NCBI GenBank assembly: GCA_021847945.1
Contig: JAJZNG010000099.1
Location: 1 to 46,306 of the forward strand
Reading direction: 5' to 3'
Length of the DNA: 46,306 nt
Source: Actinomycetes bacterium
GTDB lineage: Bacteria > Actinomycetota > Acidimicrobiia > Acidimicrobiales > Palsa-688
Part shown: positions 1-46,306 of the stretch, in pieces
Layout of the letters: every line of letters starts with the position of its first letter
How positions within the stretch are numbered: position 1 is the stretch's first letter
Program-made: the position numbers and the translations under genes
Notes under the pieces: model-generated
What the model was told of the DNA's origin: nothing
What the model saw: only the letters and a program-made list of their open reading frames with translations
Database searches by the model: none

Positions 1-600
1 GAAGTTCCCTCCGTGCATCTTGAACAGCAGGAAGATGACGATCGTTAGGATCGGGATGACCACCTTCCAGGTGGTGATCGAAGTGTTGGCACGGGCGAGC
101 CAGCGGATGCCGATCAGGTTCACCGCAGTGAAGAGCACCATCAAGATGATCGCCACGACGATGCCGCTGCCGGAGAGGATCCCCTTGTTCGCGTTCCAGA
201 TACCGTGCGCCCACGACACCGAGCTGAAGTACTGGATGACAGCGAGGACTTCGATCGGGGCGACGGCTGCGGCCTGTACGTAGGCGAACCAGCCGAAAGT
301 GGCGCCTGCGAAGCTTCCAAAGCTGTAGTGCGGGTAGCGGCTCGTCCCGCCCGTCACCGGGAACATCCCCCCGAGCTCGGCGTGCACCAAAGCCAAAACG
401 ATGATGATCACCGAGGCGACCGCCCAGGATATTATGACCGCGGGACCTGCGAGGGTGGCAGCGGTCAGCGCTCCGAACAGCCACCCCGACCCGATGATGG
501 ACCCTTCAGAGGCCCATATGAGGTCGAAAAACGAGGCGTCCCGCTGCATACCCTCGAAGTCGAGCGAGACTTCATTGCCCGAACTTTCAGTTGTTGTCAT
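1..600 (-). CDS. APC-family amino acid permease, N-terminal part (runs off left edge)
   Basis: The reverse strand stays open from an ATG at 600 to the first base of the window (200 codons), so the C-terminal half or more is missing. The start follows a GGGGG stretch 6 nt upstream. After a short polar N-terminus (MTTTESSGNEVSLDFEG) come hydrophobic segments typical of the APC superfamily. The first carries the family's GSGWLF substrate-binding stretch near residue 38, and the next includes HAELGGMFPVTGGTSRYP near residue 75, which matches the family's E-L-x-x-x-x-P-x-x-G pattern. Proteins of this family import amino acids or polyamines with protons across the inner membrane. The substrate cannot be told from this fragment. 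It is divergent from the diguanylate cyclase gene. Confidence 0.85.
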   Translation of the reverse strand, partial: MTTTESSGNEVSLDFEGMQRDASFFDLIWASEGSIIGSGWLFGALTAATLAGPAVIISWAVASVIIIVLALVHAELGGMFPVTGGTSRYPHYSFGSFAGATFGWFAYVQAAAVAPIEVLAVIQYFSSVSWAHGIWNANKGILSGSGIVVAIILMVLFTAVNLIGIRWLARANTSITTWKVVIPILTIVIFLLFKMHGGNF

Positions 601-912
601 GTATTACCCCCAGCTAGTGAGTTTTTGAACGTCGTTGTCCAAACCCGACCAGAAAAGGCACGTCCACGCTGGTAACGTGAGTGGCTTCTGCTTGGTGGGC
701 TGGCGAAGAAAGTAGCACAGCGCGCTGACCAATAGTCGCTTTGGCTGTTAACACCTCGTGAACCGCCGAACCTCGGTCAGACCGGTTGGTTTCCGATTCT
801 TCTCGTAACCGCGCTTTTGACCGAGGTCAGACATTCCCCGGAGGGACGCTTGTCCTGGTCAGGTCTAGCATCTCGGGACAGCAAGTCGTCATGAGTCGAT
901 CGAGAGCGAGAA
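601..912. other. Intergenic region between divergent permease and diguanylate cyclase genes
   Basis: No convincing gene. It must hold the permease promoter and that of the GGDEF gene. A perfect 9-bp inverted repeat, CCTCGGTCA at 771-779 and TGACCGAGG at 818-826, is the only clear structure. The 38-bp spacing is long for one dimeric regulator. Confidence 0.5.
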
Positions 913-2190
913 GTGGCCGACACACCTAGACACATGCAAGGTCTGGCCTCCACGACGATCGCTGCCGCACTTGACGTCGTCCCTTTCGCGATGCTGATCA
1001 CCGACAGTTCGGGCTCGGCGCTGTCGGTCAACCACCGTTGGAGTGCCCTGTCAGGGCTGAGCGTCGAATCGTCGCTCGGTTTGGGATGGCTTGAAGCGCT
1101 AACAGCCGAAGCCCGTCACCACCTCCTTGCGAACCTTCGCGAGGTCGCCGCGCACTCCGAGAACCTCACCGAGGACTACCAGATCGGCGCTTCTTCCCAG
1201 CGGCGCTGGGTTCGCTGGTGGATAAGTCATCATGAAGTTGCCGGAGTGTCGATGCTCGCCGTGGCAGCGGCAGACGTGGAAGCTGACTATGCGCGCCAAG
1301 CCGATCTCTACCATTTGGCGACGCACGATTCGCTGACCGGTCTGTTCAATCGACGGCACTTCATGGAGGCGATCGACCAGGCGCTGTTGCGCAACCAGCG
1401 ATCCTCGCGCCATGTCGGGGTCGTGTACGTGGACTTGGACGGCTTCAAGGGGGTTAACGACCGGGCCGGTCATGCCATGGGTGACAGGGTCCTCTCTGCG
1501 GTCGGAGCCCGTCTCCGTCACGCTGTCCGCTCGGCGGACCTCGTTGCGCGCATCGGGGGCGACGAGTTCGCTGTCCTCTGCGAAGGGCTCGGCGAGGAGG
1601 AGCAGGCAGAGGTGGTTGCGAACAGGATCGCTGCCGCCCTCGCCGAGTCTGTCGAGCTCGAAGGCGAACGCTGGTCGGTAACGGCTTCCGTCGGGGCGGC
1701 CGTCGACGTCGAGGGTCGCCTCTCGGCGAGCGAGCTCATAGACCGGGCGGACCGGGCGATGTACTCGATCAAGCACACCCGCCGGCGACCACGCCCCGAA
1801 GATCCTGCCCACGCTGACCGGCCGTTCAAGCCGGGAGATACGCTGCTGCCTCCCCCCAGTCCGACACCTGCGGTGTACCCGACACAGCCTGCGACTCCAG
1901 CGTCGGGACCCGCCGGTGGGTCCCGCGTTGCGGCCCCGCCGCCGGTCGACGCCCCTCCGCCAGTCGACCGGCGAATTACGGGCCGGCGTGCCACAGATTT
2001 GGCCCTTGCGAGACCATACTCTACGTACTCGGACGTCAATGTCGATACCATCGAAGACCCCGACGTCCGTTACGTGATCGCCTCGCTCAAAGAGAGCATC
2101 GAATCCCTACGCTCAGCCTTGGAACAGCTGCTCTCCTCCGGGCGCAGAGCTTCTGACTGGAATCCTGCTCCGTCTTCACCAACTGGATGA
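913..2190 (+). CDS. PAS-GGDEF diguanylate cyclase
   Basis: Makes cyclic di-GMP from two GTP. Residues about 15-125 look like a PAS sensor fold (FAMLITDSSGSALSVN at the start). Residues about 135-290 are a GGDEF domain with an intact GGDEF active site at 215-219 and the metal-binding VDLDGFK at about 173-179. An RSAD motif at 206-209, five residues before GGDEF, fits the RxxD inhibitory site, so product feedback is likely. The rest is a Pro/Ala-rich linker (about 310-350) and a helical tail. No membrane segment is visible, so it is probably cytosolic. The GTG at 913 gives the full PAS; an ATG at 934 (residue 8) is the alternative. No EAL domain is present. Confidence 0.9.
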   Translation: MADTPRHMQGLASTTIAAALDVVPFAMLITDSSGSALSVNHRWSALSGLSVESSLGLGWLEALTAEARHHLLANLREVAAHSENLTEDYQIGASSQRRWVRWWISHHEVAGVSMLAVAAADVEADYARQADLYHLATHDSLTGLFNRRHFMEAIDQALLRNQRSSRHVGVVYVDLDGFKGVNDRAGHAMGDRVLSAVGARLRHAVRSADLVARIGGDEFAVLCEGLGEEEQAEVVANRIAAALAESVELEGERWSVTASVGAAVDVEGRLSASELIDRADRAMYSIKHTRRRPRPEDPAHADRPFKPGDTLLPPPSPTPAVYPTQPATPASGPAGGSRVAAPPPVDAPPPVDRRITGRRATDLALARPYSTYSDVNVDTIEDPDVRYVIASLKESIESLRSALEQLLSSGRRASDWNPAPSSPTG

Positions 2191-2195
2191 CAGTA

Positions 2196-2225
2196 GCTTA
2201 ACTTAAGCGCTTTCAGTAGTATAGT
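2196..2225 (+). promoter_or_regulatory. Possible promoter with overlapping 13-bp palindrome
   Basis: TTAACT (2198-2203) and TATAGT (2220-2225) are spaced 16 bp and would start transcription about 70 bases before the gene at 2304. The -35 element lies inside the odd palindrome GCTTAACTTAAGC (2196-2208), which could be an operator. Inferred from sequence only. Confidence 0.35.
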
Positions 2226-2303
2226 CGCGATTTCATTGTCTGTTAGGGTTCCTGGTATGTCCTGGGCTCGGACCCTCCCACTGCACCCGCACGGGAGGTA
2301 TCC

Positions 2304-3131
2304 ATGCACCATCTGCAACCCCAGGCAACGTCCGCCCTAGACGTCGTAGCCGTCGACCTTCTCCGCAGACATTTAGCCGAGGTGCGCCATGCTGGGCGCC
2401 CGCTTCTCGTAGCCTTGCACCGCGATTCGCCGGCCGAGTATCGCCCCGAGGCCCTGGGATTTGACGTCGAGATCCTCGGATACGCAGCCGCCTCAGACGT
2501 TGACGCTATAGCCTTGATCGCGACTGGTCACGTGAGGCCCGTCGCCTCACACGTTGAGCTTATGGCAGAACTTGCGGCGGCAGCCAGGCGAAATATTGAC
2601 CTTGCTTGCGTAGTCTCTCGTGACGGAACAGTGGTATGGAAGGCCTGCGCCGGAGCAGAGACACTCCGGGTGCCTACACCAGATGGAGGCCAGATGCTCG
2701 ACTGTCTGCGCCGGGCGCTTGGAGTTCCAACTCCGCCACCTTTACGATCTCCAGCGGTGCTCGAAGGGCCGCTGTGGGCTGTTCGCCTAGCGGCGGCCGC
2801 CGGCGCTGACACGGTGAAGCTCCGGTGGTCACAGGTCGAGGCGTGCCGGCCCTCTACTCCCCCACGGGCGGCGTGGCCCACCGACTCTGCAGACAGCGGC
2901 GCGCTGATCGACAGTTGGGAGCGCTTGCGCGTAGCTGCGGCCGCAGGGTTCACCTCTATGTGGGTTCCACCTAGGCAGATCTGCGAGTGGATGGACGCCG
3001 GAATGTTCTCCCGATGGGTGGCGGCTTCTATTCCGAGTCCCGCCGACCTGACAGCCGCTATGCGGCACTTCTTGGAGCCGCCAGCGGCCCGACGCTTTTA
3101 CCACGAGTTGACGCGGATCGCCGCGCGCTGA
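2304..3131 (+). CDS. Unrecognised 275-residue protein
   Basis: I do not recognise the family. The start is well supported: GGGAGG lies 6 nt before ATG. The protein is Ala- and Arg-rich and appears soluble, with no signal peptide or membrane segment. Residues 1-135 alternate helix- and strand-like stretches (for example AIALIATGH near 69 and DLACVVSRDGTVVWKA near 99), reminiscent of a small alpha/beta sensor or Roadblock-like domain, but this is weak. Residues about 150-275 are helical, rich in Trp, and include RWVAASIPSPADLTAAMRHF. It sits alone after the diguanylate cyclase and before tRNA-Val. Its codon use resembles its neighbours, so it is probably a native lineage-specific gene. Confidence 0.6.
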   Translation: MHHLQPQATSALDVVAVDLLRRHLAEVRHAGRPLLVALHRDSPAEYRPEALGFDVEILGYAAASDVDAIALIATGHVRPVASHVELMAELAAAARRNIDLACVVSRDGTVVWKACAGAETLRVPTPDGGQMLDCLRRALGVPTPPPLRSPAVLEGPLWAVRLAAAAGADTVKLRWSQVEACRPSTPPRAAWPTDSADSGALIDSWERLRVAAAAGFTSMWVPPRQICEWMDAGMFSRWVAASIPSPADLTAAMRHFLEPPAARRFYHELTRIAAR

Positions 3132-3431
3132 CCGTGGTGACCGCCGATGGCTATGGGTGACCCCGAGACTGGCAGCAGCCGCCGACTACACGCCTTGCAC
3201 TAGCCCGCGCTCAGGTCCCGCTCGGCTCCCGGCGGGACCGCGTCCCCCTTGGGTGACGACCTTCGGACCTTCCTATACCATTACCGCCACCAGGTCCGGC
3301 CGGCGGCGAGCGCTGCCATGGAATGCGGGTGGTGCGTGGCAGCCGAGCTTGGCTGCCGGAAAATGGGTTTGGCTACCAGTTTGGCTGCAAAGCCGTCTTA
3401 TAGCCCAACCTTTCGCGGACCTTCCGAGGCT
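3132..3431. other. Intergenic region with no recognisable gene
   Basis: About 300 bases between the 275-residue protein and the tRNA-Val terminator. The right part repeats the words TTTGGCT and GGCTGC several times (about 3350-3395), without a consistent period or stable hairpin. Nothing further can be supported. Confidence 0.4.
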
Positions 3432-3449
3432 AAAAGTCCTGGTCAGGAC
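3432..3449 (-). terminator. Intrinsic terminator after tRNA-Val
   Basis: On the reverse strand GTCCT, a GACC loop and AGGAC are followed by TTTT, only four bases after the tRNA 3' end. The stem is short (5 bp) but the position is right for ending the tRNA transcript. Confidence 0.5.
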
Positions 3450-3452
3450 CAG

Positions 3453-3526
3453 TGGGCGCAGAGGGAATCGAACCCCCGACCTCATGCGCGTCATGCATGC
3501 GCTCTAACCGACTGAGCTATGCGCCC
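3453..3526 (-). tRNA. tRNA-Val (anticodon GAC)
   Basis: The reverse strand folds into a full cloverleaf: a 7-bp acceptor stem GGGCGCA/TGCGCCC, D arm GCTC/GAGC, anticodon stem CATGC/GCATG with loop ATGACGC, and T arm GGGGG-TTCGATT-CCCTC. The anticodon GAC reads GUC and GUU, so it is a valine tRNA. The discriminator base is A; CCA is not encoded. It lies 33 bases after the NCS2 permease gene on the same strand. Confidence 0.95.
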
Positions 3527-3559
3527 GCTTTGCCGGAAAAAAGCTTAGCAGGATCTGGC

Positions 3560-4987
3560 TCAGCTCGAAGCGTCGGCAGAGCCGCCAGAGGCGGTCTCTT
3601 GCGAGCCAGGCGAGCCCGGGCTGCGCCACTTGAACTCGTTGAACAGGAGGTTTAAGAGGAACACCACGATCAGGGTCGACGTGATCGAACTGCCAAAAAT
3701 GACCTGGAGGTTCGAAGGGAGATGTTCGTAGATGTTAGGACTGACGACGGGCATCATCCCTACCCCGATGGACACTGCGACGATCAGCAGGTTGTGGGAT
3801 GTCCCGAAGTCGATCTTGCCGAGAGTGCGGATTCCGACGGCAGTGACCATTGCGAACATGGCCAGAGCAGCCCCGCCGATCACCGGACCCGGGATGTTCG
3901 CGACGATTTGACCGATCTTCGGAATGACGCCCAAAACCACGAGGATCATCCCTGCCGAGCCGACCACGTACCTGCTGCGCACCTTTGTAAGCCCTACCAG
4001 GCCGACGTTCTGGGCAAAGGCGGTGTCTGCGAAGGAGTTGAAGAAGCCGGCCAGGACCGCCGACAACCCGTCTGTCGCGAGCCCACGCGCGATGTCGGAG
4101 GGCGATATCGGCTTGTCCACCATTTCAGCTACGGCGAGCATGTCCGCCGTCGACTCGGTAAAAGTGACCAGGATCACGATAATCATCGAGATGATCGCCG
4201 ACGCCTCGAAGGTCGGAGCTCCGAACCTGAGGGGCTGGCTCAGCCCGAAATCTCCGGCCTTGGAGACCGTGGAGAAGTTGAGCATGTGCATCGGCCAGGC
4301 AACCAAAGTTCCAAAGACGAGGCTGCCGAGGACGGCTAGCTGCGAAACGAACCCCGACGTAAACCGTGTTACCACTACGATGAAGGCGAGAACGAGCCCA
4401 GCTAGGACAAGGTCGTGCTGTGCTGCGTACGACTTGGCAGTTGGGTCGTTCCCGGCAATGAGTCCTGTCGCGGCGCTGATCAGCGACAGCCCGATGATCG
4501 TAATGACAGAACCGGTCACGACCGGGGGAAAGTACCGGAGCACAGCAGAGAACGGTCTAGCTACCAGCACTCCGAAGATCCCGGCGACGATGAGGGCACC
4601 GTACATAGCTGTTATCCCGTAGTGACTGCCGATGAGGATCATCGGCGTGACAGCCACGAATGTGGCTCCGGCCACTACGGGCAGCCTCACCCCGAAGAAG
4701 GGACCTATACCGAAAGCTTGGATGAGCGTCGCGATCCCAGCCGTGAAGAGGTCGGCGTTCACCAGGAGCCCGATGGTCGTCGTGTCCAGCTTTAGGGCTC
4801 CGCCGACGATGAGTGGCACAGCTACGCACCCTGCGTACATGACAAGAACGTGCTGGAGGCCGAGGCTCGCTAGGCGTCCAGGCGGGAGAACCTTGTCGAC
4901 CGGATGGTCCGACCGCGGTGCCCAGCCGAGCCACTTGGCTACCACTTGCACCGAGCTTCCGCCGGTCCGAGTTTCGAAACTGGTCAC
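3560..4987 (-). CDS. NCS2-family nucleobase:cation symporter (xanthine/uric acid type)
   Basis: A 475-residue membrane transporter of the UraA/PbuX/UacT family that takes up xanthine, uric acid or uracil with protons or sodium. QHVLVMYAG lies near residue 44, and the family signature NSFADTAFAQNVGLVGLTKV lies near 310, followed by VRSRYV. About 12-14 hydrophobic segments alternate along the chain. The frame is open 63 codons further upstream, but that part is compositionally odd. I chose the GTG at 4987 because AAGGGAGG sits just before it and it gives a normal N-terminus. The C-terminal tail is Gly/Ser-rich. The purine versus pyrimidine preference is not decided by these motifs, though the TAFAQNVGLVGLTKV form is commonest in xanthine/urate members. 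Confidence 0.9.
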   Translation of the reverse strand: MTSFETRTGGSSVQVVAKWLGWAPRSDHPVDKVLPPGRLASLGLQHVLVMYAGCVAVPLIVGGALKLDTTTIGLLVNADLFTAGIATLIQAFGIGPFFGVRLPVVAGATFVAVTPMILIGSHYGITAMYGALIVAGIFGVLVARPFSAVLRYFPPVVTGSVITIIGLSLISAATGLIAGNDPTAKSYAAQHDLVLAGLVLAFIVVVTRFTSGFVSQLAVLGSLVFGTLVAWPMHMLNFSTVSKAGDFGLSQPLRFGAPTFEASAIISMIIVILVTFTESTADMLAVAEMVDKPISPSDIARGLATDGLSAVLAGFFNSFADTAFAQNVGLVGLTKVRSRYVVGSAGMILVVLGVIPKIGQIVANIPGPVIGGAALAMFAMVTAVGIRTLGKIDFGTSHNLLIVAVSIGVGMMPVVSPNIYEHLPSNLQVIFGSSITSTLIVVFLLNLLFNEFKWRSPGSPGSQETASGGSADASS

Positions 4988-5439
4988 AGCCCTCCCTTTA
5001 ACGTCGCCCGGGCTGGTCGCTAGCTCACGCCCTAACCCCCTACTGGGCGGCGATCGTAACAAGCACTGGGCGACCGACACAAGGACGGTACCAACGCCAC
5101 CGCCGGCCGTCTGGGCCGAATAGTGGTTGCGGTTGTCCCGCTGGTATCCAACGTCGAGCGCGTCCAACCGTTCCAAGTGAGACTTTTGGCCTCCCCGACC
5201 AGCTTACGCCATAATTCGAAGGCCCAAGCCGAGCAGGTTCGCTCAGTGGCCGTGCAGCGGATCGGACCTCCGCTCGGATGGTCTTCCCACTCCGAGGCGA
5301 GCCCTACGAAGGTCCGCAAATCAGCCCGCGCTCGTTGCGGTGGTCAACAGCAAACCCGGAGGTCCGACCGAAGATGGCATCATGACTAGCGAGGAGGTTG
5401 GCACGCCGGATCATTACTGGCCGTAACCCATTTTGTCAG
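4988..5439. other. 450-bp region without a supported gene
   Basis: Upstream of the NCS2 permease and downstream of the convergently placed toxin end. Several short frames exist, but none resembles a protein family. The stretch 5337-5426 reads in one frame as a plausible short C-terminus ending GTPDHYWP and could be a gene remnant. A GAGGAGG at 5391-5397 is not followed by a credible gene. Confidence 0.35.
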
Positions 5440-5946
5440 TCAGTCCCTCTCCTCAAGGTCAGCCGCTATGTCGGAGAGCTTGCGGATGAGTCGGTAGCTG
5501 TCGGGAGCTGTCCGGACGAATCCGAAGTGCTCGTAGTAGCTCACCGCCCGATCGTCTATGGCGTCCACGACCACGAGTCTGGCTGCGACCAATCTCGTCG
5601 CATCGACTACCCGCTCGAGGGCGTCCACTAGAAGTCCGCCGCCAAGCTTCCGTTCGTCTCCGTGCAACTTAGCATCGAGCGCGAGTTTGCCGATTAGGAC
5701 TGACGGGATCTGCTTCGGGCTCTCTCTCGCGACGCGATGCGGTAATCCTTCCCGCACAACCTGATGGCCCGCTAGCGAGTAGTAGCCAAAAACGACTTCA
5801 TCTTGTTCTGTCCAAACAAAGGTGCGAGCAGTGTTCATTACCGAGGCGTGTCGGGCGTAGTCTCGAAGCCAACGGTCGAGGTCGTCGATTCCGCACGAGA
5901 AGCGCTGCAAGTTGTGTTGGTCGGCGAGAGGCACAGACTGGTACAC
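5440..5946 (-). CDS. GNAT-family acetyltransferase toxin (TacT/AtaT type)
   Basis: Toxins of this class acetylate the amino acid on charged tRNA and stop translation. The 168-residue length is typical. The N-terminus has the diagnostic FSCGIDDLDRWLRDYARHA (residues about 16-34), then FGYYSLAG (about 53), the GNAT core LIGKLALDAKLHGDERKLGGG (about 84-104) binding acetyl-CoA, and the C-terminal YYEHFGFV (about 136) with the usual catalytic-region Tyr. The acetyl-CoA loop reads GDERKLGGG rather than the textbook R-G-x-G-x-G. It follows its DUF1778 antitoxin by 23 bases, the standard order for this system, and is expected to be expressed from the promoter at 6277-6304. Confidence 0.9.
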   Translation of the reverse strand: MYQSVPLADQHNLQRFSCGIDDLDRWLRDYARHASVMNTARTFVWTEQDEVVFGYYSLAGHQVVREGLPHRVARESPKQIPSVLIGKLALDAKLHGDERKLGGGLLVDALERVVDATRLVAARLVVVDAIDDRAVSYYEHFGFVRTAPDSYRLIRKLSDIAADLEERD

Positions 5947-5969
5947 CTATGTCGACCCGCCTCTCGATT

Positions 5970-6248
5970 TTAGGCTACTTGTTGATCGCGCGCCGCCCGA
6001 TGCCGGCGGGCGGCCTCATTGAAGGCCACGTTACTCTGAGCAGGAGCGTCCAATGCCGCAAGCAACTCGTCGAAGAACTCGCCAGACACGGTTGTCGTTG
6101 ACCACGTCGCAATAACCTCGTCAGCTTTCTCAACCGCTGCCGTCACAATGAAAGAGGTCATCGACTGGTTCGCCAAGCGTGCCGCAGCACGAATACGCTC
6201 TTCCTGGTCTGGTTCGGCTCGTAGTTCGATCCGTGCTGTCTTTGCCAT
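5970..6248 (-). CDS. DUF1778 ribbon-helix-helix antitoxin (TacA type)
   Basis: Neutralises the GNAT toxin encoded just downstream and represses their shared promoter. The 92-residue protein begins TARIELRAEPDQEERIRAAA, the ribbon-helix-helix DNA-binding fold of the DUF1778 family (residues about 4-45), with the conserved MTSFIVTAAVEKADEVI next. The tail (about 55-92, GEFFDELLAALDAPA) is the part that in TacA-like proteins wraps the toxin. The ATG at 6248 follows GAGAGG by 8 bases. Two GTAC-rich repeats in the promoter are probable binding sites. Confidence 0.9.
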   Translation of the reverse strand: MAKTARIELRAEPDQEERIRAAARLANQSMTSFIVTAAVEKADEVIATWSTTTVSGEFFDELLAALDAPAQSNVAFNEAARRHRAARDQQVA

Positions 6249-6268
6249 CTTGCTTAACCTCTCAGCTT

Positions 6269-6284
6269 GTACGGCTATTGTACG
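6269..6284. promoter_or_regulatory. Putative antitoxin operator 1
   Basis: GTACGGCTATTGTACG carries two GTAC cores 11 bp apart (one helical turn) and covers the -10 element TACAAT of the toxin-antitoxin promoter. This is where an autorepressing ribbon-helix-helix antitoxin would be expected to bind. Confidence 0.55.
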
Positions 6285-6304
6285 TCAGATCTAAACGGAG
6301 TCAA
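6277..6304 (-). promoter_or_regulatory. Promoter of the toxin-antitoxin pair
   Basis: On the reverse strand TTGACT (6304-6299) and TACAAT (6282-6277) are separated by 16 bp, close to the sigma70-type consensus. The expected start of transcription is near 6270, about 20 bases before the antitoxin ATG. Confidence 0.6.
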
Positions 6305-6350
6305 GCCTTCTTCGCCCCTGACCATTCCTCGGCAGGCCAAGAACAGAACC

Positions 6351-6366
6351 GTACGGCGTGTGTACG
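6351..6366. promoter_or_regulatory. Putative antitoxin operator 2
   Basis: GTACGGCGTGTGTACG matches operator 1 at GTACGGC and TGTACG, with the same 11-bp spacing of the GTAC cores, 82 bp upstream. The flanks also make a perfect inverted repeat, ACCGTAC (6348-6354) and GTACGGT (6362-6368). It lies too far upstream to cover this promoter directly. Confidence 0.45.
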
Positions 6367-6870
6367 GTACCTAAGTCTATTTCTTGGGAATTGTTGCGTC
6401 AGCAGCACAGAATTGGCGGTCTCGCCAAAGGCGCATGACACAGACTTGTGACGCATCGGACGGGCGCCACAGCTGTTTCTCACGGTCATCGGCGGTCAAC
6501 ATTGGGCTCCGAAACGACCGCTCTTCGCGGTCGCAGGTCTTCGCAGCACGCCGCTGTTCGGTCCCACGCCGATCTGGACGGGCACGTCATGCTTCAGGGC
6601 CAGTGACACGGCAGTTCACGTCAGGATTGTCCGTATCGGACTTTGTGGCCAACGTGGGCACCAGGAGGATCGAAGATGGCACATATCGAGCGAAGCCGGA
6701 CAAAAGATCGTGGATCGCGCTATGAGGTTCGTTGAAGGGCGTCGGGCAGCGAGAGCTTCAGGAGAGGCTGCAGTTTCAGACTCCCGCGGGATTTTCGCGG
6801 GATCGGGGACCGCTCGGCCAAGCGACTCCCGCCCCAAAAAAGGTGCGATGAGCTGCTAGAAGACTCTTAG
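6367..6870. other. 500-bp region without a supported gene
   Basis: Several short frames exist but none resembles a known protein or has a good ribosome binding site. A perfect 7-bp hairpin, TCCCGCG (6782-6788) and CGCGGGA (6796-6802), has no T-run after it on either strand. A run of six A (6836-6841) lies downstream of tRNA-Cys on its strand (read as T6) but no stable stem precedes it. Confidence 0.4.
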
Positions 6871-6942
6871 AGGCGGCGAGCGGAATCGAACCGCTGTGCA
6901 GGGCTTTGCAGGCCCTTGCCTAAACCACTCGGCCACGCCGCC
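6871..6942 (-). tRNA. tRNA-Cys (anticodon GCA)
   Basis: Cloverleaf on the reverse strand: acceptor GGCGGCG/CGCCGCC, D arm GCC/GGC, anticodon stem AGGGC/GCCCT with loop CTGCAAA, and T arm GCGG-TTCGATT-CCGC. The anticodon GCA and the discriminator U73 are both cysteine identity elements. A likely -10 box, TACACT, lies at 6964-6959 on the reverse strand, about 16 bases upstream. CCA is not encoded. Confidence 0.95.
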
Positions 6943-7036
6943 GCTCGCCGTCCATCGTAGTGTATCTGTCGCCACCCGGCCGACGTCGCGGCGGCTAGCC
7001 TCCTAGGCCCCTACAGAAAGAGCCGGTCCAGAGCAG

Positions 7037-8137
7037 ATGAAAATCGAGTATCTGGAGTCCAGGCAGCGGCTTATCCTAGGCGGGGCCGTCGCGTTGAGCG
7101 CAGCAGCCGGGTTAGCCACAGCAGCCGGGGCCGGCCCGGTAGCCCGTTTCGTGCTCGCAGGCCTGGCCCTCGCCGGGACGGCCGCCGTGGTCGGCGAAGC
7201 GATCGAGGCGGTCGGCGAACGAGTCGGACCGTCGCTTACCGGCCTGCTGCAGTCGACCCTCGGCAACCTTCCGGAGCTTTTCGTGGGGATCTTCGCTCTG
7301 CACCAAGGCCTCACCTCCGTGGTGCAAGCGGCGCTCATCGGGTCTGTCCTGGGCAACAGCCTTCTGGTCCTCGGGTTGGCTTTCCTGGTCGGCGGGCTCC
7401 GTCACGGCACTCAGCGCTTCGAGCCGGAGTTGCCGCGTCTCATATCATCGCTTCTTCTGCTGGTAGTAGCGGCGATGTTGGTACCGACCCTCGCAGCTCA
7501 CCTTGGTTCGCCGGCAGCAAAACACTCGACGGCCCTCTCTGACGGGCTTGCAGCAATCCTGCTGTTCGTGTACCTAGCGAGCGTCCCTTACTTCTTGGCC
7601 CATTCCCCGCGGCTCACGCCGCCTTCAACTCTGCCGACCGAGCCTCCGGCGCCGGCCCAGGCTCCTAAACCTGAAGCTTGGCCTCTCAAGTTGTCCTTGG
7701 TAATCCTGGCTGCGGGCAGCGCAGCTGCTGCCGGCGCAGCCGAATGGTTCGTGGGACCTCTGCAGGCTGCCACGACCAGCCTCGGCCTGTCGCAGACTTT
7801 CACTGGCCTCGTCGTGGTGGCGGTAGCTTCGAACGCGGTCGAAAACGCCGTCGGTGTCCGCTTCGCCCTTAGGGCGAAACCCGAGTATGTGATCGCCACG
7901 ATCCTCAACAGTCCGCTGCAGGTCGCTCTACTGCTCACCCCTGTCCTGGTGTTGCTGAGCGGGGTAGTCGGCCCAAGCCATCTAACCCTGGTGTTCCCAC
8001 CGCTGCTCGTAGTAGCGCTCGCCGTGGCAGCGCTGGTCGTGACAGTCATCATCTACGACGGCGAGTACACGTGGATCGAAGGGGTGGCCCTGATCTCCCT
8101 CTACGCTATCGTTGCAGCCGCCTTTTGGTGGGGATGA
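7037..8137 (+). CDS. CAX-type calcium/proton (cation) antiporter
   Basis: A 366-residue inner-membrane exchanger of the CaCA superfamily, expected to export Ca2+ (or other divalent cations) for protons. The two inverted alpha repeats are clear. Alpha-1 has GNLPELFVGIFALHQG (76-91) with Glu80. Alpha-2 has SNAVENAVGVRFALRAKPE (265-283) with Glu269, followed by NSPLQVALLL. These Glu residues bind the ion in the family. About 10-11 hydrophobic segments are present, and a Pro-rich cytoplasmic loop (about 190-215) separates the halves, as usual. Alpha-2 has SNAVEN where many members read GNAAEH, a mild divergence that may affect specificity. The GlgX gene follows 36 bases later on the same strand without an obvious functional link. 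Confidence 0.88.
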   Translation: MKIEYLESRQRLILGGAVALSAAAGLATAAGAGPVARFVLAGLALAGTAAVVGEAIEAVGERVGPSLTGLLQSTLGNLPELFVGIFALHQGLTSVVQAALIGSVLGNSLLVLGLAFLVGGLRHGTQRFEPELPRLISSLLLLVVAAMLVPTLAAHLGSPAAKHSTALSDGLAAILLFVYLASVPYFLAHSPRLTPPSTLPTEPPAPAQAPKPEAWPLKLSLVILAAGSAAAAGAAEWFVGPLQAATTSLGLSQTFTGLVVVAVASNAVENAVGVRFALRAKPEYVIATILNSPLQVALLLTPVLVLLSGVVGPSHLTLVFPPLLVVALAVAALVVTVIIYDGEYTWIEGVALISLYAIVAAAFWWG

Positions 8138-8173
8138 CCCGACCAGACCTAACGGTCGTAGAGAAGGGATACC

Positions 8174-10330
8174 TTGGAGCTCTTGTATAACTCATACACC
8201 TCCCCAGTCCTTCCGGGCGATCCTTACCCGCTCGGCGCCACGTTTGACGGGTTGGGGACGAATTTCTCCCTGTTCTCCCAGGCGGCTGACGCCGTCGAGC
8301 TGTGCCTCTTCGACCTCGACGGGAGGGAGACCCGCTTCGAGCTACCAGAGGTTGACGCCTACTGCTGGCACGGATACGTCGAGCACGTGGAACCTGGGCA
8401 GCTATACGGTTACCGCGTTCACGGGCCCTATGACCCCGAGAAGGGCCTTCGTTGCAACCCGTCGAAGCTTCTCATCGACCCCTACGCCAAAGCTGTCGAA
8501 GGTGAGGTGGGTTGGGGTCAGGAGCCGTTCGGGTATCGCCTGGGAGGTGACGACATGACCCGGGACGACAGCGACTCGGCTCATGTGATGCCCAAAGGTA
8601 TCGTCGTCGACTCGGCTTTCCACTGGGGTTCGGATCACCCGCCGAGGCACCGCTGGGCCGACACGGTCATCTACGAAACCCACGTGAAAGGTCTGACCTG
8701 GAATCATCCAGAGGTGCCCGCGCACCAGCGGGGAACCTACGCAGGTCTCGCCCACCCGGCGATCATCGAGCATTTGACCAAGCTGGGGGTGACTGCCGTC
8801 GAGCTGATGCCGGTCCACCAGTTCATCCACGATCGCCGTCTCGCCGACATGGGCCTTCGCAACTATTGGGGTTACAACTCGATCGCCTACCTGGCCCCCC
8901 ACAACGGTTACGCGTCCAGACCGGCCCACCGGGTCGTTGGGGAGTTCAAGTCGATGGTGAAGACCCTTCACCGTGCCGGCATCGAGGTGATCCTCGACGT
9001 CGTGTACAACCACACGGCGGAAGGCGACCACATGGGGCCTACGCTGTCGTTCAGGGGTATCGACAACCCCTCCTACTACCGTCTCGTAGACGGCGACCCC
9101 CGCCACTACAACGACTCGACTGGGACCGGTAACTCGCTCAACGTCCGCAACCCCCAAGTCCTGCAGCTTCTCATGGACTCGCTCCGCTACTGGGTCATGG
9201 AGATGCATGTGGACGGCTTCCGGTTCGACCTTGCGGCGTCACTGGCCCGCCAGTTTCACGAGGTGGACAGGCTCTCGGCTTTCTTCGACTTAATCCACCA
9301 AGACCCTGTGGTGAGCCAGGTGAAGCTGATCGCCGAGCCGTGGGACGTCGGGGACGGCGGCTACCAAGTGGGTAACTTCCCTCCCCTGTGGTCGGAGTGG
9401 AACGGCAAGTTCCGTGACACGGTGAGAGACTATTGGCGCCAAGCGGGAACCCCGATAGGCGAGCTCGCCGAGCGTCTCACCGGAAGCTCCGATCTCTACC
9501 AAGCTAACGGGCGCAGCCCTTTCGCTTCTATCAACTTCGTGACCGCCCATGACGGTTTCACTTTGAGCGATCTGGTCTCCTACAACGACAAGCACAACGA
9601 GGCCAACGGCGAGGACGGCAGGGACGGCACTGACGACAACCGCTCTTGGAACTGCGGGGTCGAAGGCCCCACCGACGACGAGTCAGTCAAGGAGCTCCGT
9701 CAGCGCCAGGTGCGAAATATCATGGCGACGCTGATGCTCAGTCAAGGAGTCCCCATGCTTCTCGGCGGGGACGAGTTCGGACGAACCCAGCACGGCAACA
9801 ACAACGCTTACTGCCAAGACAATGAGACGTCATGGTATGACTGGGCAGACATAGACGAGGACCTTCTCGCATGGACCCGGGCGTTGATCCGCCTACGCAG
9901 AGACCACCCGGTATTTCGCCGAAGGCGTTTCTTCCAGGGCCGGCCCCTCCGAGCGTCGGGTACAGCCGAGCGCCTCCCCGACATCGCCTGGTTCCGTCCC
10001 GACGGCCACCAAATGGGCGACGCCGACTGGAACGTCGGATACGCCAAATCCCTCGGGATTTTCCTGAACGGGTCGGCCATACCCGATCCCGACGAACACG
10101 GACGTCGAGTGCTCGACGACTCTTTTTTCTTTGTACTAAATGCTTGGGATCAGACACTCGACTTGACTCTTCCCGCCGAGCAGTGGGCGCAAAGTTGGAC
10201 TGCGGTTCTCGACACTTCCTCGCCGGCTCTAGCCGGCGAGGACCCAGTAACCCTAGAAGCCTCATCTCACATGGCAGTTCCCGGTCGCACAATCGTGGTG
10301 CTCGAGGCGGGGCGCCCCGTCAAAGCTTGA
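8174..10330 (+). CDS. glgX: Glycogen debranching enzyme GlgX/TreX (isoamylase type)
   Basis: Hydrolyses alpha-1,6 branch points of glycogen in the cytoplasm. The 718-residue length is normal. An N-terminal CBM48-like beta domain (about 15-110, PLGATFDGLGTNFSLFS) is followed by a GH13 barrel with region I DVVYNH (275-280), region II DGFRFD (347-352, nucleophile Asp352), region III AEPWD (387-391, acid Glu388) and region IV TAHD (457-460, Asp460). The NDKHNEANGEDGRDG stretch after region IV is typical of GlgX. The start is TTG at 8174, four bases after AGAAGGGA. Its TGA abuts the stop codon of the convergent hydrolase gene with no bases between. Confidence 0.95.
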   Translation: MELLYNSYTSPVLPGDPYPLGATFDGLGTNFSLFSQAADAVELCLFDLDGRETRFELPEVDAYCWHGYVEHVEPGQLYGYRVHGPYDPEKGLRCNPSKLLIDPYAKAVEGEVGWGQEPFGYRLGGDDMTRDDSDSAHVMPKGIVVDSAFHWGSDHPPRHRWADTVIYETHVKGLTWNHPEVPAHQRGTYAGLAHPAIIEHLTKLGVTAVELMPVHQFIHDRRLADMGLRNYWGYNSIAYLAPHNGYASRPAHRVVGEFKSMVKTLHRAGIEVILDVVYNHTAEGDHMGPTLSFRGIDNPSYYRLVDGDPRHYNDSTGTGNSLNVRNPQVLQLLMDSLRYWVMEMHVDGFRFDLAASLARQFHEVDRLSAFFDLIHQDPVVSQVKLIAEPWDVGDGGYQVGNFPPLWSEWNGKFRDTVRDYWRQAGTPIGELAERLTGSSDLYQANGRSPFASINFVTAHDGFTLSDLVSYNDKHNEANGEDGRDGTDDNRSWNCGVEGPTDDESVKELRQRQVRNIMATLMLSQGVPMLLGGDEFGRTQHGNNNAYCQDNETSWYDWADIDEDLLAWTRALIRLRRDHPVFRRRRFFQGRPLRASGTAERLPDIAWFRPDGHQMGDADWNVGYAKSLGIFLNGSAIPDPDEHGRRVLDDSFFFVLNAWDQTLDLTLPAEQWAQSWTAVLDTSSPALAGEDPVTLEASSHMAVPGRTIVVLEAGRPVKA

Positions 10331-11047
10331 TCAGCTCCCAAAGGCCGCCAGCCACGACGCCTCGTCTGTCACGGCGAATGTTGGGTTGGTCTGCTTCACG
10401 ATGTCTAGAGTGGCAGCCGAAGCAGCCGAGTAGCGATGCCCGGGATATAAGACAGTCGTCTCAGCCAAAGAGGACAGCTTGCGCAGGCTGTCGTACATAG
10501 CCTTAGGATCTCCGCCGGGCAGGTCGGTCCGGCCGCACCCGGAGAGAAACAGAGTGTCGCCGGCTACGAGCATCCCTTCGACCAAGAAGCACTGACTTCC
10601 TGGCGTATGGCCCGGCGTGTGGATTAGCTCGACTTCGATAGCGCCGACCGCTACCTTGTCGCCTCCGTAGTGGCCGACGACCTCGCCAGGGTCGACGCCT
10701 GTCACCCTGCATATCGACATCACCTCTTGGCGATGGGCGTGGATCGGGACCGACGCCACCTCCAAGACCCGGGAAAGGCCCTCGATGCTGTACCCCATCA
10801 TCGACCCGCCGACATGGTCGGGATGGTGGTGGGTCACGAGAACCCCGGCGAGGGCCATCCCGTCGCCTTCGGCTACGTCGAGGATCTCGTCGACAGCGTA
10901 GGCGGGATCCACTACCAGAGTCTGGGAGGTTTCACGGTCACCGATCAGGTAGGAGAAGTTGACCATCTGGTTCGCTAGCGGGTCGGTCCTGGCGTGGTCC
11001 CTACCCGACAGCAGCTGCCTGAAATACAACCGGTCGTCGCTTGGCAC
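10331..11047 (-). CDS. Metallo-beta-lactamase-fold hydrolase (glyoxalase II-like)
   Basis: A cytosolic zinc or iron hydrolase of about 238 residues. The metal-binding signature THHHPDHVGG (H-x-H-x-D-H), then HTPGHTPGS with the third His, GDTLFLSGCGRTDLPGG with the bridging Asp, and the C-terminal YPGHRY His are all present, as in glyoxalase II and persulfide dioxygenase relatives. The frame is open far upstream, but that would overlap the divergent pirin gene. Members of this family usually begin just before YFRQLLSGRD, so I place the start at GTG 11047; a TTG six codons further in, immediately before YFRQLL, is the alternative. The true substrate is unknown. It may share regulation with the divergent pirin. 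Confidence 0.8.
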   Translation of the reverse strand: MPSDDRLYFRQLLSGRDHARTDPLANQMVNFSYLIGDRETSQTLVVDPAYAVDEILDVAEGDGMALAGVLVTHHHPDHVGGSMMGYSIEGLSRVLEVASVPIHAHRQEVMSICRVTGVDPGEVVGHYGGDKVAVGAIEVELIHTPGHTPGSQCFLVEGMLVAGDTLFLSGCGRTDLPGGDPKAMYDSLRKLSSLAETTVLYPGHRYSAASAATLDIVKQTNPTFAVTDEASWLAAFGS

Positions 11048-11174
11048 GCCTTCGACCCTAGCCTCTCCTTGGCGACTCCGACCGGGCCTTGAGGGAATAG
11101 TTGCGTACACAACGATGTTCCCTGTGGAGTCGTAAACGCGTCGAGCGAAGCGACGAGGAGAAAGGATCTCTGCC

Positions 11175-12122
11175 ATGCCGGCTGTAACCGTCGAAGACAT
11201 GTCCTCACTTGCGAAGCTGCAAGTGGAGGGTGACGTGCAGAGCAAGGAGCCTGTGATTATCACCAACGCCCCTAGCGGCTTCGAAGGTGAAGGCTTCCCT
11301 GTCCGGCGCGCCTTCGCCGGGGTCCCTCTGCATCTTTTGGATCCGTTTGTCCACATGGATCAGATGGGCGAAGTCGACTACGCCCCAGGGGAACCAAAGG
11401 GCACCCCTTGGCATCCCCACCGAGGTTTCGAAACCGTGACATATATGATCGACGGAACCTTCGAGCACCGCGACTCGACAGGCGGGGGCGGGCTAATCAC
11501 CAACGGCGACACTCAGTGGATGACCGCCGGGGCAGGGATCCTCCACATCGAGCGTCCACCGGAAACCCTCGTCGCGTCCGGCGGGCTCTTCCACGGCATC
11601 CAGTTGTGGGTGAACCTCCCGTCCGCTGCGAAGATGGTGCCACCTAAGTACCAGGACATCCGCGCTGGACGTCTTGGTCTGATGGCCTCGCCCGACGGCG
11701 GAGCGCTCGTACGGCTGATCGCAGGCCGCATTGGCGAGACAGCCGGCCCCGGATCCACCCACACGCCGATCACGATGGTCCACGTCTCGCTGTCGGCCGG
11801 ATCCCGCCTCGTAGTCCCATGGGACCGGACTTTCAACGCCCTCGCCTACGGTCTCGCCGGTAGTGGTTCAGTCGGGCCCACCGGGGCTGCCCTGGCCTCC
11901 GGACAGCTAAGCGTGCTCGGTGAAGGAGATGCCGTAGAGCTGCGAGCTGCTGCCAAACCCGACGGTTCGTCCGAGACCTTCGAGGTACTTCTCCTCGGTG
12001 GCCGACCCATTAACGAGCCGGTCGCGCACTACGGCCCGTTCGTAATGAACACCAGCGACGAGATCGCCCAAGCTTTCGAGGACTTCCGCCGTGGGCGCAT
12101 GGGCACGATACCGCCAACCTAA
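11175..12122 (+). CDS. Pirin family protein
   Basis: A 315-residue bicupin. The N-terminal cupin carries the pirin signature HPHRGFETVTYMIDG (about 76-90) and the metal ligands in GDTQWMTAGAGILHIE (about 111-126). A C-terminal pirin cupin follows from about 180. Bacterial pirins bind iron; some are quercetin dioxygenases and others modulate central metabolism, so the role is open. The start at ATG 11175 is supported by AAAGGA 9 bases upstream. Seventy bases separate it from the MerR-TetR regulator, with no obvious terminator between. Confidence 0.9.
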   Translation: MPAVTVEDMSSLAKLQVEGDVQSKEPVIITNAPSGFEGEGFPVRRAFAGVPLHLLDPFVHMDQMGEVDYAPGEPKGTPWHPHRGFETVTYMIDGTFEHRDSTGGGGLITNGDTQWMTAGAGILHIERPPETLVASGGLFHGIQLWVNLPSAAKMVPPKYQDIRAGRLGLMASPDGGALVRLIAGRIGETAGPGSTHTPITMVHVSLSAGSRLVVPWDRTFNALAYGLAGSGSVGPTGAALASGQLSVLGEGDAVELRAAAKPDGSSETFEVLLLGGRPINEPVAHYGPFVMNTSDEIAQAFEDFRRGRMGTIPPT

Positions 12123-12192
12123 GGCAGCTCGGTACGACAAGTTTTCCCTACGTTGACGGCTCTAAAGTCGCTTCACGCGCCAAACTGGCACG

Positions 12193-12942
12193 GTGAACCT
12201 CGATAGCGTGTCTGACCCCGGGCACACAGGGATGTCCCTGTCGCAACTCGTCGCTCGGACCGGTGTTCCGGCTTCGACAATCCACCACTACCGGCGTTCT
12301 GGGTGGATACCCCAGCCTACCCGCCAGTCCAACAGACACTTCACCTACGACGAAGCTCACGTCGAGGCGATCCTCGAGTTGCGGTCGGGGTCGTCGGCGT
12401 TCAGCCACGACTGCCGTGCCCGCCTGATTGCAGCTGCCATCGAAGCCTTCCGAACCCGCAGTTTCGCCGAGGTGTCCGTAAGCGACATCACGTCGGCGGC
12501 CCAGATGGCCAAGGGAAACTTCTACAGGTACTTCCCGTCCAAGGAGGCGCTCATAAGCGCCTGCATTGAGACCCTCGTGGATGACACAGCTTCGCGCCTA
12601 GAGGTGGCTTTGGATTCGACAGGCGGCGTCGAGCCACTGCGCGGTGACGCCGGCAGGACGGCCTTGGTCCTCGGATATGTGCTCGCCGACGTGCTCCCGC
12701 TGTTGCTGGAGCTAGGAGCTCGAGCCGCCAAAGGCCACGAGCCCAGCGCCGAGTTGGCACGGCGATCCCTGCGGACACTGGCGTCGGTGGCGGGCCGTCC
12801 TTTTCTCGAGCCGGAGACCGACGACGACGCCAAGCTGATCGAAACCGGCCTGGCGGTCCTCCAGTCGGCTTTCGCCACGGTGATGTCATGGGCGGTCGGC
12901 CCCGACTGGCCACCTGACGAGGGCATCGCCTCACAAGCTTGA
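12193..12942 (+). CDS. Double-HTH regulator: MerR-like domain fused to TetR-type domain
   Basis: Residues 14-64 read MSLSQLVARTGVPASTIHHY...IPQP...NRHFTYDEAHVEAI, a MerR-type winged helix. Residues about 76-121 are a TetR/AcrR HTH (AAIEAFRTRSFAEVSVSDIT, then AKGNFYRYFPSKEALI), and the C-terminal half is the variable TetR ligand and dimer domain. The start is GTG 12193. It ends 27 bases before hpnC on the same strand, and the promoter found there overlaps its stop codon, so it is the best candidate regulator of the hopanoid operon. TetR proteins are usually repressors released by a small molecule. The ligand is not predictable here, but a lipid, solvent or isoprenoid-like compound would make sense. 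The MerR part may add a second DNA contact. Confidence 0.85.
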   Translation: MNLDSVSDPGHTGMSLSQLVARTGVPASTIHHYRRSGWIPQPTRQSNRHFTYDEAHVEAILELRSGSSAFSHDCRARLIAAAIEAFRTRSFAEVSVSDITSAAQMAKGNFYRYFPSKEALISACIETLVDDTASRLEVALDSTGGVEPLRGDAGRTALVLGYVLADVLPLLLELGARAAKGHEPSAELARRSLRTLASVAGRPFLEPETDDDAKLIETGLAVLQSAFATVMSWAVGPDWPPDEGIASQA

Positions 12943-12967
12943 CACGACCACCCAGATGACGTACAAA
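12939..12967 (+). promoter_or_regulatory. Putative hopanoid operon promoter
   Basis: A perfect -35 box TTGACA (12939-12944), 17-bp spacer, then TACAAA (12962-12967). The expected start of transcription is near 12974, inside the palindrome at 12970-12985. If so, transcripts from this promoter would lack the GTG at 12970 and hpnC would have to start later, or be reached from the regulator's own promoter. Confidence 0.45.
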
Positions 12968-12969
12968 TT

Positions 12970-12985
12970 GTGACCACGCGGTCAC
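12970..12985. promoter_or_regulatory. Palindromic operator candidate overlapping hpnC start
   Basis: GTGACC-ACGC-GGTCAC, a perfect 6+4+6 inverted repeat on top of the expected transcription start. It is a suitable repressor site for the TetR-type regulator encoded immediately upstream. Inferred from position and symmetry. Confidence 0.45.
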
Positions 12986-13875
12986 TTCAGTATTCCTACG
13001 ATCCTGTTCCCACCCCCCCCGGGCTTCCCAGCGTTCAAGACGTCATGGGCAGGGCCGCGCGCGAGAATTTCAGGGTCGTATCACGCCTGATATCCGCGGA
13101 CGCACGGCGCCACCTGAGGGCATTCTACGGCTACGCGCGACTCGTCGACGAGATAGGCGACGCCTACGCAGGGGACCGTGTCGCCGCCTTGGAGTGGGTC
13201 GCCGCTGAGACGGCCGGTGCTCTGGACGGCCTCCCCGGCACCCATCCGCTGGTCCACGCTGCAGTCGGCTCCGTTCGCGAGCTGGGTGTAGAAGCTCAAC
13301 CCCTGTTCGACCTGATCGAGGCGAACCAGATGGACCAGTCAGCCTCCCGCTACGAGACATTCGACGACCTGCTTGGCTACTGCGAGCTGTCTGCTAACCC
13401 GGTTGGCAGGTTGGTCCTGGCTGCTTTCGGTCACTCCAGCGCGGAGGCCCTTCGCCACTCCGACTCGATCTGTTCGGGCCTGCAGATAATCGAGCACTGC
13501 GCTGACATGGCCGAGGACTATCGCAACTCCAGGGTGTACATGCCCCTGGTGGACTGGGCTCGCTTCGGCGCTGACCCCGCCGAGCTAGGCAGCGGTCTGC
13601 CGGCGAGTTGCGCCCTGCGGGCGATGGTCGCCTTCGAGGTGTCGCGGGCTCGGCGGTTACTCGACGATGGACTTCCCCTTATAGAGATGCTGCCCGGTAC
13701 GCTCGCCTGGGCGCTAGCCGGCTTTTGGGCTGGTGGCCAGGCTGCGGCCGACCGTATCGCCGAGCGAGACTTCGACGTCTCCCAGCCCGCCACCCAGCCC
13801 TCCCCTGCCCGAGTTGCCATCCACCTTCTCCAAGCTGCTCCCCGAGCGATAAGACGCAAGGCTCAAGCCCTATGA
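12970..13875 (+). CDS. hpnC: Squalene synthase-like HpnC (hydroxysqualene synthase)
   Basis: In the three-step HpnCDE route HpnD makes presqualene diphosphate, HpnC converts it to hydroxysqualene, and HpnE reduces that to squalene. This protein has the trans-isoprenyl synthase fold with the two Asp-rich motifs: YGYARLVDEIGD (53-64, Asp60/Asp64) and LQIIEHCADMAEDY (171-184, Asp179/Asp183), then NSRVYMP. It resembles HpnC more than HpnD because it opens RENFRVVSRLI and precedes the HpnD-like gene. I use GTG 12970 (301 residues), but no ribosome site is visible. The ATG at 13045 (residue 26, just before GRAARENF) is a possible shorter start. Its stop overlaps the hpnD ATG by 4 bases. Confidence 0.88.
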   Translation: MTTRSLQYSYDPVPTPPGLPSVQDVMGRAARENFRVVSRLISADARRHLRAFYGYARLVDEIGDAYAGDRVAALEWVAAETAGALDGLPGTHPLVHAAVGSVRELGVEAQPLFDLIEANQMDQSASRYETFDDLLGYCELSANPVGRLVLAAFGHSSAEALRHSDSICSGLQIIEHCADMAEDYRNSRVYMPLVDWARFGADPAELGSGLPASCALRAMVAFEVSRARRLLDDGLPLIEMLPGTLAWALAGFWAGGQAAADRIAERDFDVSQPATQPSPARVAIHLLQAAPRAIRRKAQAL

Positions 13876-14732
13876 GGGTCGACGAGGCCTACAAAGCCTG
13901 CGAGAAGATCACGGCGTCACAGGCGAAGAACTTCTACTACGGCATCAAGCTCCTGCCGCCACCCAAGAGGCAGGCCATGTCGGCGCTGTACGCCCTCGCT
14001 AGGCGTATCGACGACGTCGGGGACGGACCACTCCCGCAAGCCGCCAAGTTCGAAGCCCTAGACGCTGTCCGCGGCGAGGTGACCGCCCTTCGCGCCGACC
14101 CTTCGAGCGCCCTCGCCTCCCAGGACCCTGTCCTCGTCGCCATGGCGGACGCTTCGAGAAGGTGGGGCATTCCCTTGGACGCAGTAGAGGATCTCGTCGA
14201 CGGATGCAAGATGGATGTCGCCGGCACCGCCTACGACAACATCGACGACCTCGTGGTCTACTGCAGGAAGGTGGCGGGCACGGTAGGCAGGTGCAGTCTC
14301 GCAATCTACGGCAACCGCCAACCCGGCCGCGCCGAGATCCTCGCCGACGACCTCGGGGTTGCGCTTCAACTCACCAACATCCTCCGCGACATCGTGGAGG
14401 ACTACCGGGACATGGGGCGCGTGTACCTGCCGAGGGAAGACCTCGCCCGCTTCAGCGTCGGCGAGGACCTTCAAGGCCAACAAGACGATCTGGCCGCTCT
14501 CATAAGCTTCGAGGCAGGACGCGCCTGCGAATGGTACGACAGAGGCCTGCCGCTGTTGGAACTGCTGGACCGCCGTTCGCGCGCTTGCACCGCGGCGATG
14601 GCCGGCATCTACCGTAAGCTTTTGGAGCGGATCCTCCGCGACCCGACATTGGTACTGCGCACAAGGGTTTCCCTCGGCACCGCCGACAAGTCGATCGTCG
14701 CAGCGCGCGCTGTACTAACTGGCAGCGTATGA
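13872..14732 (+). CDS. hpnD: Presqualene diphosphate synthase HpnD
   Basis: Condenses two farnesyl diphosphates head to head. 286 residues from the ATG at 13872, which overlaps the hpnC stop (ATGA), so translation is probably coupled. The first Asp-rich motif is RRIDDVGD (44-51) and the second is LTNILRDIVEDYRDMGRVYLP-like (Asp173, Asp177), close to the HpnD consensus. KNFYYGIKLLPPPKRQAM at the N-terminus is typical of HpnD. The frame is open further upstream, inside hpnC, but homology begins here. Phytoene synthase is the nearest alternative, and the operon context argues against it. Confidence 0.92.
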   Translation: MRVDEAYKACEKITASQAKNFYYGIKLLPPPKRQAMSALYALARRIDDVGDGPLPQAAKFEALDAVRGEVTALRADPSSALASQDPVLVAMADASRRWGIPLDAVEDLVDGCKMDVAGTAYDNIDDLVVYCRKVAGTVGRCSLAIYGNRQPGRAEILADDLGVALQLTNILRDIVEDYRDMGRVYLPREDLARFSVGEDLQGQQDDLAALISFEAGRACEWYDRGLPLLELLDRRSRACTAAMAGIYRKLLERILRDPTLVLRTRVSLGTADKSIVAARAVLTGSV

Positions 14733-16165
14733 GCGCACCACCCCTGCATCGTTCGACGGTGACGGTTATCGGCGGCGGCTTGGCCGGGATATCGGCCGCC
14801 TTGGAAGCCGCTGACATGGGAGCGTCGGTGACTCTCGTCGAGCGCAAAGCCCACCTCGGGGGGCTGACGTGGTCCTTCGAGCACAACGGCATTGAAATGG
14901 ACAACGGCCAGCACGTGTTCCTTGCCTGCTGCAGTGAGTACCGGCGGTTCTTGACACGTATCGGCTCCGAGCGTGACGTCGTCGGCCCTTTCCCTCTCGA
15001 CGTTCCGGTGCTCGCTGAGACCGCCGGCGGGGCTGTCATGGCGACCAGGTTGCGCCGCTCGAACCTTCCGGTGCCTTTTCACCTTGCCGGTTCGCTGCTC
15101 TCATACCCTCACATCTCCCCAGCGGAGAGAGTAGGCCTCGGTCGGGCGCTGGCCGGCTTGGCACGTCTGCGTCTCGGGGATCCCCACCTCGATCAGGTCA
15201 ACTTCTTCGAATGGCTCCGCCGACATGGTCAGTCGCCAAGAGCGATCGAGGCTGTGTGGGACCTGATTACTGTCCCGACTGTCAACCTCCCCGCGTCGCA
15301 GGCGTCCCTCGCCGTAGCGGCACAGGTCTTCAAAACGGGACTCCTGAGCGACCGCTCAGCCTGCGACATAGGGTGGAGCGCCATCCCACTCGGACGCCTC
15401 CACGGACAACGGGCGTTCGCTGCGCTGCGCCGGCAGGGTGTTGCACTCCGCACTTCCGCAAGGGTCCGCTCGATCGTTAAGCAGGGACCCACCTGGGAAG
15501 TCGTAACCGACTCGGAGACCCTCGAATCCGACGCCGTGATCGTCGCAGTCCCCCACGACGAGGCGGCTACCCTAGTCCCAGGCGATGTTGCGCCAGCCCG
15601 CGACAACTGGCGCCACCTCGGATCGTCGGCTGTGGTAGACGTGCATCTGATTTTCGACCGGACTGTAACCGTATGGCCACTTATGGCAGCCTTGCACTCC
15701 CCCGTCCAGTGGGTCTTCGACCGCTCGTCTGCGTCGGGGCTCACCGGGGCTGGCCGTCAGCCGCAACGCGGGGGCACCGGGCCCCAGTACCTGGCTGTTT
15801 CGATATCAGCCGCCGACGAACTGCTCGGCCAACGGCCCGCCGCGATCGTGAAAGAGGTGACGGGCGCGCTTCGCCGGCTGCTTCCGGCGAGCGCTGACGC
15901 CGCCTTAGTAGACTCGGTGGTGACCAAAGAGCGCCGTGCCACTTTCAGAGCGGTACCCGGATCAGCAGTCCTGCGAGCGCAGCCGGCCAAGGCCCAACAG
16001 CGTCTCGCCATAGCCGGAGCATGGACCGATACTGGGTGGCCTGCCACCATGGAAGGGGCGGTGCGAAGCGGCATCGCCGCCGCCCGGGCCATCGCAGGCT
16101 TAACGCCATCGCAGCTGCCAACTTATAAGTTTACCGAACTACAACCCACCCGGGAGGTGGCGTGA
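14729..16165 (+). CDS. hpnE: Hydroxysqualene dehydroxylase HpnE (FAD enzyme)
   Basis: Reduces hydroxysqualene to squalene. 478 residues; an N-terminal FAD Rossmann motif, VTVIGGGLAGISAALEA (11-27), is followed by LVERKAHLGGLTWSF with the conserved Glu contacting FAD, DNGQHVFL near 58, and a C-terminal LAIAGAWTDTGWPATMEGA (about 430-448), the standard second flavin-contact region of this amine-oxidase/phytoene-desaturase-like family. The ATG overlaps the hpnD stop (ATGA). Its own stop overlaps the next GTG. Carotenoid desaturases share the fold, but the HpnCD neighbours fix the assignment. Confidence 0.92.
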   Translation: MSAPPLHRSTVTVIGGGLAGISAALEAADMGASVTLVERKAHLGGLTWSFEHNGIEMDNGQHVFLACCSEYRRFLTRIGSERDVVGPFPLDVPVLAETAGGAVMATRLRRSNLPVPFHLAGSLLSYPHISPAERVGLGRALAGLARLRLGDPHLDQVNFFEWLRRHGQSPRAIEAVWDLITVPTVNLPASQASLAVAAQVFKTGLLSDRSACDIGWSAIPLGRLHGQRAFAALRRQGVALRTSARVRSIVKQGPTWEVVTDSETLESDAVIVAVPHDEAATLVPGDVAPARDNWRHLGSSAVVDVHLIFDRTVTVWPLMAALHSPVQWVFDRSSASGLTGAGRQPQRGGTGPQYLAVSISAADELLGQRPAAIVKEVTGALRRLLPASADAALVDSVVTKERRATFRAVPGSAVLRAQPAKAQQRLAIAGAWTDTGWPATMEGAVRSGIAAARAIAGLTPSQLPTYKFTELQPTREVA

Positions 16166-17199
16166 CCCCTACTTTCGCTGTCGCCGAGGCACTTGAGCGT
16201 TGCAGACAGGCCATTACCCCTGCGCTGAAGGACGCCGTGGACCGCCTGACGCCAGACCTGCGGCTCATAGCTAGCTACCACTTCGGATGGACTGATCCCG
16301 CCGGTGAACCGACCAAGGCCCCTGGAGGCAAGGGGATACGTTCCGCTCTGGCGATCCTGAGCGCCGAGGCATGCTGGGCGGACCCAGCCGTGGGCGTACC
16401 CGGCGGGGTGGCCGTAGAACTGGTCCATAACTTCTCACTGATACACGACGACATCATCGACACCGACTCGGAACGCCACCACCGACCGACGGTATGGTCA
16501 GAGTACGGTGTCGGCGCTGCGATAGTCGCCGGTGACGCTCTCGCCGTCTTGGCACACCAAGTCCTCCTCGAATGCTCCCCTGATCGCGGACCAGCCGCAT
16601 CGAGCGCTTTAGCCGAGGCTACAGCCAAGATGATAGCCGGCCAAGCCGACGACATCGCCTTCGAGAAACGCCGCGACGTCAGCGTAGAGCAGTGCACCGC
16701 CATGTCAGCCGCCAAGACCGGGGCACTCCTGGGGTGCGCGTCGTCGATCGGTGCGATTCTCTCCGGGGCACCCGATGCAGCGGTCATGGCCTTGAACGAC
16801 TTCGGGTTGCACCTAGGCTTGGCGTTCCAGGCGGTGGACGACCTACTGGGCATCTGGGGCGACCCGAGCACCACGGGCAAGCCCGCCGGTAATGACCTCC
16901 GCCAACGCAAAAAGTCCCTCCCTGTGGTGGCCGCCTTGGCAGCGGCGGGACCCGAAGCCGACGAGCTGCGAACCCTTCTTCTCGGCGAGCCAGGGACCGT
17001 CCTTGCGCCGCTTGACCCTTCCCAGGTCGAAAGGGCCCGCTTTTTGGTCGAAGCATGCGGCGGTAAGGAGTGGACGGCGGTGAGAGCCAAGGCGAACCTC
17101 GACGCAGCTCTTGGAGCGCTCGAAAGGGTTCGCCTCTCTCCAGTTCCTCACAGGGACCTCGCAGACATTGCCGTCTACATCGTGGAGAGGGAGTTTTGA
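16162..17199 (+). CDS. Polyprenyl diphosphate synthase (FPP/GGPP synthase)
   Basis: Builds the C15 (or C20) allylic diphosphate that feeds HpnCD. 345 residues from a GTG overlapping the hpnE stop (GTGA). The first Asp-rich motif is HDDIID (95-100) and the second is QAVDDLLGIWGD (223-234), with GGKGIRSAL (55-63) binding IPP. The first motif has no two-residue insertion, and Phe91 lies five residues before it, an arrangement known from archaeal-type GGPP synthases, whereas the operon needs FPP. Many actinobacterial synthases of this type do make FPP, so product length is uncertain. The Streptomyces hopanoid cluster has a gene of this kind at the same place. Confidence 0.88.
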   Translation: MTPTFAVAEALERCRQAITPALKDAVDRLTPDLRLIASYHFGWTDPAGEPTKAPGGKGIRSALAILSAEACWADPAVGVPGGVAVELVHNFSLIHDDIIDTDSERHHRPTVWSEYGVGAAIVAGDALAVLAHQVLLECSPDRGPAASSALAEATAKMIAGQADDIAFEKRRDVSVEQCTAMSAAKTGALLGCASSIGAILSGAPDAAVMALNDFGLHLGLAFQAVDDLLGIWGDPSTTGKPAGNDLRQRKKSLPVVAALAAAGPEADELRTLLLGEPGTVLAPLDPSQVERARFLVEACGGKEWTAVRAKANLDAALGALERVRLSPVPHRDLADIAVYIVEREF

Positions 17200-19154
17200 C
17201 GGACCTGCGGGAGGAGTCGGGCGAGCACACCGTCGGCTGGTCACGCCACGTGCTCGACGACCTCGACACGGCCATCAAGTCCGGACGCGAGAACCTTCTA
17301 GGCCTCCAGCACGCCGAGGGATGGTGGAAGGGCGAGTTGGAGACCAACGTCTCGATGGACGCCGAGGACGTGATGTTGCGCCACTTCCTAGGTATTCTCG
17401 AACCGCAGCGCACCGCCAGGACCGCAGCATGGATCCGGTCACAGCAGCTTTCAAGTGGCGGTTGGGCGACCTTCTACGGCGGCCCCGACGACATTTCGGT
17501 CACGGTCGAGGCGTATGTGGCGTTGAGGCTCGCTGGGGATCCCCCTGATGCGTCCCACATGCTGCTTGCGTCGCAATGGGTCAGTTCCCAGGGCGGAATA
17601 GCCGCCACAAGAGTGTTCACTCGCATCTGGATGGCGGTAGTCGGGGCATGGTCGTGGGAGGATCTGCCTCTCGTCCCACCGGAAATAATGCTCCTGCCAA
17701 GTGGCATACCACTTAACATCTACGACTTCGCATGCTGGGCCCGCCAGACGATCGTAGCGATGAGCGTAGTTATGGCGTTCAAACCTGCGGTGCCGCTGCC
17801 TTTCACCCTGGGAGAGCTCGACTCCAAGACCGGGCCTTCTTCAGGGCCTTCTTCAGGCACCACGCCCAGGAAGACCCGGCCAGATTCAGTCCTCTACAAG
17901 CTTTTGGACCGTGCGATCCACGCGTACGACAAGGCGCCGGGTTGGTTGCTACCCGCGCGTCTTATCCGAAACTCCTCCCTAGCCAAGGCCGAGCGTTGGA
18001 TCCTGGCTCGCCAAGAGGCCGACGGCCTATGGGGTGGCATCCAACCACCCGTCGTGTACTCGATCATCGCTTTACGGCTTCTCGGCTACCCGCTCGACCA
18101 CCCGGTCCTAGCCGCAGCGCTGCGAGGCCTCGACTCGTTCACCGTCGACGACGAGCGCGGCCTTCGCCTGGAAGCCTGCCAATCCCCGGTGTGGGACACT
18201 GCGCTGGCTATCGTCGCCCTAAGCGACGTCGGCGTAGCTGGCGACGACCCGGCGATGCGTAGAGCAGCGCAGTGGCTGCTAGAAGAAGAGATACGAGTCA
18301 AGGGCGACTGGTCCGTACGCCGCCCCGACGTTCCGGCAGGTGGTTGGGCCTTCGAGTTCCACAACGACAACTATCCCGACGTCGACGACACCGCAGAGGT
18401 GATCCTTGCGCTACGCAGGGTACTGCCAGACTCCAAGATCGAAGAAGCCTGTCGACGCGGGGTGGAATGGTCGGTAGGCATGCAGAGCCGTTCGGGAGGA
18501 TGGGGAGCGTTCGACGCGGACAACGACAGCGCGACGGTCGCAAAGCTGCCTTTTTGCGACTTCGGGGAAGTGACCGACCCCCCCTCCGCCGACGTCACAG
18601 CCCACATGGTCGAGATGCTCGCCGAGGAGAAAGACGTCGACCGCTCAGTGCTCCAACGAGGTATCGACTGGCTTTGGGGAGCCCAGGAGCCTGACGGTTC
18701 CTGGTTCGGCCGGTGGGGTGTCAACTACGTCTATGGGACGGGAGCCGTCGTCCCAGCCCTCGTAGCAGCCGGAGTACCCAACAGCGACCCAAGAATCCGA
18801 GCCGCGCTGCAATGGCTAGCCGGCCACCAAAACGCCGACGGCGGCTGGGGTGAGGATCTGAGGTCCTACGTCCACGACGAGTGGCGCGGGAGGGGAACTT
18901 CGACACCATCGCAGACCGCCTGGGCGCTACTCGCTCTTCTCGCCGGGGGCGAGCCCTCAAGCGAAGCGGCACGGCGCGGTGTCAGCTGGTTGATAGAGAA
19001 CCAAACTGCTGACGGAGGCTGGGACGAGCCATGGTTCACAGGAACCGGGTTTCCGTGGGACTTCAGCATCAACTACCACCTCTACAGGATCGTCTGGCCG
19101 CTAATGGCTCTCGGCAGGTATGCGGCGGCGGTCTCAAAGTCGGAGACAGTGTGA
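17196..19154 (+). CDS. shc: Squalene-hopene cyclase
   Basis: Cyclises squalene to hopene/hopanol at the cytoplasmic membrane. I start at TTG 17196, which overlaps the previous stop (TTGA) and follows GGAGAGGGAG. This gives 652 residues, normal for the family. The catalytic DVDD motif is at 395-398 (YPDVDDTAEV), and repeated QW-type motifs are visible (QEADGLWGG near 273, SGGWGAF near 430, EPDGSWFGRWG near 493, NADGGWGE near 550, TADGGWDEPW near 610). FNINYHLYR appears as FSINYHLYRIVWPLMALG at the C-terminus. A Ser/Gly/Pro/Thr insertion (residues 211-229) contains a 12-base tandem duplication. The next gene overlaps by 4 bases. Confidence 0.96.
   Translation: MTDLREESGEHTVGWSRHVLDDLDTAIKSGRENLLGLQHAEGWWKGELETNVSMDAEDVMLRHFLGILEPQRTARTAAWIRSQQLSSGGWATFYGGPDDISVTVEAYVALRLAGDPPDASHMLLASQWVSSQGGIAATRVFTRIWMAVVGAWSWEDLPLVPPEIMLLPSGIPLNIYDFACWARQTIVAMSVVMAFKPAVPLPFTLGELDSKTGPSSGPSSGTTPRKTRPDSVLYKLLDRAIHAYDKAPGWLLPARLIRNSSLAKAERWILARQEADGLWGGIQPPVVYSIIALRLLGYPLDHPVLAAALRGLDSFTVDDERGLRLEACQSPVWDTALAIVALSDVGVAGDDPAMRRAAQWLLEEEIRVKGDWSVRRPDVPAGGWAFEFHNDNYPDVDDTAEVILALRRVLPDSKIEEACRRGVEWSVGMQSRSGGWGAFDADNDSATVAKLPFCDFGEVTDPPSADVTAHMVEMLAEEKDVDRSVLQRGIDWLWGAQEPDGSWFGRWGVNYVYGTGAVVPALVAAGVPNSDPRIRAALQWLAGHQNADGGWGEDLRSYVHDEWRGRGTSTPSQTAWALLALLAGGEPSSEAARRGVSWLIENQTADGGWDEPWFTGTGFPWDFSINYHLYRIVWPLMALGRYAAAVSKSETV
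17832..17855 (+). repeat. 12-bp tandem duplication inside shc
   Basis: GGGCCTTCTTCA occurs twice in a row and encodes GPSSGPSS in a loop between the first and second halves of the cyclase. It keeps the frame. Confidence 0.8.
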
Positions 19155-20737
19155 CAGGCGGCGGGCTGCTTTTACTGGCCCCTCTACGACTTGAGGCCAG
19201 GGCTTTAGCCCAGGGCGCCCCTGACGCGCGTGTCGTGAGGACCGGAGCCGGACCTCTGCGCTCTTGCCGCAGCGTTGCAGAGCTCACAGCCGGGGTGCTC
19301 CATCCCGGGGGCCAGCGCGTCCCTAACCCGCTCCAGGACGCTGACCCGCCTACGAGGCCTGGGGCATCCCAGTCCCCCGTCCGTGCGGTGGCCGTCGCTG
19401 GCCTCGCAGGCGGCCTGCGCGACGACCTCGAGCCGGGAACCGTAGTCGTAGCGAACCGGGTCATAGACGAAGCGGGCAACGTCGCCGCACAGCTGACCTC
19501 GGCGCCACTCTTGGCAGCCGAGCTGACCGCACGCGGTCACAAGACCGTCGTCGGCACCGTCATAAGCGCCAGGAATGTCGTGCAGGGTTCCCAGCGCCGT
19601 GCAGTGCTTGCGTCACTTGGGGCGGTAGCTGTCGACACCGAGACAGCCTGGCTGCTGGCCAACGGGTGGGAGCTTCCGTCGGTCGCGGTAAGGGTGATAG
19701 TGGACACTCCCGGAAGGGAACTGCGCTCCCTCGCCACTGTCACAGGCGGGATTAAGGCGCTCGGCGTGCTAAGCCGCGCAGCGCGGGTAATCGCCGAGTG
19801 GTCCGACTCGCTCGACGAGCGTGAGATCGTCCTGGCCAGCCCCCGGTCCTTCTGCGCCGGCGTCGACCGGGCGATCCAAACTGTGGAGAGGGCGATCGAC
19901 AAGTTCGGCGCTCCTGTCTATGTCAGGCGTCACATCGTCCACAATCGCCACGTGGTAGCCGACCTGGAGGCCCGCGGGGCGGTGTTCGTACGTGACCTCG
20001 AAGAGGTTCCCGACGGCGCCACCGTCATCTTCTCTGCTCACGGCGTCGCCCCTTCCGTGCGCCGCGTAGCCGCAGATCGCGGTTTGAGCGTGGTGGATGC
20101 CACCTGTCCGCTGGTCTCCAAAGTCCATCACGAGGTCCGCCGTTTCGCCGCTCGGTCGATGCAGGTTGTGCTTATAGGCCACGCCGGGCACGACGAGACC
20201 GAGGGAACCCTCGGGGAAGCTCCGAACATCTCGCTCGTCGAGAACCCCGCTGACGTCGCCCGCCTAGAGGTCAGCGACCCCGAACGGTTGGCCTATGTCA
20301 CCCAGACCACCCTGTCGCCTGACGACGTGGCTTCGGTCGTGGGAGAACTGACGCGCCGCTACCCGGGTGTGGTAGGCCCCGGATCTGCCGACGTCTGCTA
20401 CGCGACACAAAACCGCCAAGATGCTGTACGTATGATCGCGCCTAAATGCTCCATGGTGATCGTCGTCGGCTCGCCTAGCTCCTCGAACGCCAACAGGCTG
20501 GTGGAGGTGGCTCGACGGCACGGGTCCAAGGCTGTCCTGGTCGAAGACGAACGAGACCTTCGCTTCGAGCACGTTCGAGGGGCCTCGGTGCTAGGAGTGA
20601 CCGCAGCGGCCTCTACACCGCCGCACGTCGTCGACGCTGTAGTCGACGCCCTTCGTTCCTTCGGTCCGACGCATATCACCGAGGTATCTACAGTCGCCGA
20701 GAATGCTTCGTTCTCTCTCCCAATGGAGGTCAGATAA
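19151..20737 (+). CDS. Fusion protein: HpnG-like adenosylhopane nucleosidase + IspH
   Basis: 528 residues from GTG 19151, overlapping the shc stop (GTGA). Residues about 5-210 match the phosphorylase/nucleosidase superfamily used by HpnG to release adenine from adenosylhopane (VAVAGLAGGLRDDLEPGTVVVA-like core near 80-100, SLGAVAVDTETAWL near 155-168). Residues about 225-528 are a complete IspH (HMBPP reductase), the last MEP-pathway enzyme: 4Fe-4S ligands Cys235 (SFCAG), Cys319 (DATCPLV) and Cys416 (VCYATQNRQ), His264 (IVHNRHVV), His297 (SAHGV) and catalytic Glu328 (KVHHEV). No stop or shift separates the halves. One chain would thus serve both ends of the pathway, making IPP/DMAPP and trimming adenosylhopane. 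Confidence 0.88.
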   Translation: MTGGGLLLLAPLRLEARALAQGAPDARVVRTGAGPLRSCRSVAELTAGVLHPGGQRVPNPLQDADPPTRPGASQSPVRAVAVAGLAGGLRDDLEPGTVVVANRVIDEAGNVAAQLTSAPLLAAELTARGHKTVVGTVISARNVVQGSQRRAVLASLGAVAVDTETAWLLANGWELPSVAVRVIVDTPGRELRSLATVTGGIKALGVLSRAARVIAEWSDSLDEREIVLASPRSFCAGVDRAIQTVERAIDKFGAPVYVRRHIVHNRHVVADLEARGAVFVRDLEEVPDGATVIFSAHGVAPSVRRVAADRGLSVVDATCPLVSKVHHEVRRFAARSMQVVLIGHAGHDETEGTLGEAPNISLVENPADVARLEVSDPERLAYVTQTTLSPDDVASVVGELTRRYPGVVGPGSADVCYATQNRQDAVRMIAPKCSMVIVVGSPSSSNANRLVEVARRHGSKAVLVEDERDLRFEHVRGASVLGVTAAASTPPHVVDAVVDALRSFGPTHITEVSTVAENASFSLPMEVR

Positions 20738-21742
20738 GTGGGAGTACCCCTACGCCAGAGCCTGAAGATAGGCGCCTACCTTGCCCGCCAGAAGCTCGCT
20801 GGAAGGGAGAAGTTCCCTTTGATAGTCGAGCTCGAACCCCTCTTCGCGTGCAACTTGTCCTGCAACGGTTGCGGCAAGATCCAGTACCCGACGGAGATCC
20901 TCCGCAAACGCCTGTCGGTCGAAGCAGCAGTCGCCGCTATCGAAGAGTGCGGCGCGCCTATGGTCTCGATAGCCGGCGGTGAACCGCTGTTGCACCCCGA
21001 GATCGACAAGATGACGCAAGCTCTGCTCGACCGGGGCCGTTACGTGTACCTGTGCACGAACGCTCTGCTGCTGGAACGCAAACTCGACCGTTTCAGCCCG
21101 CACCACCGTTTCAGCTGGGTCGTGCATATCGACGGTCTAAAAGAGCGTCACGACGAGTCGGTGAGTAGGGAAGGAACCTTCGACAAGGCGGTGGCTGCCA
21201 TAGCTTTGGCTAAGCAGCGCGGGTTCAAGGTGACGACCAACACTACTTTCTTCTCGACCGACTCCCCCAAGACCATCCGGGAAGTCCTCGACTTTTTGAA
21301 CGACGACCTCGGCGTGGACCAGATGATGATCTCGCCTGGATACGCCTACGAGAAGGCTCCGGATCAGGTCCACTTCTTGAGCACCCGGACCTCCCAGGAG
21401 ATCTTCGCCGAGGCGTTCGGCGACGGCCGGCGAAAAAAGTGGCGCCTGAATCACAGCCCGCTCTTCTTGGACTTCTTGGAGGGCAAGGCCGACTTCCAGT
21501 GCACGCCGTGGGGAATACCGAGCTACTCGGTTTTCGGTTGGCAGCGTCCCTGCTACTTGATGGCCGACGGTTACACCGACACCTACAAGGAGCTCGTCGA
21601 CACCACCGACTGGGACCGCTACGGCAGGGGACGCGACCCGCGATGCGCCAACTGCATGGCTCACTGCGGCTACGAACCGAGCGCCGTTCTCGCTACGACC
21701 AAGTCGCTTCGCCAGTCGATCCGCGCCGCGGTGGGCTCCTGA
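20738..21742 (+). CDS. hpnH: Adenosylhopane synthase HpnH (radical SAM)
   Basis: Adds the 5'-deoxyadenosyl group of SAM to hopene, the first step of hopanoid side-chain growth. 334 residues from GTG 20738, which directly follows the preceding TAA; GGAGG lies 10 bases upstream. The radical SAM cluster motif is CNLSCNGC (Cys38, Cys42, Cys45), with SIAGGEPLLHPEI (77-89) as the SAM-binding GGE motif. A C-terminal Cys group (CANCMAHCGY, about 307-316) and PSYSVFGWQRPCYLM near 263 are typical of HpnH. It overlaps the aminotransferase start by one base. Confidence 0.95.
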   Translation: MGVPLRQSLKIGAYLARQKLAGREKFPLIVELEPLFACNLSCNGCGKIQYPTEILRKRLSVEAAVAAIEECGAPMVSIAGGEPLLHPEIDKMTQALLDRGRYVYLCTNALLLERKLDRFSPHHRFSWVVHIDGLKERHDESVSREGTFDKAVAAIALAKQRGFKVTTNTTFFSTDSPKTIREVLDFLNDDLGVDQMMISPGYAYEKAPDQVHFLSTRTSQEIFAEAFGDGRRKKWRLNHSPLFLDFLEGKADFQCTPWGIPSYSVFGWQRPCYLMADGYTDTYKELVDTTDWDRYGRGRDPRCANCMAHCGYEPSAVLATTKSLRQSIRAAVGS

Positions 21743-23127
21743 TGGGATTCGACCTGGCGGACCTAGTCAAGTCTCGGGCGGGCGAAGGCTCCCAGCTGTG
21801 GTCGCGCTACTTGAACCCGCAGACGTCGAAAGTTCTTCACTCTGTCGGACTCGACCGTCAGTGGGTCCGCGCGCAAGGCCCCTACCTTTGGGACGACCAA
21901 GGAGACCGCTACCTCGACTGGCTGGCCGGGTTCGGCGTGTTCGGACTGGGACGTAACCATCCCGTGGTCGCCCGGGCGTTGCATCAGGTTCTCGACGCGG
22001 AGCTCGCCGACATGGTCAAGATGGACACGCCGCTGCTGGCGGGACTCCTGGGCGAGGCGTTGGTAGCACGGGTCCCTCACCTTGACAGGGTTTACCTGTG
22101 CAACAGCGGGACTGAAGCGGTGGAGGCAGCCCTCAAGTTCGCAAGGTACTACACCGGCCGGCCTCGTGTCCTCTACTGCGGCCACGCCTACCACGGTTTG
22201 ACCGCCGGCGCCTTATCGGTGAACGGCGGGAAGGCCTTCAAAGCCGGTTTCGGCCCGCTCCTGCCGGCCAGCGAGATCCCCTTCGGGGATATCGCTGCCC
22301 TGGAGAAGGCCGCCGCGAAGGGCGACGTCGCTGCGCTTATCGTGGAACCCGTCCAGGGCAAGGGGGTTCAGGTGGCGCCGCCCGGATATCTTGCCGCCGC
22401 CGCCGGGGTACTTCACGCTAACAAGGCGCTGCTAATATGCGACGAGGTACAGGCGGGAATGGGACGGACCGGGCGGATGTTCAGTTTTGAACACGACGCT
22501 GTCGAGCCCGACATAATTACGGTGGCCAAGACGCTGTCTGGGGGTTACGTTCCAGTCGCGGCGACCATGACCCGAGAGGATATCTTCGGATCCGTGTACT
22601 CGTCCATGACAAGGGTGCTGGTGCACGACACCACCTACAGCCACAACAACATGGCGGCGGCGGCCGGTCTCGCTGCTCTAAGCGTGATCGACGACGAAGG
22701 GCTGTTAGCCAACGCCGCTGCACGCGGGGACGAGCTCCGCCGTTCGCTGGAACGCAGCGCTGCACGTTTCGACTTCATCAAAGACGTGAGAGGACGCGGC
22801 CTCATGGTCGGCATCGAGTTCGGGGCTCCTGGGTCGCTGCGACTCAAAGGCCGTTACAGTCCTCTCAGCGCGCTCCGAAAGGGACTGTTCACCCAGATGG
22901 TCGTCTGCAGACTTTTCAGCGAGCACCGGGTGCTCACCCAGACCGCCGCAGACCACATGGACGTCCTCAAGCTCCTCCCACCGTTGGCTACGACCTCAGA
23001 GGACATCGGATGGTTCATGTCCGGCTTCGAAGCTGTGATGGGCGAGATACAAGCCAGCAGCCGTCCCGTCTGGCAGTTCGCCAAGGGCCTTGCCTCGAGG
23101 TCCCTGGCGAGAAGCTCACATGCCTAG
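21742..23127 (+). CDS. Class III aminotransferase, HpnO-like
   Basis: A PLP enzyme of the acetylornithine/GABA aminotransferase class, 461 residues from ATG 21742 (TGATG overlap with hpnH). NSGTEAVEAALKFAR (121-135) binds the cofactor phosphate, DEVQAGMGRTG (234-244) holds the PLP Asp, and Lys263 in VAKTLSGGY forms the Schiff base. As the last gene of the operon it most likely makes aminobacteriohopanetriol from ribosylhopane, as HpnO does. The Streptomyces hopanoid cluster also ends with an aminotransferase gene. The extra N-terminal segment (about 1-40) and C-terminal amphipathic tail (QFAKGLASRSLARSS) may associate with the membrane; this is inference. Confidence 0.85.
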   Translation: MGFDLADLVKSRAGEGSQLWSRYLNPQTSKVLHSVGLDRQWVRAQGPYLWDDQGDRYLDWLAGFGVFGLGRNHPVVARALHQVLDAELADMVKMDTPLLAGLLGEALVARVPHLDRVYLCNSGTEAVEAALKFARYYTGRPRVLYCGHAYHGLTAGALSVNGGKAFKAGFGPLLPASEIPFGDIAALEKAAAKGDVAALIVEPVQGKGVQVAPPGYLAAAAGVLHANKALLICDEVQAGMGRTGRMFSFEHDAVEPDIITVAKTLSGGYVPVAATMTREDIFGSVYSSMTRVLVHDTTYSHNNMAAAAGLAALSVIDDEGLLANAAARGDELRRSLERSAARFDFIKDVRGRGLMVGIEFGAPGSLRLKGRYSPLSALRKGLFTQMVVCRLFSEHRVLTQTAADHMDVLKLLPPLATTSEDIGWFMSGFEAVMGEIQASSRPVWQFAKGLASRSLARSSHA

Positions 23128-23145
23128 CCGACTTGGACCTTCTTA

Positions 23146-23184
23146 GGGATGGTATGGGACCTTTTTGGGGATGGTGTGGGACCT
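23146..23184 (+). repeat. Two 17-bp direct repeats, 22-bp period, upstream of infA
   Basis: GGGATGGTATGGGACCT (23146-23162) and GGGATGGTGTGGGACCT (23168-23184) differ at one position. The period equals two helical turns, as expected of paired binding sites on one face of DNA. A shorter copy of GGACCT occurs just upstream (23135-23140). Confidence 0.7.
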
Positions 23185-23217
23185 GGGATAAACAGGTCGT
23201 AGACTCCCGGATAGCCC

Positions 23218-23223
23218 TACAAT
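23218..23223 (+). promoter_or_regulatory. Probable -10 box of infA
   Basis: TACAAT is five of six to consensus. No good -35 was found at 16-18 bp. Transcription would start near 23230, giving a leader of about 50 bases to the CTG start at 23281. Confidence 0.4.
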
Positions 23224-23280
23224 AGAAGATGGAAATACTTGGACTGCACGAGAATGCACGTCCCTACGAGAGGAAGCAAG

Positions 23281-23505
23281 CTGGCACAAGGTAAAGAAGA
23301 CGCGATCGTGCTTGAAGGCACCGTGAGCGAGGCCCTGAAGAACGCTATGTTCAAAGTGGCGCTGACCAACGGGCATGAGGTTCTGGCCCACAACTCAGGC
23401 AAGATGAGAATGAACCGGATCAGGGTGCTACCCGGGGACAAGGTCCAAGTCGAGATCAGCCCGTACGATCTGACCCGGGGGCGCATAACCTACCGGTACC
23501 GCTAG
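23281..23505 (+). CDS. infA: Translation initiation factor IF-1
   Basis: A 74-residue S1/OB-fold protein binding the ribosomal A site during initiation. [33 protein letters not shown], and [19 protein letters not shown] match IF-1 throughout. Homologues begin close to Met-Ala-x-x-x-Glu-Asp-Ala, and here the aligned position is CTG GCA CAA GGT. The CTG has a good ribosome site (GAGAGGAAG, 7 bases away), so I propose a CTG start. In-frame ATG 23254 and TTG 23239 would add 9 or 14 residues not seen in the family, and neither has a clear ribosome site. Its TAG overlaps the stop of the convergent small gene in a shared CTAG. Confidence 0.92.
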
Positions 23506-23771
23506 TCCTCCTCGGACTCCGTCGCCAGGATCCCGTTCGCTGCTGACAAAGCGGTCGCAGCTTTGACGGCCTCCTCATAAACGGCGCTCAGATGCCCCAA
23601 TGACACGGTGGGGTCGACACCTATCGGAGGGGGGCCGAGGGAGCGGACCACAACGGCGGGGTCCTTCGCCGGCCGGATAGGTTGTATCTCCCCGGGAGGC
23701 TGATATCCCGCCCCCCAGAACCTGATCTCGGCCTGCCGGCGGGCTGCGGCGGGTCTACGACGCTTGCTCAC
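23502..23771 (-). CDS. Small protein resembling the C-terminal tail of SWIM zinc-finger proteins
   Basis: 89 residues from a GTG overlapping the SNF2 gene stop (GTGA), so it is translated with the helicase. The basic N-terminus ([14 protein letters not shown]) is followed by [26 protein letters not shown] and [18 protein letters not shown]. In many actinobacteria the gene next to this type of SNF2 helicase encodes a SWIM zinc-finger protein whose last part has this look (a W-G or W-x-G region, a Pro patch, LGPPP, then a helix). The zinc-binding C-x-C...C-x-H part is absent here. That similarity is from memory and should be treated as a suggestion. Confidence 0.65.
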
Positions 23772-26700
23772 GCTGCGAACTCCTCCCCTCCGCCCGCTAA
23801 CAGCTGTTCCTCTTCCACCAGATCCTCCTCGCGCAGACCAAGAGCCACTCTCAGCTGGTCTGCTTCTAGGTCACCGAGGCTGCTTCTCGCAGGCAGGACC
23901 ATCCCGGCAATGCGACGTTTACCGGCGACGATCTCCTCGACTCTCTCGTCGACCGTACCCGGGCACACGAGACGGTGAGACATAACCGTCCCCTGTTGAC
24001 CGATCCGCCAAGCCCGGTCGCGGGCCTGATCCTCAACCGCCGGATTCCACCACCGGTCGTAGAGAACCACGTGACGGGCTGCGGTCAGGTTAAGACCCGA
24101 CCCGCCGGCCTTGATGGACAGCACGAGAGCGCCGGGGCCGGAACCCGACTGAAACTGGGAGACCAGCTCGTCTCGGGCGGAGCGCGACAGACCGCCGTGA
24201 TAGCAGCCGACGTCGAGCCCGCTACGCCTGCTCAGATGGCCCGCGAGGAGCTCGCCCCAACGGGCGAAGTGCGTGAAAACCAAGAGTCGCTCCCCCGCCG
24301 CAACGACGTCGTCGAAGATCTCCTCAAGACGTGTGAGCTTGCCCGAGCGGTTGTCGAGGACGCCGATCTCGTCCTGGTCGCCGAGGTAGGCGGCCGGGTG
24401 GTCGCATATCTGCTTGAGAGCTGTTATAGCCGCAAGGACCTGGCCTTTGCGTTTGTTGGCGTCGCCCTCCAGGTCTCTTTGGACGAGACGGTCGACGACA
24501 GCCTGGTACAACCCGATCTGCTCGGCGGTCATCGCGCAAAGGTCGAGCCGGTCGACTTTGTCGGGTAGCTCGGCAGCGATCTCCGGTTCGTTCTTGGTTC
24601 GCCGGAAGATCAGCAGGCCGTTAAGAGCCCGCAACGCCGATTCCTGTGCGGACCTGCTGGAATCTTGAGCGGTAGTGTCCCCCGCAGTGGCCGGTGCGGA
24701 ACGTGAGAGGCTCTCTATAAAAGACGACCGGCCGCCGACCAGACCAGGGTTGGTCCAGTCGAGGATCGCCCACAAGTCGCCGAGACCGTTCTCCACAGGC
24801 GTCCCCGTGAGGGCAAGCTTGTTGTGGGCACGAAGCTTTCGCAGCTCGCGTGCCGTCTCGTTCGTGTGGTTCTTGATCACTTGGGCCTCGTCGACCACGA
24901 CCCGTCTCCACGATATCGCCGACAGCGCCTCGATGTCGCGCACCGCAGTGGCGTAGGTCGTCAGCACCACGTCGTGGCCGTTGGCTAACCGGGCTATTGC
25001 GTCACCCTCGGCGCGGCGCGGACCATGGTGCAGCACAACTTTTAGCCTTGGCGTAAAACGGCGAGCTTCGGCGTGCCAGTTGCCGAGAACCGCTGGTGGG
25101 CATATAACCAAAGACGGGCCGTGACCGACATCGGAGATCATGTGAGCGAGGACAGTCGGGGTCTTGCCGAGGCCCATGTCCATAGCCAGACAGCCTCCCA
25201 AGCCGGACCTGTCTAAGAACCCGAGCCAGCCACCGGCTTCGGCCTGGTAGCTGCGAAGCTGACCGGCGAAGCCGTCCGGGGTGTCTATAGGCGCCGGAGG
25301 ATGGGTGGTTGCGCCCCGCAGGAGCTCGGCCGCCCAGCCAGTACCGTCGACTCTTACCGGACCTGCAAGACTGAGGCCGTCGATACCCACAGCGTGGCGG
25401 ATCATCTCCGCCCCCGACATCTGTGTGATCGACGCCCGCTCCGCGAGCGCAGCGCTCGCCGCGGCAAGGTCGTCCCGGTCGAGATGCACCCATCGGCCCC
25501 GCACCTTGACCAGCGGAGAGGCCTCCTTGGCCAGCCGGGCGATCTCAGCTGCGGTGAGCTCCAAGTCGCCGAAGAGCACGCTCCAGCGGACATTAGCCAG
25601 TTGGCTGATCCCGACCTGAGACTGACCGTCGAGAGCCTCCGCGAAAAGGCGCAACTGAGGGCTGGGGCGGCGTTTGGACACGAGCGGCAACATCACCTCA
25701 AAGCCCGCGTCCACCAGAGCGGGACCGGTCTCGAACATCAGGTCCGCTGCCTCGTCTGTGTCGAGGAGCACCTGACCTCTCCGGGTGGTCGGGCGTTTGA
25801 GGGCCGGAACCAGACGTTCAAGGCGCCGCATCTGCGCTTCCAGCTGATGCGACTTAGCCCCCGAGGAAATAACCATCGCCGGCTCGACAGCCATCGGACG
25901 CTTGTCGACACCTGTAGCTTCGACGGTCAGAAGCCAGCCGCCGTCGTCCCCCGGCGGGTCGAGCCGGACGACGAGACCGACCCTCACGCCGGTGGTGACC
26001 GCAGAGGCCCAACGCTTGAGGTCCTCGATGCTACGAGAGGCCGGCTCCTGCTCCGCGGCGAAGGGCTTCCCGTCGAGACCGTAAAGGAAGGCTTCTCCCA
26101 CCTCCGGGCGCGTCGACGCCACCGGGGACGCAGCGGGGCTCTCAAGGCGCGACGCCCCAGCTCGTGCGACGGCGTCAACGACGGCGGAAAGAACCGACCT
26201 TGCCACAGCGTCCGGAGCGACAGCGGGCTGCAAGGCGCTCAGCGCCCCCGGCATACGCGTCACCAGATCGTGCAGCCTCTCGCGCGCCACAAGCGCAGGG
26301 AACCACCGGACCCTAAAGCGACCGGGCCCTGGCCTCGAGGACGTCTGGGACTGAGAGGTCGGCCGCAAGAGCGGAACGATGTGACCCTTCGCTACGAGCT
26401 CGGTACCCCAGACCGCTAGCTCGCCGAGCCATCTAAGGCTCGGCCCGACGTCGTCGCCTCCCCTGCCTGCGGCTATACCTACCAGCCATCCCAGGGTATG
26501 GGCCAGCGATGCGGAGCGAGCTACTGTATCGGCGACAAAAGTGTGGCTGAGCGACGCGTGAGACTCCCAGGGTATGGTCGACCCCTCGGCTGATTCCAGC
26601 AGCCGGTCCAGGTCCTCGGCGCCGCACTGGCAGCCGGGCCCGCCGGCCCAGACGACGACGCGGCCCTCCCCCCAAGACACCTGTAGCTTGGGTACTCCCA

Positions 26701-27028
26701 TCTCCAAAGCCGGCTCAGGGGCGGGCTGCTCGAAGGACTGTTCAGATCGTGGTCGATCGTCCGCGGCGGACGGGGTCTCGGCGGACGGACCTGGGTCGGG
26801 TGTGCCCTGCGAGAGTTGGCTCACCGAGGCTGGGGGTACTATGGGGTCGCCGCCGGCTCGCGCCAGCGCTTCGGCGAGTCTTGCACGCTCCGAGTTGAGG
26901 TCAGCGAGGACCATCACCCTAAGGTCGCCGTCCAGGCTCGATGCGCTCGCAACGGCGGAGTCGGTCTCGTGGATCAGGCGCCGAAGCGTGGCTATCCACG
27001 AAAGGTGCTCTTTGGCCAGCAGTTCCAC
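23768..27028 (-). CDS. SNF2/HepA-family DEAD/DEAH helicase
   Basis: A large ATP-driven DNA (or RNAP) remodelling protein, 1086 residues from GTG 27028. The N-terminal 560 residues carry the SNF2-associated region of actinobacterial homologues. The helicase core begins with LRSYQAEAGGWLGFL, then motif I MDMGLGKTPT (about residue 617), Walker B VVDEAQ (about 712), SALTGTPVENG-like motif III written ALTGTPVENGLGD, and motif VI QARDRAWRIGQ (about 1005). Relatives sit with SWIM proteins; a short tail-like protein follows. Coding-like sequence continues in frame upstream to CTG 27094 (EQITLEAAVLAEAGGW), with GTGGAG 8 bases before it, so the real start may be that CTG. It is divergent from the aldehyde dehydrogenase across about 290 bases. 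Confidence 0.93.
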   Translation of the reverse strand: MELLAKEHLSWIATLRRLIHETDSAVASASSLDGDLRVMVLADLNSERARLAEALARAGGDPIVPPASVSQLSQGTPDPGPSAETPSAADDRPRSEQSFEQPAPEPALEMGVPKLQVSWGEGRVVVWAGGPGCQCGAEDLDRLLESAEGSTIPWESHASLSHTFVADTVARSASLAHTLGWLVGIAAGRGGDDVGPSLRWLGELAVWGTELVAKGHIVPLLRPTSQSQTSSRPGPGRFRVRWFPALVARERLHDLVTRMPGALSALQPAVAPDAVARSVLSAVVDAVARAGASRLESPAASPVASTRPEVGEAFLYGLDGKPFAAEQEPASRSIEDLKRWASAVTTGVRVGLVVRLDPPGDDGGWLLTVEATGVDKRPMAVEPAMVISSGAKSHQLEAQMRRLERLVPALKRPTTRRGQVLLDTDEAADLMFETGPALVDAGFEVMLPLVSKRRPSPQLRLFAEALDGQSQVGISQLANVRWSVLFGDLELTAAEIARLAKEASPLVKVRGRWVHLDRDDLAAASAALAERASITQMSGAEMIRHAVGIDGLSLAGPVRVDGTGWAAELLRGATTHPPAPIDTPDGFAGQLRSYQAEAGGWLGFLDRSGLGGCLAMDMGLGKTPTVLAHMISDVGHGPSLVICPPAVLGNWHAEARRFTPRLKVVLHHGPRRAEGDAIARLANGHDVVLTTYATAVRDIEALSAISWRRVVVDEAQVIKNHTNETARELRKLRAHNKLALTGTPVENGLGDLWAILDWTNPGLVGGRSSFIESLSRSAPATAGDTTAQDSSRSAQESALRALNGLLIFRRTKNEPEIAAELPDKVDRLDLCAMTAEQIGLYQAVVDRLVQRDLEGDANKRKGQVLAAITALKQICDHPAAYLGDQDEIGVLDNRSGKLTRLEEIFDDVVAAGERLLVFTHFARWGELLAGHLSRRSGLDVGCYHGGLSRSARDELVSQFQSGSGPGALVLSIKAGGSGLNLTAARHVVLYDRWWNPAVEDQARDRAWRIGQQGTVMSHRLVCPGTVDERVEEIVAGKRRIAGMVLPARSSLGDLEADQLRVALGLREEDLVEEEQLLAGGGEEFAA

Positions 27029-27306
27029 GTCCTGCCGAGATGCCCATCCTCCGGCCTCGGCCAGGACCGCTGCCTCTAACGTGATCTGCTCCAGCGTCTT
27101 GTCTCCACTCTTGTAGCTACGACAACTAGCCCGTTGCGTCCGCCGCTCTGGGTGTCATTCCTGCGGCCACCTCTCCCCTCGAGAAGGCTGAGGCGACAGG
27201 GCCATACCAGCACAACTCGGGCTACGACCGCGGTTTCGGGTTGCTCTTTTACTGCGCTCCCTTCCGCTTGTTACATAATAGCGTGTGTTCGCAGCCTTGG
27301 AGCCTC

Positions 27307-27312
27307 TATCCT
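27307..27312 (+). promoter_or_regulatory. Likely -10 box giving a leaderless transcript (aldehyde dehydrogenase)
   Basis: TATCCT lies 7 bases before ATG 27320, and no ribosome binding site is present, so transcription would begin at the ATG. The remaining divergent region 27095-27306 shows nothing else recognisable apart from an AT-rich TTACATAATAG near 27270. Confidence 0.4.
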
Positions 27313-27319
27313 CGAAGCG

Positions 27320-28882
27320 ATGAGCATGATCTTGAAGCCCGGCACCTCTTGGTGGGAGACCTACGCCCGCTGCGTTTCGGTTGCGCCCGAGGCTTTCGAC
27401 TCCGACCGGTTGAGGAACCTGACGCGAGGCGAGTGGAGGCGTGTCGGCCTGCCCGGTGACCACGTCAACCCCGTCGACGGCACGCCGATCCCCGGACCGC
27501 CGCGTGTGGACTACGACGAGGCGGTAGCGGCGGTGGCGCATGCGGGCAGGGAGCACAGCGAGTGGTCTGAGACTGACCTGGACGAACGCCGGGCTCGTGT
27601 CACAGCCGCCGTCGATGCTATGACGGAACACCGGGATCTTCTCGCCTTGCTGCTGGTCTGGGAGATCGGTAAGCCTTGGCGCTTGGCGTGCGCGGACGTG
27701 GACCGCTGCTTGGACGGCGTCCGCTGGTATGTCGGCGAGATCGAACGCCAGATGGCGATCGGGACGCCCGACCAACGAAGCCCGCTGCCGGGCGCCGTGT
27801 CCAACATAGCCAGCTGGAACTATCCGATGAGCGTCCAGGTACACGCCGAGTTGGTCCAGCTCCTCGCCGGTAACGCTGTCGTCGCCAAGACGCCCAGCCA
27901 GGGGGGTTTCCACACGCTGACCCTCGCTCATGCCCTGATGAAGCGCGCGGGCCTTCCAGTGACCCTCCTCTCCGGTGTCGGAAGCCAGCTCGGAGAGGTG
28001 CTGATCAGAGGTGAGGGCATCGCGGCCCTGGCGTTCGTCGGGGGACGTGCGAACGGGCGGCAGGCGGCAGTGAGCCTCGCTGACACCGGCCGGCGTCACA
28101 TGCTCGAACAGGAAGGCCTTAACGCGTGGGGCATCTGGGATTTCAGCCAGTGGGACCTGCTGGCACAACATTTGCGTAAAGGATTCGAGTACGCCAAGCA
28201 GCGCTGCACGGCGTACCCGCGCTACGTAGTCCAGAGACGCCTCTTCCCAGCGTTCTTAGAGATGTACCTGCCCGTCGTCCGCTCTTTACGCTTCGGGCAT
28301 CCCCTCGCCGTGTCCGACCCAGCGGAGCCGCTACCGAACTTGGACTTCGGTCCTGTCATACACGCGAACAAGGCCTCTGACCTTGTGGAGGTGTTCAACG
28401 AGGCGCTCAGAGGCGGCGGAATACCCCTGTATCGGGGGAGCTTGGGCGACGGGCACTTCCTCGACGGCCAGGACACGTCCGCCTACGTGGCCCCGGCCTG
28501 CGTGCTCGCCCCCCCGGCTTCGTGGTCCTTGCACCACGCCGAGCCTTTCGGACCGCTCGACTCGGTGATAGTCGTGGACACCGAATCAGAGCTTCTCGCT
28601 GCGATGAACGCGAGCAACGGGTCGCTAGTCGCTTCGGTGGCCACTGACGACTTGGACTTCGCGGCTCGGGTGAGCGAGCAGTTGCAGGCTTTCAAGGTCG
28701 GGGTCAACAAACCTCGTAGCCGCGGGGACCGCGAGGAGGTCTTCGGCGGTCTCGGACATTCCTGGAAGGGGGCTTTCGTGGGAGGAGACCTGCTCGTGCA
28801 GGCGGTCACCTACAACCCCGAAGGACCTGCCGAGCGGCTCTACGGGAACTTCCCGGACTATTCGCTGCTCCCGAGCCGGTGA
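27320..28882 (+). CDS. Aldehyde dehydrogenase family protein
   Basis: An NAD(P)-dependent ALDH, 520 residues from ATG 27320 (a second ATG follows at 27326). The nucleophile is Cys296 in KQRCTAYPRYVV. The general-base region reads LEQEGLNAWGI (Glu263), while most members read LELGGKNP, so one Gly of the turn is replaced by Glu. SNIASWNYPMSVQVH (about 156-170) corresponds to the N-P-W-N-Y-P nucleotide-site region, and FGPLDSVIVV holds the cofactor Phe. The N-terminus (SWWETYARCVSVAPEAF) is longer than usual. The substrate is unknown; it belongs to a divergent branch of the family. Its end overlaps the convergent phosphatase gene by 25 bases. Confidence 0.88.
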   Translation: MSMILKPGTSWWETYARCVSVAPEAFDSDRLRNLTRGEWRRVGLPGDHVNPVDGTPIPGPPRVDYDEAVAAVAHAGREHSEWSETDLDERRARVTAAVDAMTEHRDLLALLLVWEIGKPWRLACADVDRCLDGVRWYVGEIERQMAIGTPDQRSPLPGAVSNIASWNYPMSVQVHAELVQLLAGNAVVAKTPSQGGFHTLTLAHALMKRAGLPVTLLSGVGSQLGEVLIRGEGIAALAFVGGRANGRQAAVSLADTGRRHMLEQEGLNAWGIWDFSQWDLLAQHLRKGFEYAKQRCTAYPRYVVQRRLFPAFLEMYLPVVRSLRFGHPLAVSDPAEPLPNLDFGPVIHANKASDLVEVFNEALRGGGIPLYRGSLGDGHFLDGQDTSAYVAPACVLAPPASWSLHHAEPFGPLDSVIVVDTESELLAAMNASNGSLVASVATDDLDFAARVSEQLQAFKVGVNKPRSRGDREEVFGGLGHSWKGAFVGGDLLVQAVTYNPEGPAERLYGNFPDYSLLPSR

Positions 28883-29652
28883 GCTTCGTCGCGTCGAGAG
28901 GCGACCTCACCTCGCAGCAGGCCGAGCAAGAGAGCGGCCTGCTCGGCACGACAAATCAGCAGGTCATCCACATAGGGCGTAGCCCGGTTATAGACAAGCG
29001 TTGAGCCGTCCACGCGCGAAGCGTGTAGACCGGCGCTCATCGCCACACCGACCGGCGCGGCCGAGTCCCACTCCCACTGCCCGCCGGTGTGCACGTAGGC
29101 GTCGACGGTTCCCTCCACTACGGCCATCGCCTTGGCCCCGGCGGATCCCATGCGCACCACGTCGAAGCCGGCGGCGGCCGCCACCGCTGAGGCGACCGGT
29201 TGGGGTCGGCTGTCGCTCACGGCGAGCCTTCTGGGGCCGTCATGGGCGCTCCGAGCGTCTGGAACCCGGTCGCTTGCGAACACCTTGCCCTGCGCGGGAA
29301 GGCTGACCGCCGCAACCGCGATACCCACGTCTCGCTCCCAAAGCGCTATGTGCACAGCCCAGTCCTGCCTACCGGGTGTGCGGTACTCGCGGGTCCCGTC
29401 GAGGGGGTCTACGATCCACACTCTGTCTGCTTCGAGGCGACGAAGGTCGTCAGGGGATTCCTCGGAGAGGATCATGTCGTCCGGGCGGCATTCGCCTAGG
29501 CGATCTTGTATCAACCTGTTCGACTCGAAGTCTCCCGCATCGCCGAGTCTCTGACCGACCAGCCCTCCTGCGCGTACGGCGAGCAGAAGGCGGCCGGCCT
29601 CCTCGGCCACCTGCGCGGCGAGGCGGGCGTCGTCGAGGGAGTGTGAGCTCAC
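28858..29652 (-). CDS. CysQ-type 3'(2'),5'-bisphosphate nucleotidase / inositol monophosphatase family
   Basis: A Mg-dependent phosphatase of 264 residues. The metal site is complete: SEES (63-66, Glu64/Glu65), WIVDPLDGTREY (79-90, Asp82, Asp85) and QWEWDSAAPVGVA (about 192-204) with the third Asp. The TREY ending fits CysQ/PAP phosphatases better than inositol monophosphatases (usually T-x-N-F), so the likely role is recycling PAP to AMP in sulfur metabolism. The GTG overlaps the stop of the fused mutase gene (GTGA), so the two are co-translated, an odd pairing with no obvious metabolic link. A 14-bp perfect palindrome (29641-29654) spans this junction. Confidence 0.88.
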   Translation of the reverse strand: MSSHSLDDARLAAQVAEEAGRLLLAVRAGGLVGQRLGDAGDFESNRLIQDRLGECRPDDMILSEESPDDLRRLEADRVWIVDPLDGTREYRTPGRQDWAVHIALWERDVGIAVAAVSLPAQGKVFASDRVPDARSAHDGPRRLAVSDSRPQPVASAVAAAAGFDVVRMGSAGAKAMAVVEGTVDAYVHTGGQWEWDSAAPVGVAMSAGLHASRVDGSTLVYNRATPYVDDLLICRAEQAALLLGLLRGEVASRRDEAHRLGSSE

Positions 29653-32600
29653 ACGTTGCGTCGGTACTTGCCGCCGACCTCGAAGAGCGTCTGCGTTATC
29701 TGACCCAGACTTGCGTATCGCACAGCGTCCATCAGCACGCCGAACACGTTACCCCCAGACAGTGCAGTGTCGGCGAGGCGTGCGAGGACCCCAGGGCGCT
29801 CGTCGGCGTGACGGGCGTGGAAGGACGCTAGCCGCTCCAGCTGGCTGCGCTTTTCGTCTTCGGTAGAGCGGGCCAGTTCGAGATGGGAAGGCACGGCGTC
29901 TCCTTCGGGGTTTCGGAAGGTGTTGACACCGACGATGGGGAGAGTCCCGTCGTGCTTGCGGCTCTCGTAGAGCATCGACTCGTCCTGGATGCGGCCGCGC
30001 TGGTAGCCGGTCTCCATCGCTCCAAGCACGCCACCCCGCTCCGAGAGGCGGTCAAGCTCGGCCAGGACTGCCTCTTCGACAAGGTCCGTGAGCTCCTCCA
30101 CGATGAAGCTGCCCTGCAAGGGGTTCTCGTTCGCTGCGAGGCCCCACTCCCGGCTGATTATCAGCTGGATCGCAAGAGCCCGTCTGACCGACTCGGCCGT
30201 TGGGGTCGTCACTGCCTCGTCGTAGGCGTTGGTGTGCAAGCTGTTGGCGTTGTCGTATATCGCGCACAGCGCCTGGAGGGTGGTGCGGATGTCGTTGAAA
30301 GCCATCTCTTGGGCGTGGAGGGAGCGCCCCGAGGTCTGGATGTGGTACTTCAGCTTCTGAGCACGTTCGGAGGCACCGTAGCGGTCGCGCATCGCAATCG
30401 CCCAGATCCGCCTTGCTACGCGGCCTATGACCGTGTACTCGGGGTCCATGCCGTTGGAGAAGAAGAAGGAGAAGTTCGGGGCGAAGTCGTCAACGTGCAT
30501 TCCTCGCGCCAGGTAAGCCTCGACGTAGGTGAAACCGTTCGCGAGGGTAAAAGCCAGCTGGCTGATCGGGTTAGCCCCCGCCTCGGCAATGTGATATCCC
30601 GAGATCGACACGGAGTAGAAATTCTTGACGGCGTTGTCGATGAACCACTCCTGGATGTCGCCCATGACCCGCAGCGAGAACTCCGTCGAGAATATGCACG
30701 TGTTCTGACCCTGGTCCTCCTTGAGGATGTCGGCCTGCACCGTACCCCTGATACGGCGCAGGGTCGAAGAGCGGATCTCCTCCGCCTCCTGTGAGGTTGG
30801 CGGCCGAGAGTTCGCAGCGGTAAACCGTTCGGTCTGGTCGTCTATAGCGGCGTTGAAGAACATCGCCAGTATCGTCGGAGCCGGACCGTTGATCGTCATG
30901 GAAACAGATGTGGCCGGGTCGCACAGGTCGAACCCCCTGTAAAGGTCCCGCATGTCGTCGAGTGTTGCTATGGACACGCCCGAGTTGCCAACCTTCCCGT
31001 ATATGTCAGGCCGGACGTCAGGATCGAAACCGTAGAGGGTGACCGAGTCGAAAGCCGTCGACAAACGCGTGGCGGGCTGGCCGGCTGACAGCATGTGGAA
31101 TCGCGTGTTGGTCCGGGCAGCGTCGCCCTCGCCGGCGAACATCCGCGCTGGGTCTTCACCTTGCCTTTTGAGTGGGAAGACTCCGGCGGTGAAGGGGAAT
31201 GCTCCGGGAAGGTTCTCCGAGCGTAACCATGCGAGCAGATCCCCGTCGGACTCGAAGCGCGGCAGGGCTACCCTCGCCACGGGAGTACCCGAAAGGGACA
31301 CTTTGTGAAGTTCCGCGTCCGACAGGGCCGCTGCTCTAGCCGGCCATTCTTCGAGCAGCCGTCTGGACTCGGCGTCGAAGCTCTCCTCGGTCGTCGACGC
31401 GAGACGCCTCACGTCGGAGTCTTCCAGTCCTTGCTCGTCGAGGATGCCGAGCACTTCGCGCAGGGCCTGGCGGCGTCGCGCTTGCAGCACGACTTGCCGT
31501 GTGCGGCGGTGGTAGTTGCGGACAGCTTCGGAAATCTCCGAGAGATACCGCGACCGGGCGGTCGGGACGATCGCATCTCGTCGCGTCGATATACGCCCAG
31601 CCTGCGGGGGAAGGACCCCCGTGGTCGCGTGGAGCCCGAGCGCCCGCAACTGCGTTAGAAGGTAGTGGTAGAGGGCGTTCACGCCGTCGTCGGCGAAACG
31701 GGAAGCGACAGTGGCGAAGACCGGGAGCTCCTCCAAGGCAACGCCACGATGGTCGCCGCTTCTCGCCAGGTGACGGCGTACGTCACGGAGCGCGTCCGCA
31801 CCACCGGTACGTTCGAACTTGTTGACCACCACTGCCTTGGCGAAGTCGAGCATGTCGATCTTCTCCAGCTGCGAAGGTGAGCCGAACTCGGGTGTCATCA
31901 CGTACACGGGCAGGTCCACGTGGGAGATGACCTCGGCGTCGCCTTGTCCGATGCCGGGTGTCTCTACGATCACCAGGTTGAAGCCCCCGGCACGGCATAT
32001 GGAGATTGCGTCGTCCAGGCAGCCTGGCAGCTCCGAAGTGGAACCCCTGGTGGCAAGGGAGCGAAAGAAAATTGTCCGGTGACCGTGGTTGGACACGTCG
32101 AGCGAGTTCATTCGAATTCGGTCACCGAGCAGTGCTCCTCCCCCCTTGCGCCGGGTCGGGTCCACTGCGAGGACCGCCACGGAGAGCTTGTCCTGCTGGT
32201 CGAGGCGGAAGCGGCCCACGAGCTCGTCGGTCAGGGAAGACTTGCCGGAACCCCCCGTGCCTGTGATACCCAACACAGGCGCCGGGTTGGTAGCGGCCGC
32301 TTCGGAGATGCGCCTGCGGGTTTCCACGTCCAAGCCGCCGTTCTCGGACACCGAGATCAGCCTGGCTATAGCCCGCTGGTCGCCTTCGGTCGCCGCTTGG
32401 ACGTCTCGGGGGTCGAGGGGGAGCGGAGGCGTATCGCATTGTCTGATCAAAAGGTTGATCATGGATTCAAGGCCTAGCGACTGGCCGTCTTGGGGCGAGA
32501 AGATACGCGAGATCCCGTAAGCGTGGAGCTCGTCGATCTCCGAGGCGACGATCGTTCCTCCCCCACCGCCGTACACGCGTATGTCGGGACGGCCCTCGGA

Positions 32601-32858
32601 GCGGAGCCTGTCGAGGAGGTAGCGGAAGTACTCGACATGGCCCCCCTGATAGGAACTGATGGCGACGCCTTGAACGTCCTCTTGGATCGCGGCCGTGACG
32701 ACTTCGTCGACTGAGCGGTTGTGGCCGAGGTGGATAACCTCGGCCCCTTGGGCGACTAGGAGCCGTCTCATGATGTTGATAGCCGCGTCGTGACCGTCGA
32801 AGAGGCTAGCGGCGGTGACGAAACGCACCGGATTGACCGGTCGCTGCACAGAGTTCAC
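29649..32858 (-). CDS. icmF: Fused isobutyryl-CoA mutase IcmF (B12-dependent, with G-protein chaperone)
   Basis: Interconverts isobutyryl-CoA and butyryl-CoA. 1069 residues in the normal IcmF order: cobalamin-binding domain (about 10-140, SLFDGHDAAIN with Asp21/His23), MeaI-type GTPase (about 190-400, Walker A GITGTGGSGKSS at 197-208, and VDPTRRKGGGALLGDRIRM), a linker, then the catalytic TIM barrel (about 500-1069; TLYGFDPDVRPDIYGKVGNS, SISGYHIAEAGANP). Related fusions act on pivalyl- or isovaleryl-CoA, and I cannot separate these from sequence alone. The start is GTG 32858, apparently leaderless. The E1 dehydrogenase upstream could supply isobutyryl-CoA from valine. The phosphatase gene follows with a 4-base overlap. 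Confidence 0.94.
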   Translation of the reverse strand: MNSVQRPVNPVRFVTAASLFDGHDAAINIMRRLLVAQGAEVIHLGHNRSVDEVVTAAIQEDVQGVAISSYQGGHVEYFRYLLDRLRSEGRPDIRVYGGGGGTIVASEIDELHAYGISRIFSPQDGQSLGLESMINLLIRQCDTPPLPLDPRDVQAATEGDQRAIARLISVSENGGLDVETRRRISEAAATNPAPVLGITGTGGSGKSSLTDELVGRFRLDQQDKLSVAVLAVDPTRRKGGGALLGDRIRMNSLDVSNHGHRTIFFRSLATRGSTSELPGCLDDAISICRAGGFNLVIVETPGIGQGDAEVISHVDLPVYVMTPEFGSPSQLEKIDMLDFAKAVVVNKFERTGGADALRDVRRHLARSGDHRGVALEELPVFATVASRFADDGVNALYHYLLTQLRALGLHATTGVLPPQAGRISTRRDAIVPTARSRYLSEISEAVRNYHRRTRQVVLQARRRQALREVLGILDEQGLEDSDVRRLASTTEESFDAESRRLLEEWPARAAALSDAELHKVSLSGTPVARVALPRFESDGDLLAWLRSENLPGAFPFTAGVFPLKRQGEDPARMFAGEGDAARTNTRFHMLSAGQPATRLSTAFDSVTLYGFDPDVRPDIYGKVGNSGVSIATLDDMRDLYRGFDLCDPATSVSMTINGPAPTILAMFFNAAIDDQTERFTAANSRPPTSQEAEEIRSSTLRRIRGTVQADILKEDQGQNTCIFSTEFSLRVMGDIQEWFIDNAVKNFYSVSISGYHIAEAGANPISQLAFTLANGFTYVEAYLARGMHVDDFAPNFSFFFSNGMDPEYTVIGRVARRIWAIAMRDRYGASERAQKLKYHIQTSGRSLHAQEMAFNDIRTTLQALCAIYDNANSLHTNAYDEAVTTPTAESVRRALAIQLIISREWGLAANENPLQGSFIVEELTDLVEEAVLAELDRLSERGGVLGAMETGYQRGRIQDESMLYESRKHDGTLPIVGVNTFRNPEGDAVPSHLELARSTEDEKRSQLERLASFHARHADERPGVLARLADTALSGGNVFGVLMDAVRYASLGQITQTLFEVGGKYRRNV

Positions 32859-32864
32859 ATATTC

Positions 32865-32870
32865 ATTTTA
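32865..32870 (-). promoter_or_regulatory. Likely -10 box giving a leaderless icmF transcript
   Basis: TAAAAT on the reverse strand, then six bases, then GTG 32858. No ribosome binding site precedes the GTG, so the message probably starts at it. No clear -35 was found. It allows icmF to be expressed apart from the upstream E1 gene. Confidence 0.5.
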
Positions 32871-32943
32871 GTTGGATGTCTTACTAATCTCTAGTTATGT
32901 CCGAACCCGCGGCCAGAGAAATCGGGGAGCTCTGCCGGCTAGC

Positions 32944-35100
32944 TCAGAAATCCAAAAGGCGCTGCGCCGCAGCGGCGATAGTGGAGACCTGAGGGAGTAT
33001 CGCAGCCTCCAGGCCGGGCTCGTAGGCGACGTGTGTGTCCGCGGCGCCCACTCGCATCACCGGGGCATCCAAGTCGGCGAAGCAATTCTCTCCTATCCAC
33101 GCTGCGACCTCGGCGCCGAAACCGCAGGTGAGCACGTCCTCGTGGACCACCAGCACCCGGCCACTTAGGGCCACCGACTCCGCCACGAGCTCCTTGTCCC
33201 AAGGAACGATCGAGCGCAGGTCCAACACCCGCGCGCTCACATGGTCGAGACTTCGCACAGCTTGCAGGGACTTCTCGACCGTGGCGCCCCAAGTGACGAC
33301 CGTGAGATCGTGGCCGTCTTCGGCAACTCTCGCCCTGCCGAACCCTACCTTGTAACCGGGAGGTGGGTACACGGTCTTGGTGTAGGACTGGCGGAGCAGA
33401 TGCTTGTGTTCCAAGAAGAGCACAGGGTCCTCGGCCGCAAGGGCGCTGCGCAACAGGCCAACGGCGTCGCTGGCTCGCGACGGCATCACGACGGTCAGCC
33501 CCGGTACGTGGGCGAAGATCGACTCCCCGGACTGCGAATGCCATATCGCCCCGCCGGACAGGTAGCCGCCTATCGGGACGCGGATGACGAGCGGGCACAC
33601 GAAAGCTCCGTTGGAGCGCCACCTGATCGTCGCCGCTTCGGTCTTGATCTGCTGCATCGCCGTCCAGATGTAGTCGAAGAACTGGACTTCGGCCACGGGG
33701 CGCAGGCCTCGAATCGCCTGGCCCACAGCCCGACCGACTATGTCGGCTTCAGCGAGAGGCGTGTTGTAACAGCGGGCGAGGCCGAACTCCCGTTGAAGTC
33801 CGAACGTGGTGCCGAACACCCCGCCCTTGCCTTCAACCTTGGCGAGAATCTGCTCCCTGGCGTCAGCGACGTCCTCGCCGAATACTCGAACCCGCTGATC
33901 AGACCTCATCCCTTCCCTAAGCGCAAGTCGAATGGCTTCCCCGAGGGCCACCGTCTCAGACCCAGCCGCAGCGGACGGCTCCTCAGCCTCGTCGACAGCA
34001 GGCAGGTCGACGACGTGAAAGCGGACACTGTGTGGGTCCGGGCGGGGGGCGTCCAGGGCCTTTCGTGATGCGTCGGCCACCTCTCGACGCGCTTCGTCGC
34101 TCATCGCGTCCAGCTGCTCGGCCGTGGCTAAACCCCGAGCGATGATCGAAGCGCGCATACGCCGAAGGGGGTCCCGACTGAGCTCTTCGACGAGCTCTTC
34201 CTCTGAGCGGTACTTGCTCTGGGTATCCGCGGAGGAATGAGAGTAAGGACGGGTGACCGTCGCGTGCAGCAGCGCCGGTCCTACCCCCGCTCTCACCCGT
34301 GCCACCAAGGAGCGAGCCACTGCCCGCACAGCGAAGTAGTCTGTCCCGTCGACCTTCGCCACGCTCAGGCCGCGAAATCCCCGTACGAGCTCCGAGATCG
34401 GAGCCGGTGCCTGGTCTGCGGACGGTACCGAGATAGCGAAGCCGTTGTCTGCGACCACGAAGAGCACAGGCAGGTGCAAGGTGCACGCCGAGCTGAGGCT
34501 CTCCCAGAACTCACCCTCCGAGGTCGCCCCCTCACCGAGGGACACGTAGGTGATCTCGTCTCCTCTGGCTGTGCAGCCGGCAAGGCCAGAGTTGCGGACG
34601 ATGTAGCGAGCGGCCTCTGCACAGCCGACGGCTGGCAGGCACTGACTAGCGGTCGCAGAAGACTGCGTGACTATGTTCAGGGCTTTGTTACCCCAGTGGC
34701 AGGGCATCTGACGCCCCCCGGAAGCCGGGTCGTCAGCAGAGCCGACTGCCTGCAAGAGCATTTCTAGCGGCGTCACCCCCAACGCCAGGACGAGAGCCCG
34801 ATCCCGGTAGTAGGGGAAAAACCAATCGTAGGCTGGCCGCAGGTGACGGGCCAGCCCCAGAGCGAGAGCTTCGTGGCCCGCTCCGGAGATTTGGAAGAAA
34901 ACCCGGCTCTGCTTTTGCAGCGAGATCTCCCTGTCGTCGAGGAACCTCGACATCAAAGCGAGCCGGAAGTCCTCAAGAAGCTCTGCGTCCGTGACGCCGG
35001 GGGGATCTCCTCGATGACGCGACGGCCGCTCCCCGCGCCGGGTTGTCAGCCCCACCGCCTCCTGCTCGGGAGTCACATCGGTGCCGCCGGCGCCAGTCAT
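32944..35100 (-). CDS. Fused E1 alpha-beta of a 2-oxoacid dehydrogenase (branched-chain type)
   Basis: A thiamine-diphosphate decarboxylase in which the alpha and beta chains are one protein of 718 residues (from ATG 35100; an in-frame TTG at 35160 would add 20 residues). The alpha half has AGHEALALGLARHL, FPYYRDRA, the ThDP motif GEGATSEGEF (about 186-195, Asp of GDG replaced by Glu) with DNGFAIS, and the loop YSHSSADTQSKYR. The beta half (about 375-718) has FGEDVADA, FGTTFGLQREFG, NTPLAEADIVG, RVPIGGYLSGGAIWHSQS and VVHEDVLTCGFGAEV. E2 and E3 are not in the window. Proximity to icmF favours 2-oxoisovalerate as substrate. The membrane protein gene lies 97 bases upstream on the same strand. 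Confidence 0.9.
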   Translation of the reverse strand: MTGAGGTDVTPEQEAVGLTTRRGERPSRHRGDPPGVTDAELLEDFRLALMSRFLDDREISLQKQSRVFFQISGAGHEALALGLARHLRPAYDWFFPYYRDRALVLALGVTPLEMLLQAVGSADDPASGGRQMPCHWGNKALNIVTQSSATASQCLPAVGCAEAARYIVRNSGLAGCTARGDEITYVSLGEGATSEGEFWESLSSACTLHLPVLFVVADNGFAISVPSADQAPAPISELVRGFRGLSVAKVDGTDYFAVRAVARSLVARVRAGVGPALLHATVTRPYSHSSADTQSKYRSEEELVEELSRDPLRRMRASIIARGLATAEQLDAMSDEARREVADASRKALDAPRPDPHSVRFHVVDLPAVDEAEEPSAAAGSETVALGEAIRLALREGMRSDQRVRVFGEDVADAREQILAKVEGKGGVFGTTFGLQREFGLARCYNTPLAEADIVGRAVGQAIRGLRPVAEVQFFDYIWTAMQQIKTEAATIRWRSNGAFVCPLVIRVPIGGYLSGGAIWHSQSGESIFAHVPGLTVVMPSRASDAVGLLRSALAAEDPVLFLEHKHLLRQSYTKTVYPPPGYKVGFGRARVAEDGHDLTVVTWGATVEKSLQAVRSLDHVSARVLDLRSIVPWDKELVAESVALSGRVLVVHEDVLTCGFGAEVAAWIGENCFADLDAPVMRVGAADTHVAYEPGLEAAILPQVSTIAAAAQRLLDF

Positions 35101-35197
35101 AGCCTCATCGTAGGTCGCGAGAGATACTCGCGCTCCCCCAAGAACACCAACTTGACCCAAACTATAAAGCTCTACTTGAGCCTTATGTCGTGCGGTC

Positions 35198-35812
35198 TCA
35201 GAGTCGTGCGGGCTGGGTGACCATCATCATCAGAGCACCCAGAAACAGCAGATCGCTAATCGCCCCAGCCCAAGCAATTCGGGTCGCGTACAACCGAACG
35301 TCGACTTCCAACCCGATGTCCCCTCGTCCGTCCCAACCGCCAACTGGCTCACCGGCGCTGGCCGTAGATGCCGTCCCGCCAGCCTGAAACGCCTCGCCAG
35401 GATCGGAGGAGCCGCGGGTTTCGGCCCTGTTCTTAGTCACTGCCGAGCGAAGCTTCGCCTCCGCAGGGCGCAGGACGCAGACCAATAGCACCGAGGCCAC
35501 TGCCCAGATCATCAGGCCGCCAAGCGCCCATAGCTGAGAGAACTCCGGTCCCCCGGGGCGCACTGCCATCGCAGCCACCCCGAACAGCGGCGCTGCCACG
35601 AGAGCGAACTCCGCCCAGGTTCGGCCGGAGATGAAACGCACCAGCTCGCGTGTGGGTCCTTTCCGGCCCACGACGCCGTAGGCTCCGCTGAGCGCGACAG
35701 CGCCGAACCCTACCAGCGCCAAGCTGACATGCGCCGCGACGAAGATGTCATATAAGAGGGGATGTCCCGGTGGTGCCGCGCGGCGGACTGCCTGCGCCAG
35801 GCGGTCCGCCAC
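35198..35812 (-). CDS. Small integral membrane protein (DUF2269-like)
   Basis: 204 residues with about four hydrophobic segments (roughly 20-45, 67-85, 92-113 and 180-200). HVSLALVGFGAVALSGAYGV near the N-terminus, with a His in the first segment, and the overall size recall DUF2269, whose function is unknown. A long polar, Gly/Ser-rich loop (about 120-168) precedes the last segment. The GTG shares one base with the stop of the acyl-CoA synthetase gene (TAGTG), so the two are probably co-translated. No function can be assigned. Confidence 0.7.
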   Translation of the reverse strand: MADRLAQAVRRAAPPGHPLLYDIFVAAHVSLALVGFGAVALSGAYGVVGRKGPTRELVRFISGRTWAEFALVAAPLFGVAAMAVRPGGPEFSQLWALGGLMIWAVASVLLVCVLRPAEAKLRSAVTKNRAETRGSSDPGEAFQAGGTASTASAGEPVGGWDGRGDIGLEVDVRLYATRIAWAGAISDLLFLGALMMMVTQPARL

Positions 35813-37512
35813 TACGCGCCTGACGCTGCGGGGCTGTCAGCTTTCAGGGTTCGCAGGGCGAGCTCCTTCAGTCTCTTGTAGTCGACCTTCCCGTTAGGTG
35901 CCCGCCCGACGGTGTCGACCAGAACGAGGCGCCTCGGCGCTTTGTAGCCGGCGAGCGTACGCCGGGACCAGGCGGCGAGCTGGTCAAGCTCGGGAGTCTG
36001 GCCCCCGGCCGGTTCGACTACGGCCACGACCATCTCCCCGAAGCGATCGTCGGGTACGCCTACCACTACAGCGTCGGCGACGCTCGGATGGCTCACGAGG
36101 GCCTGCTCGACCTCTTCGGGAAAGATCTTCTCCCCGCCGCTGTTGATACAAACCGACCCGCGACCGAGCAGCTGCAGTGAACCGTCCGCCAGGACCGTCG
36201 CGTAGTCGCCGGGCACGCTCCAGCGCTCCCCGTCGATAACCTTGAAGGTCGCGGCCGTCTTTTCGGGATCCTTGTAGTAGCCGACAGGTCCCCGCCCTCT
36301 GAGAGCGACAAGGCCTCGGCGCCCAGAGCCCGGCTCGACACGGCTACCGTCGTCTGCGATCACGAGCGTGTCGGGTCCGAGGGAGAATCCGGCTGTGGTG
36401 ACCACATCGGATGCGGTGGACGTGGAGCGGGCCAGGCCTATCGCCTCGGACGAGCCGAGGGTGTCGACGAGCTTCAAACGCGGATTGTGGCGCAGGAGCC
36501 CCTGCTTGACCTCAGCCGACCATATGACGCCGGAGCTCACGACCAGCCAGAGGGAGGATATGTCCCATCGCTGAGGGCTGGAGTCGAGCGCGGCGAGGAT
36601 CGGCCTGGCGAACGCGTCGCCCACTATCGAAAGTTCGCTCACCCGCTCCGTCGCGATGAGGTCCAGAAGTACCTCGACGTCGAAGTGGCGGCCTTCGGGC
36701 ATGAACACCGAGCCGGCGCTTGCCAGAACAGACATCGCCGTGAAAAGGCCAGTCCCGTGCATGAGCGGGGGGCCGGGCACGAAACGTGCGGGCGGATGAC
36801 GTGGAGGCTTCGCCAAGGTTGCGCTCACCTCGGCGAGGGTCGCCCCGGCCGGGTAACGCAACCCGGCGGTGCGGTTGAGAACCTCGAAGAGGTCATCCTG
36901 GCGCCACATCACGCCTTTGGGCATCCCCGTCGTGCCTCCCGTGTACACGAAGAGGAGGTCATCGCCGCTTCTTGGCTTGGGCTGGGCTTGCGAGGGGGCG
37001 ATCGCCGCCGCCTCGTAGGGTTCCGCCCACTCAGGACAGGAGTAGCCGTCCTCACCGACCCAGATCCACGATCGTACCGACGGCAGCTGCGCCCGGACCG
37101 CAGAGACACGTTCTGCGAAGGAGGCGTGGAACACGACCGCTTCCGCGTCGCAGTTGTCCCAAAGGTAGACCAGCTCTGCTTCGCTGTAGCGGTAGTTAGT
37201 GTTCACCGCCACCATGCTCGCCTTGAAGCACGCGAAGACGGACTCTAGGTACTCCGGGCAGTTGTACAAGTACTGGGCCACCTTGGAGCCGGGTTGCAGG
37301 CCGGCCCGGCGGAAAGCGTCGGAGACAGCCGAGGCCCTGCGCTCGAAGGTGCGCCAGTCGACACGCCGCGACCCTTGAGCTACGGCGACCCGGTCCGGAA
37401 AGGCTGCTGCCACCTCCTCCCAGACGTCGGCGAAGTTCCAGTTCGTCGGACTGTTAGGCCTTGACACGGTTCCCCCAGGTGCCGATGCCGTCCCTGCGTC
37501 GCGGCCGGTCAT
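35812..37512 (-). CDS. Acyl-CoA synthetase (AMP-forming, FadD-like)
   Basis: Activates a fatty or other carboxylic acid to acyl-CoA through an acyl-AMP. 566 residues from ATG 37512, which overlaps the preceding hydrolase stop (ATGA). The P-loop is YTGGTTGMPKGVMWR (190-204). DTLGSSEAIG (A5-like) follows, then GDYATVL (A7-like, Asp) and LGRGSVCINSGGEKIFPEEVE (A8 hinge). The C-terminal GYKAPRRLVLVDTVGRAPNGKVDY contains the catalytic Lys. The GVMWR form after the P-loop is frequent in actinobacterial FadD19/FadD3-like branches acting on sterol side chains or other unusual acids, but this is only a hint. Confidence 0.92.
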   Translation of the reverse strand: MTGRDAGTASAPGGTVSRPNSPTNWNFADVWEEVAAAFPDRVAVAQGSRRVDWRTFERRASAVSDAFRRAGLQPGSKVAQYLYNCPEYLESVFACFKASMVAVNTNYRYSEAELVYLWDNCDAEAVVFHASFAERVSAVRAQLPSVRSWIWVGEDGYSCPEWAEPYEAAAIAPSQAQPKPRSGDDLLFVYTGGTTGMPKGVMWRQDDLFEVLNRTAGLRYPAGATLAEVSATLAKPPRHPPARFVPGPPLMHGTGLFTAMSVLASAGSVFMPEGRHFDVEVLLDLIATERVSELSIVGDAFARPILAALDSSPQRWDISSLWLVVSSGVIWSAEVKQGLLRHNPRLKLVDTLGSSEAIGLARSTSTASDVVTTAGFSLGPDTLVIADDGSRVEPGSGRRGLVALRGRGPVGYYKDPEKTAATFKVIDGERWSVPGDYATVLADGSLQLLGRGSVCINSGGEKIFPEEVEQALVSHPSVADAVVVGVPDDRFGEMVVAVVEPAGGQTPELDQLAAWSRRTLAGYKAPRRLVLVDTVGRAPNGKVDYKRLKELALRTLKADSPAASGA

Positions 37513-38543
37513 GCCCTCACCGACGCGTCGGAGATAACCCACCTCGAAGGCTGCCCTTCCTTTTCTTCGAGCACCCCCTGGTTCTTCAGGTAGATCAGAT
37601 GGGCGAGGGTCTCACCTGTGGCAGCCCTGCGCATCCATCCGCGGATCTGCTCCCAAGGTCGGCTCCAGGTCATGGCACTCGCGATCAGCCAGGTGGTGTC
37701 CTTTCCAGACCGTATCGCATCTATCGCTTCACCGAAACGCTCGTTGTGATGGTTTCGCAGTTCGCCGACCCTGCCCCGAAGGTCAGCGAAACGGTACTCG
37801 TGGGCCGGGAGGACCTCGTCGGCGTCATAACATGCCACCTTGTCAAGCGAAGCGAGAAAGTCGCCGAGCGGATCAGCTCCGGCTTGGGGGTGGAAGGAGA
37901 TGTTAGGGGTGATCCGGGGAAGGACGTGATCCCCTGAGAGCATCAGGCGGTTGCCGGCCTCGTAGAGGCAGATGTGCCCCGGCGAGTGCCCCGGAGTCCA
38001 GATCGCCGTGATATCCCAGCCGGGAACGTCAGCCTTGTCGCCGTCGTTCACCAATATGTCAGGAGCTACCGCCCAGACCCACGACCGCAAAGGCATCGAC
38101 GCGTCCCGCAGTTCGGCGATCTCGTCGTCGGGCGCACCGTCGCGGCGCAGCATAGCTGCCACACGTTCGAGTAGTTCCGACGGCTCGTCGTAGCGCTCTT
38201 CGATCAAGGCGGCGTCAGCGGGGTGCAGTCCGATCCACGCGCCGGAAGCTTCCCTGACCCTGCCTGCGAGCCCGTAGTGGTCTGGGTGGATGTGGGTGAC
38301 CACCACTCCCCGAATGTCGGTGATCTCATAGCCTGCGCTACCAATCCCTCCCACCAGCGTGTCGAAAGCCTCGTCGGTGTTCCAACCTGCGTCTACGAGG
38401 TACGCTCCCCGCGGGGTCTCGAAGAGGTATACGAGCACATACCGGAGGGGGTTGTTGGGTATTGGGACGGGAATGCTCCACAACCCGGGGCGTACTTGTT
38501 CGACTGGCGGCAGCGGAGGCAACCCTGGGTCAGAATCTCTCAT
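37509..38543 (-). CDS. Metallo-beta-lactamase-fold hydrolase
   Basis: 344 residues from ATG 38543. The frame is open a further 107 codons upstream, but that stretch would run over the divergent acyltransferase gene and has no family resemblance. Motifs: VVVTHIHPDHYGLAG (H-x-H-x-D-H), IWTPGHSPGHICLY with the third His, LSGDHVLPRITPNISF with the bridging Asp, and LPAHEYRF near the C-terminus. The last 60 residues form a winged-helix-like tail (GETLAHLIYLKNQGVL...WVIS), as in the LACTB2-related MBL group, whose members cleave thioesters or RNA. Being translationally coupled to the acyl-CoA synthetase, a thioesterase-like or acyl-processing role is plausible. Confidence 0.88.
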   Translation of the reverse strand: MRDSDPGLPPLPPVEQVRPGLWSIPVPIPNNPLRYVLVYLFETPRGAYLVDAGWNTDEAFDTLVGGIGSAGYEITDIRGVVVTHIHPDHYGLAGRVREASGAWIGLHPADAALIEERYDEPSELLERVAAMLRRDGAPDDEIAELRDASMPLRSWVWAVAPDILVNDGDKADVPGWDITAIWTPGHSPGHICLYEAGNRLMLSGDHVLPRITPNISFHPQAGADPLGDFLASLDKVACYDADEVLPAHEYRFADLRGRVGELRNHHNERFGEAIDAIRSGKDTTWLIASAMTWSRPWEQIRGWMRRAATGETLAHLIYLKNQGVLEEKEGQPSRWVISDASVRA

Positions 38544-38665
38544 CGCCTGCCAGCTTGCCACGCCGGGCTGCTCGAAGCCCAGCCGGGCCCCGCTGGTCGT
38601 CGCTGCACGGGCGTGGCGGGCGGCCCTGCTGGTCCGCCTGCTGGTCTGGAGGGGTAACGCACGCG

Positions 38666-38671
38666 TAGATT
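38666..38671 (+). promoter_or_regulatory. Likely -10 box giving a leaderless transcript (acyltransferase)
   Basis: TAGATT followed by six bases and ATG 38678, without a ribosome site; the same geometry as upstream of icmF. No clear -35 is seen. Confidence 0.4.
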
Positions 38672-38677
38672 GCCTGA

Positions 38678-39820
38678 ATGGCCGAATTGGAGATACGACA
38701 GGTGCGCCACCTCCTGGGACGCCGCGCTTTCGTAGGAGTGCCGTTTCGTATTCACGGCAAGAACCCCGCTTGGGTACCCCCTCTGCGCATAAGCGTCTAC
38801 GACCGGCTCTCGCCAAGGCATCCGGCGGCGGAGCACCAAAAGACGGCCCTGTGGATAGCGACACGCGCCGGCCGGCCAGTCGGCCGGATCGGAGCGTGCG
38901 TCGACAGCCAGTTCAACCACTACCACGACGTCAAATGGGCCTGGGTCGGTTTCTACGACTGCTTCGACGACGCCGGTGCGTCAGCGGCGCTGTTCGACGC
39001 CGCCGGAGCGTGGGCTGCGTCCCAAGGGGCAGACACGATGGTCGGGCCGGCGAACTTTACGACCAACGACGAGCTTGGACTTCAGGTAGATGGCTTCGAC
39101 GATCCCCCCGCTCTTCTCACCTTGGAGAACCCGCCCTACTACGAGCGCTTGTGGTGCGACTACGGTTGGGAGCAGGCGATGGACCTGTGGGCGTGGCGCT
39201 TCGAGCGTTCCTCCACGTCGCTGTCCGAACGTCAAAAGCGCACCCTCGCGAGGATCGAGAAGCGAGCTGGCGTGCGCGCCCGCTCCATCGACATGGCCGA
39301 CTTCGACAACGAGGTCAGCCGCTTCTTCGACATCTACAACGCCGCTTGGCAGGACAACTGGGCCTTCGCTCCGATGCCCGAGGCTGAGGTGCGCCACCTC
39401 GCCCGCCAGCTGAAGAAGATCATCCGTCCCGAATGGGCTTTCGGACTGGAAACCGACGACGGGACCGCCGTCGCCGTATGCCTCGCCGTCCCCGACTTGA
39501 ACCAGCTGATGAGGAGAGTTCGCACCGGAAGGCTGTTCCCGAGCGGTTGGTACCCGTTGGTCAAAGGCCCCAAGACGGTGAGCAGGGCCAGGGTGTGGGC
39601 GCTAGGCGTACGACCCGACTACCAGCATCTGGCACTGGGACCGTTGCTGTACAAAGAGATCGTCGAGCGGCTCATGGCCGACCCGAACATCGAGACGGCA
39701 GAGGCTTCGTGGACGCTAGCCAGCAACCACCAGATCAACGACCAGCTGGCCGCGATGGGCGCCAGCCGCTCGAAGGTGTGGCGCCTCTACCAGCACCGGC
39801 TAACCCCTTCCGCCGGGTGA
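38678..39820 (+). CDS. GNAT-fold acyltransferase, YghO / bacterial ceramide synthase-like
   Basis: 380 residues. PFRIHGKNPAWVPPLRISVYDRLSP (about 22-46), HPAAEHQKTALWIATRAGRPVGRIGACVD and WVGFYDCFDD mark the N-terminal domain of the YghO-type family. GPANFTTNDELGLQVDGFDDPP (about 128-149) is the strongly conserved GP-x-N-x-S/T-x-x-x-x-x-G-x-L-x-x-G-F region, and the C-terminal half is a second GNAT-like domain ending ASWTLASNHQINDQLAAMG. Members include bCerS, which N-acylates (keto)sphinganine in Gram-negative bacteria. The facing gene encodes a serine palmitoyltransferase-like enzyme, and the two overlap tail to tail by 21 bases, supporting a lipid N-acyltransferase role. Biochemistry of actinobacterial members is unknown to me. 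Confidence 0.75.
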   Translation: MAELEIRQVRHLLGRRAFVGVPFRIHGKNPAWVPPLRISVYDRLSPRHPAAEHQKTALWIATRAGRPVGRIGACVDSQFNHYHDVKWAWVGFYDCFDDAGASAALFDAAGAWAASQGADTMVGPANFTTNDELGLQVDGFDDPPALLTLENPPYYERLWCDYGWEQAMDLWAWRFERSSTSLSERQKRTLARIEKRAGVRARSIDMADFDNEVSRFFDIYNAAWQDNWAFAPMPEAEVRHLARQLKKIIRPEWAFGLETDDGTAVAVCLAVPDLNQLMRRVRTGRLFPSGWYPLVKGPKTVSRARVWALGVRPDYQHLALGPLLYKEIVERLMADPNIETAEASWTLASNHQINDQLAAMGASRSKVWRLYQHRLTPSAG

Positions 39821-41086
39821 CGACTTGCCTGCAGCTAACTCCTCGCGGGCCATGTCGAAAGCCCTCACAGCACTGGCGATGTCAGCCTCGGTATGGGTTG
39901 CCATGACCGACGTTCGCAGCAGCGCCCGGGGTACCGCCGGCGGTATCGCGCAGTTCGTGTAGACCCCGTGGGACAAAAGAGCGTTCCAAAGCAGTCCTGC
40001 CTCCCAGACGTCCCCGACCCACACAGGAACGATGGCACTACCCGAAGATGCCCCTACGTCGAAGCCGAGGCCCGACAGTCCACGGCGCAGCTGTTCGGCT
40101 CGGGCCAGCACGGTCTCGCGTCTCCAGTCCTCGCTGCGGGCTATCTTCGCAGCGCTGAGCGCGGCGGCGAGAGCGGCAGGCACGCCCGACGCTGTGAACA
40201 TCAGCGGCCGGCAGGTGATCGTAAGAAAGTCGATGACCGAACGTGGTCCTGCGACGAAACCACCGCAGCTGGCTAGCGATTTGGAGAAGGTTCCTACCAC
40301 GAGGTCGGCTTCGACACCCGCCTCGGCTGCGGTACCGGCACCGCTCGGCCCGACGACTCCCAAAGCGTGCGCCTCGTCGACAAGCAGCCTCGCTCCGAAC
40401 TTCTCGCAGATCGACTTGACGTCCGCCAGCGGGGCGCGGTCACCTTCCATGGAGTAGACGCCGTCGACCGCGACGATCACGCCGCCGGATCCAGGTTGGG
40501 ACCTCCATGTTCGCAGGGCCCGAGTCAGGCTGTTAGGCCGGTTGTGGCGGAACGCGCGTAGGGAACCGGCCGAGTAGCGAGCACCGTCGACGAGACTTGC
40601 GTGCGCGGCCGAGTCGACCACGACCGCGTCGTCGGCACCGAGGAGCGACCCGAGAAGGCCGAGATTTGCCAGGTAGCCGGTGGTGTAAACGAGGGCGGCC
40701 TCTGTGCCCATCCAGTCGGCTATCAACTCTTCCAACTCGCCGTGGAGTGGCAGTGTGCCGTTTAGAAGTCTGCTTCCAGTAACACCCGTGCCGAAACGGT
40801 CAATCGCGTCGCGGGCGGCGCTCCTGACCCGGGGGTCTGCTGTGAGACCCAGGTAGTTGTTCGATCCGAGCATGACCACGGGGCGACCTTCGAAGACCGA
40901 TCGGGGACCAACCTCGCCTTCGACAGCCCGGTAGAACGGCAACAGTCCCATCGCCTCTGCGCTTCGCCACTCCTCCAGCCGAGGATCCGCCGTCTTGGCG
41001 AAGACGTCAGCCGCTGTCTTTTCTGGCTCGGACGGGGAAAGCCCTGGCAGGTCTTGGTCCACTGTTGGGATGGCTCCATCTCGCAT
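39800..41086 (-). CDS. Alpha-oxoamine synthase, serine palmitoyltransferase-like
   Basis: A PLP enzyme condensing an amino acid with an acyl-CoA. 428 residues from ATG 41086, two bases after the preceding stop. Active-site residues: His162 (AAHASL), Asp237 and His240 (VDEAHALG), Lys269 (GTFSKSLAS, PLP Schiff base), Thr/Ser contacts, and Arg391 (LLRTS). It could be AONS (biotin), KBL or SPT. CRPLMFTASGVPAA (about 292-305), GVYSMEGDRAPL, and LLSHGVYTNCAIPPAVP are closer to bacterial SPT (R-P-x-I-F-T-A-S, Y-V-N-x-x-x-P-P-A-T-P) than to BioF, and the length also fits SPT. No bio genes are nearby, whereas a bCerS-like gene is. The frame is open upstream into the glycosidase gene, but that part is its shadow. 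Confidence 0.8.
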   Translation of the reverse strand: MRDGAIPTVDQDLPGLSPSEPEKTAADVFAKTADPRLEEWRSAEAMGLLPFYRAVEGEVGPRSVFEGRPVVMLGSNNYLGLTADPRVRSAARDAIDRFGTGVTGSRLLNGTLPLHGELEELIADWMGTEAALVYTTGYLANLGLLGSLLGADDAVVVDSAAHASLVDGARYSAGSLRAFRHNRPNSLTRALRTWRSQPGSGGVIVAVDGVYSMEGDRAPLADVKSICEKFGARLLVDEAHALGVVGPSGAGTAAEAGVEADLVVGTFSKSLASCGGFVAGPRSVIDFLTITCRPLMFTASGVPAALAAALSAAKIARSEDWRRETVLARAEQLRRGLSGLGFDVGASSGSAIVPVWVGDVWEAGLLWNALLSHGVYTNCAIPPAVPRALLRTSVMATHTEADIASAVRAFDMAREELAAGKSSPGGRG

Positions 41087-41088
41087 GT

Positions 41089-42219
41089 TCAACCCGCGCT
41101 GGCCGGACGAGCCGACATTGTAATGAAATCCCGGGCCCACGACGGATTGAAGAAGGTGGCGGGACCCTGCACGGTGGAAGCGACGAGCTTGGAGCCGTTC
41201 GCTGGCGAGGCGAGACTCCCGGCAGGGGGATCGTAGGTGACGAATACCGTCCAGTCGGGGTTGATGTCGAGTTGCATGCCGCGCACGGCTCCCGCTGCCA
41301 CGAGCAGCTGGGCGAGCTGCAGCGGAGCGAGTGAGGGACCGGTCACGTACACCAGCGCCCCGTCTGAGGTGATCCCGAGCCCTGAACGCCACTGGTTCTC
41401 TATTCCGGCACCAACGCACGAGTCGACGCCGCAGGTGGCGCCCCAGTCCAGCCAGTAAGGCGTGGAAGCCAGCGATGTTGGAGCTCCGTTGGCGACGAGG
41501 GGGACCAGGTTCTGGCGGACGGAAACCACGTTGGGGGTCATCGTCACGTCGGAACCCCAAGCCCCGATGTCGACGCTACCGTCCGAGTAGATAACCAGCG
41601 AAGCCGCCCCAGCCACCAAGGGGTCTACGACCTTGCCCTCGGTGTAGTAGCCGCCGTGGGCGACGGGCATCATGAAACCGCCGTTGAAAGCCGCCACGAG
41701 ACTCGCAGCCTGGGCAGGAAGTACTGGAGCCGTGAAAATGTAGGGTCCTCCGCCCGGGCTGAGAGAACCCGAGTACAGCCGGGCGGATAGAAGTCGGGTG
41801 TCCATCCATGCGATGCCCGCTGCCGCCGTGCCCCCGGGTGGCACCAGCGACGTCTCGTAGACAGCCACGTGCCCGTTGACGGTGCGTCCCGCTGGCGTCC
41901 AGACGCCCTGGTTGGCCCCCTGACCCCCACCAGTCGGGGTCAGGGGGCTCGGCGCGGGTAACGGCGTCGGCCCTGCTGGCACAGTCGTAGTGGAAGTCGT
42001 CGTCGAAGAAGCCGTGCTGGCCGGATCTTTGGTCACCGAGGGTTTGCTGGTGGGGCTTGCCGCCGTACCGCCAGAGCCGGCTCCGGCCCCCGCGGCTGTC
42101 TTGGTGGTAGAGCCAGTAGCACCGCAGGCGGCCGCTGCGATCGCGCCTGAGACGATCAGCGCAGCTAGCTTTCCCCTGCGGGCGATGTCGGTTCGAAGCA
42201 CCGCAAGAGGGTATGTCAC
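41089..42219 (-). CDS. Secreted phosphodiester glycosidase (NAGPA domain)
   Basis: 376 residues. The N-terminus has a basic region (VLRTDIARRGK) and hydrophobic stretch LAALIVSGAIAAAACG, so it is exported; the Cys at about 32 could be lipidated, although the lipobox (AAAC) is weak. A Thr/Ser/Pro linker (about 35-100) would span the cell wall. The remainder matches the phosphodiester glycosidase family related to the mammalian uncovering enzyme: AAFNGGFMMP, GGYYTEGKVVDPL, SLVIYSDGSVDIGAWG, and GAVRGMQLDINPDWTVFVTY with the conserved Asp. The start is GTG 42219. Bacterial members act on cell-surface phosphodiester-linked sugars; the substrate here is unknown. SPT-like gene translation starts 2 bases after its stop. 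Confidence 0.85.
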   Translation of the reverse strand: MTYPLAVLRTDIARRGKLAALIVSGAIAAAACGATGSTTKTAAGAGAGSGGTAASPTSKPSVTKDPASTASSTTTSTTTVPAGPTPLPAPSPLTPTGGGQGANQGVWTPAGRTVNGHVAVYETSLVPPGGTAAAGIAWMDTRLLSARLYSGSLSPGGGPYIFTAPVLPAQAASLVAAFNGGFMMPVAHGGYYTEGKVVDPLVAGAASLVIYSDGSVDIGAWGSDVTMTPNVVSVRQNLVPLVANGAPTSLASTPYWLDWGATCGVDSCVGAGIENQWRSGLGITSDGALVYVTGPSLAPLQLAQLLVAAGAVRGMQLDINPDWTVFVTYDPPAGSLASPANGSKLVASTVQGPATFFNPSWARDFITMSARPASAG

Positions 42220-42264
42220 GCCGACCGGAGGCGGGGCGCGGTCGCACGCCTGCCGCCTGTGACG

Positions 42265-42733
42265 TCACGAGTCGGAGGTCACAATCCTCTCCAGGTTGTC
42301 CAGCGAGCGTTCCAGCATCTCTACGGGAACAATCGGCCACTGCCTAGCTCCGCGGCTCTCCTCGGGCAGACCCGACCAGTCGCAGTAGTTGGTCACCGTG
42401 CAAGCGGCGTCGCCGTCAGGGTCGATCTGCCACCCGTAGACGTGCCCTACCGGCGGCTTGTCGATTCCACTCTAAGAGCCGGTCTGCGACGATGGCTGTG
42501 ACAGTGTTGCGGACCTTGTACTTGCCTAGGCCTGGGATGTCGTTCAGCGGGGCGCGGTCCATGTCAATGTCGAAGTACTGTCCTACTGCGCTCAGGCGGG
42601 ACTCTCCCCCACAAGCTTCGAGCATCCCCGAGCCGTCGATACGCACGTGCCCCTGTGGAGTCGTGACCAAGTCGAACACCCGGCTCGCCGGCACGTCGAT
42701 TCGCCTTGTCACGCTCACCCTCTCCTCTGGCAT
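42265..42733 (-). pseudogene. SRPBCC/polyketide cyclase-like gene with a frameshift
   Basis: ATG 42733 has a strong ribosome site (AAGGAG, 6 bases). The first frame reads MPEERVSVTRRIDVPASRVF to LLEW and then becomes nonsense, stopping at 42416. One base away, the frame continues IDKPPVGHVYGWQIDPDGDA, VTNYCDW, and PVEMLERSLDNLERIVTSDS, stopping at 42265. Both parts belong to one START-like fold of about 155 residues (YGW, VTNYCDW and the final long helix are typical). Removing one A near 42465-42466 restores the whole gene. This is either a real pseudogene or a sequencing/assembly error; the rest of the frame is undamaged, which favours an error or a very recent mutation. Confidence 0.8.
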
Positions 42734-42791
42734 ATCTCGCTCCTTGTCGGTCTTGTCAACTGTCACGTCTCTACCACACTTTTACCATTCC

Positions 42792-44243
42792 TCAAAACGA
42801 CAGAGTCGCGTCGCCGTTACGCTGCGCTTCGACCCCGGCGATGCCTTCGCTCATCGCCTGGTTCATGGCGACCGGGTCTGACGTCCTGCCCCATCCCCGA
42901 CCTGCGCCGGCTCCGAGGACAGAGCAAAGCAGGTATGAGGGCCCCTCCCTGTCGAAGACTACCGTGGCAGCCTCAACGGTCACAGGTCCCGCGTAGCCGG
43001 CAGGAAGTTCGCCCCTGGCCCGCAGATCTGCCGATTCCTGGCAGTCGACGTGGTCGAACGTCACGCTCGGAGAGTCGGAGAAGATACCCACCGAGTGCTT
43101 CGTTGCGACGCCGCCGTTAGCGTGCACGAGACCGTACCCCCCGGTTCGGACGGCTTTGACCATGGCGGCCAGCGAGTGCCCCACTGCGTTGCCGACGGGA
43201 GCCCCGGCGAAGCCGAGTCCGCCGGTGAGGGTCAACTCCCGCTCCTCAAGTAAGCCCAGGGCAGCCGCCGATATCTCGACTATCGAAGGAAAGCAGGAGT
43301 ACAAGTCGACGTGTTTTATCTGCTCTGGGGTGACGCCAGCGTGGTGGTAGGCGGCGGCTGCCGCTGCCTCCAAGGACGGGCAGCGGTGCAGCACGTCGCG
43401 ATTCGCCAACTTCCAAGTTTCGTGCCCCGACGCGACTACTAGCGGGAAGACCATCCGGTCGGCGGGCACGCCGGCGCTCAGGGCCACGTCGACGTCGCAG
43501 ATGACGAGGGCGGAGGCCATGTCGACGGTGTTGTTGGCTACCATCGCCTTGGTGTAAGGGAAGGCGATCATACGGTTATCTGGGGAGGGCTCCCGGATTT
43601 CGGGGGGGCTTAACGCCCGGGTCTGCCACGAAAACGGATTGCGCGCCGCTACCGTGCTGAAACGTGCCCACAGTTTGGCGATGCGATCCCGGTGCTCCTC
43701 GACGCTCTCGCCGGTGGCCGAGCGAAGGCTGTCCTCGATCAGAGCGTAGCCGTGGGCGGGGGGGCCGACCACGGAGGTCTCTTGGATCATCTCCTCGGGG
43801 AACCCGCCGAGATGCTCGGGCTCCCCTTCGCCCGGAGTGGCCGTCCAGGTGGGCTCGGCACCGGAGCGTTTCAGACGCTGGTGGCTCCATCGGGCTTCCC
43901 CTCCTAGGACCAGCGCCACGTCGATCTCGCCGCGCGAGATCCGCTGCGCCGCCACGGCAAGCATCTCCTGGGGTCCGGTGCCTGAAACAGAGCTTAGAGC
44001 TGTCGTGGCGTCGCGGCACCCGACCATCGAAGCGACGAGCTGGGCCGGGTTTCTGTAGCGGAACCACCCACCTGCCACGCCCAACCAGCCGACTCTACGA
44101 AGCAGCGACGCCGCACCCGCGTCTTTGGCTGCCTCTTTCGCGGCCTGAGCCATCAGCTCGATAGGGCCGAGAGCTTCGTTGATGTCCACGCTACCCGGGC
44201 GTTGCAGCACCTGGGCTGCTCCCACTATCGCCGCTACCGGCAA
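42792..44243 (-). CDS. Thiolase-like protein (SCP2/acetyl-CoA acetyltransferase family) lacking the nucleophilic Cys
   Basis: 483 residues from TTG 44243, which has GAGGAGG 6 bases upstream; the frame is open 19 codons more without a ribosome site. The thiolase fold is recognisable: AAIVGAAQVLQRPG, LVLGGEARWSHQRLK, HVDLYSCFPSIVEISAAALG, GGLGFAGAPVGNAVGHSLAAM and HANGGVATKHSVGIFS. At the place of the active-site Cys (N-x-x-C-x-S-G in thiolases) it reads SSVSGTGPQ (84-92). The C-terminal catalytic His and HANGG remain. A group of actinobacterial thiolase-like proteins share a G-x-x-P-Q there, and several work with partner proteins rather than as classic thiolases. The SRPBCC gene follows after 58 bases. 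Confidence 0.82.
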   Translation of the reverse strand: MPVAAIVGAAQVLQRPGSVDINEALGPIELMAQAAKEAAKDAGAASLLRRVGWLGVAGGWFRYRNPAQLVASMVGCRDATTALSSVSGTGPQEMLAVAAQRISRGEIDVALVLGGEARWSHQRLKRSGAEPTWTATPGEGEPEHLGGFPEEMIQETSVVGPPAHGYALIEDSLRSATGESVEEHRDRIAKLWARFSTVAARNPFSWQTRALSPPEIREPSPDNRMIAFPYTKAMVANNTVDMASALVICDVDVALSAGVPADRMVFPLVVASGHETWKLANRDVLHRCPSLEAAAAAAYHHAGVTPEQIKHVDLYSCFPSIVEISAAALGLLEERELTLTGGLGFAGAPVGNAVGHSLAAMVKAVRTGGYGLVHANGGVATKHSVGIFSDSPSVTFDHVDCQESADLRARGELPAGYAGPVTVEAATVVFDREGPSYLLCSVLGAGAGRGWGRTSDPVAMNQAMSEGIAGVEAQRNGDATLSF

Positions 44244-44370
44244 GGTCGTCCTCCTCTTCGAGTCGTTTCGACCTTTGCACACCGGCAAGGCCGGGTTCAA
44301 GGTGACGGGCCGCCCTGTCTGGCGCGCAAGGCCCCGCTACGCGCTTGTTAGCAGTCGAGGCCCATAATAG

Positions 44371-46306
44371 GTGGATGGGTTTTCTGCGGGGCGGCCTCGT
44401 AGCCAATTCAGGGCGGGCGAGAAACCGTTGAACCGAGCCGTCGCCGAGCCAGACGCGTCGCCAGCCTGGCGAGAGCAGGCCAAGGTCTTCCTGCGCCCAC
44501 ACCGCTTCAAACTGGGGGTCAGCCTGATCGCGTCCGCAGTTTCGATGGGAGCGCTCGCGGCGATACCCGTCCTGCAGCGTTCGGTGATCGACGACGACGT
44601 CGCCGGCCACCGGGCCATCGGCGTAGCCCTCGTCGCTCTCATGGGGGTCGGGGTGTTACGTTTCGCCACCTCCCTCCTACGCCGCTTTGTCGGAGGGCGC
44701 GTCAGCTTCGACGTGCAGCTAGAGGTCCGCAACGCCATCTACAAGCATCTGCTTGAGCTCGACATGTCCGTGCACGACGGGCTGCAAACCGGACAGCTCG
44801 TTTCGAGGGCCAACAGCGACCTCGGTCTGATCCAACAGCTCCTTGCCTGGGGGCCGATGGTGTTTGGAAGCGTTCTCCAAGCCGTTATCTCCCTGGCGGT
44901 GATGGCGTTTCTCAACCTTCCGCTCTTCGCAGTGGCCTTGATAGTCCCAGTGGCGACGTTCCGCTCCGCACGGTCCTTGCGCCACAGCGTTTTTCCTTCC
45001 AGCTGGGACGCTCAGAGCCAGGAGGCGGAGTTGACGAGCCTCGTAGAGGAGGCCACAAGCGGCGTCCGGGTAGTGAAAGCGTTCGGACGAGAGTCAGGGG
45101 AGGTGGAGCGTTACACCGCTGGAGCGACGAAGCTTTACTCGTCGCGGCTGCGCAACATCCGACTACGCGCCCGTATGACGGCGGAGCTCCAGTCGATCCC
45201 CTCGTTCGGCCAGCTCGGAGTGCTTGCACTTGGGGGTTGGTTCGCCTTGGACGGCCGGATGTCGATCGGCACTTTCGTGGCGTTCGCAACCTACATGACG
45301 CAGCTCGCGGCGCCAGCGAGGATGCTGGCAGGGATCTTGACGGTAGGTCAGCAGGCGAGGGCGGGGATCGAACGGGTGACAGAGATCCTCGATCTGGAGC
45401 CGAACATGGTCGAAAGTCCCGATGCCGTTCCTCTTGCTCGGGTAGCCGGCTCAGTCGACTTCGACTCGGTCGATGTCGTGTACGGCGAAGACGCCGGGCA
45501 TCCTGTGCTCACCGGCGTGACACTCCACATAGACCCCGGTGAGGCGGTGGCCGTTATCGGACCTTCCGGGTCCGGCAAGTCAAGTCTCTGCGCTCTCGTC
45601 GCGCGGCTGTACGACCCGCGCTCGGGTACCGTTCGCCTCGACGGAACTGACATCCGTACGGTGACTTTGCACTCGCTGCGCCACCAGGTCGGCATGGTCT
45701 TCGAAGACAGCTTTCTCTTCGGTTCTACGATAGCCGATAACGTCCGTTTCGGCCGTCCGGAGGCGACCAACGAGGAGGTTAGAGCCGTCTGTCGGATCGC
45801 TCAGGCGGACAGTTTCATAGAAGCCCTTCCAAACGGGTACCACACCGTCGTGGGCGAGGGTGGTATCACCTTGTCGGGAGGGCAGCGCCAGCGCATCGCC
45901 CTGGCCCGGACTCTTCTAGGAGATCCGCAGGTCCTGGTCCTAGACGACGGTACTTCGGCCGTCGATCCCCACACCGAGTCGCTCATAATCAGCGCACTTC
46001 GTAACCTGGCGAACCGGCCGACGATAATCGTCACCTCCCAGAGGCCCTCAGTGCTGGGACTCGTCGACAGGGTCGCCATGCTCGAAGGCGGTCGCTTGAT
46101 CGACGAGGGTAAGCCGGCCGACCTCGCGGAGCGATCCGAGTGGATGAGAACGTTCATGGACCTTGGTGGTGACGGCGCCCACCCGGGCCGCCCACAAGAC
46201 ACGGGCCGCCCACAAGACCGGCCCTCCTCCAAGGTCCCGGCCAGCACCCCACCTGGAACGCCAGGTCCGGTGCTCGCCCCGGCGGGGGCTTACGGTCGAG
46301 GCTCCC
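44371..46306 (+). CDS. ABC exporter half-transporter with degenerate ATP site (runs off right edge)
   Basis: An MsbA/LmrA-like fusion of a six-helix membrane domain (about 50-335) and an ATPase domain. Walker A GPSGSGKSS and signature LSGGQRQRIALAR are intact, but the Walker B end is VLVLDDGTSAVD (Asp where the catalytic Glu should be), the H-loop is VTSQRPSVL (Gln for His), and the Q-loop is VFEDSFLF (Glu for Gln). This pattern marks the non-hydrolysing partner of heterodimeric exporters, so the second subunit gene probably follows outside the window. The frame stays open to the last base with a Pro/Gly-rich tail that includes GRPQDTGRPQDR. Start uncertain: GTG 44371 directly follows an in-frame stop; TTG 44428 is the alternative. 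Confidence 0.88.
   Translation, partial: MDGFSAGRPRSQFRAGEKPLNRAVAEPDASPAWREQAKVFLRPHRFKLGVSLIASAVSMGALAAIPVLQRSVIDDDVAGHRAIGVALVALMGVGVLRFATSLLRRFVGGRVSFDVQLEVRNAIYKHLLELDMSVHDGLQTGQLVSRANSDLGLIQQLLAWGPMVFGSVLQAVISLAVMAFLNLPLFAVALIVPVATFRSARSLRHSVFPSSWDAQSQEAELTSLVEEATSGVRVVKAFGRESGEVERYTAGATKLYSSRLRNIRLRARMTAELQSIPSFGQLGVLALGGWFALDGRMSIGTFVAFATYMTQLAAPARMLAGILTVGQQARAGIERVTEILDLEPNMVESPDAVPLARVAGSVDFDSVDVVYGEDAGHPVLTGVTLHIDPGEAVAVIGPSGSGKSSLCALVARLYDPRSGTVRLDGTDIRTVTLHSLRHQVGMVFEDSFLFGSTIADNVRFGRPEATNEEVRAVCRIAQADSFIEALPNGYHTVVGEGGITLSGGQRQRIALARTLLGDPQVLVLDDGTSAVDPHTESLIISALRNLANRPTIIVTSQRPSVLGLVDRVAMLEGGRLIDEGKPADLAERSEWMRTFMDLGGDGAHPGRPQDTGRPQDRPSSKVPASTPPGTPGPVLAPAGAYGRGS
46184..46219 (+). 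repeat. 18-bp tandem duplication in the exporter tail
   Basis: CGGGCCGCCCACAAGACA and CGGGCCGCCCACAAGACC follow each other directly, differ only in the last base, and encode a six-residue repeat (GRPQDT, GRPQDR) in the Pro-rich C-terminal extension. Confidence 0.85.

Follow-up and report, generated by a model that had tools for sequence, protein, structure and literature searches.

An hpnG::ispH fusion gene within an actinobacterial hopanoid operon

We identified a genuine fusion of hpnG and ispH in one bacterial gene, located in a hopanoid operon on the window, the 46,306-nucleotide stretch of Acidimicrobiales DNA that was analysed as a whole (Table 1). The frame opens with a GTG codon at 19151, in a 4 bp overlap with the stop codon of shc, and runs to the stop codon at 20737 with no internal stop; hpnH is directly 3´ of it. 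The order of the operon is tight, hpnC-hpnD-hpnE-prenyl synthase-shc-[hpnG::ispH]-hpnH-hpnO, with the last name given by context, from the place of this gene after hpnH. An earlier, sequence-only reading of this DNA had tied the MEP pathway to hopanoid synthesis, and the encoding of IspH between shc and hpnH bears this out. The fused product is likely to be a two-activity operon protein, a classical HpnG together with a second, hopanoid-dedicated IspH, fused for co-production. A scan for promoters gave nothing beyond chance level. The gene for a MerR/TetR double regulator, a candidate regulator of the cluster, lies upstream of hpnC, and related Acidimicrobiia/Thermoleophilia clusters have it in the same place.

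Table 1. Features of the hopanoid cluster in the window
Feature	Position	Strand	Evidence and remarks
MerR-HTH + TetR-HTH double regulator (candidate)	12193..12942	+	Pfam MerR_1 and TetR_N in one ORF
hpnC, hydroxysqualene synthase	12970..13875	+	TIGR03464, 238.1 bits (cut-off 250.45)
hpnD, presqualene diphosphate synthase	13872..14732	+	TIGR03465, 264.5 bits (cut-off 278.6); putative ATG start, ATGA overlap with hpnC stop
hpnE, hydroxysqualene dehydroxylase	14729..16165	+	TIGR03467, 389.8 bits (over cut-off)
Polyprenyl (farnesyl-type) diphosphate synthase	16162..17199	+	PF00348, 182.5 bits; NF041169, 392.6 bits (cut-off 450)
shc, squalene-hopene cyclase	17196..19154	+	TIGR01507, 733.9 bits (over cut-off); putative TTG start
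hpnG::ispH fusion gene	19151..20737	+	528 aa; GTGA overlap with shc stop
HpnG-type nucleosidase domain	19151..19807	+	Residues 1-219; PNP_UDP_1 match, conservation, MTAN/PNP fold matches; key residues E15, D162-E164, R181, D185, W217
IspH domain	19820..20734	+	Residues 224-528; TIGR00216 over cut-off, E. coli structure match; key residues Cys 235, 319, 416; E349; H264, H297, H347; T387; S444, S445, N446; S488
hpnH, radical SAM adenosylhopane synthase	20738..21742	+	TIGR03470, 518.6 bits (over cut-off)
hpnO-like class III aminotransferase	21742..23127	+	PF00202, 277.3 bits; putative ATG start

Domain content of the fused protein

Pfam and NCBIfam profiles and conserved residues agree with the sequence-only reading that one frame joins an HpnG-like domain to a complete IspH. 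Rather than aligning to an unrelated family, the outcome that would have told against that reading, the N-terminal half matches Pfam PNP_UDP_1 (residues 77-189, 39.5 bits, cut-off 25.1), detected in all 42 fused proteins, and, under its curated cut-off, the HpnG profile TIGR03468. The latter score of 52.7 bits is far below the cut-off of 187.1, which none of the 397 genomes in our phylum sample reached, and by sequence alone this leaves the substrate specificity of the domain unproven. The catalytic residues are kept (E15 in 39/42 fused proteins, E164 in 42/42 and D185 in 41/42), and the model of the domain resembles MTA/SAH nucleosidases. On the best reading, the domain would perform the classical HpnG step. 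The sequence-only reading, which had placed the domain at residues of about 5-210, was right as to its presence but not its end, which in the structure model lies near residue 219, at the close of a C-terminal helix (195-219). Stand-alone HpnG proteins (TIGR03468; in Streptomyces-like genomes, Actinopolyspora and other hopanoid producers) share with the fusion the operon slot beside shc and hpnH, the nucleosidase fold, the catalytic Glu/Glu/Asp, the C-terminal helix and, in many, the Trp at its end, whereas the fused protein runs on past this helix into IspH.

The C-terminal half matched Pfam LYTB over residues 226-501 (293.9 bits, cut-off 24.5) and TIGR00216 ispH_lytB at 307.4 bits, over the cut-off of 187.85. 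The three Fe-S cysteines and catalytic Glu previously reported for this half are present (C235, C319, C416 and E349), as are eight further HMBPP-site residues, for 12/12 in the window protein, and none of the 12 varies among the 56 distinct fused IspH domains examined. Compared with the E. coli IspH:HMBPP structure 3ke8_A, the model gave a TMt of 0.95 and an rmsd of 1.4 Å at 51% identity. The fused half has in common with ordinary IspH/LytB proteins (TIGR00216) the complete domain, all cluster and substrate residues and the E. coli-type fold, but differs in sitting behind a nucleosidase, as an extra copy inside a hopanoid operon, and in belonging to a lineage distinct from that of the stand-alone IspH found alongside it. 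It is best read as a second, hopanoid-dedicated IspH and a predicted HMBPP reductase.

Distribution of the fusion and lineage of its IspH half

A search across Actinobacteria, as the sequence-only reading had proposed, found the two-domain architecture to be widespread. The fusion was present in 5/397 genomes of the phylum-wide sample, in 20/32 genomes of the window's own family, where in three more the matches are divided between contigs or truncated at contig ends, and in 31/35 genomes of the Frankiaceae; these surveys rule out a peculiarity of one organism. Named loci retrieved via the HpnG domain carried it in 39 of 64 cases, and it also occurs in Nocardia, Amycolatopsis, Prauserella, Pseudonocardia and Solirubrobacterales. 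All fusion loci examined are in a hopanoid cluster with hpnH, mostly directly 3´ of shc. Wherever the contig runs on, the cluster includes hpnH, as the very next gene in all but one case, which for these loci answers in the affirmative the earlier question of whether the architecture occurs only with hpnH. Our literature search, which left most subscription papers and all preprints outside its reach, found no paper describing an hpnG::ispH fusion.

The second, stand-alone ispH that the sequence-only reading had suggested looking for is present in the window genome (G000:C45:7196-8017), which thus has two ispH genes and one ispG. A stand-alone copy accompanies the fusion in 28/29 fused genomes and in 31/31 fused Frankiaceae, ruling out the fused IspH as the only one in the window genome and nearly all relatives, while 6/7 non-fused hopanoid genomes have just one ispH. 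In an IspH tree, 56 fused and 4 unfused domains were split from 53 stand-alone sequences by a branch with 100/96 support. A clade of fused domains alone was rejected (AU test, p 8.6e-56) because the four unfused copies fall inside. Mapped on a quick HpnH tree, the fused state requires about nine changes, at least two of them forced by strong branches, so a single gain with losses is suggested rather than demonstrated. Most likely, an ispH was fused behind hpnG at an early stage of the actinobacterial hopanoid clusters, and the fusion has since been lost several times.

The junction and competing explanations

Between the HpnG domain and the first IspH strand, the structure model leaves a gap of only four residues, and the spacing between an invariant Trp and the first Fe-S Cys is 19 residues in 41/42 fused proteins. 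Across 41 codons spanning the joint, the window and the sister genome G406 are free of indels, and third positions account for 17 of the 23 differences, which indicates a genuine reading frame across the joint. The window does belong to a draft assembly in 243 contigs, which would favour an assembly or sequencing artefact, but dozens of independent assemblies share the architecture, Frankia alni ACN14a carries it in a single 7,497,934-base contig, and, together with the codon-position pattern, these genomes refute an artefact, of which the chance is negligible. The fixed junction length and the confident whole-chain model (pTM 0.89) could also reflect a functional interface, and an HpnG oligomer might recruit IspH to a complex close to the membrane, together with HpnH, SHC and the prenyl synthase, in which C5 units or reducing power would be channelled. 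The constant place of the fusion beside hpnH fits such a complex, as does the dependence of two Fe-S enzymes, HpnH and IspH, on low-potential electrons. We nevertheless consider structural coupling unlikely. Many pathway steps separate HpnG from IspH, and the short joint may be inherited, given that the stand-alone HpnG of Streptomyces-like genomes stops just past the equivalent Trp. Moreover, the halves are uncoupled both ways: in Kutzneria (L107) the IspH half is eroded, with all three cysteines lost, while the HpnG half is intact and the fused frame persists, and in two genomes (G426 and G383) ispH stays in the hopanoid operon without the HpnG half, with another HpnG-model match elsewhere in the genome, in G383 among unrelated genes. 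The channelling envisaged in the sequence-only reading is thus not supported. Somewhat more doubtful is a physical node in which an IspH specific to hopanoid synthesis is tethered by the HpnG half in a complex near the membrane with HpnH, whose low-potential electron supply it shares; if true, this would link C5 supply with side-chain finishing in actinobacteria exposed to oxygen, nitrogen-fixing Frankia for example.

The two domains might also do something other than their names imply. A general scavenger of 5´-deoxyadenosine/methylthioadenosine for HpnH or other radical SAM enzymes, in line with the non-classical N-terminal role once proposed for this protein, would suit the weak HpnG-model match and the likeness to MTA/SAH nucleosidases, yet seems improbable to us. 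In the clusters examined, the domain takes the place of hpnG ahead of hpnH, and it retains the nucleosidase catalytic residues; it is the sole HpnG-model match in the window genome (E <= 0.001) and the top one in Frankia alni, with 87.9 bits against 40.2 for the next. Production of bacteriohopanetetrol requires HpnG. Bacteriohopanetetrol is present in Frankia vesicle envelopes (PMC4058466), and this genus therefore needs some HpnG activity. HpnH adds the 5´-deoxyadenosyl radical to diploptene, consuming the radical (PMC12583986), so free 5´-deoxyadenosine is not expected from normal HpnH turnover. We give markedly less credence to a new side-chain role for the IspH domain, as HpnH reductant or in the reduction of ribosylhopane to bacteriohopanetetrol. 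The enzyme for the latter step is not established (PMC12583986) and the fused domains have a lineage of their own, but the intact HMBPP site is what a working HMBPP reductase would have, the fusion is absent from many BHP producers, and Kutzneria retains the cluster despite its dead IspH half.

A probable role in hopanoid synthesis

As a protein of two independent activities whose synthesis is coupled, the fusion would act at both ends of the pathway. The N-terminal domain would take adenine off adenosylhopane, the HpnH product, to give ribosylhopane, for which amination by HpnO is possible, and the C-terminal domain would convert HMBPP to IPP and DMAPP. The redox sensitivity of its cluster is given as the reason why IspH forms a bottleneck (PMC13001223), and a second copy may provide extra capacity at this oxygen-sensitive last MEP step while the operon is on. 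Fused hpnCD genes and MEP-pathway IspDF fusions are known (PMC5462960, PMC13001223); these too are within hopanoid or isoprenoid synthesis, and IspDF likewise joins non-consecutive steps, but hpnG::ispH differs in joining a C5-supply step to one after completion of the C30 skeleton. The PRK00087-type fusion with ribosomal protein S1 also has IspH within a longer two-part protein; there, however, IspH is N-terminal and the partner unrelated, whereas hpnG::ispH places it at the C-terminus, behind a partner that contributes to the same end product.

The hopanoid envelope of Frankia is believed to protect nitrogenase against oxygen. In Frankia alni, the fusion is FRAAL1433, labelled as IspH only, and the protein has been detected by proteomics (PMC10252897); exact gene positions identified the genome carrying it in our survey (G465) as that of strain ACN14a. 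In propionate-fed N2-fixing cells, FRAAL1433 was 5.12-fold and FRAAL1432 (SHC) 4.23-fold more abundant (PMC10252897). The co-regulation suggested by the sequence-only reading is supported by this covariation, by the overlap with shc and by the constant operon position.

In much of the actinobacteria, Frankia included, the hpnG step is hidden in a gene that can be labelled solely as an HMBPP reductase, and surveys for stand-alone hpnG may overlook it. Hopanoids rank among the major membrane lipids and serve as geological biomarkers, and a hopanoid-dedicated second IspH would offer a clean handle on whether oxygen-sensitive C5 supply limits their synthesis.

The fused frame within the hopanoid operon

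The hpnG::ispH frame of the window is open throughout, from a GTG that overlaps the shc stop codon (GTGA) to a stop immediately 5´ of hpnH. Pfam assigned it a phosphorylase-superfamily domain and, C-terminal to this, a complete LytB domain, and with NCBIfam IspH scored above and HpnG under the cut-off. Its neighbours, by the same models, are hpnC, hpnD, hpnE, a polyprenyl diphosphate synthase gene, shc, hpnH and a gene for an HpnO-like aminotransferase. Six starts overlap the previous stop, those of hpnD, hpnE, the synthase gene, shc, the fusion and hpnO, among which the hpnD, shc and hpnO start codons were inferred from sequence; hpnH starts at the base right after the fusion stop. Given the open frame, the domain matches and the hopanoid neighbours, the sequence-only reading described this gene correctly except for the end of HpnG, which was put at about residue 210 and really lies near residue 219.

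That reading had also held the frame to be open across the domain junction. This is borne out, as the same frame is found in independent genomes, and comparison with the sister genome (G406) revealed no indels in the joint region, where 17 of the 23 nucleotides that differ are at third positions. The stretch from Trp217, the invariant residue that ends the HpnG helix, to Cys235, the first of the Fe-S cysteines, is 19 residues long in 41 of 42 proteins; the remaining one has 21. Streptomyces-like stand-alone HpnG ends about eight residues past the matching Trp; the fusion is therefore a natural HpnG end joined to a natural IspH start. An expansion of ~26 residues at about 49-76, common to the window and G406 and absent from genome G407, has low confidence and no secondary structure in the AlphaFold2 model.

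Judged by conserved residues and the model, both domains look working. All 12 cluster and HMBPP-site residues of IspH, matched to E. coli IspH structures and presumably with the roles generally known for them, are the same in every one of the 56 distinct fused domains. In the HpnG half, E15 (39/42 fused proteins), E164 (42/42) and D185 (41/42) are the counterparts, by alignment, of the catalytic residues E12, E174 and D197 of E. coli MTA/SAH nucleosidase. The model (mean pLDDT 92.9, pTM 0.89) matched the E. coli IspH:HMBPP complex (Foldseek TMt 0.95, 1.4 Å) and, at TMt ~0.6, MTA/SAH nucleosidases and purine nucleoside phosphorylases.

The MerR+TetR gene of the window is a candidate regulator of hopanoid synthesis. 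Such a gene also lies 5´ of hpnC in Acidimicrobiia- and Thermoleophilia-type clusters, fused and non-fused, and was absent from the Nocardia and Amycolatopsis loci examined.

Features of the window and of other loci
Sequence	Position	Feature
Window	12193-12942	One ORF with MerR-type and TetR-type DNA-binding domains, directly 5´ of hpnC
L083, L112, L101, L108, L061, L062, L036, L099, L037 (loci)		MerR+TetR gene upstream of hpnC
Window	16162-17199	Polyprenyl synthase; best model family 2 encapsulin cargo polyprenyl transferase, 392.6 bits, below cut-off of 450
Window	19151-20737 (+)	hpnG::ispH
Window	29649-32858	B12-binding, MeaB-type GTPase and methylmalonyl-CoA-mutase-type domains in one ORF, the same architecture as known IcmF
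Frankia alni ACN14a	1539459-1540817	hpnG::ispH, 3´ of shc and 5´ of hpnH
Kutzneria viridogrisea, L107	8001-9056	Intact HpnG half; IspH half an eroded in-frame remnant with 0 of 3 Fe-S cysteines
Frankiaceae, G486:C33 (L199)	131470-132823	Fusion gene matched in two pieces, each separately; sequencing error or pseudogene possible
Thermoleophilaceae, L074	1-4566	hpnG::ispH (cut by contig end), shc, second stand-alone hpnG and hpnH, in order; two HpnG in one cluster
Streptomyces-like G247, L030	1513-2421	Stand-alone IspH of fused-type lineage; possible relic of broken fusion
G237, L017	1513-2409	Stand-alone IspH of fused-type lineage; possible relic of broken fusion

Distribution and the second ispH

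In an even phylum-wide sample of 397, four further genomes carried the two-domain frame. So did 20 of 32 from the window's own family, in which contig ends divided or truncated the matches of three more, and 31 of 35 of the Frankiaceae group. An HpnG-domain scan of 84,980 species genomes yielded 64 named loci, 39 of them with the fusion.

A search for a stand-alone ispH elsewhere in the window's genome, as the sequence-only reading had proposed, found one on contig 45, ~41% identical to the fused copy; ispG is single. At least one further ispH was detected in 28 of 29 fused genomes tested (the exception is a small draft genome) and a stand-alone copy in all 31 fused Frankiaceae genomes, while six of seven genomes with a non-fused hpnG in the hopanoid cluster have a single ispH. 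An unrooted tree of 113 IspH domains, from which the window's very divergent stand-alone copy was excluded and for which most fused rows were found through the HpnG half, separated 56 fused and four unfused domains from 53 other stand-alone ones (branch support 100/96). Two of these four (L008, L142) lie in the operon; no hopanoid genes were found in the flanking DNA examined of the others (L017, L030). The fused domain is a second IspH, probably dedicated to the hopanoid operon.

The Frankia protein and the role of the fusion

The Frankia alni ACN14a genome is a single contig of 7,497,934 bases, in which ORF ends coincide exactly with published positions for FRAAL1194 (1269992), FRAAL6813 (7420646) and FRAAL6814 (7421686) (PMC10252897). 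Its location between shc and hpnH identifies the fusion as FRAAL1433, adjoining FRAAL1432 (squalene-hopene cyclase). Published proteomics establish that FRAAL1433 is made and that its abundance co-varies with that of the cyclase (PMC10252897). Frankia vesicle envelopes contain mainly bacteriohopanetetrol and its derivatives (PMC4058466), the synthesis of which needs the HpnG step, so Frankia needs this step; the fused domain is the best match to the HpnG model in the genome (87.9 bits, 40.2 for the next). Databases already contain the protein, since the genome has been public for years, but its HpnG half appears to be unremarked in the accessible literature. We found no description of an hpnG::ispH fusion in the literature accessible to search; a known fusion in hopanoid clusters, hpnCD, joins other genes (PMC5462960).

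HpnH adds a 5´-deoxyadenosyl group to diploptene; removal of adenine by HpnG then yields ribosylhopane, and the HpnO product is aminobacteriohopanetriol (PMC12583986). Channelling between the halves had been suggested as a reason for the fusion. Kutzneria viridogrisea retains the HpnG half and has two other full ispH genes; in genomes G426 and G383 the operon runs shc-ispH-hpnH without the HpnG half, and an HpnG-model match lies elsewhere (99 and 94 bits), in G383 among unrelated genes, so that its role there is uncertain. Each half can therefore be lost without the other, which argues against obligatory channelling. The fusion protein could possibly share a complex with HpnH. What is shown is the architecture, the conservation of the active sites, the place in the operon, the extra ispH, the lineage and the detection of the protein; the HpnG and IspH reactions of the fused protein would run independently of each other. 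IspH, which produces IPP and DMAPP, is seen as a bottleneck because its cluster is redox-sensitive (PMC13001223); the fusion would secure an extra IspH, co-produced with the hopanoid operon.

What the first reader, a model, noticed from the sequence alone, without database searches (positions are those of the whole stretch)
38678..41086. Possible actinobacterial sphingolipid pair: SPT-like and ceramide synthase-like genes facing each other
The oxoamine synthase has SPT-like signatures (FTAS, YTNCAIPPAVP) rather than typical BioF ones, and the neighbour is a YghO-type acyltransferase, the family that includes bacterial ceramide synthase known from Caulobacter. Bacterial sphingolipids are established mainly in Bacteroidetes and Proteobacteria, so the pair in an actinobacterium, near an acyl-CoA synthetase, is notable. 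The reductase (CerR) is not in the window.
Basis: partly seen in the sequence, partly recalled or inferred. Interest (0 to 1): 0.65.

Follow-up and report, generated by a model that had tools for sequence, protein, structure and literature searches.

The report
Actinobacterial ceramide-making gene pair
Two facing genes in this actinobacterium are very probably the enzymes that build ceramide (serine palmitoyltransferase and the bacterial ceramide synthase); the pair is a known bacterial pathway, but in this lineage the usual third enzyme, the reductase, is missing or replaced.

Summary
38678-39820 (+) encodes a 380-aa tandem-GNAT protein of the YghO/aca/bCerS family. 39800-41086 (-) encodes a 428-aa alpha-oxoamine synthase; the two genes are tail to tail, overlapping by 21 bp. 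In trees the synthase falls in one clade (100/99 support) with two crystallised serine palmitoyltransferases and dozens of bCerS-linked homologues, outside BioF and KBL; grouping with BioF is rejected (AU p=0.009). The genome has no bioB above cut-off. The acyltransferase tree agrees: both genes have the same sister group (Conexibacter and relatives).

At least 21 genomes of the window's family carry the SPT, 17 with bCerS seen beside it. Eighteen also have an OlsC/LpxO-type lipid hydroxylase upstream and ten an extended-SDR reductase between the two genes. That reductase is not of the canonical CerR lineage. The window's genus lacks both, and no convincing CerR was found elsewhere in the genome (90.5% complete).

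Best reading: SPT makes 3-oxo-sphinganine, bCerS N-acylates it, and an unidentified or non-canonical reductase finishes it. Family assignments are strong; the chemistry is inferred. That Actinobacteria can have this pathway is already published; the reductase situation is the variant part.

The parts
38678..39820 (+). bCerS/aca/YghO-family N-acyltransferase (putative bacterial ceramide synthase), 380 aa
   Evidence: tblastn to E. coli YghO (32%), Rubrobacter, Streptomyces and Pseudomonas homologues in sphingolipid loci; tree; AlphaFold2 model pLDDT 93.8 with tandem-GNAT fold
39800..41086 (-). serine palmitoyltransferase-like alpha-oxoamine synthase, 428 aa; K269 aligns with the PLP lysine (GTFSKS), H162, D237 and H240 with the conserved cofactor-site residues
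   Evidence: best PDB matches are SPTs 294-279 bits, KBL 216, BioF 187; trees; motif alignment
39800..39820 (.). 21-bp tail-to-tail overlap of the two genes
   Evidence: coordinates of the two ORFs
41089..42219 (-). NAGPA (phosphodiester glycosidase)-like protein with a lipobox-like N-terminus, 2 nt upstream of the SPT; same position in both genus mates, not seen in the other family loci
   Evidence: weak Pfam match below cut-off; synteny in L214, L215
37509..38600 (-). MBL-fold hydrolase (start uncertain), conserved beside bCerS in about half of the family loci
   Evidence: PF00753; synteny
35812..37542 (-). acyl-CoA synthetase (AMP-binding), conserved near the pair in part of the family; may supply acyl-CoA
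   Evidence: PF00501, NF005863 over cut-off; synteny

Best explanation
The pair is the core of a bacterial ceramide pathway in an actinobacterium. The synthase (39800-41086) condenses L-serine with a long-chain acyl thioester, using PLP on K269, and releases CO2 to give 3-oxo-sphinganine. The tandem-GNAT acyltransferase (38678-39820) adds a second acyl chain to the amine, giving oxo-ceramide or, if reduction comes first, dihydroceramide. The 3-keto group is then reduced by an enzyme outside the locus that is not a recognisable canonical CerR. In relatives an extended-SDR gene between the two genes probably does this, and an OlsC-like hydroxylase probably hydroxylates an acyl chain. Shown: gene identities by phylogeny, conserved linkage, placement apart from BioF and KBL. 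Inferred: substrates, order of steps, product, and what reduces the ketone.
For: Sequence search: SPTs are the top PDB hits by about 60 bits over any other class. Phylogeny: a clade of 34 rows, support 100/99, holds the window gene, the 3a2b and 2jg2 SPTs and bCerS-linked genes; BioF and KBL lie outside; BioF grouping rejected, p-AU 0.0086. Most relatives keep a separate bioF-type gene (345-395 bits) besides the SPT (302-336 bits), so the two are paralogues. Linkage: spt-bCerS-reductase trios in Rubrobacter, Streptomyces, Aureispira, Pseudomonas; 47 of 80 bCerS loci have an SPT-like gene and 21 have both SPT and canonical CerR. Congruence: SPT and bCerS trees give the same family clade and the same sister group. 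Family-wide OlsC/LpxO-like hydroxylase directly upstream of the SPT, also present in Pseudomonas sphingolipid islands at 43% identity. Literature: yghO = aca (PMC9386255); Spt and bCerS act in the cytoplasm (PMC11087976).
Against: The SPT is below the NCBIfam equivalog cut-offs (380 vs 500 bits); by their names these models describe Beta- and Alphaproteobacteria and CFB. No reductase of the canonical CerR type, nor the family's linked reductase, was found in the genome. No specialised ACP was seen near; the acyl-CoA synthetase is generic. YghO-type proteins also occur without a linked SPT, including distant ones in this class. SPT-like annotation has failed before: Nostoc Npun_R3567 made no ketosphinganine (PMC8895605), although that protein did not cluster with SPTs. 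No lipid data.
Confidence: 0.82

Rival explanations
1. The synthase and acyltransferase make an N-acylated alpha-oxoamine lipid that is not a sphingolipid in the strict sense: a different amino acid (alanine, glycine, cysteate) or a product that stays at the 3-keto stage because the genus has lost the reductase.
For: Neither the family's linked reductase nor a canonical CerR is found in the genus; SPTs can use alanine and glycine at low rate (PMC10196870 abstract); the arginine of the Sphingomonas ARPPATP loop is isoleucine in the window, though it is also absent in the proven Sphingobacterium SPT.
Against: The whole clade, including members with a full reductase, is one SPT group; cysteate-C-fatty acyltransferase (28eh) scores 90 bits below SPT; a reductase need not be linked, and the genome is 90.5% complete.
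Confidence: 0.12
2. The synthase is a divergent BioF or KBL serving biotin or threonine metabolism, and the neighbouring GNAT is unrelated.
For: It is the best bioF-model match in the genome (328.7 bits, below the 426 cut-off), and no other stand-alone bioF-type gene was found.
Against: Tree places it with SPT; BioF grouping rejected; most relatives have both genes; bioB not found above cut-off; linkage to bCerS is conserved across phyla.
Confidence: 0.03
3. The pair is a decaying remnant: genus-level loss of the hydroxylase and reductase marks a pathway that no longer works.
For: Both accessory genes are gone from the locus in all three genus members; PF05118 gave no hit in them (without a positive control).
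Against: Both enzymes are intact with catalytic motifs kept, and the SPT is 94% and 84% identical to those of the two genus mates; about half of the family lacks the linked reductase yet keeps SPT, and most of these also keep bCerS and hydroxylase.
Confidence: 0.03

Closest known systems
Caulobacter crescentus / E. coli BL21 ceramide cluster (spt, acpR, aasR, epi/cerR, aca/bcerS=yghO)
   Same: SPT-clade synthase plus YghO/aca-family N-acyltransferase; acyl-activating enzyme nearby
   Different: No specialised ACP or AasR-type synthetase seen, no epi/CerR in the window, genes convergent rather than one operon
Rubrobacter radiotolerans plasmid and Streptomyces NBC_01001 spt-bcerS-cerR operons (L047, L049)
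   Same: Actinobacterial, same two gene families
   Different: These have a canonical CerR directly downstream; the window lineage does not, and its genes form a separate clade with Conexibacter relatives
Conexibacter and relatives SPT/bCerS pair (L083, L087, L105)
   Same: Sister group in both trees; no canonical CerR within the 8 kb read on either side
   Different: Genes divergent (head to head) instead of convergent
Sphingobacterium (3a2b) and Sphingomonas (2jg2) serine palmitoyltransferases
   Same: Same clade, same GTFSKS and GSR-LNGT motifs
   Different: Different phyla; cut-off of the curated equivalog models not reached

Membership tests
Bacterial serine palmitoyltransferase | Phylogenetic placement with biochemically proven SPTs, apart from BioF/KBL | tested here: met
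   Clade 100/99 with 3a2b and 2jg2; AU p 0.0086 against BioF grouping
Bacterial serine palmitoyltransferase | PLP lysine and cofactor-site motifs, GTFSKS signature | tested here: met
   K269, H162, D237, H240 aligned
Bacterial serine palmitoyltransferase | Curated NCBIfam equivalog cut-off (lineage-specific models; not a defining feature of the family as a whole) | tested here: not met
   380 bits vs 500 for NF047599, 363.9 vs 640 for NF047600, 303.6 vs 670 for NF047603; by their names the models describe Beta- and Alphaproteobacteria and CFB
Bacterial serine palmitoyltransferase | Makes 3-oxo-sphinganine from serine and acyl thioester | not testable with these tools
   needs an enzyme assay
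bCerS/aca (YghO) ceramide synthase | Full-length homology to YghO/aca family | tested here: met
   E. coli YghO 32% over 98%; profile 503-520 bits; yghO = aca in PMC9386255
bCerS/aca (YghO) ceramide synthase | Placement among SPT-linked members rather than unlinked relatives | tested here: met
   In a 33-row clade (support 95) in which all rows but three with only 1.5 kb of flank read are SPT-linked; unlinked class relatives are on separate branches
bCerS/aca (YghO) ceramide synthase | N-acylates a long-chain base | not testable with these tools
   needs an assay
Complete bacterial ceramide pathway (Spt + bCerS + CerR) | CerR-type reductase in the genome | tested here: not met
   Best canonical-profile hit C27 (112 bits) is a sugar-epimerase-like gene beside a glycosyltransferase-like ORF; C47 (73 bits with the family profile) belongs to a separate conserved family gene. 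Genome 90.5% complete, so absence is provisional
BioF (biotin) | Groups with BioF and sits in a genome with a biotin pathway | tested here: not met

The most novel reading that the evidence does not exclude
A family of actinobacteria makes a distinct, probably acyl-hydroxylated, ceramide class with its own reductase, an extended SDR outside the canonical CerR lineage and so an independent recruitment; in the window's genus that reductase was lost, so the lipid either stays as 3-oxo-ceramide or is reduced by a third, unrelated enzyme.
Probability: 0.35. Interest if true: 0.65.

Novelty: new variant of a known kind. Interest (0 to 1): 0.48.

Why it matters
If true, it extends sphingolipid synthesis to a whole actinobacterial family, one whose member here also carries a hopanoid cluster. 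It bears on the open question whether reduction comes before or after N-acylation, by offering organisms with SPT and bCerS but no recognisable CerR. And it suggests the reductase step was recruited more than once in bacteria.

Tried and rejected
C47 epimerase as the missing CerR: rejected, its orthologues sit between PDZ and Zincin_2 genes across the family, including G193, which has a separate SPT-linked reductase. C27 as CerR: rejected, a UDP-sugar epimerase-like gene beside a glycosyltransferase-like ORF. C83 second synthase as bioF: rejected, it is the C-terminal part of an acyl-AMP ligase-ACP-synthase fusion. Distant YghO-like genes of the class (f18, f32 groups) as ceramide synthases: rejected, no linked SPT and on separate branches. 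An alternative reductase in the reductase-less loci of the family: a by-eye look at the remaining ORFs of five loci found none. A PDB sequence match of P0001 to recA fusion chains is a 40-residue stretch and was ignored. The original 2022 ceramide paper is not held; its claims are taken from papers that quote it. PF05118 rang in no control genome, so absence of the hydroxylase outside the locus is not proven. The class of the organism could not be named; phylum Actinomycetota follows from same-phylum genomes whose genes nest with Rubrobacter and Conexibacter in the trees.

Full report
OBSERVATION. They end tail to tail with 21 bp shared, so they are convergent and cannot be one operon. The nearby acyl-CoA synthetase exists but matches a generic acyl-CoA synthetase model over its cut-off. 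The genome is a 3.0-Mb draft in 243 contigs, 90.5% complete.

SYNTHASE. In the PDB sequence search all ten best chains are SPTs (294-279 bits); KBL follows at 216, cysteate-C-fatty acyltransferase at 204 and BioF at 187. NCBIfam ranks an SPT model first (380 bits) but below its cut-off of 500. A tree of 120 synthases and a careful tree of 47 put the window protein in one clade with the crystallised Sphingobacterium and Sphingomonas SPTs and with synthases encoded beside bCerS genes (support 100/99). KBL and BioF, including the BioF-type genes of the window's own relatives, lie outside. Forcing the window's family together with BioF costs 32 log units, p-AU 0.0086. Of 25 genomes of the window's family, 22 have a match in the SPT score range (302-336 bits in the bioF model), and most also have a separate BioF-type gene scoring 345-395; 21 of the former were confirmed by the tree. 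One such BioF-type gene lies beside an ORF with biotin-synthase-like sequence (by eye). In the window's genome bioB has no match above cut-off (best 35.8 vs 225) and the only other BioF-like sequence is the end of an acyl-AMP ligase-ACP-synthase fusion.

ACYLTRANSFERASE. Pfam sees only a weak GNAT match. tblastn against plasmids finds E. coli YghO (32%), Rubrobacter, Streptomyces, Nonomuraea, Pseudomonas and Sphingomonas homologues over nearly full length. PMC9386255 lists yghO (ECD_02850) and Caulobacter CC_1154 as aca, the acyl-CoA N-acyltransferase of dihydroceramide synthesis. The AlphaFold2 model is confident (pLDDT 93.8, pTM 0.91), and its closest solved folds are tandem GNAT proteins, with mycothiol synthase also among the matches. 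In the tree the window protein sits in a clade of 33 rows (support 95) in which all rows are SPT-linked except three of which only 1.5 kb of flank was read; its sister is the group of Conexibacter and relatives. The unlinked YghO-like genes of the class are on other branches. The SPT tree gives the same sister group, which is what a pair inherited together would show.

LINKAGE. Trios of synthase, acyltransferase and NAD-dependent reductase are annotated side by side in Rubrobacter radiotolerans, Streptomyces sp. NBC_01001 and Aureispira, and found in Pseudomonas veronii (reductase by profile). Of 80 bCerS homologues fetched from many phyla (a capped sample, the best by similarity), 47 have an SPT-like gene in the stretch and 21 have both SPT and canonical CerR, although many stretches are short. 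In the phylum sample 58 of 397 genomes have a homologue of the acyltransferase.

THE FAMILY LOCUS. Twenty-one loci of the window's family were read. Eighteen have an aspartyl/asparaginyl hydroxylase-family gene directly upstream of the SPT (PF05118, 162 bits; best NCBIfam model OlsC, ornithine lipid acyl 2-hydroxylase, 263 bits but below cut-off). The same hydroxylase type occurs in Pseudomonas sphingolipid islands (43% identity). Ten have an extended-SDR gene between SPT and bCerS. Seventeen show bCerS next to the SPT; two of the other four are cut by contig ends. The window and its two genus mates lack the hydroxylase and the SDR at the locus and have instead a NAGPA-like gene directly before the SPT (2 nt before it in the window). 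I read the hydroxylase as acting on an acyl chain of the ceramide; this is inference from family and position.

THE MISSING REDUCTASE. A profile of linked canonical CerRs has its best hit in the own genome at C27 (112 bits), a sugar-epimerase-like gene next to a glycosyltransferase-like ORF. A profile of the family's SPT-linked SDR finds C47 (73 bits), but that gene has orthologues in the same PDZ-Zincin_2 context across the family, including a genome with its own linked SDR. In a tree the family SDR forms its own clade (support 100), away from the canonical CerRs. So the family seems to use a reductase of another lineage, and the window's genus, with about half of the family, has none at the locus. 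The step is needed for ceramide in both published orders of the pathway. It may be done by an unlinked SDR, lie in the unassembled tenth, or be absent.

KNOWN OR NEW. [quoted passage not shown] PMC11087976 says the same of smaller Gram-positive groups. My own recollection, not checked here, is that a Streptomyces was shown to make ceramide in that 2022 study. The pair by itself is therefore a new member of a known kind. What I did not find described, in a limited open-access library, is the family-wide hydroxylase-SPT-SDR/bCerS locus and the reductase replacement or loss; that is why I mark it as a variant. A caution is Nostoc, where an SPT-like gene made no product (PMC8895605), but that gene did not group with SPTs.

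VERDICT. Probability 0.82 that the two genes make and N-acylate a serine-derived long-chain base; interest moderate.

Noticed in passing
window 12970-23127 (+): Hopanoid cluster: HpnC, HpnD, HpnE, a prenyl-synthase-like ORF, squalene-hopene cyclase (734 bits), an IspH fusion, HpnH (519 bits) and an aminotransferase. So the same contig codes for hopanoids and probable sphingolipids.
   Followed up: partly
L037:11348-14803 (+), own genome contig C83: 1151-aa fusion of acyl-AMP ligase, ACP and alpha-oxoamine synthase, beside a transposase-like ORF; a possible second, self-contained route to an oxoamine lipid.
   Followed up: partly
window 41089-42219 (-): NAGPA-like gene with a lipobox-like start directly before the SPT in the genus only, where other family members have the hydroxylase; a possible lipid-tailoring or cleaving enzyme.
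   Followed up: partly
L216:12084-14128 and L223:2311-5759: In some family members biotin-type genes (bioD-like, bioF, bioA-like, bioB-like) border the hydroxylase-SPT locus, while bioB is not found above cut-off in the window's genome; a possible trap for annotation.
   Followed up: no
window 29649-32858 (-): Fused isobutyryl-CoA mutase IcmF over its cut-off (1779 bits), close to a fused dehydrogenase E1 (32944-35160); could feed branched acyl chains.
   Followed up: no
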